Origin: Gemmatimonadetes bacterium SCN 70-22
GTDB lineage: Bacteria; Gemmatimonadota; Gemmatimonadetes; Gemmatimonadales; Gemmatimonadaceae
DNA length: 64,000 nucleotides
Assembly (NCBI GenBank): GCA_001724275.1
Contig: MEDZ01000008.1
Coordinates: 1-64,000 of the forward strand
Direction of reading: 5' to 3'
Shown: positions 1 to 64,000 of the stretch, in pieces
How positions within the stretch are numbered: position 1 is the stretch's first letter
Layout: each line of letters begins with the position of its first letter
Position numbers and translations under genes: made by a program
The notes under the pieces: model-generated
Told to the model about the DNA's origin: nothing
What the model saw: only the letters and a program-made list of their open reading frames with translations
Database searches by the model: none

Positions 1-40
1 CTCGTCTTCCCCTCCCCTGGTCCTCTCGTCTTCTTGTTCT

Positions 41-976
41 TCAAAGTCCTCCCTCCAGCCGCCCACGGGCGGCGCTGAGTTGTGCCTCGTACGCGGCAAT
101 CACCGTCCGTGCCGCTTCTTCGGGATCGTCGGTCACCAGCATGAGGTCGACGTCACCCGGGGAGATCTTCCGTTCCCCGAGCACCCGCGACTGGATCCAG
201 CGAATGAGCCCGGCCCAGTAGTGCCGGCCGAAGAGGACGACGGGAAACTGGTAGATCTTCCCCGTCTGGATGAGCGTGAGCGCCTCGAACAGTTCGTCCA
301 GCGTACCGAAGCCGCCCGGAAAGATCACGAAGGCGTTCGAGTACTTGATGAACATCGTCTTCCGCACGAAGAAATAGCGGAAGTTGATGAGCGTGTCGAC
401 ATACGGATTGGCCCCCTGCTCGAACGGGAGCTCGATGTTGCACCCGATGGAGCGCCCTCCGGCGAGCTTGGCCCCCTTGTTCGACGCCTCCATGATGCCG
501 GGGCCGGCGCCGGTGAGAATGGCGAATCCGGCCTCGGCGAGGAGGCGCGCCGTCTCCTGCGCCGCCACGTACTGCGGGTCATCGGGTCCGGTGCGGGCCG
601 AGCCGAAGATCGTGACCCCCTTCTCCACGCTGGCCAGGGTGTCGAACCCCTCGATGAACTCTCCCTGGATGCGCATGACGCGCCAGGGATCGGTCCGCGT
701 GAAGTCATCGCGCGAGAAGCGCTTCTGCAGGAGCTTGGCGTCTTCCGTGAGCGGGAGCGGATCGCGGATGGAGGCGTCGATCACGCGGTGCGCACCGCTG
801 GTACGGGCGCTGGACGACTCCGACGGCGGCATGCGCCCCGCGGCACGGTGGCCCGACTCGGTGCGTTCACGCAGCCCCTCGAGCGCCTCCTTGCCGGCAT
901 CCAGGAGGCGGCCGGGGGTCATCGGCCGCCCCGACGCCGACCGACTCTCGCGCTGGGGTTGCTTACGCTTGGCCAT
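41..976 (-). CDS. LOG-family Rossmann protein (putative nucleotide 5'-monophosphate phosphoribohydrolase)
   Basis: The 311-residue protein carries the LOG signature PGGFGTLDELFE in its C-terminal half and an upstream Rossmann-type glycine stretch (ILTGAGPGIMEASNKGA). Family members cleave ribose from nucleoside 5'-monophosphates, as in cytokinin activation; in bacteria the physiological role is often unclear. I place the start at 976 (MAKRKQPQ). The frame stays open to 1081, but the upstream residues look like non-coding translation. The first 80 residues are polar and Arg/Ser-rich, longer than in minimal LOG proteins. It is divergent from the phosphatase gene to the right. A CTCGTCTTC stretch (1-9) lies just past the stop, like the octamer repeats after other minus-strand genes here. 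Family assignment is firm; substrate is unknown. Confidence 0.85.
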   Translation of the reverse strand: MAKRKQPQRESRSASGRPMTPGRLLDAGKEALEGLRERTESGHRAAGRMPPSESSSARTSGAHRVIDASIRDPLPLTEDAKLLQKRFSRDDFTRTDPWRVMRIQGEFIEGFDTLASVEKGVTIFGSARTGPDDPQYVAAQETARLLAEAGFAILTGAGPGIMEASNKGAKLAGGRSIGCNIELPFEQGANPYVDTLINFRYFFVRKTMFIKYSNAFVIFPGGFGTLDELFEALTLIQTGKIYQFPVVLFGRHYWAGLIRWIQSRVLGERKISPGDVDLMLVTDDPEEAARTVIAAYEAQLSAARGRLEGGL

Positions 977-1099
977 CGAGTGGTTAAGATCGTGGAGTGT
1001 GAGCGCGCAACACGCGCATGAGCTTAGCGTAACACGCATGGGGGCGGAACGGCTGCGGCATGTCGCCCCCCACTGCGCCACCTCGCGAACCCCTCACCG

Positions 1100-2539
1100 T
1101 TGCCCGTCATCATCCTCCTGGCTGATGGTGCCCGTCCCGACACGCTGCGCGCAGCGATGGCCGGGGGGGCCCTGCCTCACCTGTCGCAACTGGGGGAGGA
1201 GGGGGGAGTGCATACCGTGACCACCGCGTGGCCGTCGGTGACCGGCGTGGCGTACACGCCCTTCCTCATGGGGCGATTTCCGGGGAGCGTGGGGCTCCCC
1301 GGGCTTCGCTGGTTCGATCGTTCCCGCTCGATCGGTCCATGGCTGGCGCATTCGCGCAGTTACGTGGGTTGGGGGATGCGCCTCGTCGACCGCGACCTGG
1401 CGGACGATGCGCCGACGGTGTTCGAGCTGGCCGACTCGTCGCTGGGGGCGCTGGCGGTGATCGAGCGAGGACTCCCGCACGGGTGTCGCCTGGGGCGGGG
1501 GGCGCGCTTCGTCGCCCGGGCGGCTGCGACGCACTTCCGGGGTGACGTGCGCGGGTGGCTCGCCATCGATCGCGAGATCGGGGACGAGGTGGTGCGTCGC
1601 GTCCGGCGCGAGGCCCCCGCCTTCGTCTTCGCCGCCTTCACCGGGATCGACAAGACGTCGCACGCCGCCGGACACGACGGCTCGCTCGTGCGCGAGGCGA
1701 TGCGGACGCTGGACGACGTCGTCGCAGAGATCCGGCACGACGCCGAGCGCAGCGGACGGTGGGAACGGACGCAGCTGTGGGTCGTGAGCGACCACGGGCA
1801 CTCCCCGGTGGAGCGGCACGATGACCTCGCCGTGCTGATGGGCGAGACGTGGGGGTTCCGCACCCTCGCCCACCCGTGGACGGTGGGCGCGGGGCACGAG
1901 GTGGCGGTGATGGTGAGCGGGAATGCGATGGCGCACCTCTATCTCGAGCTGGAGCATCGCCAGCGTCCCTTCTGGCCGGCGCTGGCGGCACGCTGGGAGG
2001 GGGTGGTGCACTCGCTGCTCGAGCGATCGTCGGTGGACCTCGTGATCCTGCCGCAGGCGCCAGGCGAAGCGGAGGTGCGCGCGAGGGGGCGCGGGTCGGC
2101 GCAGGTCGCGTGGGACGAGGGGAGCTATTCCTACCGTCCGATCGATGGCGATCCGTTAGGCATCGGCGAGGTGGAGGGGGCGGGGGGGCGCGAGGCGTAC
2201 GAGGTGACCATCGACACCGACTACCCGGACGCGCTGGTGCAGATCGCGCACCTGGCATCGTCGCCGCGTTCGGGCGACGTCCTGCTCTCGGCGGCGCGCG
2301 GCTGGGACTTTCGCGAGCGCTACGAGCCGATTCCCCACCGCTCGGCGCACGGCGCCCTGCACCGTGACCACATGCTCGCCCCGCTGGTGGTCAATCACCC
2401 CGTCGCGCAGCCGCCGCGGCGCACGGTCGACGTCATGCCGAGCGCGCTGGCGGCGCTGGGGGTTCGCATTCCCGACGGACTGGACGGCGAGAGCTTCGTG
2501 GCCGACGCCGCCGCCCTTGCGCTCAGCACCGCGGGGTGA
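1100..2539 (+). CDS. alkaline-phosphatase-superfamily phosphodiesterase/pyrophosphatase
   Basis: A 479-residue protein with the layout of type I phosphodiesterase/nucleotide pyrophosphatases. An N-terminal metal site sits in ILLADGARPDTL. A Thr/Ser nucleophile region WPSVTGVAYTPFLMG follows at about residues 45-60. Metal-ligand motifs GIDKTSHAAGHD and VVSDHGHSP follow in the middle. The C-terminus contains a further HGALHRDHM histidine cluster. It probably hydrolyses a phosphoester or phosphodiester; the substrate cannot be read. No signal peptide is visible, so a cytosolic location is likely. The first possible start is a TTG at 1100 with no convincing ribosome-binding site; since the metal motif begins by residue 7, the true start cannot be much later. 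Confidence 0.8.
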   Translation: MPVIILLADGARPDTLRAAMAGGALPHLSQLGEEGGVHTVTTAWPSVTGVAYTPFLMGRFPGSVGLPGLRWFDRSRSIGPWLAHSRSYVGWGMRLVDRDLADDAPTVFELADSSLGALAVIERGLPHGCRLGRGARFVARAAATHFRGDVRGWLAIDREIGDEVVRRVRREAPAFVFAAFTGIDKTSHAAGHDGSLVREAMRTLDDVVAEIRHDAERSGRWERTQLWVVSDHGHSPVERHDDLAVLMGETWGFRTLAHPWTVGAGHEVAVMVSGNAMAHLYLELEHRQRPFWPALAARWEGVVHSLLERSSVDLVILPQAPGEAEVRARGRGSAQVAWDEGSYSYRPIDGDPLGIGEVEGAGGREAYEVTIDTDYPDALVQIAHLASSPRSGDVLLSAARGWDFRERYEPIPHRSAHGALHRDHMLAPLVVNHPVAQPPRRTVDVMPSALAALGVRIPDGLDGESFVADAAALALSTAG

Positions 2540-2603
2540 GAGCGTTGCGCCGACGGGGGAACTCGGGTGACTCCGTCGTGACCATGCCACCAACGAGGAA
2601 GCC

Positions 2604-3029
2604 ATGAGGTCTCGCCGATTCGGCGCGTTTGGCACGATGCTGCTGCTCGTCCCGATCGTCGCGGCGTGCGGTGGAGGTGGGAGCGGAGGCGCCACGCCGC
2701 AGACCGCGGCAGCGCCGGCACGCGGCAATTCGAACCTCATCGTGGAGGCGGAGATCGCGGCGGCGGGAGTGACCAATGCGCTCGAGGCCGTGCAGCGCCT
2801 ACGCCCGGCCATGTTGCGGGGTCGCGCCTCGCAGGGGTTCTCCGACACGCAATCCAACAGCGGGATCGTCGTCTACGTGGACGGCATCCAGACCGGTGGC
2901 GTGTCGACCCTCGCCAACGTCACGGCGCTCAACGTGAAGGAGATCCGCTTCATCAACGCCGCTGACGCGACGACGCGCTTCGGCACGGGGCATCCGATGG
3001 GGGCGATACTCGTGGTGACCAGGCGGTAG
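2604..3029 (+). CDS. small lipoprotein with TonB-receptor plug-like domain
   Basis: A 141-residue protein with a lipoprotein signal: basic start, hydrophobic stretch, then VPIVAACGG with the lipobox cysteine at residue 22. The second half reads like the end of a TonB-dependent receptor plug domain (VVYVDGIQTGG, then IRFINAADATTRFGTGHP and ILVVTRR). No beta-barrel follows, so it is not a transporter. Such free plug-like lipoproteins occur in Gemmatimonadota and Bacteroidota; the function is unknown. It lies 64 bases after the phosphatase gene on the same strand. A 13-bp tandem repeat follows its stop codon. Confidence 0.7.
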   Translation: MRSRRFGAFGTMLLLVPIVAACGGGGSGGATPQTAAAPARGNSNLIVEAEIAAAGVTNALEAVQRLRPAMLRGRASQGFSDTQSNSGIVVYVDGIQTGGVSTLANVTALNVKEIRFINAADATTRFGTGHPMGAILVVTRR

Positions 3030-3046
3030 CGCCGGGCGCGGCGCGA

Positions 3047-3096
3047 GGGCGCGACGCACGGGCGCGACGCACGGGCGCGACGCACGGGCGCGACGC
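3047..3096. repeat. 13-bp tandem repeat
   Basis: Three perfect copies of GGGCGCGACGCAC plus a partial fourth, directly after the plug-like lipoprotein gene. Non-coding as far as can be seen; no function is apparent. Confidence 0.8.
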
Positions 3097-3152
3097 GAAG
3101 GAGGGCGAAGACGGAAGCGGAGCACCGCGGCATGTCCCGGTCGCTCCGCTTC

Positions 3153-3200
3153 TCGTCTTCTCGTCTTCTCGTCTTCTCGTCTTCTCGTCTTCTCGTCTTC
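3153..3200. repeat. 8-bp tandem repeat (TCGTCTTC)x6
   Basis: Six perfect head-to-tail copies of TCGTCTTC, ending five bases before the stop codon of the minus-strand gene at 3205-5214. In that gene's sense direction the mRNA would read (GAAGACGA)n just past the stop. The same unit recurs at 13993-14032 and 26538-26553 in the same position relative to minus-strand genes. Confidence 0.9.
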
Positions 3201-3204
3201 TGTC

Positions 3205-5214
3205 CTACGGCACCACGAGTGGCTTGGGCTCGATCTTCACGATCCACAGCCCGTTGTACATGTCGTTGACGTACGCGAGGCCGTCCTTCACGACGACGCC
3301 CCACGTCATGGCGGCGTTCTGCACCCTGCCGTCCATGTCGGCGGTGTTGAGGTGGCCGATCTCGCGCCCCTGGGCGCGCAGGTCGCCGCGAAGTTCCCCC
3401 GAGATGTCGAAGGCGCGAAAGCCGCCGTTGTACGCCCCCATGTACAGCGTGTCGCCCGCCACCCAGACGTTGTGCACCCCGCCGAACTCCGGCTCGTAGT
3501 AGGCCACCGACCGGGGCTTGGCGATGTCGGAGACGTCGATGACCTGAAGGCGCCCGTAGGCGCGCCCGGCGGCGGCGTCCTTTGCCCCCTTCACCCCGGC
3601 AGCAGGGAAGACCTCGTCGGCGATGAAGACGTAGTTCTTGTGGCGCCACGCGGTGTGCGTGCCGCGGATGAAGCCGGACCCGCCCACCGCCTCGACGTCC
3701 CGGTACAGGAAGTTGAGGTCGTACTTGTACTGTGACACCAACTGCGGATTGCCGGGACTCCCGCCCTTGACGCCATTGCCCACGTCCAGCACCACGAGGC
3801 CGTCGTTCCAGTAGCTGGCGTAGACGAGACCGTCCTGCACGTCGATGTCGTGCAGCGTGCGCCCGGCGTCGCCGTGCAGGCGCGGGGTGCGCCACTGCGC
3901 CACTTCCTTCGGCTTGTAGGGATCGTTGATGTCGATGACATGCATCGCCCCGGTGCCGTCGTTGGTGAGGTAGATGTGCGTCCCGTACTTCTCCTGCCGG
4001 AAGATGAAGGCCGAGTGCACGCCGGCGGTGACGCCGTCGGTGAACTCGGAGATGACCTTGGGATGCGCGGGGTCCTCGAGGGAGCAGATGACGATCCCGT
4101 TCTTGCGGTCGCTGGCTCCCTCGCGGGTGAAGACGAGGAACTTGCCGTCGGGGGTGGTCATCACGTCGTTCACGCGGCGCGTGTTGGAGACGACGGAGTC
4201 GGTCACGACCGGCTTGGCGGGGTTGGAGATGTCGATGGCGTACATGACGTCGCCCCCGCTCCCCGACCCCAGGTAGGCGTGCTTGCCATCGGGGTGGATC
4301 CAGACCTCCTCGGTGGTGAAACGGGTGCGCGGGAGGCGCCCGACGACGGTGAGCGGACGGCGCACCTCGCGTGCGGTGACGCGCACGACCGCCTGCGCCG
4401 AGCGGGAGCCCTGGGAGGCGGTGACCACGTACTCGCCGGGCACATAGCCGGTGAAGGTCCCGTCCTGCTCGATGAGCCCTTCGCCCGGGGCGAACGACCA
4501 CGACGTCGTGAGCCCGGCGACCACCTTGCCACCGGCATCGCGTGCCGTGACGCGGAAGCGCTGCACGTCGCCCTCTCGCGCATCGACGTGTCCCGGGGTG
4601 AGCTCGAGCGACGCGACCTCCACGCCGACGACCTCGACGGGGACGGTGACCCTGGCGCTCCCCGATGTCCCGGTGAGCGTGGCCCGGCCGGCCCGAACGC
4701 CCGCGACCATTCCGTCCTGGTCGACCCGTGCCACGTTAGGCGCGGTCGAGACCCAGGTGATGCGATCGGCGGCCCGAAGGTCCTTCGTTTGCGAGTAGAC
4801 GTGCCCGCCGAGGCGCAGCCGCTGGCCAAGGGCGAGCTTCACGCTGGCGTGCGAAGGCGTGATGGATGCCGCAGGGCCGGGGACCATGCGCACCTCGAAG
4901 CGCTCCACCCTGGGACGGACCCCGGGAACGAGCGCGACGGCCACGACCGGAAGCGTCCCCGTGGCTCCCGATTCGACGAGGCCGAGCGAATCGACCGTCC
5001 CCTCGAATCGCCCTCCCTGGGCCTGGAAGCGGATGCGCACCCCCTCCAGCACCTTGCCCGACGCATCGAATGCCTGGGCGGAGAGGCGGAGCGTGTCCCC
5101 CGCGACCACGGTGGGATTGGCAGGCGAGACCACGATCCGGGCGACCTCCGGCGCCTGGGCGCCGGCAGTGGACGCCGTGAAGAGGAGGACAGCGAGCGAG
5201 GGGGAGAGCCGCAT
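3205..5214 (-). CDS. secreted Ig-like and LVIVD-type beta-propeller protein
   Basis: A 669-residue exported protein. The start at 5214 gives a clear signal peptide (MRLSPSLAVLLFTASTAGAQ); the frame is open further upstream but that part looks non-coding. Residues of about 25-330 contain several bacterial Ig-like (BIG2-type) modules, seen in phrases such as IVVSPANPTVVAGDTLRL and WVSTAPNVARVDQDG. The rest is a run of LVIVD-type propeller blades (YAIDISNPAKP, HVIDINDPYKPKE, LQVIDVSDIAKP). Proteins of this kind are periplasmic or surface-exposed and probably bind polymers or other proteins. No catalytic residues are evident. The gene is divergent from the exported protein at 5425. Confidence 0.75.
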   Translation of the reverse strand: MRLSPSLAVLLFTASTAGAQAPEVARIVVSPANPTVVAGDTLRLSAQAFDASGKVLEGVRIRFQAQGGRFEGTVDSLGLVESGATGTLPVVAVALVPGVRPRVERFEVRMVPGPAASITPSHASVKLALGQRLRLGGHVYSQTKDLRAADRITWVSTAPNVARVDQDGMVAGVRAGRATLTGTSGSARVTVPVEVVGVEVASLELTPGHVDAREGDVQRFRVTARDAGGKVVAGLTTSWSFAPGEGLIEQDGTFTGYVPGEYVVTASQGSRSAQAVVRVTAREVRRPLTVVGRLPRTRFTTEEVWIHPDGKHAYLGSGSGGDVMYAIDISNPAKPVVTDSVVSNTRRVNDVMTTPDGKFLVFTREGASDRKNGIVICSLEDPAHPKVISEFTDGVTAGVHSAFIFRQEKYGTHIYLTNDGTGAMHVIDINDPYKPKEVAQWRTPRLHGDAGRTLHDIDVQDGLVYASYWNDGLVVLDVGNGVKGGSPGNPQLVSQYKYDLNFLYRDVEAVGGSGFIRGTHTAWRHKNYVFIADEVFPAAGVKGAKDAAAGRAYGRLQVIDVSDIAKPRSVAYYEPEFGGVHNVWVAGDTLYMGAYNGGFRAFDISGELRGDLRAQGREIGHLNTADMDGRVQNAAMTWGVVVKDGLAYVNDMYNGLWIVKIEPKPLVVP

Positions 5215-5424
5215 GAAGTCGACGGTTGGCGAGGGGAGTCGGATCCGCGTGGACGATGTGGGAGGGGACGATGGGCAGCGGACCCGGGAGTCGGGAGAGG
5301 GGTGGGTGAATTGCACGCCTCGGCACATGTTCCTTCGGGCGAGCGCGCATCGGCGCACGCGTCGCCGGACCCTTTTCCCCTCGTCGGACGTACACGAAGC
5401 AGCGCCACCCGTCATCTCGAGACC

Positions 5425-7182
5425 ATGCGCCACGTCGCCCTCATCGCCGCCACTCTTCCGCTCGCCGCGCTCGCTGTCCACGCGCAGGTGATGGAGGTTC
5501 GCCCCGTCACCCCCGAGGCGGCGGCGCCGCGCCTGGGGGCACTCCGGGACAAGCAAGGTGCATTCGAGGCCTTCCGCCGGAGTCACCTGCCGCGCCTCAG
5601 CCTGCGAGGGGGCGGGGCGACACAGTGCGACGAGCAGGTGGGGCGCTTCTGCTACTGGTACGACGAGCGCGAGCCCCCTCCCCCCAGCGAGCCGGAGACG
5701 ATCGCGCGCGAGCGCGCGAAGTTCGTCGCGATCCTCGATTCCACCTATCGCGAGTTCCCCGACGATCGCTGGACTTCCGGACAGCTCGTCCGGTACCTCA
5801 CCGAGTCGGGGCGAGTGGACGACGCGGTGCGGGCGGCGGCGCGCTGCGAGGCGGGGGGATGGTGGTGCCACGCGCTGCAGGGCTTCGCCCTGCACGAGGC
5901 GGGACGTTACGCCGCGTCAGACAGCGCCTGGAGCCGCGCGCTGTCGCTGATGGATGAGCGGCAGCGTTGCGAATGGCGCGACCTCAAGCTCGTGCTCGAC
6001 GACCGCCTCCTTCGCGACTACCGCGAGCTGGGGTGCGCGCGGCGCGCGGCGTTCGAGGACCGCATCTGGTGGTTGGCGCGCCCGATGATGTCGCTGGCGG
6101 GAAACGACGCACGCACGGAGTTCCTCTCGCGCCGCCTCTACACGGTGTTCGTCGAGGATGCACCGTCGGTGTACGCGATGGGGTTCGACGCCGACGAGCG
6201 CGAGCTCCTCCTGCGCTACGGCTGGCCGCGCGCCTGGTCGTTTCACGAGGTCTACGTATCGGGGCGTGGATCGACCAAGGTCATCACCGGGCACGAGCCC
6301 ACCCCCGCCCCGCCGATGCTCCCGGTGGCGGCGACGGTGCTCAACCCTGCCCTGAGCGATTCGGTGGGATGGCGTGGCAAGGGACTGCCGGGAGTGCGCG
6401 CGCGCTACGCCCCGGCGGTGGCGCGACGGCTCCTCCCGCTCACGCACCAGTCGGCGATCTTCCGTCGCGGCGACTCGGCGCTGGTGGTGATGGCGTACGA
6501 CGTGAGCGGCGACCGCGCGCTGGCGGGAGCGGCGCGCGCTGGGGAGATGACGGCCGCGCTGGTCCTGACCAAGGGTGAGGAGCGCGATGCGACGATCGTC
6601 AGGCTCCCCGCTCCGGGGGTGCGCGGCACGATCTCGGCCAGCACCACGTGGGGACCGATGCTGATGAGCGCGGAGGCTGGGGCGCGACGGCAGCAGGTGC
6701 TGGCCCGCGCCCGCTACGGGATGCGCGCCACCGACACTCCGGGATCGCGCGTGAGCATCTCCGACCTCCTCCTGTTCGAGCCGTACGACGGCATGCCGCG
6801 CGCCCTCGAGGAGGTCCTCCCGCACGCCAGCGCCTCGCAGGTCGTGACGGAGGGGGCGAAGGTGGGGATCTACTGGGAGACGTACAACACCGACCCCAGT
6901 GGCGAGGGAATCCAGGTCTCCATCACGGTAGCGCCCGAGGACCAGGGCGAAGGCGGATGGATGCGGCGCGGCCTGACCGCACTTCGCCTGGTGCGCGAGG
7001 CGCAGCCGGTGACCGTGGGGATGAGCGACGTGTCGGCGCGCGGGCGCGGCTACACCCCGCGTGCCGTCGTCGTCGACCTCGCCACCCTCAAGCCGGGGCG
7101 CTACCTCATGCAGCTGGAGATCACGGCGGAGGGGACGATCCCCGTGCGCGGCGAGCGCGCGCTGACGGTGCGCGGGCGGTAG
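5425..7182 (+). CDS. secreted protein of unknown function
   Basis: A 585-residue protein beginning with a signal peptide (MRHVALIAATLPLAALAVHA). I do not recognise a named domain. The N-terminal third contains helical, possibly TPR-like repeats (GRVDDAVRAAARCEAGG, HEAGRYAASDSAWSRAL) with several cysteines. The C-terminal part is rich in beta-strand sequence (VGIYWETYNTDPSGEG, RYLMQLEITAEG) and looks like an Ig-like or carrier domain. The start at 5425 is the ATG giving the signal peptide; the frame runs open far upstream through the antisense of the neighbouring gene and is not coding there. The intergenic gap to its divergent neighbour is about 210 bases. Confidence 0.65.
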   Translation: MRHVALIAATLPLAALAVHAQVMEVRPVTPEAAAPRLGALRDKQGAFEAFRRSHLPRLSLRGGGATQCDEQVGRFCYWYDEREPPPPSEPETIARERAKFVAILDSTYREFPDDRWTSGQLVRYLTESGRVDDAVRAAARCEAGGWWCHALQGFALHEAGRYAASDSAWSRALSLMDERQRCEWRDLKLVLDDRLLRDYRELGCARRAAFEDRIWWLARPMMSLAGNDARTEFLSRRLYTVFVEDAPSVYAMGFDADERELLLRYGWPRAWSFHEVYVSGRGSTKVITGHEPTPAPPMLPVAATVLNPALSDSVGWRGKGLPGVRARYAPAVARRLLPLTHQSAIFRRGDSALVVMAYDVSGDRALAGAARAGEMTAALVLTKGEERDATIVRLPAPGVRGTISASTTWGPMLMSAEAGARRQQVLARARYGMRATDTPGSRVSISDLLLFEPYDGMPRALEEVLPHASASQVVTEGAKVGIYWETYNTDPSGEGIQVSITVAPEDQGEGGWMRRGLTALRLVREAQPVTVGMSDVSARGRGYTPRAVVVDLATLKPGRYLMQLEITAEGTIPVRGERALTVRGR

Positions 7183-7357
7183 GCGGCGCGAGCGCGCTCC
7201 AGCCACCGCGCGGCGACGACTGCCGCTCGCGCAAGCGCAACGTCGACCTCGAACCGGCGCGGCGCGGGATGGCGGGGTGACGTCGTCCGGCGCGCGGCCG
7301 CCGGCCGCAGCTGGCGACTGCGCTTCGCTGACGCGCATGGACGTGTGAGGAATCGTC

Positions 7358-7813
7358 TCACGGCGCCTGATCCGACGGGCGTGCCCGCCAGTCTCCCGTC
7401 ACGTCGAGCGACCAGCCGTGATCCGGATCGATGCCGGGCGGAGCGTCGGGGCGATACAGGATGACGCGTGCCCGTTCGAGCGTGATGAGCCCCCCGCCGA
7501 TCATGCGGTCGAGCTCGGGGAGGACGCCTTCGATGTTCGCCTCCGTCTCGATGCACTCGATCACGATCGGGAGGTCACTGGAGAGGCGGAAGAGGCGGGG
7601 CTCGTGGACCGTCGCGTGCGCACCAAAGCCCAGGATGCCGCGAAAGACCGTCGCGCCCGCGAACTGTCGCTCGCGCAGGAGCGCGACGATGGCATGGTAG
7701 AGCGGTTTCCCCTCCCATCGGTCGGCCTCACCGACGTGAATGCGCATGAGGACGCGCTCGCCCTTGAAGCCGCGGGGCTGTGCGTGAGTGCCGGCGTCGT
7801 GTGCGGATGACAT
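7358..7813 (-). CDS. DUF190 protein, fluoride-channel associated (copy 2)
   Basis: A 151-residue DUF190 protein: GERVLMRIHVGEADRWEGKP at the N-terminus, then ATVFRGILGFGAHATVHE and the central LPIVIECIETEANIEGVLPEL. DUF190 proteins are small, PII-like in fold, and are very often encoded next to fluC/crcB. It is the last gene of an operon with another DUF190 gene (11-base gap) and the fluoride channel. The C-terminal 30 residues (HGWSLDVTGDWRARPSD) extend beyond the core. Its biochemical role is not known; regulation or assembly of the channel is a guess from context. Confidence 0.8.
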   Translation of the reverse strand: MSSAHDAGTHAQPRGFKGERVLMRIHVGEADRWEGKPLYHAIVALLRERQFAGATVFRGILGFGAHATVHEPRLFRLSSDLPIVIECIETEANIEGVLPELDRMIGGGLITLERARVILYRPDAPPGIDPDHGWSLDVTGDWRARPSDQAP

Positions 7814-7824
7814 GTGGCCACTCG

Positions 7825-8247
7825 TCAGGTTGCGGTCGCGGAGCCGGGCGAGGCTTCAGGGGAGCCCTGCCCCTCACGGATGGCGGAGGCGCGATGGAGG
7901 CGCACCGCGGCGCGCTCGAGCGTGATCACCCCGCCCCTGATCATCCGGTCGAGGGTCGGCAGCACCTCGGCGATGCGGGCCTCCGTCTCGACGGTCTCGA
8001 TCACGACTGGGAGCCCCTGCGACGTGATCTCGTTGAGTTCGCTGTGCACGGTCCCTCGCGCGCCGAATCCCATGATGCCGTGCAGCACCGTGGCCCCGGC
8101 AAAGCCCCGGGTGCGCAGCAGGTCGACGATCGCGAGTGAGGTGGCGCGCCCCTCGTAGCGGTCGTCACCGGAAATCGTGATGCGCATCAGCGTCCGCTCG
8201 CCGAGGAGCGGTGGTGGCGTCGACGCCAGTCCAGCCGGCTGACTCAT
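7825..8247 (-). CDS. DUF190 protein, fluoride-channel associated (copy 1)
   Basis: A 140-residue paralogue of its downstream neighbour with the same core order: GERTLMRITISGDDRYEG, ATVLHGIMGFGARGTVHS, LPVVIETVETEARIAEVLP. It lies 60 bases after the fluC stop and 11 bases before the second DUF190 gene. The pair aligns over the full core, so this is a tandem duplication followed by divergence. Function is inferred only from the constant linkage of the family with fluoride channels. Confidence 0.8.
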   Translation of the reverse strand: MSQPAGLASTPPPLLGERTLMRITISGDDRYEGRATSLAIVDLLRTRGFAGATVLHGIMGFGARGTVHSELNEITSQGLPVVIETVETEARIAEVLPTLDRMIRGGVITLERAAVRLHRASAIREGQGSPEASPGSATAT

Positions 8248-8307
8248 GGGTGCCTCCTGCGGGATCGTGGCGTGTCGCGGTACGGGGCCATGCTGCGGCG
8301 CTCCCGC

Positions 8308-8694
8308 CTACGCCTGCCGCCACGCCAGCAGCTGCCGGGCGACGACGAGTCCCGCGAACGCCGCCAGCAGCGAGAGGATCACGCTCAACGCCACGTAGAG
8401 CGATGCGCGGCGCCATTCGCCCCCCTCGAGCAACGCCAGCGTTTCGCTGCTGAACGTGGAGAAGGTGGTGTATCCGCCGCAGAAACCCGTCGTCAAGGCG
8501 ACCCGGAGGGCCGGCGACACCGCCGGCGAGGCGATCATGGTGCGCAGCAGCACGACGAGCAGGAAGGATCCCGTGACGTTGACGACGAGGGTGCCGAGCG
8601 GGAACGTGGCGCCCGCCACGCGCACGAACCAGGCCGACATCGCATAACGCACCGCGCCGCCGAGGGCGCTGCCGAGGGCCACGAACCAGATCAT
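8308..8694 (-). CDS. fluC: FluC/CrcB fluoride channel
   Basis: A 128-residue protein with four hydrophobic helices, the normal size for a FluC subunit. The family signature is clear: GGAVRYAMSAW in helix 1, GTLVVNVTGSF in helix 2 with the conserved asparagine, and GFCGGYTTFSTFSSE in the break of helix 3 that lines the pore. FluC is a dual-topology dimer that lets fluoride leave the cytoplasm. The start at 8694 (MIWFVALGSALGG) is the one that begins at helix 1; the frame is open to 8748. It heads an operon with two DUF190 genes. I looked for a fluoride riboswitch upstream and did not find a convincing one. Confidence 0.93.
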   Translation of the reverse strand: MIWFVALGSALGGAVRYAMSAWFVRVAGATFPLGTLVVNVTGSFLLVVLLRTMIASPAVSPALRVALTTGFCGGYTTFSTFSSETLALLEGGEWRRASLYVALSVILSLLAAFAGLVVARQLLAWRQA

Positions 8695-8814
8695 GGGTGA
8701 AGAGTGCGGGGAGTGACCGTCTGGTGGCGGCCCGGCCGCAGCCGGCATCGGCCGTGCGGTGGACGCGGTTCCGCCGTGCGGGGCGTGGGGAGCGGGGCGC
8801 GGCGGGCCGCCATG

Positions 8815-9669
8815 TCACGCCATCCGCGCCACGACGACCGTGACGTTGTCGGTGCCACCGCCGGCAAGGGCGGCCGACACCAGGTCGTCACACTCCTGGC
8901 TCGCGCTGCGCGGCGCCTGGAGGAGCCGGGCGATCTCGTCGTTAGGCACGTGCTTCGTGAGCCCGTCGCTGCACAGGAGGAGGGTGTCGCCCGCCTCGAG
9001 GTCGATGAGGCCGACCGACGGGTTGACCTCGCCGCTCCCCACTGCGCTGGCGAGCGTGCGCCCCATGGGCGACGCCATCGCCTGGTCCTCGGTCATCGCA
9101 CCGGTGTCGACCAGGTATTGCCCGAACGTCTGGTCGCGCGTGAGCTGGAAGAGGCGGCCACGGCGCAGGTAGTAGGCGCGGGTGTCGCCCACGTGCACGA
9201 GGTACGCGCGGGGCGGGACGAGGATGACCATCGTCAGCGTCGTGGCCGGCGCCCACTCGGAGTCGCCGTACTCCCGGCGCAGCGATTCGTGGGCGTCGTG
9301 CACGGCCTCCTCCATCTTCTCGATGAAGGCCGCTTCCTCGTCCACGTTGATCCCCTGGAAGCACCCGCTGGCGCGCGCGATGTACTCGAGCGTCGTCTCG
9401 ACGGCGCGGCTGCTGGCGGCGGCCCCGCCGGCGCGCCCCCCGACGCCGTCAGCGACAACCATGAGGTAGGCCTGCGCGACGCCAAGACGGCCGGCGAGGC
9501 GCGCCGGATCGAGGTTGGAGGCACCGACCTCGACCGATTTCCGCATCGTCGCGACGAGGAAGTGGTCCTGGTTCTCGGTCGGGATCAACCCGGTGTGCGT
9601 CAGGCCCGCCACGTCGATGCGCCCCATCCCCTCGCCTGCGGGAGGAGTCTCGTCCTCGGAGGTCGTCAT
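8815..9669 (-). CDS. PP2C-type serine/threonine phosphatase (PPM family)
   Basis: A 284-residue soluble phosphatase with the PPM metal-binding motifs in order: TENQDHFLV, MVVADGVGGRAGG, HVGDTRAYYLRRG, CSDGLTKHV and GGTDNVTVVV. These aspartates hold the two Mn/Mg ions. The enzyme would dephosphorylate Ser/Thr in partner proteins, typically opposite a Hanks-type kinase, but no kinase gene is seen in the window. The start at 9669 (MTTSEDET) was chosen because residues further upstream in the open frame are Arg/Pro/Ser-rich shadow translation. Confidence 0.9.
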   Translation of the reverse strand: MTTSEDETPPAGEGMGRIDVAGLTHTGLIPTENQDHFLVATMRKSVEVGASNLDPARLAGRLGVAQAYLMVVADGVGGRAGGAAASSRAVETTLEYIARASGCFQGINVDEEAAFIEKMEEAVHDAHESLRREYGDSEWAPATTLTMVILVPPRAYLVHVGDTRAYYLRRGRLFQLTRDQTFGQYLVDTGAMTEDQAMASPMGRTLASAVGSGEVNPSVGLIDLEAGDTLLLCSDGLTKHVPNDEIARLLQAPRSASQECDDLVSAALAGGGTDNVTVVVARMA

Positions 9670-9778
9670 GCTCGACAATATGGCAGCGCACGCCCTCCCG
9701 CGCCCGCCACGGCTGCCCCCGGGGGGCGAGGGTCGTGAGGCGCGCCGCGCGGGGATGGCCGGGACGCGACGGGGGCGA

Positions 9779-11224
9779 TTACGCGTCGTCCCGCGTGGGT
9801 TCCGCCTGCGGCTCGTAGACCTCGGTTGGGAACTTGAAGGCGGCGGCGAGCGCGGGATCGCCTTCGTGACCAAGGACGCGCTGCGCGATGTACTCCCCGA
9901 CCACCGGGCCGAACTTGAATCCCTCGGCCTGCCCCACGCCGGCAATCCATGCGTTGGTCGTCTCCGGGAGGTGATCGATGATGAAGTTGCGGTTGATGCT
10001 GGATTCGTAGTGGCAGGCGCGCGTCTCGAGGAGCGGCGCGTCGCCAAGGAGGGGGAAGCGGGCCTGCACGAAGCGGCGCGATCCGTCGATGCGCTCCTGG
10101 TTCATCCAGCGCCCGCTGGTGTCGGGATCCTGCTGTGCCGTGTCGATCGTCGCGCCCTGGCGAGCCGCGGCGGCGGCGCCCGGCGACGCCGCGGGGGGAG
10201 GCCCGGGAGGGAGCGGCGGGGCGATGGCGCCGCGCACCCGGAAGCCGCGCAGGTCCACCGGGAGCGCGGCCCATCCCGTGACGCCGGGGAAGTTGTAGCT
10301 GGGGAGGTGCGGGTAGGTGAAGCGCCGGTCGCCCTCGGGGACCCCGAAGTAGCAGACGTAGCCTAACGGGATCCGCATGCGGTTCTCGAGCAGCGTGGGG
10401 AACAGCTTGCGGAGCCACGGGCCGCAGCAGAAGAGGTAGCGATCGCCGCGGATCACCGTCCCGTCGTCGAGCACCACGCCATCCATGACCCCCTGGGACA
10501 CCGTCCCCGGCCGGGCCCGCCCGATCACCAGCCTGACCCCCTCGCGCTGCGCGATGGCGGCCACCGCCTGCGTGGCATGGCGCGACCGCACGACGCCGGC
10601 GTCGGGCTCGGTGATCGCGATCGTGATGTCGCGCGCGTCGATCACGGGCCAGCGCTTCATCACCTCGTCCCCGTCGATGACCTCGTGCGGGACGCCCTGC
10701 GCCTTCCACAGCTCCAGCGTGCGCTTCACGAAGGGTTCCTCGGCGGCGCGGCAGATCACGTCGCCGGTGGTGTGGAAGAACTTCGTGTTGAACTCTGCCG
10801 CGTACTCGTCGTCGAAGGCCTGCCAGCGCTGGATGGCGGTGCGCGCCCACGAGGTCCACAGCGCGCCGGCCGCGGCGCGATCGCCGTACGACGAGCGCAC
10901 GCCGCGCGTCTCGTCGCCGGACGAGGCGCGGGAGTTGCCGGGGCCATAGGCGTCGATCATCGTCACGCGCGCCCCGCGCCGGCGGAGATGGAGCGAGGTC
11001 CACCCGCCCCAGGCGCCGCCTCCGACCACCACGATGTGACCGCTGCCCCGGGTCGCGCTGGCAGGTGCAACGCCCTGGGCCGGCGACGGGGAGGGTGTGG
11101 CCGAGGCGCACCCGGTGGCCAGGATGGCGCTCGCGCCCGCCCCGGCCACGCGCAGGAAATCGCGCCGGTCCATCGGCGCGGTGGGGACGGCAGGCGGCTC
11201 GGTCGGGGAGGTGTCGTCGGGCAT
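9779..11224 (-). CDS. Tat-exported FAD-dependent oxidoreductase (DAO/sarcosine-oxidase-like)
   Basis: A 481-residue flavoenzyme. The N-terminus has a twin-arginine motif (MDRRDFLRVAGAG) followed by a lipobox-like LATGCAS, so it is probably exported folded and may be lipid-anchored. The dinucleotide-binding stretch is IVVVGGGAWGGWTSLHLRRR, near residue 75. The body resembles the DAO fold of monomeric sarcosine and amine oxidases (TGDVICRAAEEPF, PWLRKLFPTLLENR, and the C-terminal HLPETTNAWIAGVGQAEGFK). The substrate is probably an amine or N-methyl amino acid, but this cannot be read. A Pro/Ala-rich insert sits around residues 350-370. The divergent neighbour is a secreted RidA protein, which may handle imine by-products of such oxidases. 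Confidence 0.85.
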   Translation of the reverse strand: MPDDTSPTEPPAVPTAPMDRRDFLRVAGAGASAILATGCASATPSPSPAQGVAPASATRGSGHIVVVGGGAWGGWTSLHLRRRGARVTMIDAYGPGNSRASSGDETRGVRSSYGDRAAAGALWTSWARTAIQRWQAFDDEYAAEFNTKFFHTTGDVICRAAEEPFVKRTLELWKAQGVPHEVIDGDEVMKRWPVIDARDITIAITEPDAGVVRSRHATQAVAAIAQREGVRLVIGRARPGTVSQGVMDGVVLDDGTVIRGDRYLFCCGPWLRKLFPTLLENRMRIPLGYVCYFGVPEGDRRFTYPHLPSYNFPGVTGWAALPVDLRGFRVRGAIAPPLPPGPPPAASPGAAAAARQGATIDTAQQDPDTSGRWMNQERIDGSRRFVQARFPLLGDAPLLETRACHYESSINRNFIIDHLPETTNAWIAGVGQAEGFKFGPVVGEYIAQRVLGHEGDPALAAAFKFPTEVYEPQAEPTRDDA

Positions 11225-11393
11225 GGCGTGCGCGGGGAGCGTGGAGGACGAGGCCGGGCGAAAATGCGGCGCGGCGCTGCGCGAGGCAATCGTCGCGCGG
11301 CTCCGGCGAATGCAGCGCCGGGAGTTGCCAGCGCTGCACCACGCTCGCACGTTGTGGATCTGCTCACCCGGCCACCCAGTCACGAGGCACTCG

Positions 11394-11834
11394 ATGTCCC
11401 GCACCCTCCTGCTTGCCCTCCTCGCATTGTCGTCCGCCCCCACCCTTGCCCGGGCGCAGAAGCGCGAGGTCATCATCCCCCCGGGAACGACCCCCTCGCC
11501 CATCCTCACCCCCGCCATTCGCGTCGGCAACCTCGTATACGCCTCCGGCCAGCTCGGGACGCGTCCCAACCCCGACACCACGATCCAGGGGCAGACCAGG
11601 CAGGCGCTCGAGAACACCAAGCGCGTCTTCGAGGCGGCGGGGACGAACATGGCGCACGCGCTGAAGTGCACGGTCTTTCTGGTCGACGTGAAGGACTTCG
11701 CCGGGATGAACCAGGCGTACCGCGAGTTCTTCCCCGACGCGCCGCCGGCGCGCACCACCGTGGTGGTGGCGGCGCTGGTGGTCCCCAACGCGAAGATCGA
11801 GGTGGAGTGCCTGGCCGCGATGCCGGAGCGGTAG
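11394..11834 (+). CDS. RidA-family protein with signal peptide
   Basis: A 146-residue RidA/YjgF homologue: GNLVYASGQLG, then QALENTKRVFEAAGT, and the C-terminal PPARTTVVVAALVVPNAKIEVE with the conserved arginine and glutamate of the deaminase site. RidA enzymes hydrolyse reactive enamines and imines. This copy starts with a signal peptide (MSRTLLLALLALSSAPTLARA), unlike cytosolic RidA, and so is exported. It is divergent from a Tat-exported amine-oxidase-like flavoprotein. Its stop overlaps the GTG start of the next gene by one base (TAGTG), which implies translational coupling. Confidence 0.85.
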   Translation: MSRTLLLALLALSSAPTLARAQKREVIIPPGTTPSPILTPAIRVGNLVYASGQLGTRPNPDTTIQGQTRQALENTKRVFEAAGTNMAHALKCTVFLVDVKDFAGMNQAYREFFPDAPPARTTVVVAALVVPNAKIEVECLAAMPER

Positions 11835-13930
11835 TGCGCACGCCCCGCCCGCGCGAGCGCGCCGTCGGGGCGCTGGCGACGGCGCTGCCGACGGCGCTCG
11901 CCCTGGCGGGCGCCGTCGCGGCATGGGGCTGCACCGGGGCCTCCCATGATGGGACACCGAGTGCGCGGTCCCACGGGAGGGGCGGGGCGACATCCCGGTC
12001 CGCGGTGACGGTGCGCCACGCGGCGGCCCTCGATACCTCACCGCCGCTCGGCCAGCTTATGCAGCTGGTCGAACACCCCCGGGAGATGCGCGGCGACGGC
12101 CAGCAGCGTTCGACGCGCCTTGCCCCACCGGATGATGGTGCCGGGCCTGCCGAGGGCGCCGCCGGCCAGTCGGGCGCCCGCCGGCCTGCACGCGCCAGCA
12201 CACCTGCAGTCGCCAGCCCGCCGAACGGCGCCGGCGCCCCCGAGCGTGCCGGTGCCGCGGTGCACGACATCGCCCAAGGCGGCGCGCCGCCGCCACGACG
12301 GCCGGTCGCTCCCGGGGGCGCCGACGTGGAACAGCGCGCGCACGGCGGTGAGGCATCCGCCCAGCTCGTTGCCTCGTTCGACGGGATCGGCGCCTCCTTT
12401 GTTGGACCACAGGGAGCGGCCACGCTGCGCAATCCCTCGGACAACTCGCTCGCCGTGGGGCCCAACCACGTCGTGCAGGTGGTGAACACGCGCCTGGCCG
12501 TCTTCACCAAGCGAGGCACGCGGTACGACACCACGGGGCGCCCGCTGTACGGGCCGGTGCCGACGAACAACCTCTTCCGCGGTTTCGGGGGGCCGTGCGA
12601 AGAGAAGAACAACGGCGACGCCGTCGTGCGCTACGACCAGCTGGCGCATCGATGGCTGGTCGTGATGCCGATCTTCTCGCGCGTGCGGAAGGACGAGCGG
12701 CACGCGCCACCACCCAAGGCGGGTGAGGGGGCGCACGCCAGCGAGGTGGGGCAACGGGGACAGCCGGGTGTCGCGCAGGTGCTGCGCCAGCCGCCACCGT
12801 CGCCGCCCGGTGCCGCCCAGCAGGGGCCTCCGCCAGCCGCAACGCCTGCCCCGGTCACGCCTCCGCCCGCCGCGCGCCCCGACACGCAGGGGGTGTACGC
12901 CATGTGTTACGCGGTGAGCACCAGCGACGACCCGCTGGGGCGCTACTACCGCTACGAGTTCATTCGCCCACTCTTCCCGGACTACCCCCGCCCGGCCGTG
13001 TGGCCGGATGGCTACTACATCCCCACCAGCACGGGCGACGACGTGATCCAGAAGCACGCCTGCGTCGCCGAGCGTGCGCGGATGCTGGCGGGGGCGCCGG
13101 CGAGCGAGCAGTGCGTGGTCATCGACGGCGTCAACTTCCTCAACAACGCCGACCTCGACGGGACCGCGCTCCCGCCACGCGGGGCGCCCAACATCATGCT
13201 CGCCGCCGGCGGGACGCAGTTGCACAAGGACGTCGACGACGACGGGATCTACGCCTGGACGTTCGCCGTCGACTGGCAGGATCCGTCGCGCACGAAGGTC
13301 GCGGGCCCGGTGAAGGTCGCCGTCGCCCCGTACCACTACCTGTGCGACGGGCAGCTCACGAGCTGCGTTCCGCAGCCGGGAACCGAGCGTCGCCTCGACG
13401 CGCAGGGCGACAAGCTGATGGCGCGCGTGGTGTACCGGCGCATCGGCGCGCGCGAGTCGATCGTCGCCGTGCACTCGGTGAACACCAGCGCCGGCGGCGG
13501 CGGGGTGCGCTGGTACGAGTTCCGCGTGGGGCCGCGGCGCGCGTTGCAGCTCTACCAGCAGGGGACGTTCGCCCCCGATTCGTCGTACCGCTGGATGGCC
13601 TCGCCGGCCATGGATCGGGCGGGCAACATCGGGATCGGCTACTCGTTCGGCGGGACACCGCATTTCGCGGGGCAGCGCTTCGCGGCGCGGCGCGCGCGTG
13701 ACCCCAGGGGGACGCTCACCCTGCGCGAGCACGTGTTGGTCGAGGGGGGTGGCGCGCAGGAGAACACGCTGCGGTGGCAGGACTACACGCAGACCGCGAT
13801 CGACCCATCCGACGACTGCACCATCTGGTACGTCGGCGACTACCTGCGCGCGGGCGACGCCAACTACTCCACGCGAATCGGGGGGTACCGCCTGCCGGGG
13901 TGTGACGCGCCGCGGCATCGCGGGCGGTAG
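11834..13930 (+). CDS. large secreted protein, putative beta-propeller-like
   Basis: A 698-residue protein read from the GTG at 11834, whose G is shared with the RidA stop codon. The N-terminus has a hydrophobic export segment (LALAGAVAAWGCTGAS) with a possible lipobox cysteine. A long low-complexity Pro/Ala/Gly region follows. The folded part starts near residue 185 (VASFDGIGASFVGPQGA, NPSDNSLAVGPNHVVQVVN), a beginning often seen in secreted proteins of unknown function with sialidase- or propeller-like folds. A second Pro-rich insert lies in the middle. No catalytic motif is recognised. The open frame upstream of 11834 is antisense to the oxidoreductase and is not coding. Confidence 0.65.
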   Translation: MRTPRPRERAVGALATALPTALALAGAVAAWGCTGASHDGTPSARSHGRGGATSRSAVTVRHAAALDTSPPLGQLMQLVEHPREMRGDGQQRSTRLAPPDDGAGPAEGAAGQSGARRPARASTPAVASPPNGAGAPERAGAAVHDIAQGGAPPPRRPVAPGGADVEQRAHGGEASAQLVASFDGIGASFVGPQGAATLRNPSDNSLAVGPNHVVQVVNTRLAVFTKRGTRYDTTGRPLYGPVPTNNLFRGFGGPCEEKNNGDAVVRYDQLAHRWLVVMPIFSRVRKDERHAPPPKAGEGAHASEVGQRGQPGVAQVLRQPPPSPPGAAQQGPPPAATPAPVTPPPAARPDTQGVYAMCYAVSTSDDPLGRYYRYEFIRPLFPDYPRPAVWPDGYYIPTSTGDDVIQKHACVAERARMLAGAPASEQCVVIDGVNFLNNADLDGTALPPRGAPNIMLAAGGTQLHKDVDDDGIYAWTFAVDWQDPSRTKVAGPVKVAVAPYHYLCDGQLTSCVPQPGTERRLDAQGDKLMARVVYRRIGARESIVAVHSVNTSAGGGGVRWYEFRVGPRRALQLYQQGTFAPDSSYRWMASPAMDRAGNIGIGYSFGGTPHFAGQRFAARRARDPRGTLTLREHVLVEGGGAQENTLRWQDYTQTAIDPSDDCTIWYVGDYLRAGDANYSTRIGGYRLPGCDAPRHRGR

Positions 13931-13992
13931 GACGAGCGCGTCTCGGGCGAGGAGCATCGCGCGCGCCCTGCCACCTCCCCGCCGAGTTCCCG

Positions 13993-14032
13993 TCGTCTTC
14001 TCGTCTTCTCGTCTTCTCGTCTTCTCGTCTTC
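13993..14032. repeat. 8-bp tandem repeat (TCGTCTTC)x5
   Basis: Five perfect copies of the octamer also seen at 3153-3200, between two convergent genes and ending five bases before the stop codon of the minus-strand DUF58 gene. Confidence 0.9.
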
Positions 14033-14037
14033 TCTGA

Positions 14038-15360
14038 TTAGAGTGCCGCCCGCCGCTTCAGCACGCGGTACTGCGCCACGACCGCCTCGGCCGCGCCGGC
14101 CGGGGGGACATCCAGCACCAGGACCCCCCGCCCTCGCATGTCGGCCAGTGCCGCTTCGCGCGCCTGGAGCAGTTCCTCGGCGGCGGCGCGTTCGAATGCG
14201 GCCTGGACCGTCGCGGCACGCGCCGTCGCCAGGCGATCGAGCGCCGGGTCGCGCAGCGCCACCGCGAGGGGGAGGTGGCGCGGGCGCAGCGCGCCGACCT
14301 GGGAGACGAGCGCGTCGCTCGCGGTGCGATCGATGACGTCGGTGAAGACGATGGCGAGCGCGCGCTTGCGGTTGCGCTGCGCCAGGAGGGCGAAGGCGGC
14401 GGGGTAGTCGGGTTCGACGAGCGTGCCGTGCACCGTCGCGAGGGCGTCGAGGACGCTGCGCAGGGCGCGGCGCCCCCGCGCGGGGGCCAGGTACCGCTGC
14501 ACGACGTCGGCGAAGACCATCAGGCCGATGTCGTCGTCGTGGTCGACAGCGGCGTGCGCCAGCTGCAACGCCGCCTCCACCACGTATTCGAGTCGCGCGC
14601 GCCCTTCGTACTCGGCGGTGAGCATCCGGCCCGCATCGATGGCGATCATGACCTGCTGCCGGCGCTCGTCCTCGTACTGTCGCACCATCGGCTTGCGCCG
14701 GCGCGCCGTCGCCTTCCAGTCGATCGTCCGCGTCTCATCGCCTGGCACCCATTCACGCAGGCTTTCGAAGGCACGCCCCTCGCCCAGGCGTCGCGCCGCG
14801 CGGAGCCCCGCCTCCCGTCGCCGCTGCGACTGGGTGGGGAGGGCACGGAGCGACGCCCCCACCAGCGTGGGGAAGACCGTCACCGGCCATGGGGTCTCGA
14901 CGCGGAGCGTGCGCCACGCCAGCCCCCACGGCGAGGAAACCCGCAGGTGCAACGCGCCGCCCCCGCCCTTCCCCCGGGCCACCGGCGTCACGACGTGCGT
15001 CTCGTACAGCGCCGAGCCGGGAGCGAGCCGCAGCACCCGCTCGGCGGCGTCGCCCAGCGACAGGAGCGAGGGGAATTCCTCGGCGACGCGCACCACCACC
15101 GGACGCGGGAGTCGCGCCTCCCATCGCCAGGTGACGGGGAGCGGCCGCCCCAGCGAGAAGGCGGGCGGGACCTGCCGGCGCACGGTGATGTCGTCAGCCG
15201 TGATCGCGGCCGAGCGCCACGCGTCGACCGCCAGCAGCAACAGCCACGCGGCATCGAGAGTGACGAGCCAGGTGGCGGCCGTCGGCCAGGCCAGCGCCAG
15301 CGGGGCAACGAGCGCGAGCATCGCCGCGCCAGCGAACCAGCGGCGCGCCGGGAGGATCAT
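14038..15360 (-). CDS. DUF58 domain protein
   Basis: A 440-residue protein with two N-terminal membrane helices (residues 5-50) and the DUF58 hallmark LREWVPGDETRTIDWKATAR near residue 210. It is followed by a von Willebrand A-like fold (QQVMIAIDAG, IGLMVFADVV, ALAIVFTDVIDR). DUF58 proteins are almost always encoded beside a MoxR ATPase and are thought to be chaperone partners or substrates in the envelope. The start overlaps the MoxR stop by four bases. Octamer repeats follow its stop codon. Confidence 0.88.
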   Translation of the reverse strand: MILPARRWFAGAAMLALVAPLALAWPTAATWLVTLDAAWLLLLAVDAWRSAAITADDITVRRQVPPAFSLGRPLPVTWRWEARLPRPVVVRVAEEFPSLLSLGDAAERVLRLAPGSALYETHVVTPVARGKGGGGALHLRVSSPWGLAWRTLRVETPWPVTVFPTLVGASLRALPTQSQRRREAGLRAARRLGEGRAFESLREWVPGDETRTIDWKATARRRKPMVRQYEDERRQQVMIAIDAGRMLTAEYEGRARLEYVVEAALQLAHAAVDHDDDIGLMVFADVVQRYLAPARGRRALRSVLDALATVHGTLVEPDYPAAFALLAQRNRKRALAIVFTDVIDRTASDALVSQVGALRPRHLPLAVALRDPALDRLATARAATVQAAFERAAAEELLQAREAALADMRGRGVLVLDVPPAGAAEAVVAQYRVLKRRAAL

Positions 15361-16340
15361 GCGCGCGGGGCTTCCACCCGCTCGAACAGCGCCTGGACCG
15401 CCGCGTCGGGCGTCACGCCCTCCAGCTCGAGCTCGGGCGCCACCTGGACGCGGTGCCGCAGGACGGGGGGAGCGAGCGACTTCACGTCGTCGGGGACGAC
15501 GAAATCGCGGCCATCGAGCAGCGCCGACGCCTGCGCCAGGAGGAGGAGCGCCACCGAGGCGCGGGGCGACGCGCCTAACGTGAGGGTCGGCGTCTCGCGC
15601 GTCACGCGCACCAGCGCCGTGATGTAGGCCACGATGGACGGCTCGACGCGCACCCGGCGTGCCGCGGCACGCAACGCCTCGAGCCCGCGCGAGTCCAGGA
15701 CCTGTCCGATCCCGAAGCTCGCCGGGATCGCCGCATCGAAGCCGCCGAGGACGCGCCCCAGCATGCCCTGCTCCGCCTGGTCCGAGGGATACCGCAGGAG
15801 GACCTTGACGAGGAAGCGATCCAGCTCGGCCTCGGGGAGCGGATAGGTCCCCTCGAACTCGATCGGATTCTGGGTGGCGAAGACCGTGAATCCCGGAGAG
15901 AGGAGGCGCGTTTCTCCGTCCACCGTGACGGCGCGCTCCTGCATGGCCTCGAGCATCGCCGCCTGCGTCTTGGCCGGGGCGCGGTTGATCTCGTCACCCA
16001 GGACGAGGTCGGCGAACAGGGGCCCCGGGCGGAAGGTGAAGCGGCCGTCCGCTCCCAGGAAGTTGACTCCCGTGATGTCCGAGGGCATGAGGTCCGGCGT
16101 GAACTGGATGCGCCGAAAGGTGAGACCGAGCGACTGGGCGAGGGCGCGCACCAGGAGGGTTTTCGCCGTCCCGGGGGGGCCCTCGAGCAGGACGTGGCCG
16201 CGCGCCATGAGCGCGAGGAGCGACTCACGTATGGCATCGCGCTGCCCGAGCACCACGCGCTCGAGCTCGGTCATGAGCTGGTGCGCCGTCGCGGCGTGCG
16301 CGCGGAGCTCGTCGGCGTTCAGGGACGCAGGGATTGCCAC
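15357..16340 (-). CDS. MoxR-family AAA+ ATPase
   Basis: A 327-residue AAA+ protein of normal MoxR length. Walker A is EGPPGTAKTLLVRAL, Walker B is LVLGDEINRAPAKTQ, followed by AAMLEAMQE, sensor 1 FATQNPIEFEGTYPLPEAE and the arginine finger in LDRFLVKV. MoxR ATPases act as chaperones that mature or remodel metal- or membrane-associated complexes together with VWA/DUF58 proteins. Here it sits between the DUF4350 gene (22-base overlap upstream) and the DUF58 gene, in a compact minus-strand operon. Confidence 0.93.
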   Translation of the reverse strand: MAIPASLNADELRAHAATAHQLMTELERVVLGQRDAIRESLLALMARGHVLLEGPPGTAKTLLVRALAQSLGLTFRRIQFTPDLMPSDITGVNFLGADGRFTFRPGPLFADLVLGDEINRAPAKTQAAMLEAMQERAVTVDGETRLLSPGFTVFATQNPIEFEGTYPLPEAELDRFLVKVLLRYPSDQAEQGMLGRVLGGFDAAIPASFGIGQVLDSRGLEALRAAARRVRVEPSIVAYITALVRVTRETPTLTLGASPRASVALLLLAQASALLDGRDFVVPDDVKSLAPPVLRHRVQVAPELELEGVTPDAAVQALFERVEAPRA

Positions 16341-17560
16341 ACATCCTCCACGGCGTTGGCGGCGCTCAGCACCGCGGTTGCAGGTTCGGGGGCGTCGGCC
16401 AGCCGGGCCAGGCGCCCGGCGGCCTCACGGGCCTTCGCGTCGGGCGCGCCGGTCGCCAAGGTCTCGAGCCACGCGCGCCAATCCTCGCGCGACGCGGCCC
16501 CACCTGCCGCCGGCGAGAGGCGGCGCCGGAGTCCGCACACCATCGCACCGACGGCCTCGCGATGCCCGCGGGCCGCGGCCAACGCGGTGGCCAGGGCCCG
16601 CACGTGTTCCAGCGAGGAGCGGCGCTGGCGCGCGATGGCCGCCCGGACCGGCCCGAATCGCACCCCGCTGGCCAGCAGCGCCAGCAGGGCCACCACCGCC
16701 AGCTGCCACGTCATCCACCCCAGGGGGTGTCGCAGGCTCCACTCCAGGGTGGCCTGCGCCATCGAGCCGCCGGGGCCGTACCCCTGATGGAACTCGTCGA
16801 AGATGAGGCGCCCGCCGCGCGGGAGGACCGTGGCCGCGACCAGCGGCGCGACGTCGCCGCTACGCAAGGAGCGATTGCGCAGCAGCACCGCGTCGCCCAC
16901 GAGCGTCACCCGGCGCCCATGCGGGGCGACCGTCAGCTGCAGCATGGCCACGTCGCCCTGTCCCGTCATCAGGAGCGTGTCGGCCCCGAGGATCACCACC
17001 GGCGGGCAGGCGCCCTCGTCCGATCGCCCGGACGGCGCGGCGCGCTCGGCGCGCGGCAGGAGCACCCCGTGCACCCACACCCCCGCCCCCGCCCCCACCG
17101 CCGTGCCCCCCGTCGTCCCAGCGGAGCGCCGGGGCGCCACCCGCGCAGAATCGAAGACGGTCCGCCGCACGCGATGGCCGAAGCACCGCATCACCCCTCC
17201 TGCCTCATGTCCGGCAAGGACCAGGTCGGCGCCCACGGAATCGATGGCCAGATGCACGAGGGCCCCTCGCTCGGCGGGCGAGATGGCGCGAGTCGGCGCG
17301 AGGATGGCCACGGTGGACGCCGAATCCCGGTGCATCCGGCGCGCGAGGCCCTGCGGACGTTCGCGCCAGCGGAGCACTTCGATACCCAAACGCTCGGCAG
17401 CATCTGCCAGCGCCCGCACGCCTTCACGGCCGGCCCCGAACGACGAGGCGCGCGGGTCGGGGTCGTCGACGGCCCGCACCCGACGCCCGGTCGCGAAGGC
17501 GAGCACGAGGAGCGCCACCACCGCCCCCGCCGCGATGGCGGCCTCAGTGCGCGGGCGCAT
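16319..17560 (-). CDS. DUF4350-type membrane protein
   Basis: A 413-residue protein: an N-terminal membrane helix (AIAAGAVVALLVLAFATG), an extracytoplasmic Rossmann-like domain with SSFGAGREGVRALADAAERL and LIFDEFHQGYG, then a second helix (WQLAVVALLALLASGV) and a cytoplasmic tail. This matches the DUF4350 proteins that accompany MoxR and DUF58. The start at 17560 (MRPRTEAAIAAG) directly precedes the helix. It overlaps the DUF4129 gene by 17 bases and the MoxR gene by 22 bases, so the operon is tightly coupled. No enzymatic residues are seen. Confidence 0.78.
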   Translation of the reverse strand: MRPRTEAAIAAGAVVALLVLAFATGRRVRAVDDPDPRASSFGAGREGVRALADAAERLGIEVLRWRERPQGLARRMHRDSASTVAILAPTRAISPAERGALVHLAIDSVGADLVLAGHEAGGVMRCFGHRVRRTVFDSARVAPRRSAGTTGGTAVGAGAGVWVHGVLLPRAERAAPSGRSDEGACPPVVILGADTLLMTGQGDVAMLQLTVAPHGRRVTLVGDAVLLRNRSLRSGDVAPLVAATVLPRGGRLIFDEFHQGYGPGGSMAQATLEWSLRHPLGWMTWQLAVVALLALLASGVRFGPVRAAIARQRRSSLEHVRALATALAAARGHREAVGAMVCGLRRRLSPAAGGAASREDWRAWLETLATGAPDAKAREAAGRLARLADAPEPATAVLSAANAVEDVWQSLRP

Positions 17561-18173
17561 ACCGCTCGGCGAGCGCGCGCGCGCGCCAGGATTCGTACGC
17601 GGCGCGGTCGCACGGCACGCGAGCGAAGGCGTGCCCGTACAGTTCCCGGACCAGCGCCAGGAGGGCACGCCGTCCCTCGTCTGTGAGCGATGCGTCGCGC
17701 GCGTACTCGCTTGGGGTCTTGCTGGGGTGGAAGGCCACGACGCGCCGCGCATCGAGCTCCAGCACGAGGCGAAGGAAATCGGCCTGCATCGCAGCCACGT
17801 AGTCGCCCTCGCCCGCCAGTCGCGCCGCCTCGCTCGCGTACCACCCCGCATCGCGCGGCGCGGCGATCGCCGCGCCTCCCCGTTCCTCCGGCTGGCCGCT
17901 CCCCCGGCGGATGGTGCGCAGCGCGACCCACGCCGCATGGGCGAGGATGGCGAGCAGCACGGCCACCAGCGCCCACATGAGGAGCCGGTACGCGTCCGGG
18001 TTCTGCTCGCGCAGGCGCTGGAGGTACTCGCCCGTGGCGAACCAGAGCCGCCGTAGCGTCCCGAAGGGGTCCTCCCGCCCTTCCCAGCGGTACGCGGGCG
18101 ACGCGAAGACCGAATCCAGGATGGCGTGAAGCGAGTCGGTCCTCGCGGCCTCCGTCGGCTGCACGGCCGTCAT
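17544..18173 (-). CDS. DUF4129-type membrane protein
   Basis: A 209-residue protein with one central membrane helix (LLMWALVAVLLAILAHAAWVAL). The cytoplasmic C-terminal DUF4129 region shows YASEAARLAGEGDYVAAMQ, PSKTPSEYARDASL and LVRELYGHAFARVPC. The family is found in MoxR/DUF58 operons and next to transglutaminase-like proteins. It overlaps the preceding membrane-protein gene by four bases (start 18173). The role is unknown; it is probably part of the same envelope complex. Confidence 0.78.
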   Translation of the reverse strand: MTAVQPTEAARTDSLHAILDSVFASPAYRWEGREDPFGTLRRLWFATGEYLQRLREQNPDAYRLLMWALVAVLLAILAHAAWVALRTIRRGSGQPEERGGAAIAAPRDAGWYASEAARLAGEGDYVAAMQADFLRLVLELDARRVVAFHPSKTPSEYARDASLTDEGRRALLALVRELYGHAFARVPCDRAAYESWRARALAERYAPAH

Positions 18174-18931
18174 CCCTGCTGCAGCGAGGCCGCGAGCATC
18201 TCGAGGTCGAACCCTTCCTTGCGAACCCGCAGGTCGTAGTAGAGGACCGTCGTCAGCACGTAGATCAGCGGGTACACCAGCACCTGCAGCGCCGACTGGA
18301 CGATCATCGCTCCCACCGACAGCGAGGCCTCCGCTGCCGACGCGTCGGAGGTCCCGACCGTGAAGGCGCCGATCGCGATGCCGGGGATGATCAGGAGGAG
18401 GAGGATCGCCATGAGCGAGGCAAGGATCTTCCCCTTGTAGCCCCGCGACAGCGCCCAGCTGCGCGACATGGCCGACGTCGGCGCGCCCAGGTCCTCGAGG
18501 ACGAGCACCGCGGGGGTGATGAACAGTCCGGAGAGGAGGATCATTCCCGGCACGATGAGGAAGACGAGCCCCACCCCCGCGACCAGTGACACCAGGATCG
18601 AGGTCGCGATGAGGCGCCCGAGGAACGGCGTCGACCGGAGGATGGCCTCCTGCGTCGTTAGGCTCCCACCGAGGTACGTCTCGGCCACCAGGAACGTCGA
18701 GGCCGCCGTCCCCACCGCCCCGAAGACGATGGCAAGGCCGTAGCCAAGCATCGCGAGCGCCGGTTGCTGCACCATCCCGCCAGCCGAGGTGACGAAGACG
18801 CCGAGGGCGAGGGGGATCGCCTGCGTGACGGCCGAGATCACGAGCAGGGGGGCGAAGAGCCGGCGGTAGATCCCGAACGACGTATCGAGCACCTCGCCGA
18901 GGGACAGGGGGCGGAGGGTTGGGACGAGCAT
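18170..18931 (-). CDS. multi-pass membrane protein (GPDPase-membrane-domain-like)
   Basis: A 253-residue protein with about six hydrophobic helices. The opening RPLSLGEVLDTSFGIYRRLF and the GVGLVFLIVPGMILLSGLF and SWALSRGYKGKIL segments are typical of the glycerophosphodiester-phosphodiesterase membrane domain and related families. No catalytic domain is attached. It is the first gene of the minus-strand MoxR/DUF58 operon and divergent from the RDD/SpoIIM fusion, with a gap of about 185 bases that should hold both promoters. Function unknown. Confidence 0.72.
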   Translation of the reverse strand: MLVPTLRPLSLGEVLDTSFGIYRRLFAPLLVISAVTQAIPLALGVFVTSAGGMVQQPALAMLGYGLAIVFGAVGTAASTFLVAETYLGGSLTTQEAILRSTPFLGRLIATSILVSLVAGVGLVFLIVPGMILLSGLFITPAVLVLEDLGAPTSAMSRSWALSRGYKGKILASLMAILLLLIIPGIAIGAFTVGTSDASAAEASLSVGAMIVQSALQVLVYPLIYVLTTVLYYDLRVRKEGFDLEMLAASLQQG

Positions 18932-19115
18932 GCGATCTCTCCTCGGGAGCGGCCGTGGTGCGGGCGATGCCGAATTCTCGTGCGCGCGGAGCGTCTTTGG
19001 AAGCGTCTCGCCCCGCCGTATGTTGCTGCCCAGGGGCGGGGCGCGCGCGGGCGCCACACCCCTCCCCCGCCGGCGTGCGCCGGCGCCTTCCCGCTCCGCG
19101 CGAGGACCGAGTGGC

Positions 19116-20975
19116 ATGGGCGCACCCGCAGACTTCCGCCAGCACCTCGAGGTCGAGACGCCGGAACACGTCGTCATCGACTACGAAATCGCCGGGCTCG
19201 GGAGTCGCGCGCTGGCCGCCTGCCTCGATAGCGCCATCGTCGCGGCGCTCATGGCGGCGCTGGTGTACCTCGCCGCACGCGCGGGGCCGGCGCTCGGCGC
19301 CGCGATCTTTCCCGTGGTCGGACTCGCGCTGTTCGCCCTGCTGTGGGGGTATTTCGCCCTGTTCGAGGGGTTCCGCGACGGGCAGACGCCGGGAAAGCGC
19401 TGGTTGGGGATCCGGGTGATCCGCGACACGGGGCATCCGGTCACGCTGCGTGAGGCGGGGGCCCGCAACCTCCTTCGCATCGCCGACTTCCTCCCGCCGC
19501 CGTACTTGTTAGGCGCGCTCCTCGTCGCCTTCCATCCGCGGGGCAAGCGCCTGGGCGACCTGGTGGCCGGGACCGTCGTGGTGCGCGACGAGCCGCACGA
19601 AGCCCCGGCCGCCAGCGCCGGCGCGGAGGCGATCGACCTGCCTGCGGCGACGGCGGAGGGAGCTCCCCGGCTGAGCGACGAGGAGTTCCGCGTGCTGCGC
19701 GAGTTCGTGCAGCGCGCGCCGCAACTCCCCTCGGAGGTGCGCGCGCGGCTCGCCCGGCAGCTGACCGCGCGGCTCGCCGATCGATTCCCCACGCGCGACG
19801 CCGACCCCGTCGCCTTCCTCGCCGAGGCCTGGCGCGACGAGGGTACCCGGCGCCGCGGACGGTTCGCAGGCAGTGCCCTCGCCGCGCGGCGCCAGCCGGG
19901 ACGTCCGGTTTCGCATTCGGCAGCCCTGGAGCGGCTCGTCGCCCGAAAGCAGGCGCGGTGGGACGAGTTCGGCGCCCTGGCCGGGCGCGCCAGTCGTGGC
20001 GGGCTCGACGCGCTCTCCGCCGACGAGCTCCCCGACTTCGCCGCTCGCTATCGCGAGGTAGCGGCCGACCTCGCGCGCGCCCGGACCTACGGCGCCGAGC
20101 CGCGGCTGCGCGCGCGCCTCGAGCGGCTCGTTGCCGCCGGGCACAACCTCCTCTACCGGGACGAGCGCAAGACCTGGGCGCGTGTGGGGCGCTTCATCGC
20201 CGTCGACTGCCCGGCTGCCGTGGTCGCCCAGCGGCGGGTCGTGCTGCTCGCCGCGCTGGCCTTCATCCTGCCCGCGCTCGGCGCATATGCGACGCTACGG
20301 GAGCGCCCCGCGCTCGCCGAGGAGGTGCTTCCCGCCGTCCTCCTCGAGCGGGCCGAGGAGGGCCGCCGCGAGCTGCAAAGCGGGCGTGGATACGCCCAGA
20401 CGGCGGGCGCGCAGCGGGCGACCGTCGCGTCGTTCATCATCACGAACAACCTCGGCGTCGCCTTCGCCTGCTTCGCCGGGGGGATCGCGCTCGGAGTCGG
20501 CTCGCTCCTCTCCCTCGCCTTCAATGGCCTCCTCATGGGGGCCGCGTCGGCGCACTTCCACAACGCTGGCCTCCTCGCCTACCTGTGGACCTTCGTGGCG
20601 GGACACGGCGTCCTGGAACTCTTCGCGATCTGGTGCGCCGGCGCGGCGGGATTCCTGCTCGGCGTCGCGATGGTCCGCCCCGGCCCGTACACGCGCCGTG
20701 ACGCGCTCGTCCTCAATGCGCGCACCAGCACGCAGCTCATCGGAGCGTCGATCGTCCTCTTGCTCGTGGCGGGAGCCATCGAGGGATTCCTCTCGACCAG
20801 CACGGCGCCGCTCCCCGTGAAGGTGGGGGCGAGCGTGGCCAGCGCCGTCCTGCTGGTGGCCTGGCTCGCCAACGGTGCACGGCTGGGCGGAGCCAGGCGG
20901 GCGGGTGTCACGCCGTCAGCCGGTGCGACGCGGCGCGCGGGGCCATCATCCGGGGGGAGCGCCGGCGCCGCCTGA
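19116..20975 (+). CDS. RDD - SpoIIM (DUF95) fusion membrane protein
   Basis: A 619-residue protein joining two families usually encoded as separate neighbouring genes. Residues 20-170 are an RDD domain ([16 protein letters not shown], then [14 protein letters not shown] and [17 protein letters not shown]). Residues of about 270-590 are a stage-II-sporulation-M-like DUF95 domain with several helices ([34 protein letters not shown]). A polar linker with [16 protein letters not shown] lies between. In many bacteria both families are encoded next to MoxR/DUF58 genes, which is the arrangement here in divergent orientation. The role is probably in an envelope or export complex; the organism need not sporulate. 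The last 30 bases overlap the end of the convergent ABC-F gene. Confidence 0.85.
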
Positions 20976-22598
20976 CGCGTCGCGCCCCGGCAGCGCGATG
21001 CGCCGTTGGATCCCGATCGAGGCGAGGAACGCCTCGTCGTGCGACACCACGACCAGTGCGCCATCCCAGTCGCGCAGGGCACGCTCGACCGCCTCGGTCC
21101 CATCGAGGTCGAGGTGGTTCGTCGGCTCGTCCAGGAGGAGGAGCTGGGGGGGGCGGCTGGCATGGAGGAGCGCGGCCATCGCGCCGCGCATCGACTCGCC
21201 GCCGCTCAGGGTGGCGACCGGTCGCAGCGGGGCATCGCCGCGGAACAGGAAGGCGGCCAGTGCCTCGCGGGCGTGGGCGGCGCTCGCCCCGTCGTTGCGG
21301 GCCAGGAAGTTGTCGAGGAGCGACCCCGTGGGGACCGGCCAGTCGGCGTGCTGCTCCAGCCAGGCGATGTCGCCCGGGGCGATGCCGTGCGCCACCCGTC
21401 CCTCGTCAGGCGCAACGCGTCCGGCCAGCAGGCGGAGGAGCGTCGTCTTGCCGGCGCCGTTCGGGCCGGTGACCGCGAGGCGCTCGGGGCCGACGATCGT
21501 GAGCTCGATGTCACGAAGGAGCGGCCGGTCGTCGCCGGGCATCGCGATGCTCGCCCCTCGCACCTCGACTACCCGTCGGCGCGCGTGCAGCCCAGTGGGG
21601 GGAATGGTGAAGGTCGGGGTGGCCCGTGCCTCGACGCGCGCGCGCGCCTCCGCCAGGCGGCGGCGACTCTCCTCGAGGAGGCGCGTCTTCTCGGTGGCCA
21701 GGCGCGCCGAGGTTCCCTGGCTGCGCTCGCGCTTCGCATTGAGGACGAGCCTGGGCTGCGATCCGTCCGCGCGCGACTTCCTCCCACGCGCATCCTGGCG
21801 CGCCTTGCGCTCCATGCGTGCCTGGACGGCACCGGCGGTCCGACGAGCGGCGACGCGAGCCGCATCGAGCGCGTGCTCGGCGGCCGCCCGTTCCTCGTCG
21901 CGTCGCGCGCGATACGCATCGTACCCGCCCCCGTAGAGCCGTGCGCCGAGCGACGAGAGCTCCACGATCCGGTCCATCCCGGCCAGGAGGGCGCGGTCAT
22001 GGCTGACGACGACGAGTCCGCGGGGCCAGCGCGCGATCACGCCGCACAGCGCGGCGCGGGCATCCGCATCCAGGTGGTTGGAGGGCTCGTCGAGGAGGAG
22101 GAAGTCGGGGTCGCGGACCAGGAGGGCGGCCAGCGCGAGGCGCGTCCCCTCGCCCCCGCTCACACGGTCCAGCGAGCGTTCGAGCGGGAGCCCGCCGAGC
22201 CCCACCCGATCCAGCGCCTCGCACGCACGTTCGCGCAGCTCCCACCCGCCGCCGACGCGCTCCACGTCCGCAGCGTCTCCCGCGCCCGACAGGAGGCGGT
22301 CGAGGGCATCCAGCGCATCCGCGATGCCGAGGATCTCGGCGACCGTGGCGCCAGGCCGCGGCGTCACCGCCTGCGGGAGGTAGCCGATGGAGCCTCGCCT
22401 GACGAGCGTTCCGCTCGTTGGCTCGCGGATGCCGGCGAGGAGCTCGAGGAGGGTGCTCTTTCCGCTCCCGTTGGCGCCGACGATTCCGGTGCGCTCGGCC
22501 GCGATGCCGAGGCTCACCCCGTCGAGGAGGGGGCGGCCATCCGGCAGGTGACAGGAAAGACGATCAGCCGTGAGGCGGGGAGTAGGCGGGCGTGACAT
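20946..22598 (-). CDS. ABC-F family ATPase
   Basis: A 550-residue protein with two ABC ATPase domains and no membrane segment. The first has Walker [18 protein letters not shown], signature [15 protein letters not shown] and Walker [17 protein letters not shown]. The second has [30 protein letters not shown] and [16 protein letters not shown] basic linker of about 90 residues ([20 protein letters not shown] region) separates them, as in ABC-F proteins that act on the ribosome. It may protect ribosomes from antibiotics or act as a translation factor; the subfamily cannot be named. Its 3' end overlaps the RDD/SpoIIM gene tail-to-tail. Confidence 0.88.
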
Positions 22599-22730
22599 GC
22601 ATTGCTCCTGGCGGGAGGGAAGTCGGACGAGGAATTGCCAGGAACAGCTTCACGAGTGCCTCACTGCAGGGGTGAATCGCGCGCGGGGCCTGCAGGCCCG
22701 CCTGCCGCACGAGCAAGGTAGCCCCCAAAC

Positions 22731-22765
22731 GCCGAAAGGCGAGTCCCGGCCCCCTGGCCGGAACC
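22731..22765 (-). terminator. possible terminator hairpins after the amidohydrolase gene
   Basis: Two small hairpins lie in the 222-base gap downstream of the minus-strand gene at 22821: CGCC-GAAA-GGCG and a GGCC/GGCC stem immediately beside it. In the gene's direction the second is followed by only three T residues, so the termination role is tentative. Confidence 0.35.
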
Positions 22766-22775
22766 CGCCTCGCGG

Positions 22776-22799
22776 CTTCGCGACTTCGCGACTTCGCGA
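22776..22799. repeat. 8-bp tandem repeat (CTTCGCGA)x3
   Basis: Three perfect copies of an octamer of different sequence but the same 8-bp period as the TCGTCTTC arrays, again just downstream of a minus-strand stop codon (22821). Confidence 0.8.
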
Positions 22800-22820
22800 C
22801 TCCCGTCTTCCCGTTCTCTC

Positions 22821-25800
22821 CTACTTCGCGATCCCCGCGTTGACCTGCGGCGTCGCGTACTCCCATGGCTGCTTCGGGAGCTTGCGCTGGCGGGGGTACA
22901 CCTCGTCGAGGGTACTGCCGTCGAAGAGGCGCCCGTTGACCATCACCATCGCGACGCTGTTGGTGTTGCGGATGTCGGCGAGCGGGTCACGGTCCAGGAC
23001 CACGAGGTCGGCGAGCTTCCCCGCCTCGAGCGAACCGACATCCTGTGCCAGGCCGATCGCCTCGGCGCCGACGATGGTCGCGGCGCGCAGGGCGTCGTGC
23101 TGCGAGAGTCCCCCGCTCTGCAGGAGCCAGATCTCCCAGTGCATCCCCAGGCCTTGCAGCTGGCCGTGCGACCCGACGCCGATCTTCCCGCCGGCCGCCA
23201 CGGTCTTGGCCACGTCCTGGGCGTGCTGCCACATCGCGTACTCTTCCTTCACCGCGAAGCCCGCGGGGCCGGGGGCGTTCCCCGCGCCACGGCGCCGGAC
23301 TTTCGTGTCGATGTCGACCGGGTGCGTGAAATGGCGCAGCTTCGTGTCGCCCAGCAGGTCCTCGGACTGGTAGAACCACCCCTCGCCGAACGGGCCGCCG
23401 TACTCCACGATCAGCGTCGGCGAGTTGTATGTCTGGGTCGCCTTGTACCACTCGAAGACGTCGTCGTACTTCGGGGTGATCGGGAGCGTATGCTCGATGC
23501 CGGGATAGCCGTCGATCCCGTGCGTGATGTTGAGCTTCTGGTCGAGCCCCCCCTCGGTCGTCGGCATGATCCCGAGCTCCTTCGCCGCCATGATGATCCA
23601 CTGCCGCTGCTGGCGGTTGCCGCTCATGTACATCTTGAGCGTCTTGGTGTCGTAGTACTTGGCGTACCGCGACAGGATCTGCCGGGCGTGGTCCAGGTCG
23701 CGCACCGGCTCGCTGGAGAAGACGCCCGGGCCGGTGGTGTAGACGCGCGGGCCGACCATCTCGCCCGTGGCCACGCGATCCCCATAGGTCATGAAGTCGG
23801 TGGTGGCCGTCTGCGGGTCGCGCGTCGTCGTCGTTCCGTAGGCCAGGGTGGCCAGGTACTGCCACGTCTGCGTGTTGTGGATCTGCGGGGTGAGCCACTG
23901 CGGGTGGTAGTGCGTGTCCACGAAGCCGGGAATGATCGTCTTCCCGGTCAGGTCGAAGACCTGCGCCCCGGCGGGGACGTCCACGCTCCCGCGCGCGCCG
24001 ATCGCCACGATGCGGTTGTCTCGCACCACGATGTCGGCGTTCTCGATGATCTCCTTCCCCTTCATCGTGATCGCCCGCGCGCCGCGGAAGACGGCGACGC
24101 CGCGCGGCGTGTCGCGCGTGGCCGCCACGGCAATGCGCATCTCCGCCGGCTTGTACCCCGGCTTTTCCTTCTTGGTCGTGTCGGCCTTGGCGATTGAGTC
24201 GGCGCGGGCAATGCTGTCCTTCTTCGTGCTGTCGGCGCGAAGGCGCGCCTTGGCCCTGCCGTCGGCCTTGAGCGAGTCGTCCACCACCTGCGCGCGATCG
24301 AGGTCGAACGTCCACACGGCGTTGCCTAACGCCCACATCACCTTGCGGCCGTCGCTGCTCCAGGCCGGGAACTCCCCGCCGATCTCGTTCAACTTCCGCA
24401 CCGGGACCGGCGCGGTGGCGGGGGCCGCCACCGAGACGGTCGGCGCCGTCGCCCCCACCTGCGGCACGGTCACGACGTAGAAGTCCATGCCGACCATCGC
24501 CAGCGCCCGGTCGCCCGTCGGCGCCATCAGGACGAGCCCGGCCGGCGGCGGCGCCGGCGGGTTGGGCTCCGCGTCGTCATCGCCCAGGTGCGAAGGCTGT
24601 GCGACGGCGGCGAGCGGACGCGATGCGCGCCCGCCGATCCACTGCTGGGCGACCTTCTGGTCCAGCCCCGCGTCGAGCGTCATCGGCGCCCCGCCGGGAT
24701 TCTGCATTGGCCCCGTCACCCGCAGGTGCGTCTTCATGTCCGTCCCATCCCAGCGGAACGAGACGAGCCCGTCGCGCCCCCCGTAGGCGAAGATGCGATC
24801 GGGATTCGACGTGAAGTGCGGGTTGCCCACTCCGCCGGTCGGCATGATGGCCGTCAGGGCTCCCCCGGTCGCCGGAACCCAGACGAAGTCGGCGGCCGCG
24901 GGGCCGAAGAACGCGGCTCCCGCCTCCTGCATCTCGCGGGCAGCGGCGCGCACCGCGACGATGCGGTCGCTCGCCGGCGACCAGGCCAGATCGCCGAACA
25001 GCGCCCCCGTCGCCAGCACCTGCGTGCTCCACCCCCGGCGCGCATCCCAGTTGCCGCGGACGATGCTGCCGCCCTGGCCATCGCTCCACGTCACCCACGC
25101 CAGCGACTTCGAGTCGGGCGACCAGACCGGCCCGAACTCCCCGACGTCGGCCTTGCTCGCGCGCTGTGGCGTCCCGCTCGGCAGCTCCATGACGTAGATC
25201 CGGTCGAGCGCCGAGAAGGCGAGCTTCTTCCCGTCCGGCGACGGAGCGATGTCGCGCACCTGGCGGGCCGTGAACGCGGTCGCCGTGTCGACACGCCACG
25301 AGAACTTCACCTCGGGCCCCATCTCCAGCTTCACCTCGGCCTCGAACGGGATCTTCACCGCCGGCGACCGGTCCACGGGGACCCGCCAGATCTCGCCGCC
25401 ATAAGACACGACGATGGCCCTGGAGTCCGGGGTGAACGAGTAGCCGGGGTAGGCGTCCATCGGGGCGCGCGACTCGGTCTCGTCACGCTGCACCGGATAG
25501 GCGAGCCACTCCTCCTGCTGCGTCTCGAGGTTGCGCAGGCGAATCCCCGTCCTGGTCTCGAAACGCGCGGCATAGGCGAGGTACTTCCCGTCGGGCGAGA
25601 GCGCCGGGCGGAAGGCGGAGCCGAAGCGTGTCGACATCTGCGACGTGCGCCCGGTCTCGCGGTCCCACACGTACAGCTGGTACTGGGGGCCTAACGCGTT
25701 GTACTGCCAGTCGCCCATGCGCGCGGCGAGCCACAGGTATCGTGGATCCTTCCCGAAGGCGGCGCCGATCATCTTGAGCGCCGGGGGCGGCGCGGGTTGC

Positions 25801-26339
25801 GACGTCAGCGCGACCCCGCTCCCTCCCTCCACGTTGTACATCCAGAGCTTGGCACCCCCGCCGAGTCCGCCCGCCTTCGACGCCACGACGTACTTCCCAT
25901 CGGGCATCCATTCCGGCGAGACGTAGAGGTTGTTGTTCCCCTTGGTCACCTGCGTCGTGTCCTTGCCGTCGAGCGACATGATCCAGACGTTGTCGCCACC
26001 GCTCCGGTCGGAGACGAAGACGACCTGCTTCCCATCGGGGGAGAAGCGCGGCTGGGCATCGTAGGCCATGCCGCTGGTGAGGCGCGTCGCCTTCCCCCCG
26101 GTGATCGGGAGGGTGTACAGGTCGCCGAGCAGGTCGAAGACGATCTGCTCCCCGTTGGGCGAGACGTCGAGGGAGATCCACGTTCCCTTCGTCGTGGTGA
26201 AGGTGTGCGTCCGCGCCGTCTTGAGCGGGAGGGTGGTGGCCGGCGGAGCGCCGGCCGCCGGCCCGCCCTGGGCGAGGGCGGCGGTGATGGGGATCGCCGC
26301 CAGGAGCGCGGCAACGGGCAGGACAAGGCGTCGCATCAT
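22821..26339 (-). CDS. exported PD40/TolB-like propeller fused to amidohydrolase
   Basis: A 1172-residue protein with a signal peptide (MMRRLVLPVAALLAAIPITA). Residues of about 50-650 are PD40/WD40-type propeller repeats (SPNGEQIVFDLLGDLYTLP, FSPDGKQVVFVSDRSGGDN, WSPDSKSLAWVTW). A charged linker with Lys/Asp repeats follows (KKDSIARADSIAKADTTKK). The C-terminal part is an amidohydrolase: FDLTGKTIIPGFVDTHYHP, whose HxH metal site is near residue 808, and VGSLEAGKLADLVVLDRDP at the end. It probably hydrolyses an amide, peptide or cyclic substrate outside the cytoplasm, with the propeller as a binding or gating module. Such fusions are common in Gemmatimonadota and other soil bacteria. The upstream gap contains nothing else I recognise. 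Confidence 0.85.
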   Translation of the reverse strand: MMRRLVLPVAALLAAIPITAALAQGGPAAGAPPATTLPLKTARTHTFTTTKGTWISLDVSPNGEQIVFDLLGDLYTLPITGGKATRLTSGMAYDAQPRFSPDGKQVVFVSDRSGGDNVWIMSLDGKDTTQVTKGNNNLYVSPEWMPDGKYVVASKAGGLGGGAKLWMYNVEGGSGVALTSQPAPPPALKMIGAAFGKDPRYLWLAARMGDWQYNALGPQYQLYVWDRETGRTSQMSTRFGSAFRPALSPDGKYLAYAARFETRTGIRLRNLETQQEEWLAYPVQRDETESRAPMDAYPGYSFTPDSRAIVVSYGGEIWRVPVDRSPAVKIPFEAEVKLEMGPEVKFSWRVDTATAFTARQVRDIAPSPDGKKLAFSALDRIYVMELPSGTPQRASKADVGEFGPVWSPDSKSLAWVTWSDGQGGSIVRGNWDARRGWSTQVLATGALFGDLAWSPASDRIVAVRAAAREMQEAGAAFFGPAAADFVWVPATGGALTAIMPTGGVGNPHFTSNPDRIFAYGGRDGLVSFRWDGTDMKTHLRVTGPMQNPGGAPMTLDAGLDQKVAQQWIGGRASRPLAAVAQPSHLGDDDAEPNPPAPPPAGLVLMAPTGDRALAMVGMDFYVVTVPQVGATAPTVSVAAPATAPVPVRKLNEIGGEFPAWSSDGRKVMWALGNAVWTFDLDRAQVVDDSLKADGRAKARLRADSTKKDSIARADSIAKADTTKKEKPGYKPAEMRIAVAATRDTPRGVAVFRGARAITMKGKEIIENADIVVRDNRIVAIGARGSVDVPAGAQVFDLTGKTIIPGFVDTHYHPQWLTPQIHNTQTWQYLATLAYGTTTTRDPQTATTDFMTYGDRVATGEMVGPRVYTTGPGVFSSEPVRDLDHARQILSRYAKYYDTKTLKMYMSGNRQQRQWIIMAAKELGIMPTTEGGLDQKLNITHGIDGYPGIEHTLPITPKYDDVFEWYKATQTYNSPTLIVEYGGPFGEGWFYQSEDLLGDTKLRHFTHPVDIDTKVRRRGAGNAPGPAGFAVKEEYAMWQHAQDVAKTVAAGGKIGVGSHGQLQGLGMHWEIWLLQSGGLSQHDALRAATIVGAEAIGLAQDVGSLEAGKLADLVVLDRDPLADIRNTNSVAMVMVNGRLFDGSTLDEVYPRQRKLPKQPWEYATPQVNAGIAK

Positions 26340-26537
26340 GGAATGGCCCCACGAAAGGTCATCGGGTCCGGGACGAGAGAGTCCCGGACACATCCCAGAA
26401 GCATACGGGCTTCCTCGCCCTTTGTGCCAGACGCCACCACCCGACGGCGCGGGAGCCGACGCGAGAAGCGCCCTTCCCGTGACGAGACGAGCCCTGATCC
26501 CGTCCGCCCCGTTCGCGGACACCTGCCCTGTCGTCTC

Positions 26538-26553
26538 TCGTCTTCTCGTCTTC
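26538..26553. repeat. 8-bp tandem repeat (TCGTCTTC)x2
   Basis: Two copies of the same octamer as at 3153 and 13993, seven bases before the stop codon of the outer-membrane barrel gene. Confidence 0.7.
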
Positions 26554-26560
26554 TGCCCCT

Positions 26561-28204
26561 CTAAAACCTCAGCGAGAGCGCCAAGTAGCTCTGCAGGTTC
26601 CGGGTCAGCGCACCGGTCTCGCGGTAGGTCGACACCATGAGGTACACCGACCGGGCGAGCCCCACGTCGGCGTCGAGCCCCCACCAGGTCGTGCGCGAGT
26701 CGGTGAGAGGGTTCCCCTGCGCGTCGGCGGTCCGGCTGTCGGTGCGCCGCCCGCCGTTGGCCTGGAGGCGCAGGGTGCCGAACGGGGTGAACTCGAGCGA
26801 GGCAGAGGTGAGGTCGCCCGAGGCCAGGACGCCCGTGTAGCGCGTGCTGCGCAGCTGGACCCCCAGCTGCAACGGCGTGAGTCGCGACAGGTGGACGGAG
26901 CCGGTGTACGAGTCGGCCGTCCCGGCGGCGCCACCGCGGCTCGTGCGCGCGTCGCCGCTGACCCGCAGGTGTCCCAGGAGGTACAGCGAGGCCCCGCCCC
27001 ACGCGCCCTGACGGAACGAGTCGTCGAAGGCGGTCTCGGGATCGAGGAAGTCGCGATACAGTCGGACGCTGCGCCGGTTGTCGTACCCGCCGTACACCGA
27101 GAACGCGTCGGTCGGCGACAGGCGGATCGTGGCGAAGGTCGAGGTCGGGGTGGCGCCCGACGATTCCACGCCGGCCTTCCATCCACGGTTGACGTCGATC
27201 TCCTGCGTGGCGTACAGCGAGACGTGGCGGTTGTTGAACATCCCCTGCAGGTAGCCGAACTCCCGGTCGATCTCCCCGCCGGCGTACGAGCCGATCGCCC
27301 CCGCCGTGAGCGCCCAGGGGGCGCCCTCGTTAGGCCCGTTGTGCCACTGGACGTACGCCCCGTGCTCCCGCACCTCGCCGGAATAGCCGAAGGTCCGCGG
27401 CTCGGGCTGGCTCCCTGAGAAGCCCCCCGCACTCCAGTGGCGCCGGTTGACGTCGAGCGCCGCGCCGTCGAACAATCCCACCGACGACAGCGCGGACGAG
27501 AACTGCCGCCCGATCGCCACGCGGACGCCGTCGTCCGCCGGGGTCCACAGGAGCGCCGTCTGGTACACCCGCGTGGAGTTGGTGAGGGCGGACCCCGACG
27601 GGCGCTGAAAGCTCTGGCGATAGGCGCGCACGTCGACCACGAGGCCGAGCGGCGTCCCGTTGAGCCGCTGCCCGTCGAGCCGGAGGTCGAAGGCGGGTTG
27701 GGTGAGGGTCGTCGTCGCCGTACCGCTCCCCTGCTCCATGGTCAGGTAGCGCACGCCCACGCGTCCGCGGATCGACCGCGCGGTGTGTCGCGCGCGGGAG
27801 CGTGCCGACGAGTCGGCGCTGGCGACCACTCGCGCCGGCGCCGGCCCGGCGTCACGCACCGGGGTGAAGCGCGCCGAGTCGCCCACCGCGACCGCCGCCG
27901 CCGACGAGGCGACGGTGCACGACGCACGCGACGAGGAGACGTACGCCACCACCAGCTCGGCGATGACCGTGCTCCCGCGCACCACCTGCAGCCGGCTCCC
28001 CTCGCGCAGCCCGGCTCGGGTCCCCGCATCAAGGTAGACGGAGGGGCCGCTGATGTAGGTCACGTGCGCCCAGGCCGTCGCCTGGGAGGGCGGGGCCAGG
28101 TCCGCAGGACGCGGCGAGACGGGCGCCACCTGGGCGCCCCCCGCGATGGGCGCACAGGTCAGCGCAAGCCCGAGCCACGCACGCGACACGCGCCGGGACG
28201 CCAT
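26561..28204 (-). CDS. outer-membrane beta-barrel protein of the multiheme operon
   Basis: A 547-residue exported protein with a signal peptide (MASRRVSRAWLGLALTCAPIAGGAQ). A small SH3-like module follows at residues 45-110 (YISGPSVYLDAGTRAGLREG). From about residue 150 the sequence is a series of alternating amphipathic strands (RGRVGVRYLTMEQG, GLVVDVRAYRQSF, SLYATQEIDV) and it ends in ...LALSLRF. The terminal phenylalanine is the usual sorting signal for outer-membrane barrels. It is the last gene of the cytochrome operon, with its start overlapping the 31-heme cytochrome stop by one base (TGATG). The likely role is the porin sheath of a porin-cytochrome electron conduit; this is inferred from context and barrel prediction, not from a recognised family. 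Confidence 0.72.
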   Translation of the reverse strand: MASRRVSRAWLGLALTCAPIAGGAQVAPVSPRPADLAPPSQATAWAHVTYISGPSVYLDAGTRAGLREGSRLQVVRGSTVIAELVVAYVSSSRASCTVASSAAAVAVGDSARFTPVRDAGPAPARVVASADSSARSRARHTARSIRGRVGVRYLTMEQGSGTATTTLTQPAFDLRLDGQRLNGTPLGLVVDVRAYRQSFQRPSGSALTNSTRVYQTALLWTPADDGVRVAIGRQFSSALSSVGLFDGAALDVNRRHWSAGGFSGSQPEPRTFGYSGEVREHGAYVQWHNGPNEGAPWALTAGAIGSYAGGEIDREFGYLQGMFNNRHVSLYATQEIDVNRGWKAGVESSGATPTSTFATIRLSPTDAFSVYGGYDNRRSVRLYRDFLDPETAFDDSFRQGAWGGASLYLLGHLRVSGDARTSRGGAAGTADSYTGSVHLSRLTPLQLGVQLRSTRYTGVLASGDLTSASLEFTPFGTLRLQANGGRRTDSRTADAQGNPLTDSRTTWWGLDADVGLARSVYLMVSTYRETGALTRNLQSYLALSLRF

Positions 28205-30564
28205 CACCCCTTCGTCCCCCGTGGGTGGCAGCTGTAGCACCCCATGCTGGTGTAGGTGTAGCCCGACCGCCCCTTGTGGTCGGCGTCGACCTTGGCCTTG
28301 TCGCTGTGCTCGTGGCACAGGATGCACTCGAACTGCTTGTAGTTGCCCGCGTTCTGGTGGCAGTCGGCGCAGCTGCTCCACTTCTGCAGGTGCTTCCCGG
28401 AGTAGATCGGGAAGTAGGGCCCGTCGTGGTTGAAGGTCGCGCCCAGCCATTGCGTGGTGGTGTGGCACGTCTCGCACGACGTGGGAAAGCCCGACGTGGA
28501 GTGCCTGGGGTTGGTCGTGCTGTTGTAGTCCGCCTGGTGGCAGGAGACGCACGTCGTCGGCTTGCCGTTGTACACCTTGTCGGCGTGGCAATCGAGGCAG
28601 GTCGCCGTCGTGTGCGCTCCCGTCAGCGGGAACGACGTTGCGTTGTGGTTGTAGGTGGCCCCTGGCCATCCGGTGGTGGTATGGCAGGCGGCGCAGAGCG
28701 TCGTGAAGCCGGCGGCGGCGTGGTGGGGGTTGGTGGTGCCGTCGTATTCCGTCTGGTGGCACGAGGCGCAGGCGGTCGGGAGCCCCTTGTACACGCCGCT
28801 GGCGTGACAATCGAGGCACGACGCCGCCAGGTGGGCTCCGGTCAGCGGGAACTGGGTGGCGCCATGGTTGAAGACGGCCCCCGCCCATTGGGTCGTGGTG
28901 TGGCACGTCTCGCACGTCGTTCCGAACCCCGAGGTCGCATGCCTGGGGTTCGCCGTGTTGTTGTAGTCGGTCTGGTGGCACGAGACGCACGCGGTCGGCG
29001 TCCCCTTGTAGATCCCGGTGCCGTGGCAGTCGTTGCAGCTGGCCGCCATGTGCCCCCCCGTCAGCGGGAAGGCGGTCCTGGCATGGTCGAACACCGCCCC
29101 CGCCCACGCGCTGGTGGTGTGGCAGGTCTCGCACGTCCCCGGGAAGCCCAGCGTGGCGTGCGGGGGATTCGCCGTTGCCGCGAAGTCGGCCTGGTGGCAC
29201 GACAGGCAGGTCGTCGGCTTCCCGCGGTACACGCCGTCGCCGTGACAGGTGTTGCAGCCGGCGGTGAGATGCGCGCCGGTGAGGGGGAACTTGGTCGTGG
29301 CGTGGTTGAAGGCTCCCCCCGTCCACTGCACGGTCGTGTGACAGCTCGCGCAGGTGGTCACGAAGCCGGCCGCCCCGTGCGGCGGGTTCGTCGTCTTCGC
29401 GTAGTCGTCCTGGTGGCAGCTCACGCACTCCAGCGAGCGCCCGGCATACACGCCGTCGGCATGGCAATCGTTGCACGCGCTCCCGGCATGCCCGCCGGTC
29501 AGCGGGAACCTGGTGTTGGCATGGTCGAAGACCGCCCCAAGCCACCGGGTGGTCCCATGGCAGGTCGAGCACGTGGCGGAGAAGCCGGCCTTCGCGTGCG
29601 GCGGGTTCGCCGTGGCGTCGTAGTCGGCCTGGTGACAGGAGGCGCACGCCATCGACTTCCCCACGTACACCTTGTCGCCATGGCAATCGGCGCACGTCGC
29701 CGCCTTGTGCGCCCCGGTCAGCGCGAAGCGCGTCGCCGCGTGATCGAACGTCCCCCCCTTCCAGGTCTCCGCCCCCTGGTGACACGACTCGCACAGCGTC
29801 GGGAAGCGCGCGGCGGCGTGCGGCGGCTCCACGCTCGCGTCGTACGCCGCCTGGTGGCACGAGGCACAGCTCGTCGGCTTCCCCTGGTACGCGCCATCGG
29901 CGTGGCACCCCTGGCAGGTGACCGCGAGGTGCCGCCCGGCCAGCGGGAAGCGCGTCGTGTTGTGGTCGAACGTCGCCCCCGCCCATGACACCTGGGTGTG
30001 GCACGTCGTGCAATCCGGGGAGAACCGGGCGGCCGAGTGGTCGGGGGACCTGGCGTCGCGGAACGTGGCGGCGTGGCACCCGAAGCAGGTGACGGGGCGG
30101 TTCACGAATTGCAGCTGGCCGTTGCGGGCGGGGGTGTGGCAGCTCTCGCACGGCACGGTGGCATGGGCGCCCAGCAGCGGGAAGCGCCCGGCCTGGTGCG
30201 CTTGCGCCATGGTCGCGCGATCGGTGAAGGTGCGCGCGGTGTGGCAGCGCGCGCACTGCGTCCCGAACTCCCCCTTGTGCACGTCCTGGTGACACGACGC
30301 GCACGTCCTGTCCACCTTCGAGAAGTCGAGCGACTGGTGGCACGACGTGCACGACGTCGTGGCGTGCGCTCCCTCGAGCGGGAAGGTGCGCGGCGCATGC
30401 TGGAAGACGCGGGAGATGACCGCGGGACGCCACCCGGCCGGACTGTGGCAGGCGATGCACGTCGCCGCGACCGAGAGCCCGTGCGGGTTGTCGGTGCGCT
30501 GCGCCGCCAGGCGCCCCGGCAGCAGCAAGGCAAGCACCCCGAGGACCCAGGCCAGTCGGCGCAT
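28204..30564 (-). CDS. 31-heme c-type cytochrome
   Basis: A 786-residue exported protein (signal MRRLAWVLGVLALLLPGRLAAQ) with 31 CXXCH haem-binding motifs by my count. Motifs 8 to 28 form seven repeats of three haems, each about 56-57 residues, with the pattern CxDCHADGVYxGxPT, CxSCHQADYxxTxNPPH, CxxCHTTxxWxGA and then FDHxxTxFPLTGAH. The histidines outside the CXXCH motifs are regularly placed and could be distal ligands, giving a wire of bis-His haems. It lies between a 23-haem cytochrome and a barrel protein, each joined by a one-base TGATG overlap. A periplasm-spanning or surface role in extracellular electron transfer is likely. Confidence 0.9.
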   Translation of the reverse strand: MRRLAWVLGVLALLLPGRLAAQRTDNPHGLSVAATCIACHSPAGWRPAVISRVFQHAPRTFPLEGAHATTSCTSCHQSLDFSKVDRTCASCHQDVHKGEFGTQCARCHTARTFTDRATMAQAHQAGRFPLLGAHATVPCESCHTPARNGQLQFVNRPVTCFGCHAATFRDARSPDHSAARFSPDCTTCHTQVSWAGATFDHNTTRFPLAGRHLAVTCQGCHADGAYQGKPTSCASCHQAAYDASVEPPHAAARFPTLCESCHQGAETWKGGTFDHAATRFALTGAHKAATCADCHGDKVYVGKSMACASCHQADYDATANPPHAKAGFSATCSTCHGTTRWLGAVFDHANTRFPLTGGHAGSACNDCHADGVYAGRSLECVSCHQDDYAKTTNPPHGAAGFVTTCASCHTTVQWTGGAFNHATTKFPLTGAHLTAGCNTCHGDGVYRGKPTTCLSCHQADFAATANPPHATLGFPGTCETCHTTSAWAGAVFDHARTAFPLTGGHMAASCNDCHGTGIYKGTPTACVSCHQTDYNNTANPRHATSGFGTTCETCHTTTQWAGAVFNHGATQFPLTGAHLAASCLDCHASGVYKGLPTACASCHQTEYDGTTNPHHAAAGFTTLCAACHTTTGWPGATYNHNATSFPLTGAHTTATCLDCHADKVYNGKPTTCVSCHQADYNSTTNPRHSTSGFPTSCETCHTTTQWLGATFNHDGPYFPIYSGKHLQKWSSCADCHQNAGNYKQFECILCHEHSDKAKVDADHKGRSGYTYTSMGCYSCHPRGTKG

Positions 30565-32717
30565 CAGCGGCGCGCCTCGCGCGGGCGGGTGGCGTGACAG
30601 CTCTCGCACGACACGCCAAGCGGGCGGTACACCACGCGGGTCGTCCCGGCCGGAGCCCCGGCAACCGGCTCCCGCTTGTGGCACCCATCGCACGGCACGG
30701 CGGCGTGCGCCCCCTTCAGCGAGAAACGCGAGCGCTCGTGGTCGAAGCGCGCCGCCGGGGCAAACGCCTCGGCCCCATGGCACCCCTCGCATGCACCGCC
30801 GTCGCTGCGGCCAGCGAACTGAGTCCCGTGGGGCGTCTGGTGGCAGGTCGCGCACGAGCGCCGCTGCGGCGGGGCGAAGAGGAGCGACCGGCCGCCGCGC
30901 GCGGCGGCCACGAGCGTCGATCCGCTCCCCCGCTTCGCCAGTTCCTCGTGGCAGGCCACGCATGGCACCGCCCGGTGCGCCCCCTCCAGCGGCAAGGCAT
31001 AGGTGGCGTGCGCCGCCACATCGACCCGCGACGGACGGAAGGTGTCGGCCCCGTGGCAGCTGCGGCACGTCCCGTCGCCCGCCGCCCCACCGGGACGGCC
31101 GTAGCGCCCCCCATGCGGGTCGGCGTGGCACGACGTGCAGGCGGGATCGACGCCGGCCAGCGCCACCTTCGCCGTACCTAACGACACCGACGTGCCCCAC
31201 GCCGGGAGCCCCGGGCGCGCGGCGCCATGGCATGCCGCGCAGGCGATGGCGGCATGCCGCCCCTCGAGCGGCAGGCGCAAGCGGGCGTGCGCCGCCGCGC
31301 CGAAGGTGCTGGGGGCAAAGCCGTTCACCGTATGGCACGATTCGCACGTGGCGGCGGGGACGCGCGCCGCCAGCTGGGCGCCGTGGGCGTCCAGGTGGCA
31401 GTCGGCACACCGCGAGGCCGCCATCCGGAGGCGCACCGTGCGGGGGCTCCGCGCCATCACCGTCCCACTCGCGCCTGCCGTACTCGCCGTCGTTGCACTC
31501 GCCGTCGTCGCATGTGCGGCGGACGCGCCTGCCGCGGGGAGCGATTGCGCGGTGTGGCAGGCAGCGCACTTCACCCCCTGGTGCCTGCCCTCGAGCGGGT
31601 ACGCCGTCCGCCGGTGCTGCGCCAGCGTGAAGGCCGCCGGCGTGAACCCTTCCACCGTGTGGCAGGCCGCACAGTCGACCGTCCGGCCGCCCAACGTCGC
31701 CTCGCCCCGGTGCGCGTCGTCATGGCACGAGGCGCAGCTCGCGAATGGCGGGTTCCGGCGCGTCATCTCCCTGCCATGACAGGCGGCGCACGGCACGCCC
31801 GCATGGTCGCCTTCGAGCGGGTACCGCGTGAGGGCGTGGTTGAACGCCCGCTTGTCGATCACGCGAAAGCCGGCCGTGGTGTGGCACTCGCTGCACTTGG
31901 TCGAGAGCCGCCCCTTGTGCGGGTCGGCGTGACACGACGAGCACTCCCGGTAGGCAAGCGGCTTGAAGAGCGGGACGCGCTCGCCCTCGGCGTTGGTGCG
32001 CGTCCGGAGGCGCGGCGTGAGGTGGCACTTGTCGCAGGCCACGTCGACATGCTTCCCGTCGAGGCGGTAGTCCGCCTTGTCGTGGTCGAACGTCGGCGCC
32101 TTGTCCCACCGCGCGGCGTCGTGGCACGACTCGCACGAGGCATCGAGCGCCCCGTCGTGCACGTCGTCCGACTTGTGGCACGAGACGCAGTGGCGCTCCA
32201 GCCCCACCCATCCCGCGTCGGCCTTGCGCGCCGAGAGCGCCGCGGCCCGTCCCACCCGGTACTTCGTGGCATGGCACGCCTCGCACTTCGTGTCGGTGTG
32301 CTTCCCCTCGAGCGTCCACCCCGCCCTCCGGTGGTCGAAGCGCGCCGGCGATCCTTCGGCCCATTCGACCATCTTGAAGTCCGCTCCCGCGTGATCGGGA
32401 TGGCACGACGCACACTCCTTGCGCCCCGCACGCACCTCGCGGGCGTGCAGCCCGCGTTGCTGCTGCACGAGCCACCCGATCTCCTTGTGGCACTGCAGGC
32501 AGACCTGCGTCATGGGCGAGGCGCCCCCCTTGAGCCCGTGGCACTTGATGCAGTTGCCCGCCCCCTCGAGCGTCGCGTGGGGGCGCGCGAGGGGACCGGG
32601 CGAGATCTGCCCCCACCCCCTCGCGGGAGCCAGCAGCGCGAGGAGCCCCGTCATGAGCCACACCGCCAAGCGCGCGCCCGGCACCGGGCGTCGATCGGAA
32701 GCACGATCATGGCTCAT
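30564..32717 (-). CDS. 23-heme c-type cytochrome
   Basis: A 717-residue protein with an N-terminal export signal (VWLMTGLLALLAPARGWGQ) and 23 CXXCH motifs by my count. The repeats are less regular than in the neighbouring cytochrome but share the element FxxHxxTxYPLEGxHxxVxCAACH, so the two proteins are related. An Ala/Thr-rich insert lies about residues 395-420 (TTASATTASTAGASGT). The start overlaps the upstream oxidoreductase stop by four bases (ATGA) and its own stop overlaps the next start by one base. It may be the periplasmic partner that passes electrons to the 31-haem protein and the barrel. Confidence 0.9.
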   Translation of the reverse strand: MSHDRASDRRPVPGARLAVWLMTGLLALLAPARGWGQISPGPLARPHATLEGAGNCIKCHGLKGGASPMTQVCLQCHKEIGWLVQQQRGLHAREVRAGRKECASCHPDHAGADFKMVEWAEGSPARFDHRRAGWTLEGKHTDTKCEACHATKYRVGRAAALSARKADAGWVGLERHCVSCHKSDDVHDGALDASCESCHDAARWDKAPTFDHDKADYRLDGKHVDVACDKCHLTPRLRTRTNAEGERVPLFKPLAYRECSSCHADPHKGRLSTKCSECHTTAGFRVIDKRAFNHALTRYPLEGDHAGVPCAACHGREMTRRNPPFASCASCHDDAHRGEATLGGRTVDCAACHTVEGFTPAAFTLAQHRRTAYPLEGRHQGVKCAACHTAQSLPAAGASAAHATTASATTASTAGASGTVMARSPRTVRLRMAASRCADCHLDAHGAQLAARVPAATCESCHTVNGFAPSTFGAAAHARLRLPLEGRHAAIACAACHGAARPGLPAWGTSVSLGTAKVALAGVDPACTSCHADPHGGRYGRPGGAAGDGTCRSCHGADTFRPSRVDVAAHATYALPLEGAHRAVPCVACHEELAKRGSGSTLVAAARGGRSLLFAPPQRRSCATCHQTPHGTQFAGRSDGGACEGCHGAEAFAPAARFDHERSRFSLKGAHAAVPCDGCHKREPVAGAPAGTTRVVYRPLGVSCESCHATRPREARR

Positions 32718-34162
32718 CCGGCTTGCGCAGCGCTCGCGTTCCCCACCGGGACTTCCTTGGAGACGATCTGGATCCCCAGCCGCTCGAGGAAGGCGTACGG
32801 CGCCTCTCCCCCGATCCGGATGATCACGTGGTCGTTCGGCAGGATCGTCTTCTCCCCCTCCACATCGAGCACCACCACGTCCTGGCGGATTTCCCGCAGC
32901 TGGCTGCGGAAGATTGCCCGCACACGACCGCTGGCCAGCGCCCGCTGGATCTTCTCGACGTTGCGCTCCTTCACCCGGCTGAACGACTCGCCGCGATACG
33001 ACAGCAGCACCTCGGCCCCCTCCTGGTTGGCGAGGCCGAGCGCCGACTCCACCGCGCTGTCGCCGCCCCCCACCACCAGCACGCGCTTCCCCCTGAAGGC
33101 CTCCATCTCCACGATGTCGTAGAAGACCTTGTCCAGCTCCTCACCGGCGGCGCCCAGCCGTCGCGGCGACCCACGGCGCCCCATCGCCAGCACCACCCGC
33201 CGCGCCGTGTACGCCGCCTTCCCGGCCTGCACCCGGAAGAGCGTCCCCTCGCGCGCGATGTTCTCCACCTTCTGCCCGGTGTGCACGTCCAGCCCCGTGT
33301 TGGCCACGATCGTCTCCCACACCTGCAGCAGCGTCTCCTTGGACGCGTCGGCGATCCACAGGTCGCCGTAGAGCGGGATCGAGACCGGCTCCGCCAGGAG
33401 CAACTTGTGGCGCGGGTACTTCCGCACCGTGTCGGACAGCGTCCCCTGCTCCAGCACCACGTAGCGCAGGTGCCGGCGGTGGGCCTCCAGCCCGGCACTC
33501 AGCCCCGCCGGCCCGGAGCCCACGATCACGACATCGAGCGTGTGGTCGTCGCCATCGGCGCGCGCCTCGCCGGGCGGAAGCACCTTCGCCACGTGCTCGA
33601 TCGCGATCTTCCCCTCGTTGATCGCGTTCTTGATCAGCCCGCGCCCGCCGAGTTCGCCCACGATGTACAGCCCGCGCACGTTGGTCTCGAAGTTGACGTC
33701 GACCAGCGGGACCTGCACGCGATTGACCGCCGTCCCCGCATTCACCGAGATGGCGCCAACGGGACAGGCGCCGACACACTCGCCGTGCCCCTTGCAGAGT
33801 GCGTTGTTCACCACCGCCAGCTTCCCCTGCAGCGTGAGCGCGCCGGGCTCGGGACAGGCGGCGACGCACGTTCCGCACCCCACGCACATGTCCGCCCGCA
33901 CCAGCGCCTTCAGCGTACCTGCGCCGCTCGCCGACGGCGCGGCGGCGATTCCCGCGTTCACCACCTCGAAGATCTGCTGCGGGATTCCGCACTTGGGGCA
34001 GAACGACGATCCCGCGGGGACCGCCGCGCCACAGCGCGCGCAGGGAGCGCTCCCCCCGCGTGGTGCCGGCGCCCCCCCGGGCGCGCTCCCCCCGGGGGTG
34101 CGCAGGTGTCGCCAGATGAAGAATCCGGTGAGCGCGAAGAAGCCGACCGTCGTCAGGAGCAT
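32714..34162 (-). CDS. membrane-anchored ferredoxin / FAD-NAD(P) oxidoreductase
   Basis: A 482-residue protein: one N-terminal membrane helix (LLTTVGFFALTGFFIW), a zinc-ribbon (CARCGAA...FCPKCG), a two-cluster ferredoxin domain, and a thioredoxin-reductase-like flavin domain. The first cluster motif is complete (CVGCGTCVAACP). In the second, CKGHGECVGACP, a histidine replaces the second cysteine. The flavin domain has DVVIVGSGPAGLSAGLEA near residue 210 and a second dinucleotide motif VLVVGGGDSAVESALGLA. It probably moves electrons between NAD(P)H and haem or quinone partners. Gene context (cytochrome b-like gene 21 bases upstream, cytochromes downstream) supports entry of electrons to the conduit. 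Its substrate is not known. Confidence 0.85.
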   Translation of the reverse strand: MLLTTVGFFALTGFFIWRHLRTPGGSAPGGAPAPRGGSAPCARCGAAVPAGSSFCPKCGIPQQIFEVVNAGIAAAPSASGAGTLKALVRADMCVGCGTCVAACPEPGALTLQGKLAVVNNALCKGHGECVGACPVGAISVNAGTAVNRVQVPLVDVNFETNVRGLYIVGELGGRGLIKNAINEGKIAIEHVAKVLPPGEARADGDDHTLDVVIVGSGPAGLSAGLEAHRRHLRYVVLEQGTLSDTVRKYPRHKLLLAEPVSIPLYGDLWIADASKETLLQVWETIVANTGLDVHTGQKVENIAREGTLFRVQAGKAAYTARRVVLAMGRRGSPRRLGAAGEELDKVFYDIVEMEAFRGKRVLVVGGGDSAVESALGLANQEGAEVLLSYRGESFSRVKERNVEKIQRALASGRVRAIFRSQLREIRQDVVVLDVEGEKTILPNDHVIIRIGGEAPYAFLERLGIQIVSKEVPVGNASAAQAG

Positions 34163-34183
34163 CTGTATGGCGTCGTCCGGCGC

Positions 34184-35224
34184 TCAGTAGAACCAGGTTG
34201 CCCCGACGGCAACCACGACGACGACGTGAATGACGACCGCCACCAGCGCCGTCAGCGCGAACGGCTTGTGCGCCACGTGCCAGTAGCGGAAGACGCGGTG
34301 CGTGGCGTCGAGCATCCGCACCTGCTGCGACAGCGCGATCTCGCGGCTCGCCAGGCCGACCGCGCGCGCGAGCGTGGCCGGCGGGATCGTGCGTCCTCCC
34401 TCGTGCGCCTGGAACCGGCGCCGCAGCTCGCGCGTCTTGCGCCAGCGCTCCACGTCGTTGGCGACGAGGTCGCGCAGTACCCGCAGCGCCCCCGCCTTTT
34501 CGTCGCTCGGCGACGCCATGCGCAGCGTTTCCTCCACCGTGCCCCGATCGAGCCCCGTCGCCCCGGCGATCTCGTCGACCAAGCGGGTTCGCTCGGCGAT
34601 CACCTCATCGCGTGTGAGCTCGACCCCCGAGCGCGCCCGCGGGATGCGCGTGTACAGGTAGCGCCCCACGACGCCGCTCGCGCACACCACGAGCATCGCC
34701 CCGAACCCCAGCCCGATCACCCCGTCCGACCGCCAGGCGGCGTGCACGGTGAGGAGGAGGGGGAGTCCGATCGCGGTCGTCACGTGTACATCGAGCCACT
34801 TGCCGATGGGACCCGTGAATGCCAGCGCCTTCCACTTCTTGCGCAGTGGGTACAGCCACAGGAAGACGAAGACGACGAAGGCGACGATCCCGGCGCTCTG
34901 CCCCACGAGCCCCGAGGGGCGCAACAGCGCATGCAGGGGGTGCCGCACCCGCTCGGCCAGGGGGCGAAGGTAGTACGGCGCGCCGGCGACGTTGATGACG
35001 AGAAGCGACGCCACGATGGAGACCGTCGCCCAGTTCACCCCGACCCCGCTTCGCGATCCGCCGCGCACCGCCGGGGAGGCGGTTCTCCCCGCGACAGCGG
35101 GACGCCCGAGGGTGGATGGCGGGGACGACGCGCCCGCGGGGCTTGCCACCAGGTGCGGGGGTGGTGCGACCGGAGGACGCGCCGTCGATGGCGGTGAGGC
35201 GTGCGCGAGGTTGCCGTGGTTCAT
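34184..35224 (-). CDS. cytochrome b-like membrane protein
   Basis: A 346-residue protein with five hydrophobic segments and a Pro/Ala-rich cytoplasmic start. Histidines lie in helices at DVHVTTAIGLPLLLTVHAAW and in the last pair (HRVFRYWHVAHKPFALTA, then VVIHVVVVVAVGATWFY). These are the usual sites for b-haem ligands, so this is probably a cytochrome-b561-like quinone oxidoreductase subunit. A soluble helical insertion of about 120 residues separates the fourth and fifth helices (RDEVIAERTRLVDEIAG). It is the first gene of the operon leading to the multiheme cytochromes. Its start (35224, MNHGNLA) is best guessed; a longer frame upstream looks non-coding. Family assignment is an inference from histidine placement. 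Confidence 0.65.
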   Translation of the reverse strand: MNHGNLAHASPPSTARPPVAPPPHLVASPAGASSPPSTLGRPAVAGRTASPAVRGGSRSGVGVNWATVSIVASLLVINVAGAPYYLRPLAERVRHPLHALLRPSGLVGQSAGIVAFVVFVFLWLYPLRKKWKALAFTGPIGKWLDVHVTTAIGLPLLLTVHAAWRSDGVIGLGFGAMLVVCASGVVGRYLYTRIPRARSGVELTRDEVIAERTRLVDEIAGATGLDRGTVEETLRMASPSDEKAGALRVLRDLVANDVERWRKTRELRRRFQAHEGGRTIPPATLARAVGLASREIALSQQVRMLDATHRVFRYWHVAHKPFALTALVAVVIHVVVVVAVGATWFY

Positions 35225-35822
35225 GATGCGCGGGGGAACGGCGCGATGGCTCGGGGCGTCGGTACCGATCGACGAGGAAGCGAAGCGGGGACGAAGCGGG
35301 GGTGGAGCGGGGGAGGCCGGCCCCGGCGCCGATGCAACCATCGCCCGGCGATGGGAATGTCGTGCCTCCCACACGCGCGCGCTGTGCGCTGCATCGCAAT
35401 CGAGTTTGCAGCTGACGGATGCAGGCACCACGCATCATCCACGACTCGCGGCACCGTTAGGCCGTCACGCGAGTTCATGAACCGTTCATCTTTTCGGGCC
35501 GCCATTGCTCGTTCTGCAACCGACATCACACGAGGCGTGGGCGCTTCGTCGCGGGGGGCGTACCCGGCCAGGTGGGGCGACGGCCACGGCCGCTCGAACA
35601 CCGCAACCACCCCATCGCCGCCAGACGCCGCGGGGCGCCCCGGGAAGACCGCGGAAGGCGACCGCGGAAGGCGACGGCGTCAGACGACCGGCCGGGGGGC
35701 GGCCGCCACCGTGATCGGTCCGATGAGTGACCCCCAACGCAGTCGCCTCTTTCGGTGCCTGTCACCGGACGTTCATACTTGCCCCCTTACGTTCCATATC
35801 ATCCGTCGACTGGAGTGCCCGC
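35225..35822. other. divergent intergenic region
   Basis: About 600 bases between the cytochrome operon and the LTA-synthase-like gene. It holds one copy of the CGTTAGGC octamer (35455-35462), the 10-bp palindrome GTTCATGAAC at 35473-35482 that could be an operator, and a 13-bp tandem duplication (GACCGCGGAAGGC, 35647-35672). No gene or RNA is recognised. The promoters of both operons should lie here. Confidence 0.5.
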
Positions 35823-37853
35823 TTGGCGAGTGCTATCCCCCCGGAAGTTCCCCCCCCTGCCTCGCCGCCATCCCCGCGCCTTCGCCTGGGGAGGTTCTCG
35901 CTCGCGGCCCTCCTCGTCGCCGTCCTCCTGGCGGTCGCGTTCGTCACGCGTGTCGCGCTCCTCGCGTACGCCTGGCGCGACCTCGACGCCGGGGCGTGGG
36001 GCATCGTCCGCGCGGTCCTGGTCGGGATGGTCTTCGACCTCCAGGCGTCACTCTGGCTCGCCGCCCCCCTCGTCGTGGTCCTCGCCCTCCTCCCCGATCG
36101 CTGGTTCCGGCGGCGCGCCGTGCGCGGCTGGATGCGCGGGTGGCTCTTCACGCTCTTCGCCCTCTCGGCCTTCGTCGTCGCCGCCGAGCTGCTCTTCTTC
36201 GACGAGTTCAACGGGCGCTTCAACTTCGTCGCGGTCGACTACCTCATCTATCCCACCGAGGTCGTCACCAACCTGTGGGAGAGCTATCCCCTCCCGGCCA
36301 TCCTCCTGGCCGTGGGAGGCGCCGGCGCGCTCGGGCTGTGGCTCGCGCGGCACCGCGTCGCGCAGGCCCTGGCGGCCGCCACGACGGCATCACGCCGCCT
36401 GGCGACGCTCGCGCTGTACGGAGTCTCGTTAGGCACGCTGACCCTCGGGACCTCGCCCGCGCTCGCCCACGTCTCCGACGACCGCACGCTCAACGAGATC
36501 GCCCTCAACGGCTACTACTCCTTCTGGATGGCCTTCCTTGGCCAGGACGCCCCGTACGAAGGGCTCTACGCCACACGCTCGCCGGGAGAGGAGGCGGCGC
36601 GCCTGCGCACCCTCCTCGCGGAGCCGGAAGCGACGCGCAGCGAGTGGAACCCGGAGCGCCCGACCGAGCGCGAAATCACGGCCCCCACCCCGCCGGTCCG
36701 CCGCAACGTCGTCGTCGTCCTCGAGGAGAGCCTCGGCTCCATCTTCCTCGCCTCGCTGCACCCCCGCGGCGACACCGTCCTCACCCCGCGGTTCGACTCG
36801 CTCATCGCCGAGGGGACCGTCCTCGCCAACGCCTATTCCACGGGGAACCGGACGATTCGCGCGCTCGAGGCCACCACCTCCTCGCTCCCCCCGCTCCCCG
36901 GGGTCTCCATCGTCAGGCGTTCCGCATCCCACGGACTCTTCACCCTCCCCGCCGTCCTGGCGGAGCGCGGTTACTCCACGTCGTTCATCTATGGCGGGCG
37001 CGCCATGTTCGACGGGATGGGCGAGTACATGCGCAACAACGGGATGCAGCTCATCATCGAGCAGAAGGACTACCCCAGCGACGCCTTCGCCAACGCGTGG
37101 GGGGTGGCCGACGAGTACATCTTCGACAAGGCGCTGGCCACGTACGACTCGCTCCACGCCGCCGGTCGTCCGTTCTACTCCCTCGTCCTCTCCGTCTCCA
37201 ACCACAAGCCCTACTCGTTCCCCGCGGGGCGCATCGCCGCCGACCCCAACGCCCGCAAGCGGACCAACGCCGTGATGTATGCCGACTGGGCGCTCGGCCG
37301 CTTCGTGCGCATGGCGCGGGCGCATCCGTGGTTCGACAGCACGCTCTTCGTGCTGATGGGCGATCACGGGGCGCGCGTGTACGGCGCCTCCGAGATCCCG
37401 CTTCCCAGCTACGAGGTCCCCATCCTCTTCTACGCGCCGGGGTTCATCGAGCCCGGGAAGCGCATCGAGACGCTGGCCTCGTCGCTCGACATCCCCGCGA
37501 CCATCATGGCGCGCCTGGGGATGTCGTACGACTCGAAGTGGTTCGGGCACGACGTCTTCACCATCCCCCCCGAGCAGGGGCGCGCCCTGATGACCCACAA
37601 TTCGAGCATCGCCCTCATGCGCGGCGACCGCGTCGCGGTGCTCGGGCTCAAGGGGGCGACCGACGTCTACCAGTACGATCGCCCGGCGAAGCGCCTGCGC
37701 CGCATCGCATCTCCCGACTCGGCCGGGCGCGCGCTCGTGGAAGACGCCATTGCCTATTTCCATACGGCCGACCGGCTGTATCGGTCGGGGGCCTACGCGA
37801 TGGATCGAGTCCCTGCACCTGGCGGGGCGGCGGTTGGGGGGCAGGGGCACTAG
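35823..37853 (+). CDS. LTA-synthase-like membrane sulfatase-family protein
   Basis: A 676-residue protein from the TTG at 35823; the frame is open to 35727, so the start is uncertain. Five N-terminal helices (residues 20-220) are followed by an extracytoplasmic sulfatase-fold domain. Key motifs are the metal glutamate in VVVVLEESLG, the threonine nucleophile region STGNRTIRALEA, SVSNHKPYSFP and GDHGARVYG. The family includes lipoteichoic acid synthases and, in Gram-negatives, phosphoglycerol or phosphoethanolamine transferases acting on periplasmic glucans or LPS. The most likely role here is transfer of a phospho-alcohol group onto an envelope glycan. Confidence 0.85.
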   Translation: MASAIPPEVPPPASPPSPRLRLGRFSLAALLVAVLLAVAFVTRVALLAYAWRDLDAGAWGIVRAVLVGMVFDLQASLWLAAPLVVVLALLPDRWFRRRAVRGWMRGWLFTLFALSAFVVAAELLFFDEFNGRFNFVAVDYLIYPTEVVTNLWESYPLPAILLAVGGAGALGLWLARHRVAQALAAATTASRRLATLALYGVSLGTLTLGTSPALAHVSDDRTLNEIALNGYYSFWMAFLGQDAPYEGLYATRSPGEEAARLRTLLAEPEATRSEWNPERPTEREITAPTPPVRRNVVVVLEESLGSIFLASLHPRGDTVLTPRFDSLIAEGTVLANAYSTGNRTIRALEATTSSLPPLPGVSIVRRSASHGLFTLPAVLAERGYSTSFIYGGRAMFDGMGEYMRNNGMQLIIEQKDYPSDAFANAWGVADEYIFDKALATYDSLHAAGRPFYSLVLSVSNHKPYSFPAGRIAADPNARKRTNAVMYADWALGRFVRMARAHPWFDSTLFVLMGDHGARVYGASEIPLPSYEVPILFYAPGFIEPGKRIETLASSLDIPATIMARLGMSYDSKWFGHDVFTIPPEQGRALMTHNSSIALMRGDRVAVLGLKGATDVYQYDRPAKRLRRIASPDSAGRALVEDAIAYFHTADRLYRSGAYAMDRVPAPGGAAVGGQGH

Positions 37854-37910
37854 GCGCCGTCCGTCGCACGCCGTTCGGCCACGTTCAACTCCAGCACGAG
37901 GCAGTGATCC

Positions 37911-38321
37911 ATGCGCACCGGGGCATTCGCGGCATGCGTAGCACTCGCGGCGGCGGCCGCGTTCTTCGTGATGCAGGACGCGCCGCGCCAGGCGGCGCTC
38001 GTCATCGGCTGTGCGATCGTCGCCGTGGCGGTCCCCTGCATGTTCATTGCCCGGCGCCAGCTCGGGGAGGCCTTCTCGGTGAACCCGCGCGCCACGGTGC
38101 TCGTGACGCACGGCTTCTACGCGCGGATCCCGCACCCGATGTACTTCTTCCTCGACCTCTCCCTCCTGGGGCTGATCATCGCCTTGCGCCAGCCGTGGCT
38201 CCTGATCGCATGGGGCGCCTTCGTGACCGTGCAAGCGACGCAGTCACGCCGCGAATACCGGGTCCTCGAGGCGGCGTTCGGCGACGAGTATCGCGAGTAT
38301 CGGCGCCGCACCTGGTGGTAG
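37911..38321 (+). CDS. ICMT/PEMT-like membrane methyltransferase
   Basis: A 136-residue protein with about four helices and the isoprenylcysteine-carboxyl-methyltransferase-like C-terminal signature: THGFYARIPHPMYFFLDLSLLG and FGDEYREYRRR. These residues bind S-adenosylmethionine in the membrane-embedded family. The length is at the short end of the family. It follows the LTA-synthase-like gene by 57 bases. The substrate is unknown; a lipid or small hydrophobic molecule is likely. Confidence 0.82.
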   Translation: MRTGAFAACVALAAAAAFFVMQDAPRQAALVIGCAIVAVAVPCMFIARRQLGEAFSVNPRATVLVTHGFYARIPHPMYFFLDLSLLGLIIALRQPWLLIAWGAFVTVQATQSRREYRVLEAAFGDEYREYRRRTWW

Positions 38322-38377
38322 CGTCGGCGCGGCGCACGATTGCGCGACCGGCAAGAGCGCGCTAGCTCACGGAGCAT

Positions 38378-38866
38378 ATGCGATCCCTCGCCCTCCACCT
38401 CCTCGCCCTCGCCACCATGGCGGTGGCGCTCCCCGCCCAGCCGCCGGCGCTCGAGATCCAGCTCCCGGGGCAGCGCACCGTCTCCATCGCGCAGGCGCGG
38501 CTCCGCACGCTTGCCGGCGACACGGTGCGACTGGTCCCGCACCATGGAGAGCCCACGCTCTACCGGGCCACATCGCTTGCCACGGTCATGGCCGCCGTCG
38601 GGCTCCCGCTCGACTCCCTGCGCGTGGGGCGCAAAGCGTGGACCATCATCGCCGAGGCGCGCGACGGCTATCGCGTGGTCTTCTCCGTCGCCGAGCTCGA
38701 TCCCAAGCTCGGCCCGTCGCGCGTGTGGCTGGCCTACGAGACGACCAGCGGACCGATCGCCGCTGCGGAGGCACCATATCGCCTCATCGTCCCGACCGAC
38801 GCACGACTGGCGCGGTCGATTCACCAGCTCGTGCGGCTGAGAGTAGTGGACGCGGCAGGAGGGTAG
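38378..38866 (+). CDS. exported molybdopterin-oxidoreductase-like small protein
   Basis: A 162-residue protein with a signal peptide (MRSLALHLLALATMAVALPAQ). The remainder resembles the fold of the sulfite-oxidase-type molybdopterin-binding domain in shortened form (RVVFSVAELDP, VWLAYETTSGPI and APYRLIVPTDARLARSIHQL). The conserved cysteine that ligates molybdenum in sulfite oxidase is absent, so it is unlikely to hold the cofactor in that way. Such small proteins occur widely without known function. Confidence 0.65.
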   Translation: MRSLALHLLALATMAVALPAQPPALEIQLPGQRTVSIAQARLRTLAGDTVRLVPHHGEPTLYRATSLATVMAAVGLPLDSLRVGRKAWTIIAEARDGYRVVFSVAELDPKLGPSRVWLAYETTSGPIAAAEAPYRLIVPTDARLARSIHQLVRLRVVDAAGG

Positions 38867-38917
38867 GCGCGCGACTGGGACGTGACCGGGGCTGCGGTGT
38901 GCGGGTAGATTTCCCGC

Positions 38918-39166
38918 ATGTCCTGGCCCCGCCTCGTTTTCCAGCTCACGCTCGCCGCCCTGCGCCACCCGCCGCTGGCGGTTGACCTCCTGCGCGTGGC
39001 GTGGCGCTTCCGGGCAGACGGGTGGTACGCGCGCTTTCCCTTCCTCCCCCTCCCGTCGCGGGCGTACGTACGCTGGCGCATGCACACCGCCTACGGCGAC
39101 CCCGACGCCGTCCCACCCGCCGGCGACATCATCCGCTACGCCCGCTGGGTCGGCACGCAGCCATGA
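38918..39166 (+). CDS. conserved small protein upstream of queG
   Basis: An 82-residue protein (MSWPRLVFQLTLAALRHPP) with basic and aromatic residues and the C-terminal AYGDPDAVPPAGDIIRYARW. I do not recognise a named family. Its stop codon overlaps the queG start in an ATGA arrangement, so the two are probably translationally coupled. A linked function is possible but not shown. Confidence 0.6.
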   Translation: MSWPRLVFQLTLAALRHPPLAVDLLRVAWRFRADGWYARFPFLPLPSRAYVRWRMHTAYGDPDAVPPAGDIIRYARWVGTQP

Positions 39167-40326
39167 GCGACCCGGCGCCCGCTCCCGGCGCGGCGACGGC
39201 GCCCGACCTCCCGCTCGAGCGGCGCATCGAGCGACAGGCGTATGCGCTCGGCTTCGACCTCGTCGGGATCGCCAGGCTGGGGGAGGTGGAGACGGCCGGG
39301 TACTACGACGAGTGGGTGGCGCGTGGGTGCGAGGGGGAGATGGGATACATGGCGCGCGACGCGCACTTGCGCCACGATACCCGCCTTCCGCACCCCGGCG
39401 CCGTGAGCGCGATCGTCGTCGGGATGGACTACGGCGGCGGCGAGCCGCCGGGCCCCGTCGCTCGTTATGCACGAGGCGACGACTATCACGACCTGATGAA
39501 GGAGCGGCTGCGCGCCCTCCACGCCTGGCTCGCCACGGCGCTCGGCCGTGAGGTGGATGCGCGCCCCTACGTCGACACCGCTCCCATCCTGGAGCGCGAC
39601 CTGGCGCGGCGCGCGGGGCTCGGGTGGTTCGGGAAGAACACGAACCTCATCAATCCCCAGCGCGGATCGTTCTTCTTCATCGGGTCGCTGTTCGTGGCGC
39701 TCGAGTTGCAGCCGAGCGCGCCGTTCGAGGCCGACCGGTGCGGGAACTGCACGCGGTGCCTCGACGCCTGTCCGACCGATGCCTTCGACGGTCCGCGGCA
39801 GCTCGATGCGCGCAAGTGCATCTCGTACCTCACCATCGAGCACCGGGGGGAGATCCCCGAGGCCTTGCGACCGTTGCTGGGGGAGCTGCTGTACGGGTGC
39901 GACATCTGCCAGGAGGTGTGCCCGTATAACCATAAATTCGCGAAGGAACTATCCGAGCCCGCGTTCGCGGCACGCCCCGCGCTGTCGGGCAAGGACGCGA
40001 GGTCGCTCGCGCGCGAGCTGCTGGCCATGTCGCAACCCGAGTTCTCCGCCGCCTTCAAGGGCTCGCCCATGAAGCGCGCCAAGCTCCGCGGGTTGAAGCG
40101 CAACTCCGCCGTGGTGCTCGGCAACGCCGGGTCTCCAGACGACGTGGCGGCGCTGGCGGCGGCGCTCTCTGACGAGGAACCGCTCGTTCGTGGACACGCC
40201 GCGTGGGCGTTAGGCGCGATCGGCTCCGCCGAGGCGCTCGAGCCACTGCGGGCTCGTGCCTCGGCCGAATCGGACGCCTGGGTACTGGAGGAGCTGAACG
40301 CGGCGGTCTCCCGGCTCGGGGGCTGA
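39163..40326 (+). CDS. queG: epoxyqueuosine reductase QueG, with 3' end supplied by the mobile element
   Basis: A 387-residue QueG. It reduces epoxyqueuosine to queuosine in tRNA using cobalamin and two [4Fe-4S] clusters. The cluster motifs are complete: CGNCTRCLDACPTDAFDG and CDICQEVCPYNHKF, and the C-terminus has HEAT-like repeats (VVLGNAGSPDDVAALAAAL, LVRGHAAWALGAIG). The first 249 codons are host chromosome. From the crossover at 39910/39911 the coding sequence belongs to the integrated element, which carries a homologous 3' end in frame, so the full protein is restored. The host's own 3' end is left as a fragment at 63262-63610. The start at 39163 overlaps the upstream small gene. Confidence 0.93.
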   Translation: MSDPAPAPGAATAPDLPLERRIERQAYALGFDLVGIARLGEVETAGYYDEWVARGCEGEMGYMARDAHLRHDTRLPHPGAVSAIVVGMDYGGGEPPGPVARYARGDDYHDLMKERLRALHAWLATALGREVDARPYVDTAPILERDLARRAGLGWFGKNTNLINPQRGSFFFIGSLFVALELQPSAPFEADRCGNCTRCLDACPTDAFDGPRQLDARKCISYLTIEHRGEIPEALRPLLGELLYGCDICQEVCPYNHKFAKELSEPAFAARPALSGKDARSLARELLAMSQPEFSAAFKGSPMKRAKLRGLKRNSAVVLGNAGSPDDVAALAAALSDEEPLVRGHAAWALGAIGSAEALEPLRARASAESDAWVLEELNAAVSRLGG

Positions 40327-42035
40327 CTGCCTCCGAGCTCGAAGTACGCCGGCGCGTTTGGCGCGGTCCTGAGCGTGACGACCGCCGTCTTGTGGTTCGC
40401 CCGCTTCATTCCGGGCACCGGCTCGACCACGATGAGGACGTCGGCCACCCAGTAGTCGAGCAGGATGGTCCGCTCCTCCGGTCCCGCCGTCTCCCATGCA
40501 TCCGCCAGGTTCCGCGACTCGTGGATGATGCTCGAGAGACGGTCCCACGCGCTCTGGCGCGACTGCGCAAAGCGCTGCGCCTCCGCCAGCTGCGCCTTGC
40601 TGGCGCCGACCTGCTGCTTGGCCGCCTTGAGCCGCTCGACGAGCGCGTCGTCGCCATCGTCGTCGTCGGACGCCACGGCCGCGGCCATGTGGGCGAGACG
40701 CTTGTACGCCGCCTCGCGCTGCGCCAGCTCCTGCTCGGCGCGCGCCACGGCGTCTTCCGCCGACTTGCGGAATTCGTCGCGCTCCAGGATGAGGTCGCGC
40801 GCCGTGGCCTCGTAGTCGGCGTTGCTGCTACGCTGCGCCACGATGAGGTCCTTGATCTTGGTCTCGAGTTCCTCGGCATCCACGTACCACGCCTTGCAGC
40901 CGGCGGCCGAGAAGCGCTCGAACCTCTCGGGGTTCATGCGCTCCTTCGGCTTCGCGTGGACGTAGCCACGCGTTCCGCCCTGCTTCTTCGCGAGGCGGCC
41001 GCCGTTGTACTCGACACCGCAGTGTGCGCACGCTGGCTTCAGCGGAAATAGCTCCTCGTGGCGCCGCTGTCGTTCCCCATCCGCCTTCGAATGTCCACCG
41101 ATTTCCTTCTCCACCTCGCGGAACAGCTCGACGTCAACCATGGGACCCCACTCCGCTCGCTCCCGGCGGCGCATGCGCTTCCCTTCCTTCTCTTCACCCA
41201 GGAACGCGATCTCTCCGACGAGCACAGGATTGCTGAGGTAGTTCCGGACGGAACGATGTCCGAGCTTGCCACCTCGCGCACCGCGCACGCCCTGCTTGTA
41301 TAGCTCGGCGCCGATTCGGTCAAGGGACACACCCGCGAGATACTTCCTCGCCATCGGCTCCCAGTGCTTCAGCACCTCGTGATCGGGGATTAGGATCGTC
41401 CCTCCGCCGCCAGGCGTGGAGCGCTGCCCGTCGGCTAGTTCGCGGTCGGAGAGCGTGTCCCACCGCTTGGTACCCCACGGCGCGCTTCCGCCGACCCACC
41501 ACCCCTTGCTCGCGTGGCCGATTCTGCCGCGCCGCACGCTCTTCGAGAGGTTCGCGGAGTAGAGCGCCGCGGCGTAGGCGTAGAGCGCCATGGTGATCAT
41601 GTCCACCAACTGGTCGTTCGTCCGCTGCACCGTGACGAAGCAAATCCGCCAGTTGTAGCGCTCAAACTCGGAGAACACCGACTGGAAGGCCATGATGTCC
41701 GGTTGGCCGTCCTCGTCTAGCGTGCGTCCGAAGCGGCTCGGGTCATATAGCTCGACCCGTCCAGGATTCGACTTAGGCCGGGGGTTCTGACGGCAGAATT
41801 CGAGAAGGTCTTGGAACTCCGGCCGGTCGAACGAGGTGCCGGAGCAGCTGTCCTTCCACCACCACTCGCGGCTGATCGGCCCCCAGACCTCATCGGCGGC
41901 ATGCGCCTGCTGGTCGTGCGAGGCCACCTGGCGGTCCTCGCTCTCGGTGGACTTGCGCGTGTAGCGCAGGCGGTCGGGAATGATTCCGAACGCGGCAGCC
42001 AAGCGTTCGCGCCAGACGCGGAAGATCTTACTCAT
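39567..42035 (-). CDS. large serine recombinase (integrase)
   Basis: The open frame encodes 822 residues. The N-terminus is a serine-recombinase catalytic domain (RLRYTRKSTESEDR, catalytic serine probably S29). Next come a recombinase domain (RRGRIGHASKGWW, SVRNYLSNPVLVGEIAF), a zinc ribbon starting CAHCGVEYNGG and a long coiled coil (RDEFRKSAEDAVARAEQEL). The recognisable protein ends near residue 569 at about 40329. Beyond this the frame continues without a stop through the antisense of queG, across attL, to 39567 in host DNA. In the excised circle the same frame would instead cross the joined site and stop at 63184, giving 734 residues. The start at 42035 overlaps an upstream small gene by eight bases. 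This enzyme is the best candidate for integrating the element. Confidence 0.88.
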   Translation of the reverse strand: MSKIFRVWRERLAAAFGIIPDRLRYTRKSTESEDRQVASHDQQAHAADEVWGPISREWWWKDSCSGTSFDRPEFQDLLEFCRQNPRPKSNPGRVELYDPSRFGRTLDEDGQPDIMAFQSVFSEFERYNWRICFVTVQRTNDQLVDMITMALYAYAAALYSANLSKSVRRGRIGHASKGWWVGGSAPWGTKRWDTLSDRELADGQRSTPGGGGTILIPDHEVLKHWEPMARKYLAGVSLDRIGAELYKQGVRGARGGKLGHRSVRNYLSNPVLVGEIAFLGEEKEGKRMRRRERAEWGPMVDVELFREVEKEIGGHSKADGERQRRHEELFPLKPACAHCGVEYNGGRLAKKQGGTRGYVHAKPKERMNPERFERFSAAGCKAWYVDAEELETKIKDLIVAQRSSNADYEATARDLILERDEFRKSAEDAVARAEQELAQREAAYKRLAHMAAAVASDDDDGDDALVERLKAAKQQVGASKAQLAEAQRFAQSRQSAWDRLSSIIHESRNLADAWETAGPEERTILLDYWVADVLIVVEPVPGMKRANHKTAVVTLRTAPNAPAYFELGGSQPPSRETAAFSSSSTQASDSAEARARSGSSASAEPIAPNAHAACPRTSGSSSESAAASAATSSGDPALPSTTAELRFNPRSLARFMGEPLKAAENSGCDMASSSRASDLASLPDSAGRAANAGSDSSFANLWLYGHTSWQMSHPYSSSPSNGRKASGISPRCSMVRYEMHLRASSCRGPSKASVGQASRHRVQFPHRSASNGALGCNSSATNSDPMKKNDPRWGLMRFVFFPNHPSPARRARSRSRMGAVST
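39886..39933. other. attL of the serine-integrase element
   Basis: Left junction inside queG. It contains the 17-bp core CCAGGAGGTGTGCCCGT (39909-39925) shared with the right junction, with the putative crossover dinucleotide CA at 39910-39911. To the left is host queG coding for CDIC; to the right is the element arm ATAACCAT (39926-39933), the inverse of the arm at the right end. Confidence 0.85.
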
Positions 42036-42297
42036 TCACGCTCTCCAGGAGCTTGTCGGTGATGATCTCGGCGTAACGGCGCCGACGAACGCGATTGAGG
42101 ACTTCATCGCGCAGACGATTCTCCACAATGGCCGCGCGTTCCGCGAGCACGGTCGGGTTGATGAGCCGGGCGATGCGATCGGGCAGCTCGCGGGAGGCGT
42201 GGGTCGTCACCCCTCCCCGCGTCTTCCCGATGTCGCTCTTGTTCGTCGCCACGGCGTCGCCTGACCTGGTCCGCACCGAGCGAGCCGAAGTGCCCAC
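42028..42297 (-). CDS. small basic protein upstream of the integrase
   Basis: An 89-residue protein from a GTG start at 42297, with a helical, charged C-terminal half (IVENRLRDEVLNRVRRRRYAEI). Its TAA stop overlaps the integrase start by eight bases, a sign of translational coupling. No family is recognised. A role as an accessory to recombination (for example a directionality factor) is only a guess from position and size. Confidence 0.5.
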   Translation of the reverse strand: MGTSARSVRTRSGDAVATNKSDIGKTRGGVTTHASRELPDRIARLINPTVLAERAAIVENRLRDEVLNRVRRRRYAEIITDKLLESVNE

Positions 42298-42600
42298 AAG
42301 CGGTGTACAAACTCAGGGTAGGGGACTTCGCTGAGCACCCGGGAGTGTCTCCGGCCACGAGTTTGGGGGGCCTGATCTTGGCCTCTCTATCTCGCCCTTC
42401 TGTCCACACCTGAGGACAGACAGGCGCGCAGGCTGGCGCCGAGATCCCACGATTGGGCGCGGGGATACGCCCCAGTGACAGCCCAAGGGCTCAGGCGAAC
42501 GGCCGGTCAGGCCCAGGTGGCCTCCTTGGCTTCGCGGTGGCGGTGTCACACCTGCGGGTAGATGCTCGAGACGCGGTCCCCCGCTGGGAGCTCGAACGAC
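42298..42600. other. intergenic region upstream of the integrase operon
   Basis: About 300 bases with no gene, between the integrase operon and the end of the ATPase gene. It holds the dyad at 42401-42418 and is expected to hold the integrase promoter. Nothing else was recognised. Confidence 0.5.
42401..42418. promoter_or_regulatory. operator-like inverted repeat
   Basis: An 18-bp dyad TGTCC-N8-GGACA; 14 of 18 positions are symmetric. It lies about 105 bases upstream of the integrase operon, in position for a regulator. No partner is known. Confidence 0.35.
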
Positions 42601-44247
42601 CTAGAAAACACTCTCCGAGACTGGCCCCAGCCCACCATTGTCAAACCCAGTGTCGCGGCCCGGTCGCGCGCGCGCGATCCGCAAGGAGTCCGGCGCAAGT
42701 TCGATCACATCGCGATCTCGAGCGTCGAGTGCCGATAGCAGCGCCTCCTGCAACGCATTCACGAGCCACCCACCCGCCGTACGCGGCGTTGCCCCCTCTC
42801 GCCCACGAGTTACGGCACGCGCCGCGCGCGTAATCGTCTCCGGGTGAACGACAACCTTGTATCCGAGGCGTTCGCAGACGTCGCGCAGGCTCGCGAAGGC
42901 CGGCCATTCGCGCAGCAAGCTGGCGAGGGATCCCTCGCCGAGCTTCCGGAGGAGCAGCACATCGTGGAAGCGGCTCGAGATCTCCACAGGGAGCCCCGCT
43001 TTCGCCAAGTCGGCGATGGTGGGCTGCCGCGTCGAGTCCAGCAGGCCCTCAAACGCGCCGAGGGCGAGCACCATCGCCTCCTTGGCACTCCAACCCCGGT
43101 ACTCAGAGCCGACCGCCAACGTGCCGTGTCCCAGGACCCCGAGCAGGGATGCCAGCACCTCGGACCGCTTGGCGGCCATGTTGCCCGTTAGCTCAGAGGC
43201 GGGGGCGACGCCGACGTGATGGATCTCGTCGATCAGGACAATTGCGCGTCGGGCCCACGGCGAGTCGTACCTGCGACGGCCGAGCGCGGTCCCAATGAGG
43301 TCGTTGATGGATGGAGCTCCGCTCCACCCCGGGCTCGTCAACTCGACCGCGTCTACCGTCACGACGGGCAGGTCGAATCCAGCTTCGGTGAGCGACCGGC
43401 ACAACGCTCTCACGAGGGACGTCTTCCCAACACCGCTCGGCCCGACAATCAGGGCCCGCTGGCCATGTGTGAGGCCACCACCCACGTGAAGTGCTCCGAT
43501 CAACGCAAGGCGGGCGACAGCACCCTCCTGCCCCACGATCTCCTTCCCGATTGCGGCGCGGAGGTCGCGGACAAGGTTCCGGAGCTGATCTGCCGGCAAT
43601 GCTTGGAGGCCCTCGCGGGAACTTCCGCTATCACCGCCCACAGCTGGAATCGTGTCCGATGCGGCGGCTGCCGCCTTAGCCGACGGCGCAGGAAGACGTG
43701 TATGAGACTTCCCGGCGCCCGTTGCGATCCTTGGCGGCCGACGGGCACCGTCGAGCCGCCAGTACGCGTCGGCAGCGGCGAGCAGTGTGACGCCCGAGCC
43801 AATCTCCGCCGCACAGGTGTCACAGAGGACATGGGGCGGCTCAAGCGCACTCGCCGGCCGGAGGTGGGCAGGCCGTTGCCCGCAGCATGCGCAGGTCTGG
43901 GCACAGAGGCTCACCAGCTGCTCGGCGATACCCGACAGTGCCAAGGGTCCCAGCCGGGGGATCTCATCGTCATCCCGCTGCCGGGGATCCCTCGCCGGAT
44001 GGTCAAGCGGATCCGAGTCGCTGAGGAGGCTGAGCCGCAGCAGACCATCGACCTCGCGGCACTCGCTCACGATGAATGCCTCCTCGTCGATCCAGAGGGG
44101 GCCAACCACCGGCCACCACCCGGGGCCCACACTGGCCCGTGCGATCGCCGCGGAGACGCCAGTCGGTCGAGCCGGAGGTCCGCCGGCCGTGGGGAACAGT
44201 GAGATCTGCTCTGCCGATCGGTTGTTGGCTTCGAGTTCGTCGCTCAT
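42601..44247 (-). CDS. ClpX-like AAA+ ATPase with zinc-finger-like region
   Basis: A 548-residue protein. The C-terminal half is a AAA+ domain: EIVGQEGAVARLALIGAL before Walker A, IVGPSGVGKTSLVRAL (K275), a pore-loop-like stretch SPGWSGAPSINDLIGTAL, and Walker B RRAIVLIDEIHH (D340, E341). The order and wording resemble ClpX/HslU unfoldases. The N-terminal half has two CXXC pairs (TCACCGQ near 119-122, LCDTCAAEIG near 142-145), as in the zinc domain of ClpX but in a larger, unrelated-looking context. No peptidase gene is nearby. It could unfold the integrase or Rep, or serve in defence. It is divergent from the gene at 44491. Confidence 0.7.
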   Translation of the reverse strand: MSDELEANNRSAEQISLFPTAGGPPARPTGVSAAIARASVGPGWWPVVGPLWIDEEAFIVSECREVDGLLRLSLLSDSDPLDHPARDPRQRDDDEIPRLGPLALSGIAEQLVSLCAQTCACCGQRPAHLRPASALEPPHVLCDTCAAEIGSGVTLLAAADAYWRLDGARRPPRIATGAGKSHTRLPAPSAKAAAAASDTIPAVGGDSGSSREGLQALPADQLRNLVRDLRAAIGKEIVGQEGAVARLALIGALHVGGGLTHGQRALIVGPSGVGKTSLVRALCRSLTEAGFDLPVVTVDAVELTSPGWSGAPSINDLIGTALGRRRYDSPWARRAIVLIDEIHHVGVAPASELTGNMAAKRSEVLASLLGVLGHGTLAVGSEYRGWSAKEAMVLALGAFEGLLDSTRQPTIADLAKAGLPVEISSRFHDVLLLRKLGEGSLASLLREWPAFASLRDVCERLGYKVVVHPETITRAARAVTRGREGATPRTAGGWLVNALQEALLSALDARDRDVIELAPDSLRIARARPGRDTGFDNGGLGPVSESVF

Positions 44248-44479
44248 CTGGCGAGTCTACCGGTGCGGCGAGGGATCCCCGGCCAGCTTCCGTCCTTTCG
44301 CCGCGAAGCCCGGCTGCTGGACTGTCGCTGACGAGGCGCCGCTCCAGCAACTCCGAAATCTGCGGCGCTCCTCGTGAGCGGCGAGGTCCTCCCGCCGAGA
44401 ACACCAGGATGACTTGCGGCGCCGACGCCTTCCGCCCCACAGTTCCGGTGGCCGGCGGGGCGGATGCCGGTGCACCCCG

Positions 44480-44487
44480 AAGGAGGT
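44480..44487 (+). promoter_or_regulatory. strong Shine-Dalgarno site
   Basis: The site AAGGAGGT sits three bases before the ATG at 44491. It makes this the likely start rather than the in-frame ATG at 44464. Confidence 0.7.
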
Positions 44488-44490
44488 GAG

Positions 44491-44895
44491 ATGGCGCCTG
44501 ACACGATGAGCGACGACGAGTTCCGGAAGGTGTGGTACCTCTGGAGGGCGTCTCGCGGTATTGAGCCGCCGTACAGCGAGTACGCGCACACGACCCCACG
44601 TCCGCGACCGACTGATGCCGAGGCGGCCGCCGCCCTCGCGCAACTCGTCGATGCGTGGCCGGCGATCGCCGGCGCCTCGCTCGCGGCCCAGTGCACGCCG
44701 GTCGCCCTCACCGGACGGAAGCTCCGCCGCCTCCTGGTCGCTGCTGATTACACGACCGCGCCCCCGTGGGGCGCGTGGGATCGCCTGGGCCCACTACCAG
44801 CACGCGCGACCTTCACGGCGCTCCGCCACGCGGTCAACGCAGTGTTGGCGCCGCATGGCGTAGACCACATCGACTTCGTGCCGCAGTCTCCCTGA
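44491..44895 (+). CDS. hypothetical protein
   Basis: A 134-residue protein beginning MAPDTMSDDEFRK, starting at the ATG behind a strong ribosome-binding site. The sequence is helical and has no recognised motif; aromatic residues cluster in VWYLWRASRGIEPPYSEY and PPWGAWDRLG. It is divergent from the ClpX-like ATPase and followed by the HNH nuclease gene. Function unknown. Confidence 0.6.
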   Translation: MAPDTMSDDEFRKVWYLWRASRGIEPPYSEYAHTTPRPRPTDAEAAAALAQLVDAWPAIAGASLAAQCTPVALTGRKLRRLLVAADYTTAPPWGAWDRLGPLPARATFTALRHAVNAVLAPHGVDHIDFVPQSP

Positions 44896-44993
44896 GGCGC
44901 GCCGCTCGCGCGGCGACCCGATACGCAGCCTACGCGTCTCCTCAATGAGAGCGGTTAGGGTGACCGCCGTCTCGCCTGCTCCACCTCCCCTTC

Positions 44994-45539
44994 ATGGTCC
45001 GGCCTACCCTCGTCTGTCGGCGATGTCGCACCCGGCTCCCGCGGGCGGAGTTCCTCACCTCTCGCGACAGCTCCCGGGCCCGGGAAGGGCTTTGCCGCGC
45101 GTGCCGAAGCGCCGCCAACTCGCCTCGCATCCCGCGCGCGCTTCGGGCGGAGCTCTTTCGGTTGGCCGAGGGCTGCTGCAGCTACTGCGATCTCCCGCTC
45201 GATCCCACCCACCGCTGGGATGTCGATCATGTGACCGAGCGATCCCGTGGTGGACCGCACGTCCGCACCAACCTCGTGGTGGCGTGCAGTCGCTGCAATT
45301 GCGTGGTGCTCTTCCAGTATCCGCAGCAGGTCGCCTGGCGCTCGCGACGCCCGGGCGGCGCCACATGGGCCGCGCGCCTGGGCCTCACCACGCTGGAGAC
45401 CTTCTGGGAACGTCGCAGCTTCGTGCAGGCGGCGCTCCGAGCGGACGGTCGCCCGAACGGACTGGCGAGCCTCGCCACGGTACAGCGACGGGTGGCGCAT
45501 CTCGCGCCGGCGCTCGTCGCTTTCCACAACCCGAGCTGA
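44994..45539 (+). CDS. HNH endonuclease
   Basis: A 181-residue protein. An N-terminal zinc-binding pair (VCRRCRTRL at C8/C11 and LCRACRSAAN at C34/C37) precedes a typical HNH domain: CSYCDLPLD (C62/C65), DVDHVTERSRGG with the catalytic D78-H79, N93 and the closing CSRCN (C98/C101). Such enzymes nick or cut DNA and are found in phages, restriction systems and mobile elements. Its job here is not clear; it may act in defence or in processing of the element. The tail after residue 105 is a helical extension. Confidence 0.85.
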   Translation: MVRPTLVCRRCRTRLPRAEFLTSRDSSRAREGLCRACRSAANSPRIPRALRAELFRLAEGCCSYCDLPLDPTHRWDVDHVTERSRGGPHVRTNLVVACSRCNCVVLFQYPQQVAWRSRRPGGATWAARLGLTTLETFWERRSFVQAALRADGRPNGLASLATVQRRVAHLAPALVAFHNPS

Positions 45540-45600
45540 GTACATCCCGAGGCCCAGCGGGCTGTTCCCCTGAGTCACCCAGCCATCGTCGCGGGGCTGG

Positions 45601-45819
45601 TCAGCCCGGCCGACGCGGGGGGCGAGCCTCCGGAGCGCGATGATCCACCTCTACCCAGGTATCGGCCTCGGCCGGGTTGGGCACCACCTCGATCAGATCG
45701 TTGTCCGCGACCACTATCGCGCCGCGGAGCCCGGGGCCACTGACTGACTCGAGTTTCGAGATGCGACCGTCGAGGCGGCGGATCAAGGCGCCTTGGCGCA
45801 GGATGTGTTGCGTGGACAT
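45601..45819 (-). CDS. small hypothetical protein
   Basis: A 72-residue protein from the ATG at 45819 (MSTQHILRQGALIRRLDG). It has a short helical first half and a beta-like middle (GAIVVADNDLIEVVPN). No family is recognised. It is the last of a run of minus-strand genes beginning with Rep, and could be an accessory of replication. Confidence 0.4.
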   Translation of the reverse strand: MSTQHILRQGALIRRLDGRISKLESVSGPGLRGAIVVADNDLIEVVPNPAEADTWVEVDHRAPEARPPRRPG

Positions 45820-45992
45820 GAGCGATCCCGGAACAGGAAAACCGGCAGCGGGCACTCGTGCCCGGCGGGCGCGCCGGCTGCCAAGCACCGGTCTTTCGCC
45901 CGATCTGCCTCCCTGGTCATGGACGCGCTTCGGCCGGCCCGCGTCATCACGGGTACGACGGCTCTCTCAGCTCACCCGAACTCCGGAACGCG

Positions 45993-46439
45993 TCAACGCC
46001 GACTCGAGTCGGCGGCGCCGACAACAATGAGCAGCACGACCGCCAAACCGACAGCCGCTCCCACCATGCGGCCGACCTCGGGGTCGAATCGCCCACCAAG
46101 CCAGGCTGCGAGGGCCACGAATCCGATCGCCGCGGCAATTCCAAGGGCGAGCAGGACGAGGGCCCCGATCAGGCCCGCCACCGCAGCCAGCAGCCCGAGG
46201 AGGAGGTCCCCGACCACCCAAAGCCCCCGCCCGAACGAGCCGAGCACCCAGACCATCGCCTCCATCCACAACGGTTCCGCGGGGACCGGCGGTGGCGGCA
46301 GCGCCGGGGGTGGCAACTGGCGCAGCGTCGCGCGCTCGTACTGAAGGGCGCCGCTCTCGTAGTACCGCCTTTCGAGCACGCGCTCGTCGGCGGTCGGGGT
46401 CGGGAAGCCGGGGTCGTGGACTCGGGGGGTCGGAGCCAT
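45993..46439 (-). CDS. membrane protein
   Basis: A 148-residue protein from the ATG at 46439 (MAPTPRVHDPG). It has a Pro-rich linker (LRQLPPPALPPPPVPAEP) followed by three hydrophobic stretches: MVWVLGSFGRGLWVVGDLLL, an Ala/Leu/Ile-rich helix, and MVGAAVGLAVVLLIVVGAA at the end. No function is recognised. The frame is open upstream to 46691 but that part lacks coding character. Confidence 0.55.
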   Translation of the reverse strand: MAPTPRVHDPGFPTPTADERVLERRYYESGALQYERATLRQLPPPALPPPPVPAEPLWMEAMVWVLGSFGRGLWVVGDLLLGLLAAVAGLIGALVLLALGIAAAIGFVALAAWLGGRFDPEVGRMVGAAVGLAVVLLIVVGAADSSRR

Positions 46440-46680
46440 GCTGCAGGCTACGCGACGAAGCGCGATCGGCTGGCGGACACGTAGTCTGTGGCAGTTTTTC
46501 TCAGCGCCAGCTCGACGGCCGTCGGCGCTGTGGGTGAGGCGAGGATCCTTCCGGGCGCCGTCTGTGCGAGTCGCTAACTCGTTGCTCGGGTTCGACATGC
46601 CGCACCCCAATGACGACGGGAAGATCACCGCCGATCTGCTGAGCTGCATTCGTGCAACTCCCTTGAGGTTCACAGGCGCG

Positions 46681-47604
46681 CTACACGACACCGCCGGCGC
46701 GTGTAGCCATCCAAGGGGCAGCCGTCCGCAATGTCAGGGGGGACTCGACTCGGTGCTCCTCGTACACGCTACAGGGTGGGATCTTCGCGGTCGTTGGGTG
46801 TGGGAGACTCCGGAAATCCGGCGTCGCGTGCGCGACGAGATCCAGATGCGGCAGGCCACGACCCATCATGGCCCGGCGAGCCGCCCGGGGGGTCCTAGGG
46901 GCGAACGCCTTGGCGATCTGCTTCCGCACAGACTCCAGCTGGTCAGGGTTGGCGCCAGTGAGCTCCAGCTCGAAGGGCATGGCCTCGTTCACGAGTCTTA
47001 CCGGGACGAGGGCATTGCACGTCCGGGCTAGTTCGGCCAAGGAGCGGACGTTCACGATCAGCCTCACCTCGCCATTACTCCGGTGGTGGAGACACCATGG
47101 TCCCAGGACCATGGGGTGTCTCATCCGTTCAACCCACCGTCTGGCCTCCTGCGCCATCTCGTCGCCACGTGGCTTGAGCCGCAGCACATCCAAAGCTCGC
47201 CGGCGGATCAGGGGCCACGCCTGCGCCGGGGGCTCAATGGTCCACCCCGCGGCTTCTCGGACAAGGCAGAGTTGGGAGAACTGGAGAACGTCCTCCAACC
47301 GTGCGACCACCCGGCCTCGAGGCGGCTGGCCGAGCTCGCGCCACCCGGCTCTCGTGGGCGTGAGAAACTGAACTGAGGCCCGCCCCAGGATCGGGTAAAG
47401 CGGCGCACTCTCGATCAGGCCCTCGGCGATCAACTGGCGGATCACCCGGAAGCCGTGGCTGCCCGCACGCCCATCCAGAATCCAGAACCTGAAGAGCACT
47501 TGGCGCACTGTCACGGCGCGCTGGGCCGCCACCCACATGAGCACCGGGAGGCGGAACCGCGAGAAGTCGCCGGCACGGTCTCGACCGGCGGCGGTTCTCC
47601 CCAT
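46681..47604 (-). CDS. winged-helix protein, replication-relaxation-like
   Basis: A 307-residue protein starting at 47604 (MGRTAAGRDRAGDF). The first third is a winged helix-turn-helix of the type in replication-relaxation proteins (FRLPVLMWVAAQRAVTVRQV, VIRQLIAEGLIESAPL, FLTPTRAGWRELG). The middle has a mixed alpha/beta domain with MRHPMVLGPWCLHHRSNG. It follows the Rep stop by 32 bases, and such proteins often accompany rolling-circle replication genes. This is an inference from motif wording and position; the C-terminus is not recognised. Confidence 0.6.
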   Translation of the reverse strand: MGRTAAGRDRAGDFSRFRLPVLMWVAAQRAVTVRQVLFRFWILDGRAGSHGFRVIRQLIAEGLIESAPLYPILGRASVQFLTPTRAGWRELGQPPRGRVVARLEDVLQFSQLCLVREAAGWTIEPPAQAWPLIRRRALDVLRLKPRGDEMAQEARRWVERMRHPMVLGPWCLHHRSNGEVRLIVNVRSLAELARTCNALVPVRLVNEAMPFELELTGANPDQLESVRKQIAKAFAPRTPRAARRAMMGRGLPHLDLVAHATPDFRSLPHPTTAKIPPCSVYEEHRVESPLTLRTAAPWMATRAGGVV

Positions 47605-47636
47605 AGTCCGCGAGTCGGCGCGATTGTCGCTGGCGC

Positions 47637-49373
47637 TCACGGCAGTCGCTCCCGAGCAGCCGCATACCTGTACGAGGTCTGCCTGCGAACGGCACCACGG
47701 TCCGACGCTCCGGTGTGAGCGCCCGGGACCATCGAGCTCGCGCACGCGTGGGGCCCTAGGTGCTGACGCTGACGCTGACGGCGACCGAGGACGACCATTT
47801 TGCGGAGCCGGGTCCAGCGGACGCGGCGGCGATGAGCGGCCGACACACCGGGCTCGGAAAAGCCAGGAGCCTGAGCCCCTTGGGCCGAGCGACGACCCGC
47901 GCGCCGCCGGTAGAGGCCGAGCGCGATCCGTGCCTGCCGAGACCTTCCCGAGTTGTTGCCCGCCGTCTGCATCGAGGGGTCCTCATGAGCCTCTATCGGC
48001 GCCTGACCATCCGGATCCGAGCCAGTAGCACCGCGCCCCCGGGGATCCCTCGCCTGCGAGACATCGCAACGCACGTCACGGGCAAAGGGGACAGGGGTCG
48101 GCCGGAATTCCTCCATGTAGACCCGCACCCGTGACCAGAACGCGTCGGAGGGCGCCACCAACTCGGGATGCAGTTCGCGGACGACCGCCGTCGCCACGCC
48201 TTGGAGGCCGCCCTCCACAGCGCCACGTTCCAGTCGGCGTATCGCTCCGGCCCGGGCCTCCAGCTTGTTGTAGATCTTCTTCGGGATGTCGGCGACGTGG
48301 GCCCCAGGGCCCGGGTCTTGTTCGCGTGGTTCCTGCTTGTCTTTCTCGTCGAAGATGCCCAGTACCTTCTGAAGGCGATCGAAGCCGGGGAGCAGTCGCT
48401 GTCTCAGGATCGCCTGCGAGTAATCCTTCCAAAGCTCCCGGTCGCGCTCATCTCCCGCGGCCGCGCTCTCCATGATGTCCCACACCGTCCGGCCGCCTGC
48501 GCCGCCTCCCGCGCGCGCCTCGGCCGACTTCACGAGGTAGTCCCCCGTGCCGGCCGCCACCTCTAGCGAGACTCCGTGAGTTGGCTGTGGCAGGTACCGC
48601 GGCCACTCCGCCGGTTCCAAATCGAGGTCCACGAGCGCGTGCTTGAGGGACCTGACCCACGCCTCGCTGATCGCCGTGGCCGTGCACGCGAGCGACGCAT
48701 CCGTGCCGAACTTGGACTTCGGCGCATCCGGCTGCACCACGAGCAGGACGTGGAGATGAGGGTGCCATCCGGCCCCTCCATGGGTGATGTCCAGCGCACG
48801 CACGGATCCCACGAGACCACCTTTACCGCGGAGGGGCCGCCAATCAGCTCCCCCGTTGAGGAACCGCCACGCGCGCGTGAGGAGCCGGATCAGGAAGTCG
48901 AGGCGATCATCGGCTGAATGGCGGAGCGTCAAGGTCAGCATGAACACGAGGAGACCCCGCGCTCGCGCCGCAGACACAGCGCGGCGCAGCTTCTTCGCCG
49001 CCTTGGCGCGCAGCCGCGGGGTGCACACGGGGCAAGCATGCGGGCTGCGGCAGAACAAGGGGCCTTTCGTCCGGGCCGTCCGGGCCCCCTGCTGGTCCTC
49101 TTCCACCCAGATCTCCGCCACCTTGCCCATCGCCCCCACACGCCCGCACTTGGAGGACGCACGGGTGGTCACCCCGCGCAGGCTCTCCCGCAGCGCAGCA
49201 CGCGCCTCGCTGTTGCTCTGGGTCGCAGCGTCGGTGTTTTCCCGGTGGTTGCAGTTCTCCTGAGTAGAGCCCCCGAGGAAGAGGAGCAGCTGGTCGAGCG
49301 AGCGGTCATCGCTTACCGGGGTGAGACTCAGCGACAGCGGGACGCCCGGGGCCTTGGGGTCAGGGGGGCACAT
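47637..49373 (-). CDS. rolling-circle replication initiator (HUH Rep)
   Basis: A 578-residue protein with the three motifs of a Rep_1-type rolling-circle initiator, in order: motif 1 FMLTLTLRHS (about residues 145-153), motif 2 HPHLHVLLVV with the HUH metal site (204-208), and motif 3 GDYLVKSAEA with the catalytic tyrosine near 279. A zinc ribbon precedes them (LFCRSPHACPVCTPRL), as in Rep proteins of actinobacterial plasmids and AICEs. The frame is open to 49559 from a TTG, and I prefer the ATG at 49373. The C-terminal extension after about residue 460 is basic and of low information, and may be partly unstructured. It would nick the origin and start replication, possibly also transfer. Confidence 0.85.
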   Translation of the reverse strand: MCPPDPKAPGVPLSLSLTPVSDDRSLDQLLLFLGGSTQENCNHRENTDAATQSNSEARAALRESLRGVTTRASSKCGRVGAMGKVAEIWVEEDQQGARTARTKGPLFCRSPHACPVCTPRLRAKAAKKLRRAVSAARARGLLVFMLTLTLRHSADDRLDFLIRLLTRAWRFLNGGADWRPLRGKGGLVGSVRALDITHGGAGWHPHLHVLLVVQPDAPKSKFGTDASLACTATAISEAWVRSLKHALVDLDLEPAEWPRYLPQPTHGVSLEVAAGTGDYLVKSAEARAGGGAGGRTVWDIMESAAAGDERDRELWKDYSQAILRQRLLPGFDRLQKVLGIFDEKDKQEPREQDPGPGAHVADIPKKIYNKLEARAGAIRRLERGAVEGGLQGVATAVVRELHPELVAPSDAFWSRVRVYMEEFRPTPVPFARDVRCDVSQARDPRGRGATGSDPDGQAPIEAHEDPSMQTAGNNSGRSRQARIALGLYRRRAGRRSAQGAQAPGFSEPGVSAAHRRRVRWTRLRKMVVLGRRQRQRQHLGPHACASSMVPGAHTGASDRGAVRRQTSYRYAAARERLP

Positions 49374-49707
49374 ATTGGAGTACGGCAGAGGGGGAAGCTC
49401 GCCGCCATCGGGGCGAGCACCGCGTGATGCACGTCGGCCCAATGCAGGCTGGCAGTCCTCGACTGCCCGCGGCAAGGCCACTGCGACGGCAATGCGGGAC
49501 ACGAACCCGGTTCCACGCGGGGCGGGCCTCCCACGCTTGTCGTCGGTGTCCCTGCACAACTATCCTGTCGACACGGAGGGTCGCCGCGGCGAACCTCGCC
49601 CGCGCGGTGCGACAAGACATCGGAGCTGACGCGCAGCGTCCGCACCCCGCGTTGATCCGGGAACCGGAGCGGGGCACGTATGCTGTGGCCCCACCTCGGA
49701 GCGGTTC
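49374..49707. other. divergent intergenic region of rep and serine recombinase
   Basis: About 330 bases. The first half keeps the rep frame open to 49559. The second half holds a TATGCT -10-like box at 49679-49684 and a Shine-Dalgarno-like CGGAGCGG before the recombinase ATG. Rolling-circle origins often lie close to rep, but I do not see a clear hairpin origin here. Confidence 0.4.
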
Positions 49708-50553
49708 ATGGCCCGGCGTACCGTCACTCGTCGCAGGAAAGGCGCGCCGACCACCACGGCGGTCGCCGAGGCCCGCGCCGGGATCTACATTCGCGTCTCC
49801 ACGTCGGAACAAGCGCTCGAAGGCGTGTCACTGGCTGCTCAGCTTGCGCGGGCAGAAGCGTACGCCCGCGCCGCGGGGCTGGAGGTCAGCGCGGTTTACC
49901 GGGACGAGGGAGTGAGCGGCGGAACGCCACTGTCGCTGCGTCCTGAAGGCGCTCGCCTGCTCGAGGCGATCCATCGCGGTGAGCACGCCCATGTCGTAGC
50001 GCTCAAGCTGGACCGCTGCTTCCGCGACGCCGTGGACTGCATGCGCACCGTGGAAACCTGGACCCGTAGCGGCGTGGCACTCCATCTAGTTGACCTTGGA
50101 GGCCAGACCCTGGAGACCCGAAGCGCCATGGGCAGGTTCTTCCTCGCCGTCATGGCCGCCTGCGCCGAGCTGGAACTGGGGAACGTGCGCGAACGCACCC
50201 GTCTCGCTCTCGCCCACAAGCGTGCACGCGGCGATCGACTCGGCGCGACGCCGATCGGGTTTCGGACCGCGAGTCCGGGCGCCCCGATGACGCCGAATGA
50301 GGCGGAGCTCCCAACCGTGCGACGCCTACTCGATCTGTGCTCGAACGACCTGCCCTTCACGCATGTCGCTCGCATCCTCACGATGGAAGGACATCGCGCG
50401 AAGCGCGGCGGGCAGTGGCATTCCGCTGCCGTACGCCGTGTGTGGCTGGCCCGGGAGCGTTACGCGGCGCTCCTGGCGCCCGACGTCGACATGGTGGGCA
50501 AGACGATCCAAAAGTCCGGACACGGCCAGCGCCAACGGCCTCCGGGCCTCTGA
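49708..50553 (+). CDS. small serine recombinase (resolvase/invertase type)
   Basis: A 281-residue protein. The catalytic domain begins GIYIRVSTSEQALEGVSLAAQ, with the nucleophile serine at residue 31, and continues with YRDEGVSGGTPLS and LKLDRCFRDAVDC. A long dimerisation helix includes FFLAVMAACAELELGNVRERT. The C-terminal recombinase-type DNA-binding region has ATPIGFRTASPGAPMTPNE and AVRRVWLARERYA. The Shine-Dalgarno-like CGGAGCGG lies three bases before the ATG. This is the second serine recombinase in the element; it may resolve multimers or act at another site. No TnpB-like gene is adjacent, so it is not an IS607-type transposase. Confidence 0.85.
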   Translation: MARRTVTRRRKGAPTTTAVAEARAGIYIRVSTSEQALEGVSLAAQLARAEAYARAAGLEVSAVYRDEGVSGGTPLSLRPEGARLLEAIHRGEHAHVVALKLDRCFRDAVDCMRTVETWTRSGVALHLVDLGGQTLETRSAMGRFFLAVMAACAELELGNVRERTRLALAHKRARGDRLGATPIGFRTASPGAPMTPNEAELPTVRRLLDLCSNDLPFTHVARILTMEGHRAKRGGQWHSAAVRRVWLARERYAALLAPDVDMVGKTIQKSGHGQRQRPPGL

Positions 50554-50640
50554 TTCAACCTTTTCGGACGTTTTTGACCAGTCGGTGCCAGCCCGGGTGA
50601 TCAACCGGCGCTCTTCTGCCGCGCCGACAGATCGACGGCA

Positions 50641-51591
50641 CTATCCTACAACGTCGTTCTCACTGCCTCGTTGGTTGCAGGCGTAGCACATCGAATAGCG
50701 ATCCAGGTGGCGCGCCTCTTGGCATTCCTTGCACAAGACCCACGTCCCGCCAGTCCTACAAGCGTTGCACTGTTGCTCGTCCAAGGGGTGCCACGCGTCG
50801 CGACACTCGACGCAGAGACGCACGCCGAGCTTGTCCCAGTTGAACGCGCAGGTCTTGCAGAACGTGGCGGTGCCATCGCCTGACATATACAGGGCGAACT
50901 CCTCGACGGCGCGCTTCACCGCGAGGCGATACAGCCAGTCATTCGTTGCCTGGTAGATCGGCTCGTACACCCTGGCGAACGCTTGCCGAAGAGCGAATTG
51001 CCCGCTTTCGACTCGGAGCGGCTGAACAAGGACCGGGTTGTCGAACTCGAACTGACACTGCCGGTGGTTGCGTGGAGATGCGCAGAAGTAGCGTGGCCTC
51101 CCGGCGCTGCGCCCGGTGCCCTTACGCTCCCGAAGATTCCAGCCGCCACACCTCGGACAGCCGGGGCGGAGATCCCCGTCCGGGCCGAGACGATCGCTAT
51201 ACTCGGGTTCAGCCGTGTGCTCACTGGCGAACTCTTCGTACAGCATTCGTCGGTGTTCGGCGCGAAGCTCCCGCAGCAAATCCTGCACTGACGCAGGTTG
51301 CCAGAGATGCTGGAGCGTGAACGGCGCCTCGGAAGTGCCGCACTGCTCGCACGTGGCCTGGATTCGCGATCGACGCAACGCGATCCACTCGGGAGTGTGC
51401 CAGTGGCGACCGCCGCGTATTGCGGCGAGTAAGCGTGCGTGCACGACTCGAGGCTCAACGGCGGACTGCTCCAAAGCCGCAACCAAGCCATCACACTCGG
51501 CTGCGGTAAGCGGCAGGACCCGCGCTTCCTGTTCCTCGGACTGTTCGCTTGAGATGGCGGGCTCGCGCACCGCCGGATCGTCAGACCTCAC
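50641..51591 (-). CDS. multi-zinc-ribbon protein of the type III R-M operon
   Basis: A 316-residue protein whose start overlaps the mod stop by 11 bases, so it is probably expressed with the R-M genes. It has about seven CXXC pairs: TCEQCGTS (C81/C84), GCPRCGGWN (C145/C148), CKTCAFN, LCVECRDAWH, QCNACRTGG, LCKECQEARH and MCYACNQRG. The first pair is followed by TLQHLWQP, which recalls an HNH-like or restriction-associated fold, but no complete catalytic motif is seen. No named family is recognised. It is an unusual third component for a type III operon. Confidence 0.65.
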   Translation of the reverse strand: MRSDDPAVREPAISSEQSEEQEARVLPLTAAECDGLVAALEQSAVEPRVVHARLLAAIRGGRHWHTPEWIALRRSRIQATCEQCGTSEAPFTLQHLWQPASVQDLLRELRAEHRRMLYEEFASEHTAEPEYSDRLGPDGDLRPGCPRCGGWNLRERKGTGRSAGRPRYFCASPRNHRQCQFEFDNPVLVQPLRVESGQFALRQAFARVYEPIYQATNDWLYRLAVKRAVEEFALYMSGDGTATFCKTCAFNWDKLGVRLCVECRDAWHPLDEQQCNACRTGGTWVLCKECQEARHLDRYSMCYACNQRGSENDVVG

Positions 51592-53728
51592 AGGTAAAGA
51601 GAACTTCCTCCCCCAGCATGTCTATGACCTTCACCGCGACGGTCGTCTTGCCCGCGGGGGCGGGGAGCTCGTACCGGCCCTCTACCAGGTCCACCTTGCC
51701 CTCGGGAACGTCGGTGAGCGCAACGTTGAACACCTGACCGTCGAATGCGGGGTCGATCATCACGCCGTCGACCATCGCGCGCCAGTCCTCGATGCGCGGC
51801 GCCAGCACACCCGCCTGCTGCTGCAGGCGCTGCACGATCGAGGGGGAGACAAAGTCCACCACCTCGACCTCGATCCGGCCGCCGCGCCGGCGCACACGGA
51901 TCTTCGCTTTCGCAGGCTCGTGTTTGAGGAACCCGCCGTACTTCGGGTCTGTGCGAAGCTCGATCACGCGGATCTTGTTCACGGCGTCGGCGCCGCGGCG
52001 TAGCGCGTTCCATTCGTCGACCCATGCCCGAGCGCCGAGCTCCATGCCAAGGCAGACCATTGTGACCGGGCGGTCCTCCTGCGGACGCGCGTCGAGCTCT
52101 CGCCGCAATTCCTCTAGGTCGAGCGGCGTGAGCGGCCGACCGAAGGGAACGATCTTGACCAGCGAGGTGCCGAGTATGCCATCGAAGTACCCATCGGTGC
52201 GCGAGCGCAGCAGACCCAGGTAGTCGGCGGCGAGGTTGACGGCCTCGTTGTGCTGCACCTGTAGGTCATAGTCGTTGACGCGCCAGGTAGAGAACGAGAG
52301 CTGCGCCGGGGCAGGGCGATCGCCATCCAGCCCGAGGCCCGCCTGGGTGGACGCTTGCTCTTCGATCACATCCTGCAGCCGCCTGGCCGTGGTCTGGATC
52401 GCACCCTTGTTGATGTCGCATCCGATCCAACGGCGCCCGAGCTTCTGCGCGACGGCCGCGGCGGTGCCTGAACCGATGAAGCAGTCCAAGACGATGTCGC
52501 CTGGGTTAGAGGATGCGAGGACGACACGCTCGATGAGCGCTTCGGGCTTCTGCGTCGGGTAGTCCTCGCGCTCTGATCCGACCATGTTGATGGGATCGAC
52601 GTCATCCCAGAAGTCGGTGCAGGCACGGCCTTGCGTTTCGGCCTCGTATCGCTTGAGTCGCGGCCATGCGCCTTCGCGCGCGGGCCAGTAGATCTTCCCC
52701 TCGGCGTCGAGGCGGTCCAGCGCCGTGGGGACCTTGGCCCAGTGTCGCCCGAGCGCGGACGGATTGAACCCGCGCCATGCCTCGCCGGAAGGGCCCCGGC
52801 GCAGCCCCGGCGCCGTCAGCTCGCCAAGAGCATACGTGCCCTGTTCATCTCGATGGCGGTAGTGGCGGGTGCGATGCGTCTCCGTCATCTCCTGGTATTG
52901 CTGATTCCACCGGCCCTGCTTGGGATCGAGCGAGTAGAAAAGCAGATAGTCCGTGACCGCACCAAACTGGTGGGCACCAGCGTGAGCGGTCGTTCGCTTC
53001 CAGGAAACCTGGTTTCTGAACGCATCGGGCCCGAACACCTCGTCGAGGAGGAAACGCAGGTGGTGCACCTTGCGCGCGTCGATGTGCACATAGATCGACC
53101 CGTTCCCTGCGAGCAACTCACGCAGGAGCAACAGCCGCTCGTACATGAACTGCAGGTAGTTGTCGTTCGCCCAGATGTCGGTGTATTGGATCTGCTCCCC
53201 GAGAGTGTAGCCTTCGCCATTGAGCCGTGCGGTGCCCGTGGCCCCTCTGAGTGACACCTTCCGCACGTAGTCGGCACCCGAGTCGAACGGGGGGTCGATG
53301 TAGATGAGGTTTACCTTCCCGCGGAAGCCGCTCGCCAGGAGATGCGCGAGGACCTCCTTGTTATCACCGTGGAAGAGAAGGCCTCCGTGAGGGTAGGCTG
53401 CAGGCCAGTCCGCCGACGCGGCAAGGGCTGCGGCGCCGGTGGGCTCGAACGCCTCGACCTGCTGCGCCGGGAATGCCTTCAGGTGCCGGAGCGGGCGCTT
53501 GCCGACCCATGTGAGCATTGGTCGGCCCTTCGCCGCGGTGATCTTCACCTCGACTGGTGACGGCACCGTAGGAGCGTTCGGCGCCGATGATGCTGCCGCG
53601 CCCTCGGTCGCCGACGTCGTGCTCTTCGCCTGCCGCTTGGGCGTTGTCGCATTCGTTCTCGCTCCGCTCTTGGCGGTGGCAGCCTTCTTGGGCGCACCCG
53701 CGCCCCGTCCGTTCGCCCTCTTACTCAC
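51581..53728 (-). CDS. mod: type III DNA methyltransferase (Mod)
   Basis: A 715-residue DNA methyltransferase of the beta group: motif IV LIYIDPPFDSGADYVRK (DPPF at 145-148) comes before motif I VLDCFIGSGTAAAV (D415 to G421), with QKPEALIERVV in between. These residues bind S-adenosylmethionine and place the target adenine. The N-terminal 60 residues are an Ala/Lys/Thr-rich flexible tail. The C-terminal part is the recognition and Res-binding region. It overlaps the res gene by eight bases and the downstream zinc-protein gene by 11 bases. The order res before mod is the reverse of the classical EcoP1/EcoP15 order. Recognition sequence unknown. Confidence 0.92.
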   Translation of the reverse strand: MSKRANGRGAGAPKKAATAKSGARTNATTPKRQAKSTTSATEGAAASSAPNAPTVPSPVEVKITAAKGRPMLTWVGKRPLRHLKAFPAQQVEAFEPTGAAALAASADWPAAYPHGGLLFHGDNKEVLAHLLASGFRGKVNLIYIDPPFDSGADYVRKVSLRGATGTARLNGEGYTLGEQIQYTDIWANDNYLQFMYERLLLLRELLAGNGSIYVHIDARKVHHLRFLLDEVFGPDAFRNQVSWKRTTAHAGAHQFGAVTDYLLFYSLDPKQGRWNQQYQEMTETHRTRHYRHRDEQGTYALGELTAPGLRRGPSGEAWRGFNPSALGRHWAKVPTALDRLDAEGKIYWPAREGAWPRLKRYEAETQGRACTDFWDDVDPINMVGSEREDYPTQKPEALIERVVLASSNPGDIVLDCFIGSGTAAAVAQKLGRRWIGCDINKGAIQTTARRLQDVIEEQASTQAGLGLDGDRPAPAQLSFSTWRVNDYDLQVQHNEAVNLAADYLGLLRSRTDGYFDGILGTSLVKIVPFGRPLTPLDLEELRRELDARPQEDRPVTMVCLGMELGARAWVDEWNALRRGADAVNKIRVIELRTDPKYGGFLKHEPAKAKIRVRRRGGRIEVEVVDFVSPSIVQRLQQQAGVLAPRIEDWRAMVDGVMIDPAFDGQVFNVALTDVPEGKVDLVEGRYELPAPAGKTTVAVKVIDMLGEEVLFTCEV

Positions 53729-56387
53729 GTCCGTCCTCTGCGAACCGAGCGATGCCCGCGACCTCGTCGGTCGGGATCACGCCGTTCCTGTCGAAGATGA
53801 TCTCGTAGCGGAGCCGCTCCGGGTTGAGCTGCTCCCAGCGCTTTACGGCGAGCGCCTTCCTCCCCTCGGGGCTCTTCGCATCACCGACCTCCATCTCGTG
53901 CTCCACCGTCGCCTGGAACTGGCTGCTCTTCACCTCGACGATGAGCACGCGACCTGACCCGGGCTTCGCCCCCTGGTCCGGCTTCTTCCGTATCACAAAG
54001 TCCGGCGTGTAGCGGCGCCATTTCCCCTTGTCGTCCTTGTACTCGACGTAGAAGTCTGTCTTGGCAGGGTCGGTCAGCGCTCCGGTGAAGAACACGTCCT
54101 CCACCTCATCGTGACCGACTTTCAGCTCGCGCAGGAGCTGCTCGAAGAAGTTGAGTTCCGTGTTCGAGTCGAAATCGTACGGGCTGTAGTGGAAGCCAAG
54201 ATCGCGCGGATTGCGGTCCTGCATGGCTTCCCAGGAGAGCAGCAGATGCTCGCGCTCCTTCGGGTAGACGATCTCCGCGGTGTAGACGTCGGCCCCGCTC
54301 GCGTCTCGCTCGAGTTGGAACCCCTCGGGACGCACGAGCGCAAGCGCGACGTCAACCTTCTCCTCCGTGACGGCGTACGCTCCCTGCCACGCCTCGATCT
54401 GGCGGCCCAATACCTCCAGGTGAGCATCGGGGATGTCGTCAGCCGCATAGAGGCGCCTGACCTCGTCATAGACGGTCCACGTGTCGAGCCGGTACCGTCC
54501 CGCCAATGCCACCGCGGCGCCGTAGGCGTCGAGTCCCTCCGGAGGCGTCTCGATGGTCACTGTCTCGCCCAGCTGATGCAGGACAGTGAAGCTGGACTCC
54601 TGGTCCGCGATCGTGAGCTCTGCCCGGAGCAGCTTCGCCCCGGCGGCCGATTTGGGCCGCTGCAGGACCAGCGGCCCACGGTCCATCTCCGGCGCGCGCT
54701 CGATCCGGCGCAGCGTCTGTGTCACAACGAGGGGCGGCAGATCGAGCTTCCGTAGGACGATGCGCGCCCGCCGCGTCTCGCGTGCCGTGTGGTCCAGGTC
54801 CTGGAGCGACTCCCCGAAGGTCTCCTGGAGCTGCCTGTCGAGGATCGCGCGGTTGTCGTTCGACAGGTAGATGCGCGCGGGCTTCCCGTTCCCCGGGACC
54901 TGGCGCAGGCAGCGGGTCGCCGCCTGCAGGACGAAATTGTTCGAGGTGCGGAGCTTCCGAGCGAGCGCGCAGGCGAACAGACTCGGGCAGTTCCACCCCT
55001 CGGTCCCCTTGTTGACCAGCAGGATCACCCGATGCGGGGCCGACGGGTCGTTGAGCCGGTTGAACGCATCGACCTCCGCGGCCGATGCGTCCGAAGTGTT
55101 CTCCAGTGCGAGCGCCACCGGGATTCCGGCCGCTACCATCGCCTCGTCCACCACGGGCCGAAGCTCCTGCAGGTCATCCTTCTGGGGGAAGTAGATCGCC
55201 AGCTTCGCGGGCGCGCCGTTGGGCAGGGTGGTGTCGCCGTACTCTCGGAAGAAGTCGGTGACGACCTCGCGCACGTACGCGCTGGCGTCTCCATCGAACT
55301 CATAGGAGAGGATGTTGCCGGCGACGTCCTTGAGGATGCCGTCGCGAATCCCCTCGGCAAGCCCGTACCAGATCACCACGTCGCGCAGCGGCTGACGTTC
55401 GAAGTACGGCGTTCCGGTTGTGTTGACCACGGCGTAGACGTTGGTCTGCGCGGCCAGGTAGTCGACCGTCTTGCGGACCTTCTTGAGCTCCGCGTCGAGC
55501 GATTGGCCATAGGTGTGGTGCGCCTCGTCGGAGAAGATGGCGAGGTGGGGGAGACTAGCAATCGCCTGCAGGCGCAGGTTCGCGACCTCGGCGCGCGCCT
55601 CATCCTCGCGCCCCGGGGCGAAAAGACTCCCGATGTCGCTCTTCCGGACCGTCTCCTTCTGAATCCGGATCTTCTCGGTGTTGGTGACGATGACGTTGAA
55701 GAGCGACTTCCGGATGACAGGAAGGTCTTTCTCCCCGTCGCGGGTGAAAGTCAGCTTGATCGTCGCCGCGAAGGGGCTGTACATCCGCGGCGGCAGGACG
55801 CGCTCGTACGGGATCTCGACCAGCTCGCGCAGCGACTCGATGATCGTTTTGCCGGGGGCGAACACCAGCGCGTTCTGGACGAACGGGCCGTCGGGGTACT
55901 CCATCGCCATGGCGAACTCCGTGGCGACGATGGTCCCGATGAGGATCGTTTTGCCGGCCCCCATGGCGAGCGCCAGGATGTAGCTGGGGTAGCCGAGCGT
56001 GAGCGTCTCGCGAACCGACTCGAGCTTGAAATCGCGGACGAACTGATCGTCGATCCGGATGCGATCCCAGAGCGCCGGCATGCCCTCGTCCTCAACCAGA
56101 TCCCGGATCTCACTCGCGGTCAGCCCGAGGGCTGCACGCAACTCGGAGCTCTTGGTGTAGAGCCGCTGGTACAGCTCGAACACGTGCGGCGTCTTCTCGA
56201 TCAGGCGGAGGTACCAGTAAGTCTCGAGGGCCCGGAGCTGCGGGGTCCGAAGGAACCTGAGCTGGCCGGTGCCGGGTTCGCGGGCCCAGTCAAAGAGCTC
56301 TCCGATGGCGGGGTAGTCAGCGCACGGGTAGCCGGCTTGGCGCCATGCGGCGACTGCGCTGGCCAGCTTCTCGTGAAGGTGCGGCAT
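53721..56387 (-). CDS. res: type III restriction enzyme (Res)
   Basis: An 888-residue SF2 helicase-nuclease. Helicase motif I is AMGAGKTILIGTIVA (K146) and motif II is FSDEAHHTYGQ (DEAH at 287-290), with AATRCLRQVPGNG in the later motif region. At the C-terminus is a PD-(D/E)xK nuclease: YTPDFVIRKK (D796) and LIVEVKSSQ (E818, K820). The protein translocates or slides along DNA and cuts unmethylated sites when bound to Mod. The arrangement of domains and the adjoining mod gene make the assignment secure. The start at 56387 is an ATG near the beginning of the alignable N-terminal region. Confidence 0.92.
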   Translation of the reverse strand: MPHLHEKLASAVAAWRQAGYPCADYPAIGELFDWAREPGTGQLRFLRTPQLRALETYWYLRLIEKTPHVFELYQRLYTKSSELRAALGLTASEIRDLVEDEGMPALWDRIRIDDQFVRDFKLESVRETLTLGYPSYILALAMGAGKTILIGTIVATEFAMAMEYPDGPFVQNALVFAPGKTIIESLRELVEIPYERVLPPRMYSPFAATIKLTFTRDGEKDLPVIRKSLFNVIVTNTEKIRIQKETVRKSDIGSLFAPGREDEARAEVANLRLQAIASLPHLAIFSDEAHHTYGQSLDAELKKVRKTVDYLAAQTNVYAVVNTTGTPYFERQPLRDVVIWYGLAEGIRDGILKDVAGNILSYEFDGDASAYVREVVTDFFREYGDTTLPNGAPAKLAIYFPQKDDLQELRPVVDEAMVAAGIPVALALENTSDASAAEVDAFNRLNDPSAPHRVILLVNKGTEGWNCPSLFACALARKLRTSNNFVLQAATRCLRQVPGNGKPARIYLSNDNRAILDRQLQETFGESLQDLDHTARETRRARIVLRKLDLPPLVVTQTLRRIERAPEMDRGPLVLQRPKSAAGAKLLRAELTIADQESSFTVLHQLGETVTIETPPEGLDAYGAAVALAGRYRLDTWTVYDEVRRLYAADDIPDAHLEVLGRQIEAWQGAYAVTEEKVDVALALVRPEGFQLERDASGADVYTAEIVYPKEREHLLLSWEAMQDRNPRDLGFHYSPYDFDSNTELNFFEQLLRELKVGHDEVEDVFFTGALTDPAKTDFYVEYKDDKGKWRRYTPDFVIRKKPDQGAKPGSGRVLIVEVKSSQFQATVEHEMEVGDAKSPEGRKALAVKRWEQLNPERLRYEIIFDRNGVIPTDEVAGIARFAEDGRE

Positions 56388-56699
56388 GCAGGGGGGACTG
56401 GAGAGAGGTCAGCCTGACCGGACTGGGTACGCGGAGGATAGTCTACTACGGGGCGAGGAAACGCCAGACCAAATCTGCAACCGGTGGCCACTCAACGAGA
56501 TGCAATGCGCCGCCCGGCCTTCCCAAAGCAAGCCACTAGGTGATATGGTCGGCACCGGAGGCACGTTTGCGGGACGCACGGCCACCCGGCCCCCGTCCGA
56601 GCCTCCCCCACGCGCGAGCCTCGCCGGCAAGCGCCCCGTCGCGATCGTCGACGTCAGGGTGCCTCCCCATCGCCAGACACACTGCCCATTCTTTTCACC
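56388..56699. other. divergent intergenic region of res and STAND gene
   Basis: About 310 bases, less GC-rich than the flanking genes in places (for example around 56440 and 56470). It should hold promoters for both defence operons. I saw no hairpin or operator worth reporting. Confidence 0.4.
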
Positions 56700-59600
56700 A
56701 TGAGTCTGCGTCGGGGCAACCTCCAGCCGGCACACCGTGGGTACTGGTACCAGGACATCGCGACCGCGTACATGCTCGTCCGCGCGATGGTCGAGCGCTA
56801 CGATGCGGTGATCGTCGACCGGAAGGTCGTGGACGACGATCGCCTCGACGACCTGGAGGTGCGCGCCGCGGGCCGGCGCGTCCGACGACAGTTCAAGTCG
56901 AGCCAGGACGCGGCGCGGCCGCTGAGCGCGCAGGACTTCACGGCGACCGCCTCAAGCCTCCGCATCGACCGGCTGGTGCGCACGCACACTCGGGCCGGCG
57001 ATTCGCCGGCCGACGAGTACCGGCTGTGCGCCACGTGGGCGCCGCCCGACGCGGGCGATCCGCTCGCGGCGCTGCTCGAACCGATTACGGCCCCGCCTAC
57101 GCTAGTCGGCTGGCCCATCCGCTGCTTCCGGCTCAAGGCCGAGCTGATCTGGCCAACAGGAGCGAGCCCGATCTGGGCGCCGCTCACCCCGCCCACAGCC
57201 TCGGGTACCGCAGCGAGCGCCGATGCGGGCACCGCCGGTGGCGCGGCGCCGGTCGCGCCGATCACCCGCGCCGAACTGCTCGACTTCTGCCAGCGATTCA
57301 TCATCGAACTGGCCCTCCCCGTCGCGTCGACGGAACTAACCGCGCCGGGCCCGTTCGAGCGCGCACTCGTCGAAGAGCTCGCCGAACGGGTAGGCATCGG
57401 TCGCTACCCAAACCACGGCCGCGCGCCCTCGGACGTTGCGGCGCTCGCCATCGCGCTCGCCACGATTGCTCGCACGCAGGAAGGGTCGCTTACGCCGAGC
57501 GACGTCGAGCGGGAGCTGGAGATCCGTGTGGACTTCGGCCGCGTGGCGCAGGCGTTCCCCCTCGACGCCGCGCTGTTCCACGACCGGCCGACGTTCCGGC
57601 AGGCCCTACGAACCACGGCGCTCGCCGGCGGCCACCAGCTCGTCATCGCACCCCCGGGCGCCGGGAAGTCGTGGGAACTGACCCGGCTCGCCGAGGAGCT
57701 GACTGCGGCCGGCGCCATCGTCGCACGGCACTACTGCTACCTCGAGCCCGGAGACGCGCTCGTCGAGCGGCGGGTGACCACAGACGTGTTCTTCGGCAAC
57801 CTGCTCGGGGAGTTGCTCGACGCCGACCCGTCGCTCCATGGCGCCGGCGGCGCCCGATATGCCGCGGGCCTCGGCGAGCTCGAGGCGACTCTGGCGCGCG
57901 CGGCGGCGACCGGGCGCCCGGTGGTGCTGATCGTCGACGGTATCGATCACATCGCGCGCGTGCGAAGCGACACCCGTCGTCTCGGGGACGCCGAGACCGA
58001 CATCGTCGAGCGCCTGGCGACGGCGCAAGTGCCGCCGGGCGTGGCGCTCGTGATCGGCTCGCAGCCCGGGCGTCACCTCGAGCCGCTCCGCGAGCGGTGG
58101 GGCACTGCGCTGCTCGAGCGGACGGTGCCGCCGTGGCTGCCGGCCGACTTGGCGGCGCTGGCAGACCGCCAAGGACTGACGCGCGCCCTCTCCGCGGTCG
58201 GCGTCACGTCGGCCGGCGACATGGCGCGTGTCCGCAGCGCCCTCGCCGAGCGGGCCGACGGGCTCCCCCTGTACGCGCACTACCTCGCACGCGGGCTGGT
58301 GGCGGGCCTGCAGGACGGCACCATCGCGTCCCCGGACGAGTGGCTCGACGCAGCGCCCGCGACCGGCGGCGACGTGGCCGTCTACTACGCGCACCTTTAC
58401 CGCAGCGCGAGCGCGCAGGCGCAGGTCATCGCCGATCTGCTCGGCGTCATCGATTTCTCCGTCACCGAATCCGAGCTCCGCGAGATGGTGCCGGCCTTCG
58501 TCGGGGCTTGGCTACCGCCGGCGCTCGCACAGCTCGCGTCGATCCTGACGGTGGCGACCGGCCAGGGCGGCTTCCGCATCTTCCATGAGAGCTTCCGCCG
58601 TTTCATGACGCAGGAGCTCGCGCGGCAGGGCCGGTCCCCAGCCGACGCGCTCCGCCCGGTGATCGACTGGCTCACCGCGCGTGGGTTCTATGCCGACGCG
58701 AAAGCGTACCGCTTCCTCCTGCCGGCGCTCCGCCGCGCCGACCGGGGCGCCGAGATCCTGGTGCGCGTCGACGCGGCATTCGTCTCCGACAGCGTCGCCC
58801 AGGCGCATGCGGCCGACGCCGTCCAGCGGAACCTCGCCCTCGCCGCCGACGTGGCGGCCGAGCGCCGCGACTGGCCGGCGCTCGTGCGCTGCGTCGAGCT
58901 GCACCGCGCCGCGTACACCTGCTTCGACGAGTCCCAGAACGACTGGCGCGACTACTGGGCCACCTACCTGACGCTCTTCGGCCCCACCGCCCTGGCCGAG
59001 CGCCTCCTGTTCGACGGCCGACCCACGCAGTCCGCGTCCGACGGGCTCTACGCCTGCGCGCTCGTCGACGACGCGGGCGGGATCGCACCGTGGCAGGAAT
59101 ACCTCGCGCTGTACGACGCGGGCGCGCGCGGGAACGCAAACCCGTCTGGCTTGTCGGACTCCGAGGGGAGCCTCACCTCGACGGAGGCCATTGACCTCGC
59201 CGCGGTGCACGGGCGCATCCGGCTCGGCGAGTGGCGTGGGGTCGCCCGGCGGCTGCTCACCTACCTCGCGGAGGTCGGCGACCGCTTCAAGCCGCTCTTC
59301 GTCCGGCAACTGGCGGCCCGCATGGCGCGGATGCTGGGCCCGGAGCTGGTCGAGCGGATGGCACAACGCGCAGATCCGACTCGCCCCGGCGGCCCGCGCC
59401 TGAGCCGGCGGGCCGCGGCTGTGCTCCGCCTTGGCCTCGCGGACGAACTCGCGCGCGCCGGCGACGACGCGGCAGCGCGCGCGGCGGCCGGCCGCGCGTT
59501 CCCAGACGCGGACACCCCAGCGCTGGCGGCGGCGTGTGTGGCGTACAGCGCCGGCGAGCCGGACCCCGGCCAGCCCCCCGTGTGGTCACCCCACCCTGGC

Positions 59601-62600
59601 GCGGCGGTCGATCCGGCTGCGCTCCCGATCGCCGTCGGCCCCGACGTCCACCTGCACGACGCGGCCGGCGTCCGCGCTTGGGTCGCCGCCGTCCGTCTCG
59701 CCGCCGCCGACCCTGCGGGCGGGCCGGCGACCCTCGAGGCAGAGTGGCGGCGCGTCACAGGGGTCGGCTGGTATCGCTGCTGGCTCCGCTTCGTCTTGGG
59801 TCTCTCGCGGGCGGAGGCCGCGCGTTACGCCGGGCAGGCCGCCGACGTCAGCGGCGCCTTCGCAGAGCTCACACGTGACGTCCACCCCTTCCGCGGGCAG
59901 CCTCGGGCGTGCGACCTCTGGGCCATCCGCTTGGTCATCCAGGAGAGCATCGCGCGGGGGCTTCGGCTCCTGTGCACGGACGCCGAGTGGCGAGACGCTC
60001 TGACAGCGCTGGCCCTCGCCGCCGGTGAGACGTCCACGCGCATGGACCGGGAGGATGGTGGGCCGCTCTCCACGGGCACCGTGCTCGAGGTGCTGCTTCC
60101 GCACGCGGCAGATCCCGTCGGGGGTGCCCACGTGCGGGCGACAATCGAGCGCCTGGTGGCAGCCCTCGAGGCGAACGGCACCTACTACCCGACCCATGCG
60201 GAGTACGCGATGCGCTTGGCGCGCGCGCGGCACGCGGCGGGCGATGTGGCCGGCGCGCGCGAGGCGTGGGCGCGCGGCGCGGTGTACCTCGGCGCGTACG
60301 GATGGCGGAAGGACGTGACCATCTACGACATCATCGAAGGCGCATCCGCCCTTCTCGCGCACTCGCCCGAGCGCGCGCTCCGCGCCCTCGCGGACACGCA
60401 GCCGCTCGTACACGCCGTCGTCGCGCACACTGACGGCCGCTCGACCAACCACGCGCCCAATACGTGGCTCCGCGGCGTGCTGGCGGCGCGGATACCGGCG
60501 GGCCTCGCGGTCCTCGCCCGCACACTCGTGGAGGAGGACGACCCGAGCGGCTGGGTCAACGCACTGGCGGTGCAACACGCCGCCGCGGCCGCCAGAGGGG
60601 CGGGAGACCCCGGGCTCGTGGACGCCGTGCTCGCGACGCTGCGTTTCGAGGCGGACGACCACGACGCGCTCGAGCGCATCGACGCCCGCTTGGCACCGGT
60701 CCTCGGCCTGCTCCATACGGATCGTCCGCGAGCGGTTCGGGCGCTCCGGCGAGTGGCCGCCGAGGTGACGGGGGACGGGCGGCGCGACGCCACCACTGCG
60801 GCGGCCCGCGTCGTTGCCGTCGCGGAAGAACACGGGCTCTCCGTCCCGCGCATCGCGCGCGACAGCGCGGCCGCCGGCATGTCCGCTGCGTCGGGGCCCC
60901 CTAGCGGACTCTCCTCGCCCACGGGGCACGGGTCGAGGCGCTTTCGACCGGACGAGGTAGACCGCGCGCTGGGCCTCCGCGAGCCGCCGTTCGTCCCGAA
61001 CCCCACCCTGGTCGACCTGCTCGCGGGACTCCGACGGGCGGCGGCCTCACGTCGCTGGGACGAGCCCGGGGGTGCGGAGCACGTGGCGCTCTCCCTCGGC
61101 TATCGACTCGGGCAGCTCGTCGACGACGGACGGGAGGACGACGTCGGGCGGCTACTCCGCTTCTTCGCCCGGGACGCAGGGGCTTGGGGGTCGAGCCAGG
61201 TGCATCCGCTCGGGACGCTGGCGGATGCCTTGGATGCAGGCGGCTATCCGGGGCCGGCGGCGATCGCATACGCCCTCGCCTTCACGGCTACGCGCGGTGG
61301 CAACGGGTGGCACCGCCTCGGCGATACGACCCACGGCTATCTGATCGACCGCGCCATCACGCTCGACCCGGATCTGGCGCGTCAGGTCATCGCGGACGAG
61401 GTGGCGTACGCCCTCCGCGAGAGCACGTACAGCAGCGGGATCACGCGGCACCTCGTGGAGCGCCTCGCTGCGTGGGGTGAACCCGAGACGGCGGAGGCGG
61501 CGTGGCGCGAGGCGTTAGCGGTCATTCGGCACCGGCTCCCGCTCGTCCCGGCGCAGGGGTGGTTCGCGCCGCTACGAGACGAGCGGGAGCCCGATTGGCC
61601 GGATGACGGCTGGTCCGTCGACGAGGCGCTGATGGCGGTGCTGCTCGCCCGCCTCGGGGACCCGCGGCTCGCGCAGAAGGTGCAGGCGCTCACCGGCGTC
61701 GTCGATGCGATCGCGCGCCGCCCCGACGCGGTCGCCGCGCCGATGCGCTGGTGGCTCGGACGGAACACGCCGGTAACCGCCGTGCTGCTCGCGTTGGAGG
61801 CGCTCGTCCGCGCTGAGCCGGCGCCGTTTCCGATCACCACCGCCCTCGACGAGGTCTTGCGCGGCTACGCCGCCTGCGACCTGTGGGGCGCGCGACGTCT
61901 CGCGGCCGCGCTGCTCGAGCGGGCGGGTCGGCCTGCGGCAGCCGAGCCGAGTTCCGGCGGCGCCGCAACCGGGACGACGGGGCTGCCGGCGATCGACGCG
62001 GCACGGCACCGAGCTCTCAGGACACTCGATACCGGGCGGGTGTTGGACGACCTGGAGTCGCTCTGGCCAGCGCTGCCAGACCGCGTCGTGCGACGCCTGC
62101 ATGCCTTGCTGACCGAGGGCGACCACCGCGAGCGGGCGCATGCGCGCTACCGGCTCGCCGAGGGGCGCGACGGCGATGCGCACCCGCGCACGCCCATCGT
62201 GCCGTGGGAGGTGGAACTCTTTCAGGTGGCGCTCCACGAGGCGTCGTGCGGCCTGTCCGCACACCTGTGGAGCACCGGGCAGTGGGCACTCGGGCTTGAG
62301 GACGCCGTGGTGCGGCGTGCACTGCCCGACGTGCGTCTGCACCTAGGCTTGGCCGCGAGCCGGGCGCCGCGACCGCCTTGGCCCGCCGCCGAGACCGTAA
62401 CCGAGGGCGTCTCGCTTCCTCTGGTGCTGGGCGACGATGACCCGTATTACGCCGGCTGGACGCGCTTGGCGTACTTGGAGAGGCGATACCTGCCGGACCC
62501 CAATGCCCCGTACGGGCGGCCGACCGAGGAGATCACAGTGCTCGCGGGGGTCGTAGCGGTCCCGCTCGGCCGGGCGGTGCCGCCCGGCGCCGTGCCATTC

Positions 62601-63023
62601 GTGGACGGCGATGCCCAGGACTGGTGGTCCCCAGACGGAGAGTTCGGAGGGGGACGGGCGTCGGTCGCACTGGCCCGGGCAGAGGGGCCCCTGGTGGGGC
62701 TGGACCGTGTCACCGATTGGCTGGGCGACACGGACGTGCTGGTGCCGCCTGCAGCCTTGGTCGACTTGCTGCACGTGGCGGCACCTGAATTCGGCGGACC
62801 GCTCGTCTGGCGCGATGATCAAGAGAGCCCGGCGGTCGCGCTTCGAACCTGGTGGGTGCGCAACGGTGAGGCACTCTTCGCCGAGCCGGCCGCATGCGTG
62901 GGCGCCGACCTCGTGATCCGGCCCGACCTGTTTGAACGTTTGTGCGTCAGCTTCGGAGTGCCGCTGCGCGAGCTACGCGCAGTTCTCCGGCGTCCGGTCC
63001 CGGGACGGCGCGCGCGGCCATGA
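56700..63023 (+). CDS. giant STAND NTPase with N-terminal nuclease-like domain (Avs-type candidate)
   Basis: A 2107-residue protein. Residues 1-90 look like a DUF4297/Cap4-type PD-(D/E)xK nuclease: HRGYWYQDIATAYMLV, the acidic cluster DDDRLDDLEV (residues 45-54) and RRQFKSSQD (Q64, K66). A STAND NTPase domain follows: Walker A QLVIAPPGAGKSWELTR (K323), Walker B PVVLIVDGIDHIARV (D413) and LVIGSQPGRHLEPL as the sensor strand. The remaining 1500 residues are Ala-rich helical repeats of TPR/HEAT type, as expected of a sensor. This layout is that of Avs antiphage proteins, which bind conserved phage proteins and then degrade DNA. The family match is by motif wording only; the target is unknown. 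It is divergent from the type III res gene. Confidence 0.75.
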   Translation: MSLRRGNLQPAHRGYWYQDIATAYMLVRAMVERYDAVIVDRKVVDDDRLDDLEVRAAGRRVRRQFKSSQDAARPLSAQDFTATASSLRIDRLVRTHTRAGDSPADEYRLCATWAPPDAGDPLAALLEPITAPPTLVGWPIRCFRLKAELIWPTGASPIWAPLTPPTASGTAASADAGTAGGAAPVAPITRAELLDFCQRFIIELALPVASTELTAPGPFERALVEELAERVGIGRYPNHGRAPSDVAALAIALATIARTQEGSLTPSDVERELEIRVDFGRVAQAFPLDAALFHDRPTFRQALRTTALAGGHQLVIAPPGAGKSWELTRLAEELTAAGAIVARHYCYLEPGDALVERRVTTDVFFGNLLGELLDADPSLHGAGGARYAAGLGELEATLARAAATGRPVVLIVDGIDHIARVRSDTRRLGDAETDIVERLATAQVPPGVALVIGSQPGRHLEPLRERWGTALLERTVPPWLPADLAALADRQGLTRALSAVGVTSAGDMARVRSALAERADGLPLYAHYLARGLVAGLQDGTIASPDEWLDAAPATGGDVAVYYAHLYRSASAQAQVIADLLGVIDFSVTESELREMVPAFVGAWLPPALAQLASILTVATGQGGFRIFHESFRRFMTQELARQGRSPADALRPVIDWLTARGFYADAKAYRFLLPALRRADRGAEILVRVDAAFVSDSVAQAHAADAVQRNLALAADVAAERRDWPALVRCVELHRAAYTCFDESQNDWRDYWATYLTLFGPTALAERLLFDGRPTQSASDGLYACALVDDAGGIAPWQEYLALYDAGARGNANPSGLSDSEGSLTSTEAIDLAAVHGRIRLGEWRGVARRLLTYLAEVGDRFKPLFVRQLAARMARMLGPELVERMAQRADPTRPGGPRLSRRAAAVLRLGLADELARAGDDAAARAAAGRAFPDADTPALAAACVAYSAGEPDPGQPPVWSPHPGAAVDPAALPIAVGPDVHLHDAAGVRAWVAAVRLAAADPAGGPATLEAEWRRVTGVGWYRCWLRFVLGLSRAEAARYAGQAADVSGAFAELTRDVHPFRGQPRACDLWAIRLVIQESIARGLRLLCTDAEWRDALTALALAAGETSTRMDREDGGPLSTGTVLEVLLPHAADPVGGAHVRATIERLVAALEANGTYYPTHAEYAMRLARARHAAGDVAGAREAWARGAVYLGAYGWRKDVTIYDIIEGASALLAHSPERALRALADTQPLVHAVVAHTDGRSTNHAPNTWLRGVLAARIPAGLAVLARTLVEEDDPSGWVNALAVQHAAAAARGAGDPGLVDAVLATLRFEADDHDALERIDARLAPVLGLLHTDRPRAVRALRRVAAEVTGDGRRDATTAAARVVAVAEEHGLSVPRIARDSAAAGMSAASGPPSGLSSPTGHGSRRFRPDEVDRALGLREPPFVPNPTLVDLLAGLRRAAASRRWDEPGGAEHVALSLGYRLGQLVDDGREDDVGRLLRFFARDAGAWGSSQVHPLGTLADALDAGGYPGPAAIAYALAFTATRGGNGWHRLGDTTHGYLIDRAITLDPDLARQVIADEVAYALRESTYSSGITRHLVERLAAWGEPETAEAAWREALAVIRHRLPLVPAQGWFAPLRDEREPDWPDDGWSVDEALMAVLLARLGDPRLAQKVQALTGVVDAIARRPDAVAAPMRWWLGRNTPVTAVLLALEALVRAEPAPFPITTALDEVLRGYAACDLWGARRLAAALLERAGRPAAAEPSSGGAATGTTGLPAIDAARHRALRTLDTGRVLDDLESLWPALPDRVVRRLHALLTEGDHRERAHARYRLAEGRDGDAHPRTPIVPWEVELFQVALHEASCGLSAHLWSTGQWALGLEDAVVRRALPDVRLHLGLAASRAPRPPWPAAETVTEGVSLPLVLGDDDPYYAGWTRLAYLERRYLPDPNAPYGRPTEEITVLAGVVAVPLGRAVPPGAVPFVDGDAQDWWSPDGEFGGGRASVALARAEGPLVGLDRVTDWLGDTDVLVPPAALVDLLHVAAPEFGGPLVWRDDQESPAVALRTWWVRNGEALFAEPAACVGADLVIRPDLFERLCVSFGVPLRELRAVLRRPVPGRRARP

Positions 63024-63240
63024 CATGCGCCGGTCCTACGGCCATCTGGTGCCCGTCGACGGCGAATCGGCTCGTGTAGCGAAGCTGCCGGCCGCGCTCC
63101 GCCCATGGGAATGTTCCCGGACCGAGGGGCCTGTGCGCGTGAAACGAAGCGACGACAACTCACGGCAAATGAAGGCGCCTCCACTACTTGCGCCTGTGCT
63201 TGGCGAGTGTCCGCGCTCCCGTCCCGAGGCGGATTCGGAA
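63024..63240. other. right end of the element, no gene recognised
   Basis: About 215 bases between the STAND gene stop and attR. In the excised circle the minus strand at 63261-63184 would encode the last residues of the integrase, ending at a TAG at 63184-63186. Confidence 0.55.
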
Positions 63241-63290
63241 ATGGTTATACCGGCACACCTCCCAGGAGGTGTGCCCGTGGAACGTGCGGT
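63241..63290. other. attR of the serine-integrase element
   Basis: Right junction. The element arm ATGGTTATAC and the following bases (63241-63261) lead into the 17-bp core (63262-63278), with the putative CA crossover at 63263-63264. Host queG sequence coding for WNVRFSREL continues on the right. The left arm is the inverted copy of the arm at attL. Confidence 0.85.
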
Positions 63291-63610
63291 TCTCACGGGA
63301 GCTGGCGGAGGATTCGCCGTTCAAGCCGCGTGACGTTCTGCGGGGTCGCGATGCGAGAACGCTCGCGCGCGAGCTGCTCGCGATGTCGCAGGAGGAGTTC
63401 TCCGCCGCGTTCCGCAAGTCGCCGATGAAGCGGGCGAAGCTGCGGGGGCTCAAGCGCAATGCGGCAGCGGTGCTCGGCAACGTTGGCAGTGGCGATGATG
63501 TCGATGTGCTCACACGTGCGCTCGATGACGAGGAGCCGCTCGTGCGCGAGCACGCCGCATGGGCGATCTCGCAGATCGCTAGGCGGATCTCGAGTTCAGC
63601 AGCTGGATGA
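63262..63610 (+). pseudogene. queG: displaced 3' fragment of host queG
   Basis: The frame encodes QEVCPWNVRFSREL, then LARELLAMSQEEFSAAFRK and VLGNVGSGDDVDVLTRALD, matching the C-terminal part of QueG. It lacks the first 250 codons and any start of its own. It differs from the element-borne tail at 39926-40326 at many positions, so it is not a recent copy. The final HEAT-like repeat seen in the left copy is missing; the frame ends at 63610 in overlap with the convergent flavoprotein gene. Not expected to be functional. Confidence 0.88.
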
Positions 63611-64000
63611 TCTCCTCCACCGTCGCGCGCGCGGAGCGGCCCACGCCGATCAAGGTCGCTGACGCGAACCCCGTCCAGTCGCCGTAGCCAACGAGCCATA
63701 GCGGGATCGCGTCGGCGACGCGGGTGCCTCCCCCGTCGGAGGCCATCGCCACGCGTCCTCGTGCGTCAACGAGACCAAGCGGAGCGAGGTGCCGGAGCGC
63801 GGGACGGAACCCGATCGCGAAGATCACCGCGTCCACCGCCTCCGCCCGGCCATCAGGCCACTCCACCCCGTCGGCCGTGAACCGCGTGAACATCGGCTCC
63901 GCGTGGAGGACGCCCCGCGCGAGCGCCGCTCGCACAGGAGGCACCATGACGATGTCACCCAGGCTCCGGGGCGGGTCGGGCGTGCGGCCCTCCTGAATTG
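63579..64000 (-). CDS. flavin-dependent monooxygenase-like protein (partial)
   Basis: The C-terminal 140 residues of a flavoprotein whose start lies beyond the window. The visible part resembles CzcO/ArsO-type proteins of the flavin-containing monooxygenase group: [33 protein letters not shown]-like text and [20 protein letters not shown]. The frame is open to the window edge with no stop. It probably oxidises a small substrate with FAD and NADPH; no substrate can be named. It is convergent with the queG fragment and overlaps its end by 32 bases. Confidence 0.7.

Follow-up and report, generated by a model that had tools for sequence, protein, structure and literature searches.

The window (the whole 64,000-nt stretch analysed here) carries a row of five minus-strand genes at 26561–35224, encoding a membrane b-type protein, a ferredoxin-flavin enzyme, two large multihaem c-type cytochromes and an outer-membrane barrel. 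The placement of the two cytochromes across the cell envelope is predicted by analogy with PCC3, described in 2017 by He et al. as a 'porin-cytochrome c complex' (PMC5566968). In 5' to 3' order on the minus strand, the genes are as follows.

34184..35224, minus strand: inner-membrane di-haem b protein (PCC3 inner-membrane protein, IMP), 346 aa, with two WX3HX13H motifs and an SGxxG motif
32714..34162, minus strand: membrane-anchored ferredoxin-FAD/NAD(P) oxidoreductase, 482 aa, with Pfam Pyr_redox_3 and Fer4 domains and a circularly permuted FAD domain
30564..32717, minus strand: 23-haem c-type cytochrome, 717 aa, 23 CxxCH motifs, predicted to be periplasmic
28204..30564, minus strand: 31-haem c-type cytochrome, 786 aa, 31 CxxCH motifs, predicted to be extracellular
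26561..28204, minus strand: 22-strand outer-membrane beta barrel (AlphaFold2 model), 547 aa, ending in a C-terminal Phe

A gap of 21 nt, read from the sequence, separates the end of the IMP gene from the ferredoxin-FAD gene, after which successive genes overlap by 4 nt (ATGA, into the 23-haem cytochrome gene), 1 nt (TGATG, into the 31-haem cytochrome gene) and 1 nt (TGATG, into the barrel gene). The five-gene row, the start-stop overlaps among its last four members and the 54 haem sites proposed in the initial annotation were thus all recovered, the CxxCH count being exactly 23 + 31. Multihaem cytochromes are otherwise absent from the window, every other open frame holding at most one CxxCH. 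Outside the window, the same genome has two cytochrome c3-type matches (G000:C31:27950-28174, L142, and G000:C7:51315-51569), whose frames are 231 and 763 aa long.

Elsewhere in the window, the stretch 39567–53728 resembles an integrated mobile element with the following genes.

39567-42035, minus strand: serine recombinase
47637-49559: rolling-circle Rep_1 protein
49708-50553, plus strand: serine recombinase
51581-53728: N6/N4 DNA methylase

A recombinase frame ends within a queG-like gene on the opposite strand (39001–40326), which may therefore be the insertion site.

The 31-haem cytochrome is built from seven tandem 73-residue units with three haems each, a regularity far beyond chance, and carries one haem per 25.4 aa; its homologues in a wide scan contain 9–58 haems. 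The 23-haem cytochrome is less densely packed (31.2 aa per haem), begins with a hydrophobic stretch, and keeps its haem number of 23 in relatives. Extracellular-type PCC3 cytochromes of Azonexaceae-like and Bradyrhizobium metagenome-assembled genomes bear 58 (L078), at least 74 (L085, which reaches the locus end), 58 (L087) and 53 (L081) haems. The proposed role of the operon depended on a barrel being predictable at 26561–28204, and structure prediction gave an outer-membrane barrel: an AlphaFold2 model (pLDDT 81.9) built on 28 homologues, with the Emticicia plasmid protein left out of the alignment, places 22 strands across residues 145–546, preceded by a small beta domain at 44–113. Its fold matches in the PDB (Foldseek, VIA-align) are outer-membrane protein barrels, including OccK7, TonB-dependent receptors and the PapC usher, with Z scores up to 16.7, although by sequence the protein has no Pfam or NCBIfam family (NCBIfam searched at E up to 1) and no PDB relative. 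The barrel is conserved within the cluster in relatives. A chance run of CxxCH motifs and a soluble detoxification enzyme were both ruled out by the repeats, the barrel and this conservation.

The composition of the operon had been judged unlike that of known conduits. MtrCAB and the Geobacter conduits are indeed different, but the features singled out as distinctive, another inner-membrane partner and very high haem numbers per protein, belong to the published definition of PCC3, namely a porin, an extracellular multihaem cytochrome (median 34 haems), a periplasmic multihaem cytochrome (median 21 haems) and an IMP (PMC5566968). The published IMP is a protein of ∼300 aa with five transmembrane helices, an SGxxG motif and two WX3HX13H motifs (PMC5566968); the periplasmic-type cytochrome has ∼21 haems, or 21–27 in Gallionellaceae (PMC5566968, PMC10734462); and the extracellular cytochrome has many haems, internal repeats and a low ratio of amino acids to haem (PMC5566968). 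The operon matches in its IMP motifs (W143-x3-H147-x13-H161, S183-G184-x2-G187 and W315-x3-H319-x13-H333), its 23-haem cytochrome, its repeat-built 31-haem cytochrome and the porin in the cluster. The motif histidines are invariant in nine IMP homologues, Bacteroidota included. The IMP has no family in Pfam or NCBIfam, and a simple hydropathy scan gives four clear segments, with the H147–H161 motif helix falling below threshold. A profile of the IMP, for which Gemmatimonadota and Emticicia sequences but no Proteobacteria were used, matches both PCC3 copies of genome G358 (9e-30 and 2e-28), which have 24/28 and 17/21 haems, the same counts as published for Sideroxydans lithotrophicus ES-1 (PMC8788666); G358 is almost certainly that strain. 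The closest relatives assign the window to Gemmatimonadota; further ones occur in Gallionella, Thiobacillus and others, groups in or near those with described PCC3. Since motifs, haem numbers, repeats and gene content all fit, and the IMP profile finds both G358 copies, the operon is a PCC3 cluster and not a new kind of conduit. The role of PCC3 in extracellular electron transfer is itself a predicted, candidate one (PMC12442390).

The ferredoxin-FAD gene, listed in the initial annotation as a mere component of the row, is present and proves to be the part missing from published descriptions of PCC3. Its product (Pyr_redox_3, 7.9e-45, plus Fer4) begins with a transmembrane helix, modelled at residues 2–21, and also contains an insert resembling a zinc ribbon, a pair of ferredoxin cluster motifs, and domains for FAD and NAD(P) like those of thioredoxin reductase (TrxR) and YpdA. 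The FAD domain is circularly permuted, the piece that is usually C-terminal (FETNVRGLYIVGELGG, ∼153–195) preceding the Rossmann motif; once this piece is placed last, the thioredoxin-reductase match reaches profile position 300 of 300 instead of stopping at 247 (78.8 to 93.0 bits), and undoing the permutation raises the YpdA match from 171 to 184.8 bits. The TrxR-like part has no CxxC disulfide, the only CxxC positions in the protein (41, 55, 93 and 96) all lying before it. In the second cluster motif, C123-x2-H126-x2-C129-x3-C133-P, histidine takes the place of the second cysteine in 80/80 of the best relatives from the wide scan, and in the first motif the second cysteine is kept in 43/80; such second-cysteine substitutions occur in [3Fe-4S] ferredoxins. 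At one locus (L119, genome G277; FAD gene from 1435), isoleucine replaces the histidine of the second motif (CKGIGECVAACP), indicating that histidine is not strictly required at this position. An N-terminal hydrophobic helix is found in 117/123 homologues, and lysine and arginine are more frequent after than before the helix in 109 of these 117; on the strength of this charge bias, the catalytic part is predicted to face the cytosol. From the fold, we infer that the enzyme uses NAD(P)H.

The distribution of this enzyme follows that of the IMP closely. Both occur in the same eight of 41 near relatives, and across 298 Gemmatimonadota genomes the enzyme was found in 30 and the IMP (searched with the window's single protein as query, E below 1e-20) in 31, with 28 holding both, a co-occurrence with a Fisher p of ∼1e-33, uncorrected for shared ancestry. 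The two genes share a contig in 26 of these 28 genomes and lie within 1 kb in 18. In four of the five discordant genomes the contig ends at the locus, truncating the enzyme in G181 and bounding the cluster in G070, G196 and G305; the fifth, G150, has a partial match without ferredoxin motifs. The 80 best enzyme relatives of the wide scan span about ten phyla, and 67 of them have an IMP within 10 kb; by record titles, the taxa with both are Gemmatimonadota, Acidobacteriota, Eisenbacteria, Pseudomonadota, Ignavibacteriota, Bacteroidota, Zixibacteria, Nitrospirota, Desulfuromonadales and Myxococcota. Searching from the IMP in Gallionellaceae, the enzyme gene was found nearby at 22/29 loci, mostly divergently oriented and within 200 bp, and the seven loci that lack it include four second copies, each from a genome in which the enzyme accompanies the other copy.

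Gene orders vary among clades while the enzyme–IMP pair persists. A plasmid of Emticicia oligotrophica (Bacteroidota) has the same five-gene order as the window, with 23 and 40 haems. In G002, from the window's own genus, the IMP is 69% identical to that of the window, and the enzyme, its gene divergently oriented, groups with Pseudomonadota sequences in a quick tree made with no bootstrap (SH-aLRT 98 for the 48-row set); with an enzyme of another lineage beside a conserved IMP, it looks as though the enzyme was replaced while the conduit stayed. The FAD gene is divergent or several kilobases distant in many clades and some PCC3 copies have none nearby, so the enzyme need not share a complex with PCC3. 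A distant relative (30% identity) lies among glycosyltransferases, not cytochromes, on a Pseudoalteromonas plasmid (L010, 8004–10358), a context indicating that this family of enzymes extends beyond PCC3.

The initial annotation proposed a complete electron path from NAD(P)H or quinone to the surface; a trans-envelope conduit is indeed the best reading of the operon, while its link to NAD(P)H and the direction of flow are points that we infer. A PCC3-type conduit provided with its own cytosolic entry enzyme has, in our judgement, an even chance of being correct. In such a conduit, FAD would take electrons from NAD(P)H and hand them to the two Fe–S clusters; both b haems of the IMP would come next, followed by the 23-haem periplasmic cytochrome and then by the 31-haem cytochrome, which would sit in or on the 22-strand barrel. 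The final extracellular acceptor could be humics, a metal oxide or a second cell. Anatomically, electrons could travel without a break from NAD(P)H to the surface. Quinone was proposed as the partner of the IMP by He et al. (PMC5566968), and the IMP could use it. A broader and more tentative proposal, which we hold as a working idea somewhat short of probable, is that across about ten phyla PCC3 is an NAD(P)H-linked conduit and not a quinone-linked one for iron oxidation. The permuted enzyme would then feed the di-haem b protein directly and, through it, a 17- to 27-haem wire, which would make the system a bacterial counterpart of NADPH oxidase with its terminus at the cell surface.

Electrons could also run the other way, with Fe(II) or minerals feeding the quinone pool inward, as in the model of He et al., and the FAD enzyme either working independently or drawing on membrane potential to make NAD(P)H. 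Fe(II) oxidisers are where PCC3 was discovered, and it was modelled accordingly (PMC5566968); many of the relatives belong to Gallionella and Thiobacillus; and expression of the IMP gene from one PCC3 copy rises in iron-oxidising Sideroxydans CL21 (PMC12442390). Both PCC3 clusters of ES-1, however, go down on Fe(II) versus thiosulfate (PMC8788666), RuBisCO was not found in the organism's genome by searches whose controls worked, and the He et al. model does not include a flavoenzyme of NAD(P)H type as partner. The lack of detectable RuBisCO makes outward disposal the likelier direction and, together with the ES-1 expression data, leads away from autotrophic Fe(II) oxidation; outward electron disposal is accordingly favoured with moderate confidence, and uptake is possible, if on balance unlikely.

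The FAD/ferredoxin enzyme might instead stand outside the respiratory path as a maturation factor, supplying reductant for haem attachment or thiol reduction while the conduit works as published, a notion encouraged by the resemblance of its flavin domain to thioredoxin reductase and YpdA and by a ccsA cytochrome-biogenesis gene in the Emticicia cluster. The want of a CxxC disulfide in the TrxR-like part, the two Fe–S cluster motifs and the tight tracking of the IMP make this improbable. Slightly more doubtful still is that both cytochromes serve as a periplasmic capacitor without reach to the outside; the 54 haems speak for it, and a capacitor role has been suggested for proteins of this sort (PMC11495043, PMC10734462), yet storage would not need a barrel, which is conserved in the cluster.

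With the conduit itself already known as PCC3, what is new is its partner enzyme and the range of phyla. In the readable literature (supplements, figures and closed papers aside), no account was found of a FAD/ferredoxin gene with PCC3, of the permuted architecture or of the phylum-wide linkage, and the main texts of the PCC3 papers contain no mention of 'FAD' or 'FAD-dependent'; the partner enzyme is apparently undescribed. The inner-membrane electron source of PCC3 has so far been hypothesised, and a conserved partner enzyme offers a concrete entry point at which NAD(P)H can be set against quinone, as well as a marker gene for finding complete PCC3 systems. The known range of PCC3 is widened to Gemmatimonadota, Acidobacteriota, Eisenbacteria, Ignavibacteriota, Bacteroidota and others.

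Compared with PCC3 as published (PMC5566968), the operon shares a porin, a large repeat-built extracellular-type cytochrome, a periplasmic-type cytochrome of ∼20 haems and a motif-bearing IMP in one contiguous cluster; it differs in its host (Gemmatimonadota, as against mostly Proteobacteria), in the ferredoxin-FAD gene inside the operon, and in a barrel of 22 strands where up to 42 transmembrane regions have been reported. MtrCAB, MtoAB and PioAB likewise combine a porin with multihaem cytochromes across the outer membrane, but with 10 haems in place of 23 and 31; membership of the MtrA-type decahaem family was rejected (TIGR03508, ∼58 bits against a cut-off of 192.2), as was that of the MtrB/PioB barrels, the window barrel having no TIGR03509 match in NCBIfam at E up to 1. 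MtrB is also absent from the lists of fold matches, an absence that carries no weight either way. Geobacter OmbB-OmaB-OmcB, with haem numbers of 8 and 12, is set apart from the 23- and 31-haem pair by these counts. The flavoenzyme has the FAD and NAD(P) domains of YpdA and of the TrxR-fold ferredoxin-NADP reductases, from which it is distinguished by its permutation, its fusion to a two-cluster ferredoxin and membrane anchor, and a flavin part without CxxC; identity as a YpdA bacillithiol disulfide reductase was rejected, since neither TIGR04018 score, as encoded or unpermuted, reaches the cut-off of 339.9 bits. Ferric reductases and NADPH oxidases have a flavin module of another fold family, and the Pfam Ferric_reduct profile gives no significant match (E 0.2), yet the likeness to their membrane domain extends to HX13H pairs on two helices and to a cytosolic flavin NAD(P)H module, here a separate protein.

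Follow-up and report, generated by a model that had tools for sequence, protein, structure and literature searches.

An integrase reading frame that extends across its own attachment site in a queG-inserted element of the Gemmatimonadota

The large serine integrase of a 23.35-kb element inserted within queG, the gene for epoxyqueuosine reductase, appears to read through its own attP site, such that integration would remove the end of the protein. Comparison with related elements places the real stop codon of the integrase beyond attP, and a conserved tail of 25 amino acids would be severed when the element integrates. We consider it probable that the circular element specifies a full-length, tailed enzyme and that integration clips off the tail, an arrangement that looks like a built-in switch between free and inserted states. 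The element lies in the window analysed here, which comprises the first 64,000 nucleotides of contig MEDZ01000008.1 from Gemmatimonadetes bacterium SCN 70-22 (assembly GCA_001724275.1, forward strand).

The element, its queG target and its integrase

The element is bounded by 17-bp direct repeats, CCAGGAGGTGTGCCCGT, at 39909-39925 and 63262-63278. The queG gene at 39163-40326 (Pfam QueG_DUF1730, 6.9e-16; Fer4_16, 4.2e-23) is a composite, in which the host 5' part (39163..39909, plus strand, with both of these Pfam matches) is continued by a replacement 3' end brought by the element (39910..40326, plus strand; HEAT_2, 3.8e-12). The frame is intact across attL, restoring a QueG of 387 amino acids, while the displaced 3' end is found at 63263..63610 (plus strand). 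If the element is removed and the host 5' part is rejoined to the displaced 3' end, an open queG of 364 codons results. With a split target gene restored and the displaced fragment left behind, the element is of the target-gene-regenerating integrative type. It also encodes a Rep_1 rolling-circle Rep (47637..49559, minus strand; Pfam Rep_1, 1.7e-12), which lends plausibility to a circular state, and replication of this circle is probable.

Convergent with the restored queG and adjoining it is the integrase, whose folded part (residues 1-568) occupies 40332..42035 on the minus strand. An N-terminal Resolvase catalytic domain (PF00239, 6.2e-08) is followed by a Recombinase domain (PF07508, 2.9e-08), both above the Pfam cut-off, and a profile search matched structures of the SPbeta integrase YokA (9dxh/9dxd, 9e-07), the nearest solved relatives, which share this domain order. 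Residues C336, C339, C380 and H360 are invariant in the alignment, and the AlphaFold model has long helices at 406-455 and 462-508 between beta elements, in keeping with the Zn-binding C-terminal region and coiled coil of large serine recombinases. On these features the integrase can be assigned to the large serine recombinases, and recombination activity is predicted.

Large serine recombinases usually have their stop codon directly after the fold and attP outside the integrase ORF. In the window, the AlphaFold model is ordered to about residue 567 and pLDDT is below 50 from residue 569 on; the fold ends near residue 568, at a distance of about 6 bp from the stop codon of queG, and there is no stop in the integrase frame at that point. 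The initial annotation had described this missing stop, and its reading of both states was borne out. In the integrated state, the minus-strand ORF runs from 42035 to 39567 (822 amino acids), passing antisense through the queG 3' end carried by the element and on into host sequence. When the ends are joined at the 17-bp repeat, an uninterrupted 734-amino acid frame crosses attP and terminates in LAKHRRK at a TAG at 63184-63186. Beyond the fold, the frame comprises a C-terminal linker of about 140 codons, antisense to the element-carried queG 3' end (39912..40331, minus strand) and predicted to be disordered (pLDDT 25-57). It is followed either by a tail present in the circular state only, WEVCRYNHFRIRLGTGARTLAKHRRK-stop (63184..63264, minus strand), or in the integrated state by a run-on into host queG antisense (39567..39909, minus strand) that appears incidental and is unusually long here.

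All junctions align on one dinucleotide, which places the exchange at CA, the opening bases of a Gln codon conserved in QueG, in the context CxxC-Q-[ED]-V-C-P; sites of the G269 group have AA instead of CA, at both ends. From the 17-bp repeat and the junction alignment, the inferred crossover CA lies at 39910-39911 in the attL core (39909..39925) and at 63263-63264 in the attR core (63262..63278). The reconstructed attP is a palindrome with 22-bp arms about the CA, 21 of 22 bp matching as an inverted repeat, and its half-sites are at 39912..39933 (left end) and 63241..63262 (right end). Short att sites with a central dinucleotide and inverted attP half-sites are a further feature of large serine recombinases, and the position of attP within the integrase frame, with the 3' coding end swapped on integration, is that of suicidal or Mx8-type integrases. 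The left half-site holds queG sense codons, integrase antisense codons and an attP arm at once. Carried queG copies linked to an integrase mostly read VCPYN or VCPF at this position, versus mostly VCPWN in displaced and uninvaded copies, a difference plausibly explained by the left attP arm doubling as QueG coding sequence.

Conservation of the linker and the tail

Integrases at 29-60% identity were found in about 17 of 395 genomes of the phylum, and nearly all close relatives adjoin queG in the same manner, with no stop at the queG end. An open frame in this position could simply result from the GC-rich coding sequence of queG on the opposite strand, leaving the extension meaningless; the wobble positions of both strands coincide in this phase, such that antisense stops are few, and the frame is likewise open in about half of the queG copies that lack an integrase. 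We nevertheless regard this explanation as very unlikely. Under a null in which the QueG protein was kept fixed, synonymous codons were resampled by each genome's usage and stops in the antisense integrase frame were counted, 6.4 of 14 integrase-linked queG 3' ends were expected to be open, whereas all 14 were, with 0 stops against 9.6 expected (joint P 9e-6, a nominal value, as the relatives are not statistically independent). These elements, of roughly 30-60% integrase identity, were picked by their integrase core and not by the open frame. The 43 control copies of queG without an integrase matched expectation (22 open against 22.25; 31 stops against 28.9), and the null can thus be considered calibrated. 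A Fisher test restricted to copies at least 100 codons long gave p = 0.0005, likewise nominal given shared ancestry. Chance openness through GC bias is rejected by this resampling, and the pattern shows selection against stops in the linker. The readthrough frame is conserved in about 15 related elements, which answers the question of conservation raised by the initial annotation. A GC by-product would also leave unexplained the protein-like evolution and fixed stop of the right end, where there is no queG, and the right-end tail therefore strongly disfavours it as well.

The tail was compared among 31 element right ends from about 18 genomes, most of them from integrated, partly decayed units, each read from the crossover in the integrase frame. 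The consensus is WE[MV]CRY[NT]RFEIPLxTGxRTLRKTxG-stop; in 15 of the 31 the frame terminates at codon 26, by TAG, TGA or TAA. In-frame stops before codon 20 occur in only one right end in the integrase frame, compared with 14 and 17 in the other two frames. Over codons 10-20, which lie outside the 22-bp palindrome, pN/pS is 0.25 (sequence bootstrap 0.18-0.34; 0.26 with one sequence per genome), against 0.99 and 2.6 in the other two same-strand frames and 0.91-1.0 beyond the tail stop. Conservation is strongest inside the tail (F-x-I-P-L-x-T-G-x-R-T-L) and the extreme end is variable, polar or basic; the tail is kept in more diverged families, for example as WEDCPLPRFVIPLETGRRTLRKERR-stop in G406. 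These data show protein-level selection on the tail and its stop, in the integrase frame only.

The right end could instead be conserved as DNA, as a recombinase-binding arm of attP, with the tail reading a coincidence, and the first 7-8 tail codons do lie within a near-perfect 22-bp palindrome arm. This too is highly improbable, as conservation extends some 35 bp beyond the palindrome, where synonymous substitutions and a low pN/pS are seen in one frame only, and the conserved stretch ends at a stop that is retained while its spelling changes. Beyond codon 9, conservation purely as DNA is rejected. Several elements, including the first one of G134, have a frameshifted or decayed tail; such decay is expected after integration and does not prove the model.

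Integration as a possible switch of the integrase C-terminus

The integrated state was compared in 12 intact queG insertions that have an integrase next to them. Counted from the crossover, the frame stops at the crossover codon itself in three and after six codons in seven, and runs on in two, namely the window (114 codons) and G218 (129 codons); integrated ends were also read in G325, G377 and G404. The long run-on in the window arises by accident, from a single Leu codon that has G as its last base and precedes a Tyr codon. Since relatives mostly stop 0-6 codons past the crossover, the general effect of integration would be removal of the tail. The 822-residue product, 88 residues longer than the circular form, thus appears to be incidental in this window, and a functional role for the host-encoded extension is rejected, because the run-on varies from 0 to 129 codons. 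The initial annotation had claimed that recombination switches the integrase C-terminus. The switch itself follows from the sequence and recurs in the related elements, but the emphasis has to be moved: the C-terminus under selection appears to be that of the circular form, the integrated form is clipped, and the 822-residue run-on is atypical, with 10 of 12 frames stopping at 0 or 6 codons.

We infer that the long form is translated, and that its product would consist of a serine-recombinase fold (about 568 amino acids), a disordered linker of about 140 amino acids and a conserved tail of about 25. Full-length integrase would be made from the circular element. Exchange at the central CA, which falls within the first codon of the tail, would then move the last ~25 codons to the other end of the element, cut off from the gene, and the integrated gene would end in host queG antisense, usually within 0-6 codons, giving a clipped integrase. 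Because selection on the tail acts only while the circle exists, the tail likely aids integration or the level of enzyme in the free state. It would promote integration, or the activity or stability of free-state integrase, and its loss would leave a less active or differently active enzyme, such that the element remains integrated until either a directionality factor or full-length integrase becomes available. The tail would thereby serve the free form and its loss likely stabilise the integrated state; recombination may in this way control integration versus excision, as had been suggested. Points against this model are that the scans described below returned no free circular copy of the element, and that mRNA for the long form would contain the attP palindrome as a hairpin (about -40 kcal/mol in the folded segment), which could hinder translation.

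Two other roles for the tail have to be weighed against a contribution to the free-state enzyme. It might keep free-state integrase in check, as a signal for degradation or inhibition, with clipping stabilising the enzyme as in the BPs repressor. Conservation is strongest inside the tail rather than at its extreme end, and the ends of the conserved tail on the free form, being variable and polar, do not resemble ssrA, making such a signal quite unlikely. Alternatively, the clipped, integrated form could be the excision-competent one, the tail blocking excision, and direction could be set without or alongside a separate directionality factor. Work on artificial integrase-RDF fusions (PMC5737554) deals with directionality as determined by the partner joined to a serine integrase, and the prophage form of the Mx8 integrase is still active, with altered specificity (PMC6070905). 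We think this role unlikely, however, as nothing in the sequences favours excision by the clipped form and a conserved 89-amino acid ORF that overlaps the integrase start (42028..42297, minus strand) is a candidate for a separate directionality or accessory factor; it has tblastn matches upstream of the integrases of relatives in L002, L003 and L004 (E 1e-4 to 3e-9).

Readthrough of attP with loss of the tail on integration remains our preferred explanation. Whether these elements represent a serine integrase family with a state sensor in its own frame, in which one DNA is attP, the 3' end of a host gene and the antisense C-terminus of the integrase, and recombination rewrites the enzyme and thereby sets direction, is in our view evenly balanced. 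The means by which serine integrases make integration unidirectional are still under active study, and genome engineering with these enzymes depends on them. Here, the integrase of the integrated state and that of the free state appear to differ only by the conserved 25-residue tail, and its effect on attP x attB versus attL x attR recombination is therefore directly testable. Overlaps in which antisense coding is under selection are, moreover, rare; here one sequence is a DNA site, a sense protein and an antisense protein.

Related systems, relatives and neighbouring units

Myxococcus phage Mx8 encodes an Int that is presumably of the tyrosine class. It offers a tested precedent: attP of Mx8 (and Mx9) is part of the integrase coding region, the 3' end of int is exchanged for another on integration, and the properties of the enzyme change (PMC6070905). 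The present integrase is instead a large serine recombinase; its C-terminus is encoded opposite a host metabolic gene that the element regenerates, and what it loses is a short conserved tail that follows a disordered linker. The suicidal integrases of archaea (SSV, pTN3, pT26-2) likewise have attP inside the integrase gene, which integration splits (PMC8371274), but they are tyrosine recombinases whose catalytic domain is severed, whereas here a serine recombinase keeps its catalytic and DNA-binding domains, with the fold intact after integration, and loses the tail alone. The statement that self-disrupting recombinases are exclusive to archaea (PMC8371274) is put in question by Mx8 and the present elements. 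In mycobacteriophage BPs, attP lies inside the ORF of the repressor gp33, and integration truncates its C-terminus and switches the state of the protein (integration-dependent immunity; PMC4557955). There, it is a repressor and not the integrase that is switched, and the tail of the viral form is an ssrA-like degron. Islands that regenerate a split target gene, as described in the Islander report (PMC4383910), similarly carry sequence that restores the target while the displaced fragment stays; the present element differs in its insertion in queG and in the coding of the integrase linker on the opposite strand of the restoring fragment. In the searchable literature, outside which most subscription papers lie, we found no report of a serine integrase with attP in its own gene or of queG as an integration target, and no precedent for a C-terminus switch encoded opposite a host gene that is regenerated.

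Scans of viral contigs, phages and plasmids returned neither the integrase nor a free circular copy or free attP, and a single-protein scan of genome contigs for the integrase was likewise negative; an alignment-based scan of genome contigs found three MAG contigs, all from elements already in the set. An attP-like junction near 13657 in G073 (L059 / L011), at which a unit's right end meets the left end of its neighbour, was considered as a free circular copy and rejected, being the joint of a tandem array with a degenerate integrase; at this joint, the frame of the degenerate integrase, which lies downstream, regains a tail. A related element near 10513 of L069 (G268:C193) is at a non-queG site, where its carried queG 3' end restores nothing, an apparent secondary-site integration. 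At about 2750-7200 of L130 (G079:C2:4353001-4373000), a distant integrase relative is found at maeB (malic enzyme), the 5' part of which is duplicated, and its frame also crosses the junction into maeB antisense. The frame of a more distant relative in maeB, in L014, reads across its junction as well.

In many genomes, several queG 3' remnants form an array in which a similar element right end stands in front of each one, and in several genomes 3-8 such remnants are in tandem, which suggests a queG hotspot with stacked or trans-mobilised units. In the present contig, the element is followed from 63263-64000 on to 68676 (L048) by a second unit of 5.4 kb, which has the same right-end tail, WEMCRYTRFEIPLATGARTVRKATD-stop, and in which a search detected no integrase. 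Within the element itself are a second, small serine resolvase (49708-50553, plus strand; Pfam Resolvase, 3e-32) and defence-like cargo at 51581-63023, comprising an N6/N4 methyltransferase and a ResIII helicase (type III-like restriction), together with a 2107-amino acid AAA protein that weakly matches Avs1b.

What the first reader, a model, noticed from the sequence alone, without database searches (positions are those of the whole stretch)
56700..63023. 2107-residue STAND nuclease next to a type III R-M operon
The protein joins an N-terminal PD-(D/E)xK-like nuclease (D/E cluster at 45-54, Q64 and K66), a STAND NTPase (K323, D413) and about 1500 residues of helical repeats. This is the plan of Avs antiphage sensors, but the length and the repeat region are not something I can assign to a named Avs class. 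Together with the R-M genes and the HNH nuclease it forms a defence island carried by a serine-integrase element.
Basis: partly seen in the sequence, partly recalled or inferred. Interest (0 to 1): 0.8.

Follow-up and report, generated by a model that had tools for sequence, protein, structure and literature searches.

The report
Unnamed Avs-type phage-sensor nuclease lineage
The 2107-residue protein is a real bacterial immune-sensor nuclease of the Avs kind: it belongs to an unannotated lineage found in at least eight bacterial phyla, shares the full-length plan of the phage-terminase sensor Avs3, and in one branch occurs naturally as two separate genes.

Summary
ORF 56700-63023(+) encodes 2107 aa and is under purifying selection. 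It has a Cap4/DUF4297-like PD-(D/E)xK nuclease (invariant D40, K42, D47, D50, D51, Q64, K66), a STAND NTPase (K323, D413) and a long helical region. It ends in a beta-rich domain (about 1920-2107), not in helical repeats.

Predicted models of residues 1-665 and 1250-2107 both find Avs3 (8dgc) as top Foldseek match, in order along the chain. By sequence the protein is not Avs3a: it forms its own clade with 26 sampled relatives, and its profile aligns full length with an unnamed Avs1-like nuclease form on an enterobacterial IncC plasmid. No Pfam, NCBIfam or PADLOC model names it.

New: in Pseudomonadota and Campylobacterota the gene is split; the last ~300 residues are a separate, overlapping downstream gene.

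Context: the gene ends a ~23-kb serine-recombinase element inserted in queG, divergent from a type III-like R-M operon.

Most likely mechanism: a phage packaging protein (probably large terminase) triggers NTP-dependent oligomerisation and DNA degradation. The trigger is inferred, not shown.

The parts
56700..63023 (+). Avs-type STAND nuclease gene, 2107 aa, ATG start
   Evidence: relatives; purifying selection; same start context (MSxRRGNLQPAHRGY) in the same-family copy
56724..57530 (+). Cap4/DUF4297-like PD-(D/E)xK nuclease domain, residues ~9-277
   Evidence: VIA-align: HerA-DUF4297 9c1m Z 15.1, rmsd 4.0, 208 aligned; Cap4 7yib Z 14.4, rmsd 3.5, 213 aligned; invariant D40 K42 D47 D50 D51 Q64 K66
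57540..58694 (+). STAND NTPase plus winged-helix-like region, residues 281-665; Walker A PPGAGKS (318-324), Walker B D413, invariant H417, Q455, H629/S631/F632/R634
   Evidence: Pfam AAA_16/NPHP3_N/NACHT in all or 20 of 21 members; Apaf-1 Z 19, MalT complex 8bob Z 18.6; invariants
58695..62369 (+). Helical-repeat sensor region, residues ~666-1890
   Evidence: model of 1250-2107 helical to ~1886, mean pLDDT 73; residues 666-1249 not modelled, only aligned with relatives
62460..63020 (+). C-terminal beta-rich domain, residues ~1921-2107
   Evidence: secondary structure of the model; included in the Avs3 match ending at model residue 852; homologous to Avs1-like C-terminus E 4.3e-6
62085..62981 (+). 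Part (residues 1796-2094) that is a separate gene in the split branch
   Evidence: hhalign of the ~290-aa partners against the family, E 1e-25; hmmsearch up to 2.5e-37 in other fused members
53721..56387 (-). Restriction subunit of a type III-like R-M operon: helicase with C-terminal PD...EVK motif
   Evidence: ResIII 3.1e-5 above cut-off, TnsA-like nuclease 1.1e-3; BPTD_3080 family 7.4e-13; sequence
51581..53728 (-). DNA methyltransferase of the R-M operon (DPPF motif)
   Evidence: N6_N4_Mtase 7.6e-44; PADLOC MTase_II 1e-80, MTase_III 2.6e-49
50641..51591 (-). 316-aa Cys-rich protein, possible HNH nuclease, last gene of the R-M operon
   Evidence: motif reading only; no family match
39567..42035 (-). 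Large serine recombinase ORF; its last ~250 codons are antisense to queG
   Evidence: Resolvase 6.2e-8 and Recombinase 2.9e-8; translation
39163..40326 (+). queG, intact, left boundary of the element; 3' part differs from congeners
   Evidence: TIGR00276 1.1e-100; 5' part 85% identical to the congener, 3' part 71% over a shorter stretch
63188..63610 (+). queG 3' remnant, right boundary of the element, 165 bp after the Avs stop codon
   Evidence: TIGR00276 6.4e-15, model 236-336; alignment

Best explanation
It is an Avs-type (AVAST) single-protein phage sensor of an unnamed lineage. Inferred mechanism: the resting monomer binds a conserved phage packaging protein, most likely the large terminase subunit, through the helical superhelix and C-terminal beta domain. 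NTP binding at K323/D413 then drives oligomerisation, which brings the N-terminal Cap4-like nuclease domains together. Their D50/D51...Q64-x-K66 site then degrades phage and host DNA, so the infected cell dies or stalls before phage release. Shown here: gene reality, the domain folds as predicted models, conserved catalytic residues, Avs-like full-length order, mobile-element and defence setting. Inferred: trigger, oligomerisation, DNA cleavage, defence.
For: Top Foldseek match of residues 1-665 is Avs3 8dgc (E 1e-12); VIA-align covers 5-583 on Avs3 4-525, Z 16, rmsd 6.1, 447 aligned. Residues 1250-2107: Avs3 8dgc E 3e-8, next match 0.018; 657 residues aligned, 1-852 on Avs3 1199-2049, Z 12.6, rmsd 9.3. 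Cap4 and DUF4297 nuclease folds at the N-terminus. Invariant nuclease and Walker residues. Profile match over 1839 columns, 9-2088, to Avs1-like nuclease forms, E 1.6e-34; to Avs1b with Avs1-like forms, 267-855, E 1.9e-35; to Avs3a STAND E 8e-8. Neighbours of relatives include BREX, type I R-M, MADS, PD-Lambda-4/Avs4-like and Hma-like genes. Literature: Avs1-Avs4 use nucleases and sense terminase, portal or another phage protein (PMC12931631); the DUF4297 nuclease domain is superimposed on the Avs3 cap4 domain tetramer and degrades host and phage DNA (PMC11291478).
Against: The C-terminal model is of middling confidence (pLDDT 73) and the Avs3 superposition is loose (rmsd 9.3), so the terminase contacts may not be kept. 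Z 12.6 is at the level helical repeats can reach by chance; the case rests on length of coverage and the E-value gap. Nuclease and C-terminal parts show no significant sequence similarity to Avs3a. Avs3b, the second Avs3 gene, is absent. No phage data exist for any member.
Confidence: 0.75

Rival explanations
1. Same Avs-type machine, but the trigger is not the terminase: portal, another virion or early phage protein, or a host change caused by phage.
For: Avs4-type systems sense portal and Avs5 other proteins (PMC12931631); bNACHT25 senses through DnaJ (PMC12169576 title and abstract). The sensor half is the least conserved part (mean top-residue share mostly 0.22-0.45 against about 0.45-0.6 in nuclease and NTPase).
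Against: The two nearest known relatives by sequence (Avs1) and structure (Avs3) are both terminase sensors (own knowledge of the Avs literature; the primary paper was not held), and the C-terminal half fits the Avs3 fold only.
Confidence: 0.4
2. The protein is a diverged Avs3 or Avs1 and adds nothing beyond membership in that type.
For: Same length and domain order as Avs3a; STAND homologous to both.
Against: On a tree of the NTPase region the family is one group (90/86) apart from Avs1b (100/100), Avs1-like (91/94) and Avs3a (100/100). It lacks Avs3b and the Avs1 protease and metallo-hydrolase, and PADLOC Avs3a does not match.
Confidence: 0.25
3. A STAND regulator of the mobile element or of transcription (MalT-like) that is not a defence protein.
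For: MalT complex 8bob is among the best structural matches of the NTPase; the gene lies on an integrative element.
Against: Intact invariant PD-(D/E)xK nuclease, no DNA-binding output domain recognised, Avs3 match across the C-terminal half, defence neighbours.
Confidence: 0.05
4. The sensor watches incoming plasmids or other mobile elements rather than phages.
For: Several members sit on plasmids or near integrase and TnsD/TniQ genes.
Against: No known Avs1-Avs4 acts this way in the papers read; the fold match is to a terminase complex.
Confidence: 0.07

Closest known systems
Avs3 (SeAvs3, PDB 8dgc; PADLOC Avs3a PDLC02167)
   Same: Cap4-like nuclease, STAND, long repeats and C-terminal beta-rich end in the same order and at the same length; top Foldseek match of both halves
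   Different: Sequence similarity confined to the STAND part (E 8e-8); no PADLOC Avs3a match; no Avs3b-type gene
Avs1-like nuclease STAND on an IncC plasmid (WP_172692825.1, L005) and L074
   Same: Profile alignment over the full length, 9-2088, E 1.6e-34, with nuclease (6e-4 alone) and C-terminus (4e-6 alone)
   Different: About 28% identity in the STAND part of the pair; separate branch of the tree; not split in the two examples seen
Avs1b (NF041810, PDLC02159)
   Same: STAND and start of the repeats, 294-787, E 1.2e-15; 267-855, E 1.9e-35 with Avs1-like forms added
   Different: Avs1b has a trypsin-like N-terminus and a metallo-hydrolase partner (L068-L070; PMC12799240)
Cap4 (PDB 7yib) and DUF4297 of HerA-DUF4297 (PDB 9c1m)
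   Same: N-terminal nuclease fold, Z 14.4 and 15.1
   Different: Cap4 has a SAVED sensor and needs a nucleotide signal; DUF4297 pairs with HerA; neither carries STAND
Avs2, Avs4, Avs5
   Same: STAND-type Avs sensors
   Different: Avs2 STAND match weak (E 6e-4); Avs4 0.04 with one relative only; Avs5 uses Sir2

Membership tests
Avs (AVAST), broad sense | N-terminal effector, central STAND NTPase, C-terminal repeat sensor | tested here: met
Avs (AVAST), broad sense | Phage protection set off by a phage protein | not testable with these tools
   needs plaque and co-expression assays
Avs3 | Match to the Avs3a profile (PDLC02167) | tested here: not met
   no hit at E 0.1 for P0001 or at E 1 for five proteins of relatives
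Avs3 | Avs3 fold and domain order over the whole chain | tested here: met
   for residues 5-583 and 1250-2101; 666-1249 not modelled
Avs3 | Downstream Avs3b gene | tested here: not met
   the window gene is followed by the queG remnant; the split partner of relatives is not Avs3b-like (hhalign E 0.33)
Avs3 | Binds large terminase | not testable with these tools
   inferred only
Avs1 | Score above the NCBIfam Avs1b cut-off (1500 bits) | tested here: not met
   23 bits
Avs1 | Trypsin-like protease N-terminus and metallo-hydrolase Avs1a partner | tested here: not met
   Cap4-like nuclease instead; neighbour genes are the divergent R-M operon
Avs1 | STAND domain closer to Avs1 than to other Avs types | tested here: inconclusive
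   profile E 1.9e-35 against the Avs1 set, 9e-7 against Avs3a, but the tree gives a separate group and few Avs sequences were sampled
Cap4 / CBASS | SAVED domain and cyclase partner | tested here: not met
   STAND follows the nuclease; no cyclase was recognised among the window genes examined

The most novel reading that the evidence does not exclude
A further AVAST type, spread over at least eight phyla, whose sensor tip (last ~300 residues) is a detachable unit: in Pseudomonadota and Campylobacterota it has become a separate, usually overlapping gene, so that recognition could be supplied or swapped in trans.
Probability: 0.4. Interest if true: 0.7.

Novelty: new variant of a known kind. Interest (0 to 1): 0.5.

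Why it matters
If it works as inferred, a widespread class of very large 'ATP-binding' and 'hypothetical' proteins gets a function, and the Avs1 and Avs3 types, which barely resemble each other by sequence, gain an intermediate that links them. The split branch gives a ready experiment on what the last 300 residues of an Avs sensor do: leave the small gene out, or exchange it between species, and see whether defence or only its range is lost.

Tried and rejected
Single-sequence searches found little: no PDB match, no relatives in genome contigs or viral contigs from the first patterns, none in phages, none in viral contigs with the alignment. Profile search of PDB with the nuclease gave only chance matches (Vif and others). 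The idea that the split partner is Avs3b or another known Avs partner was dropped: no PADLOC match, no meaningful NCBIfam match, and hhalign E 0.33 to Avs3b. A first tree used a wrong ORF for the G099 copy and a very long Avs2 branch; it is replaced. BFVD search of the C-terminus gave nothing significant. The VIA-align lists do not exclude other Avs folds, since few are solved. In one search one segment (660-1250) was not run. The Gao 2020 and 2022 papers were not held.
Full report
Observation. The ORF at 56700-63023(+) is 2107 aa, single copy in its genome. In 73.6% GC DNA a long ORF alone proves little, so I tested coding by relatives. A partial copy in another genome of the same family is 66.7% identical over 902 aa, with most differences at third positions (223/161/549) and dN/dS about 0.14, dS near saturation. 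Full-length relatives of 33-41% identity occur in Pseudanabaena, Desulfofundulus, Carboxydocella, a Syntrophomonadaceae MAG and an Opitutaceae MAG.

Family. A scan with a four-sequence alignment returned 26 loci; two more came from genomes of the host's phylum. In 395 genomes of the phylum five matched, of which three (the window's own included) are convincing, and the two congeners sampled have none: patchy, as for mobile defence genes. Organisms named in the records belong to Bacillota, Bacteroidota, Verrucomicrobiota, Actinomycetota, Cyanobacteriota, Pseudomonadota, Campylobacterota and a 'Deltaproteobacteria' MAG (placed in Myxococcota by the lookup). Pfam, NCBIfam and PADLOC gave the window protein only weak NTPase matches: AAA_16 below its cut-off, Avs1b at 20-23 bits.

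Nuclease. Residues 1-665 were modelled with 21 sequences, mean pLDDT 87. VIA-align places 9-277 on DUF4297 of HerA-DUF4297 (9c1m, Z 15.1, rmsd 4.0, 208 aligned) and 4-276 on Cap4 (7yib, Z 14.4, rmsd 3.5, 213 aligned). D40, K42, D47, D50, D51, Q64 and K66 are invariant. A Q-x-K in place of E-x-K is a known PD-(D/E)xK variant (own knowledge). In the HerA-DUF4297 paper this nuclease domain is superimposed on the Avs3 cap4 tetramer, cuts double-stranded DNA and empties cells of host and phage DNA (PMC11291478).

NTPase. Walker A PPGAGKS, D413, H417, Q455 and the HxSFRR motif at 629-634 are invariant or nearly so; matches are to AAA_16, NPHP3_N, NACHT, Apaf-1 (Z 19) and plant NLRs.

Sensor half. 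Residues 1250-2107 were modelled with 17 sequences, mean pLDDT 73. It is helical to about 1886 and then beta-rich. Foldseek gives Avs3 8dgc at 3e-8 and 4e-8 and then nothing better than 0.018. VIA-align covers 657 residues, 1-852 on Avs3 1199-2049 (Z 12.6, rmsd 9.3), where the next repeat protein reaches Z 11.8 over only 104 residues. With the N-terminal match (5-583 on 4-525) the two proteins run in parallel from end to end; residues 666-1249 were not modelled.

Place among Avs types. Reference proteins were fetched by family: Avs3a, Avs1b, Avs2. Profile comparison: Avs3a, STAND only, E 8e-8; Avs1b with Avs1-like forms, 267-855, E 1.9e-35; Avs1-like nuclease forms alone (L074 and the IncC plasmid protein), 9-2088 in one alignment, E 1.6e-34, with the C-terminal piece alone at 4.3e-6. 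As a yardstick, Avs1b against Avs3a gives only 0.005. On a 405-column NTPase tree the family is one group (90/86), apart from the three Avs types, in two halves: one with the window protein, one with Bacteroidota, Clostridia and the split branch. An earlier tree contained a wrong ORF and is withdrawn.

Split branch. Seven loci in Pseudomonadota and Campylobacterota carry a large gene of 1568-1604 codons followed by a small gene. In six the small gene is 287-301 codons, overlapping by 8 nt in four and by 20 and 34 nt in two; in Gallibacterium it looks broken. The small protein matches the C-terminus of fused members (hmmsearch to 2.5e-37; hhalign to window residues 1796-2094, E 1e-25). The branch is a single supported group (98/98) inside the family, and the outgroups are single-chain, so one fission is the simplest history.

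Setting. The gene stands alone, divergent from a type III-like R-M operon: helicase with PD...EVK nuclease, DPPF methyltransferase, and a Cys-rich 316-aa protein. Intact queG lies at the left of the serine recombinase; a queG 3' remnant lies 165 bp after the Avs stop codon and a second one at 68.68-69.03 kb of the contig. In a congener the 5' part of queG is 85% identical to the left copy, while the remnants align with the congener's 3' end over a longer stretch than the left copy's own 3' end does. The natural reading is an element of about 23 kb (40.0-63.3 kb) inserted in the 3' part of queG, with the Avs gene at its far end, followed by a 5-kb arsenic module. Relatives' neighbours include BREX, type I R-M, MADS, PD-Lambda-4/Avs4-like and Hma-like genes; no background rate was computed, so this is descriptive.

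Mechanism. Shown: coding gene, predicted folds, conserved catalytic residues, domain order, mobile setting. Inferred: phage protein binding, NTP-driven oligomerisation, DNA degradation, cell death. Terminase is the favoured trigger because Avs1 and Avs3 are terminase sensors (own knowledge; PMC12931631 says Avs1-Avs4 sense terminase, portal or another phage protein); I put that step alone at about 0.55.

Verdict. It is a new variant of a known kind: an unnamed Avs lineage, not an odd protein without a class. No paper naming it was found in the held library, which lacks most subscription journals.

Noticed in passing
window 39163-40326, 63188-63610; contig C8 68682-69029 (L064 8683-9030): queG serves as integration site: intact chimeric queG at left and two 3' remnants at right, all sharing CCAGGAGGTGTG near the point where similarity begins; suggests two elements inserted in tandem.
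   Followed up: partly
contig C8 63579-68495 (L064 3580-8496, minus strand): Arsenic module between the two queG remnants: ArsO-like monooxygenase, ACR3 efflux transporter, arsenite methyltransferase ArsM, ArsR-type regulator.
   Followed up: yes
window 39567-42035 (-): The serine recombinase ORF runs about 250 codons into the antisense strand of queG; its stop codon may differ in the excised form.
   Followed up: no
window 44994-45539 (+): 181-aa protein with an HNH region similar to that of IscB and Cas9d (1e-6 to 8e-10).
   Followed up: no
window 47637-49559 (-) and 49708-50553 (+): Rolling-circle type Rep_1 initiator and a short 281-aa serine recombinase similar to the N-terminus of CcrB on the same element.
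   Followed up: no
L004 7122-10868: Next to a split member on a Moraxella plasmid: a 1248-aa protein matching PD-Lambda-4_A (6e-127) whose first 248 residues match the Avs4 N-terminus (2e-67).
   Followed up: no
L063 138-2870 (-), L028 1187-4809: Likely broken or truncated copies: the same-family copy stops after 902 aa near a contig end; the Desulfothermus copy is in several frames.
   Followed up: partly
   Followed up: no

What the first reader, a model, noticed from the sequence alone, without database searches (positions are those of the whole stretch)
63241..63278. Rejoined attP is a 46-bp near-palindrome with a CA centre
Joining the right arm (63241-63263) to the left arm (39911-39933) gives 46 bp that matches its own reverse complement except at one symmetric pair and at the two central bases. 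The centre is CA (63263-63264, or 39910-39911). Large serine integrases use sites of about this size with a non-palindromic central dinucleotide, so this is an independent prediction of the crossover point. The rebuilt attB also shows weaker dyad symmetry around the same CA.
Basis: partly seen in the sequence, partly recalled or inferred. Interest (0 to 1): 0.75.

Follow-up and report, generated by a model that had tools for sequence, protein, structure and literature searches.

The report
Self-splitting integrase site in queG
A mobile DNA element in a soil-type bacterium inserts itself into a tRNA-modification gene at a mirror-image DNA site, and that site also lies inside the gene for the enzyme that does the inserting, so each insertion appears to cut the tail off its own enzyme.

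Summary
The palindrome is real: joined arms match at 21 of 22 pairs around CA; 5 million random joins from the window reached at most 18. It is the attP of a 23.35-kb element (39911-63263) in queG, which brings a replacement queG 3' end and a large serine integrase. Related junctions in Gemmatimonadota (44 in 26 of 395 genomes) place the crossover within three bases, CAG, that hold the predicted CA; some hosts and elements have AA instead, and host and junction agree in 16 of 16 stretches.

It runs antisense through the queG cap and, in the circle, across attP into the other element end, finishing with a conserved tail of about 25 residues. In 26 of 49 element ends the stop is at one fixed codon, using three different stop codons. 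Integration thus severs the integrase's own C-terminus. (2) The site is an accretion hotspot: tandem integrase-less cassettes (1-13 kb), each with a queG cap and the same end.

Best filed as a new variant of serine-integrase islands. Self-splitting is shown by sequence; that it works as a switch is inferred.

The parts
39911..63263 (.). Element E1 (23,353 bp), inserted in queG
39888..39933 (+). attL (B-left + P' arm); centre CA 39910-39911
63241..63286 (+). attR (P-left arm + cap of the next element); centre CA 63263-63264
39001..40326 (+). Hybrid queG ORF; an ATG at 39163 is a likelier start. Host 5' part to 39910, element-borne 3' cap 39911-40326
   Evidence: QueG_DUF1730, Fer4_16, HEAT_2
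40326..42035 (-). Conserved body of the large serine integrase (570 aa)
   Evidence: Pfam; alignment; fold
39567..42035 (-). Integrase ORF as it reads in the integrated state: 822 aa, crossing attL into the host part of queG
63184..63262 (-). Severed C-terminal tail of the integrase (EVCRYNHFRIRLGTGARTLAKHRRK, stop), joined to the body only in the circle (734 aa)
63264..63610 (+). queG 3' cap of the second element (E2, CPWNVR type)
42601..44247 (-). AAA ATPase, shared with the G079 element (48% identity)
47637..49559 (-). Rep_1 replication-initiator-like protein
49708..50553 (+). Second, small serine recombinase (Resolvase domain only)
51581..56387 (-). Methyltransferase and ResIII-type protein (restriction-modification-like cargo)
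56700..63023 (+). 2107-aa NTPase, weak Avs1b match (cargo)

Best explanation
The 46-bp palindrome is the attP of a large serine integrase that inserts elements into queG at the codons for its CQEVCP iron-sulfur motif; strand exchange is at CA. The element carries a replacement queG 3' end, so queG stays open. Shown by sequence: the integrase frame has no stop before attP; it is read antisense through the element-borne queG cap and, in the circle, over attP into the other element end, where a conserved tail and stop lie. Integration separates that tail from the enzyme. Inferred: the 734-aa circle-form integrase performs attP x attB; the integrated form, lacking the tail, cannot repeat it, so integration is self-limiting, and excision needs an RDF or an integrase supplied in trans. 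The element's single attL (B-P') can pair with any of the attR-like (P-B') junctions downstream, so it can carry or leave behind trains of integrase-less cassettes in queG.
For: Palindrome. Integrase identity. queG lies tail-to-tail with the integrase in 14 of 18 loci examined; 2 (L015, L023) lie elsewhere and 2 end at contig ends. The integrase C-terminus is next to 10 of 12 full genes in the family that read CPYN[RH]K (not G383, G064). Crossover. CA/AA agreement in 16 of 16 stretches, AA in G054 and G249; G269 agrees across contigs. Frame through the cap: no stop in 17 of 18 distinct P-type caps (the exception, G383, has no integrase) against 26 of 50 Trp-type caps, Fisher P 0.0013. Tail: fixed stop slot in 26 of 49 (TAG 20, TGA 4, TAA 2); mean BLOSUM62 of substitutions -0.66 in this frame against -1.13 to -1.43 in the other five; conservation ends at the stop. 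G073 holds an unexcised P-P' junction with integrase remnant, cap antisense and tail in one open frame.
Against: No experiment. No free circle seen: an intact-attP pattern gave nothing in viral contigs, and in the family only G073 and G244 hold (buried) P-P'-like junctions. The antisense frame of queG is often open in GC-rich DNA anyway. Codon-position periodicity alone is weak (permutation P 0.022), and the queG frame on the + strand shares the same wobble positions. The left arms are related, so counts are not independent. In G134 the end nearest the integrase element is frameshifted. The 5-bp inward shift of the zinc-ribbon motif known from A118 was seen only in the B-left arm (5 of 9), not in B' (2 of 9). 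G018 has AA in its full gene but CA at a junction on another contig.
Confidence: 0.72

Rival explanations
1. Ordinary serine-integrase island. The integrase reads through attP only because antisense frames in GC-rich DNA are often open; the tail has no role and the left arm is conserved solely as DNA.
For: 26 of 50 Trp-type caps are also open in this frame. The inner 25 bp are conserved as DNA. The queG + frame is open in 43 of 49 arms too.
Against: Conservation continues to -76 and ends at a stop codon kept in 26 of 49 with three different codons; conservative substitutions only in this frame. P-type caps are open in 17 of 18.
Confidence: 0.18
2. Integrase-less cassettes move on their own as circles with a P-B' junction that the integrase accepts as attP, like gene cassettes of an integron.
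For: Cassette-bearing genomes often lack the integrase: 19 of 26 (searches compared). Cassette ends are conserved. Cargo is varied.
Against: Serine integrases are reported not to recombine attL or attR efficiently with themselves or other sites without an RDF (PMC3783163, passages read). Outer arms of Trp-type caps do not mirror P: mean 4.3 of 10 pairs against 7.3 for Tyr/Phe caps.
Confidence: 0.25
3. The queG caps are tandem duplications or pseudogenes made by homologous recombination, not by site-specific recombination.
For: Caps are homologous and in direct repeat.
Against: All breaks fall at the same base triplet with the same arm on the left; the reversed-pattern control gave 0 matches.
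Confidence: 0.03
4. The palindrome is an operator or replication feature unrelated to recombination.
For: Near-perfect palindromes are typical of repressor sites (recalled).
Against: It exists only after joining the two element ends, and its left half marks element boundaries in 26 genomes.
Confidence: 0.02

Closest known systems
Large serine integrases (phiC31, A118, Bxb1)
   Same: Domains, fold, about 25-bp half-sites, pseudo-palindromic attP, central dinucleotide (PMC3783163, passages read)
   Different: attP lies inside the integrase gene, and the gene overlaps the target gene's replacement end antisense; no match in phages or plasmids
Archaeal suicidal tyrosine integrases (SSV type)
   Same: att site within the integrase gene; integration splits it (PMC8371274, abstract and passages read)
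   Different: Tyrosine enzymes; the review calls self-disrupting recombinases exclusively archaeal. Here it is a serine enzyme in bacteria and only a short C-terminal tail is lost
Mycobacteriophage BPs integration-dependent immunity
   Same: attP inside an ORF, so integration shortens the protein's C-terminus (PMC4557955, abstract and passages read)
   Different: There the ORF is the repressor
Staphylococcal cassette chromosome (SCC) elements
   Same: Serine recombinases, insertion at a housekeeping gene's 3' part, tandem composites (recalled; one search gave listings only)
   Different: Here about a third of the protein is replaced and the target is queG; relation to Ccr was not tested
Integrons
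   Same: Arrays of small cassettes with varied cargo (recalled)
   Different: Serine enzyme, target is a gene, each cassette bears a queG cap, no attC tested

Membership tests
Large serine recombinase | N-terminal resolvase domain with catalytic serine | tested here: met
   PF00239 33.3 bits over cut-off 23.3; S29 invariant in YxRKS
Large serine recombinase | Recombinase domain and zinc ribbon with coiled coil | tested here: met
   PF07508 34.3 bits; C336, C339, H360, C380 invariant; long helices 406-508 in the model. Zinc binding itself not tested
Large serine recombinase | attP and attB of 40-50 bp sharing a central dinucleotide | tested here: met
   dinucleotide CA or AA agrees in 16 of 16 stretches
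Large serine recombinase | Zinc-ribbon motif shifted 5 bp inward in attB | tested here: inconclusive
   5 of 9 in B-left, 2 of 9 (own) in B'
Large serine recombinase | Recombination activity | not testable with these tools
   Needs purified protein
Suicidal (self-disrupting) integrase | att site within the integrase ORF | tested here: met
Suicidal (self-disrupting) integrase | Tyrosine recombinase of archaea | tested here: not met
   Serine recombinase; host Gemmatimonadota by record titles of relatives
SCC element | Insertion in rlmH | tested here: not met
   Target is queG
SCC element | ccr recombinase genes | not tested
   No ccr family comparison was run
Integron | Tyrosine IntI and attC sites | not tested
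   No IntI or attC search; left ends showed no conserved RNA structure

The most novel reading that the evidence does not exclude
A bacterial 'suicidal' serine integrase: one stretch of DNA is at once the recombination site, the C-terminal code of the target protein QueG on one strand and the C-terminal code of the integrase on the other. Integration clips the integrase tail, giving a built-in one-way switch, and integration in tandem restores it (P-P' junction), so array position decides which integrase is active. The element shuttles integrase-less cassettes into queG, a serine-enzyme counterpart of the integron.
Probability: 0.4. Interest if true: 0.85.

Novelty: new variant of a known kind. 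Interest (0 to 1): 0.68.

Why it matters
What sets the direction of serine integrases is of practical and basic interest. Here the DNA itself would change the enzyme's C-terminus on integration, which can be tested with two alleles. It also gives a new, chromosomally targeted integrase with a conserved attB in a gene found across Gemmatimonadota, and a hotspot where arsenic-type, restriction-type, PIN and transport genes collect.

Tried and rejected
RNA structure in the conserved 77-bp left end: none, alifold energy 0. A 5-bp zinc-ribbon shift in attB: only half supported. My own first idea that the third queG cap is plainly the host's: not supported by identity, since the E2 cap and the third cap both have 74 of 115 residues in common with the empty-site relative G089; only its outermost position suggests it. 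Free circles or virus carriers: none in viral contigs, plasmids or phages. A scan of genome contigs with the integrase peptides found nothing; the junction pattern found 17 stretches. A phmmer search of PDB sequences gave nothing. Papers: 10 searches listed none that by title or abstract start treats queG as an integration site or a serine integrase with attP inside its gene; the library is open-access only. Rows left out of counts: duplicates L192, L194 and L040 (17 of 18 instead of 20 rows with 19 open); one search's list stops at 150 rows (137 Trp, 13 not, counted by eye), with 296 of 395 genomes matched. Caps that fit no class (G073 15657, G346a 10630, G304, G342 1584) were left out of the P/W comparison; all four were open in the integrase frame. 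G134's first junction (43289) was left out's site table, and its first element is therefore missing there; the 37,665-bp G134 interval spans that junction.

Full report
Observation. Joining 63241-63263 to 39911-39933 gives the stated 46-bp near-palindrome with CA at the centre. It matches at 21 of 22 pairs; five million random joins from the window gave at most 18. The weak dyad in attB is 7 of the inner 12 pairs, P about 0.03.

Setting. The left flank is the 5' part of queG, cut at the codons of the CxxCQEVCP iron-sulfur motif; the element brings its own 3' end, so a full hybrid queG is read (39001-40326). Pfam sees QueG and HEAT domains in the hybrid. Tail-to-tail with this cap lies a large serine integrase. 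Its model (pLDDT 69.8) finds 18 PDB chains at E<=0.001, all serine recombinases. Downstream of the window a third queG 3' end appears, so 63264 to about contig position 68675 is a second element, with an ArsR-type regulator, a methyltransferase, an SBF-family transporter and a GNAT acetyltransferase, which together look like an arsenic set (the arsenic reading is mine).

Relatives. The integrase is found in 17 of 395 genomes of the phylum at E<=1e-20. The phylum name, Gemmatimonadota, comes from record titles, where 14 of 17 stretches bear a Gemmatimonad title and the other three (Acidobacteria, Burkholderiales, Kuenenia MAGs) may be misbinned. In 14 of 18 loci the integrase lies tail-to-tail with queG. 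A pattern for the left arm plus cap found 44 junctions in 26 of 395 genomes, and 0 for the reversed pattern. 19 of these 26 genomes have no integrase. Arrays reach seven or more caps. 33 intervals between successive junctions run from 1.0 to 37.7 kb; cargo seen includes a PIN protein (match below Pfam's cut-off), SLFN/AlbA, sulfate permease, DUF6036 nucleotidyltransferase and radical SAM.

Crossover. In 43 junctions the base before the centre is always C, while full genes have T in 12 of 21. From +4 on, the bases follow the cap: in G134 the same left arm is followed by AGC or GAC. Exchange thus falls in CAG; symmetry picks CA. In hosts whose codon is Asn (AAY), both the full gene and the junction have AA (G054, G249; G269 on two contigs). 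One case disagrees across contigs, G018, perhaps contamination.

Arms. Caps next to an integrase read CP[YF] with TAYAACCRTAA-like DNA in the main family; of 150 listed full genes 137 read CPW (by eye). Of the 12 full genes in the family with CPYN[RH]K, 10 have the integrase end beside them. Such caps mirror the left arm better in its outer part: mean 7.3 of 10 pairs (n=6) against 4.3 (n=26) for Trp caps. P thus resembles P' in outer sequence while B' differs, as expected for this enzyme family (PMC3783163, passages read).

The integrase gene spans attP. The ORF has no stop between the conserved body and attP in the six elements tested and is 822 aa as integrated in the window. In the rebuilt circle it ends 73-76 bp past the centre in own, G079 and G244; for the window it is 734 aa. 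The 49 distinct left arms, translated in this frame, give W-E-x-C-R-x-x-[RH]-F-x-[IV]-x-L-x-T-G-x-R-T-L; after removing near copies, Leu is found in 45 of 47 and Gly in 40 of 47 at their columns. A stop sits in the same slot in 26 of 49, as TAG, TGA or TAA, and conservation falls to about 0.1 bit beyond it. Substitutions are most conservative in this frame. Caps of the P type are open in the frame in 17 of 18, Trp-type in 26 of 50. G073 shows the whole run unjoined by me: integrase end, cap antisense, centre, tail; its integrase is otherwise a remnant.

Mechanism. Shown: sites, crossover triplet, cap exchange, frame across attP. Inferred: in the circle the integrase has its tail; after integration it ends elsewhere (in G134 and G244 a stop arises at the centre itself, where the host Cys codon is TGT), which could stop re-integration and leave excision to an RDF or to a helper. 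Since arrays have one B-P' site and many P-B' sites, canonical attL x attR excision could take E1 with any number of cassettes and later leave some behind. How a Trp-type cap came to sit in a cassette is not settled; gene conversion of P' to B' is one possibility, untested.

Known systems. Splitting of an integrase gene by its own att site is reported as exclusively archaeal and of tyrosine type (PMC8371274, abstract and passages). attP inside a repressor gene is known in mycobacteriophage BPs (PMC4557955, abstract and passages). My ten paper searches listed no serine case and no queG case; one listed paper on integrase prospecting does not mention queG or Gemmatimonadota in its main text (PMC12884075, term search).

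Judgement. The stronger finding is that this palindrome is written over two genes on opposite strands, one of them the integrase itself.

Noticed in passing
63264-64000 and contig to about 68675 (L004): Second element without integrase, carrying an ArsR-type regulator, methyltransferase, SBF transporter and GNAT protein.
   Followed up: partly
51581-63023: Defence-like cargo: methyltransferase, ResIII protein, 2107-aa NTPase with a weak Avs1b match.
   Followed up: partly
47637-50553: Rep_1 protein and a second small serine recombinase within E1, hinting at replication of the circle.
   Followed up: no
G073 C1 4940000-5026000 (L094-L098): Eight queG caps or cap pieces in one single-contig genome and a natural P-P' junction with an integrase remnant.
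   Followed up: partly
G018 C44 and C48 (L171, L170): Full queG has AA at the centre but a junction on another contig has CA; contamination or exception.
   Followed up: no
L145, L154, L155: Junctions in MAGs titled Acidobacteria, Burkholderiales and Kuenenia; misbinning or wider spread.
   Followed up: no
G134 C21 (L090): Integrase gene followed by a second partial copy of its N-terminal part; the nearest element end is frameshifted.
   Followed up: no
L198 (G064), L193 (G383): P-type caps with no recognisable integrase beside them.
   Followed up: partly
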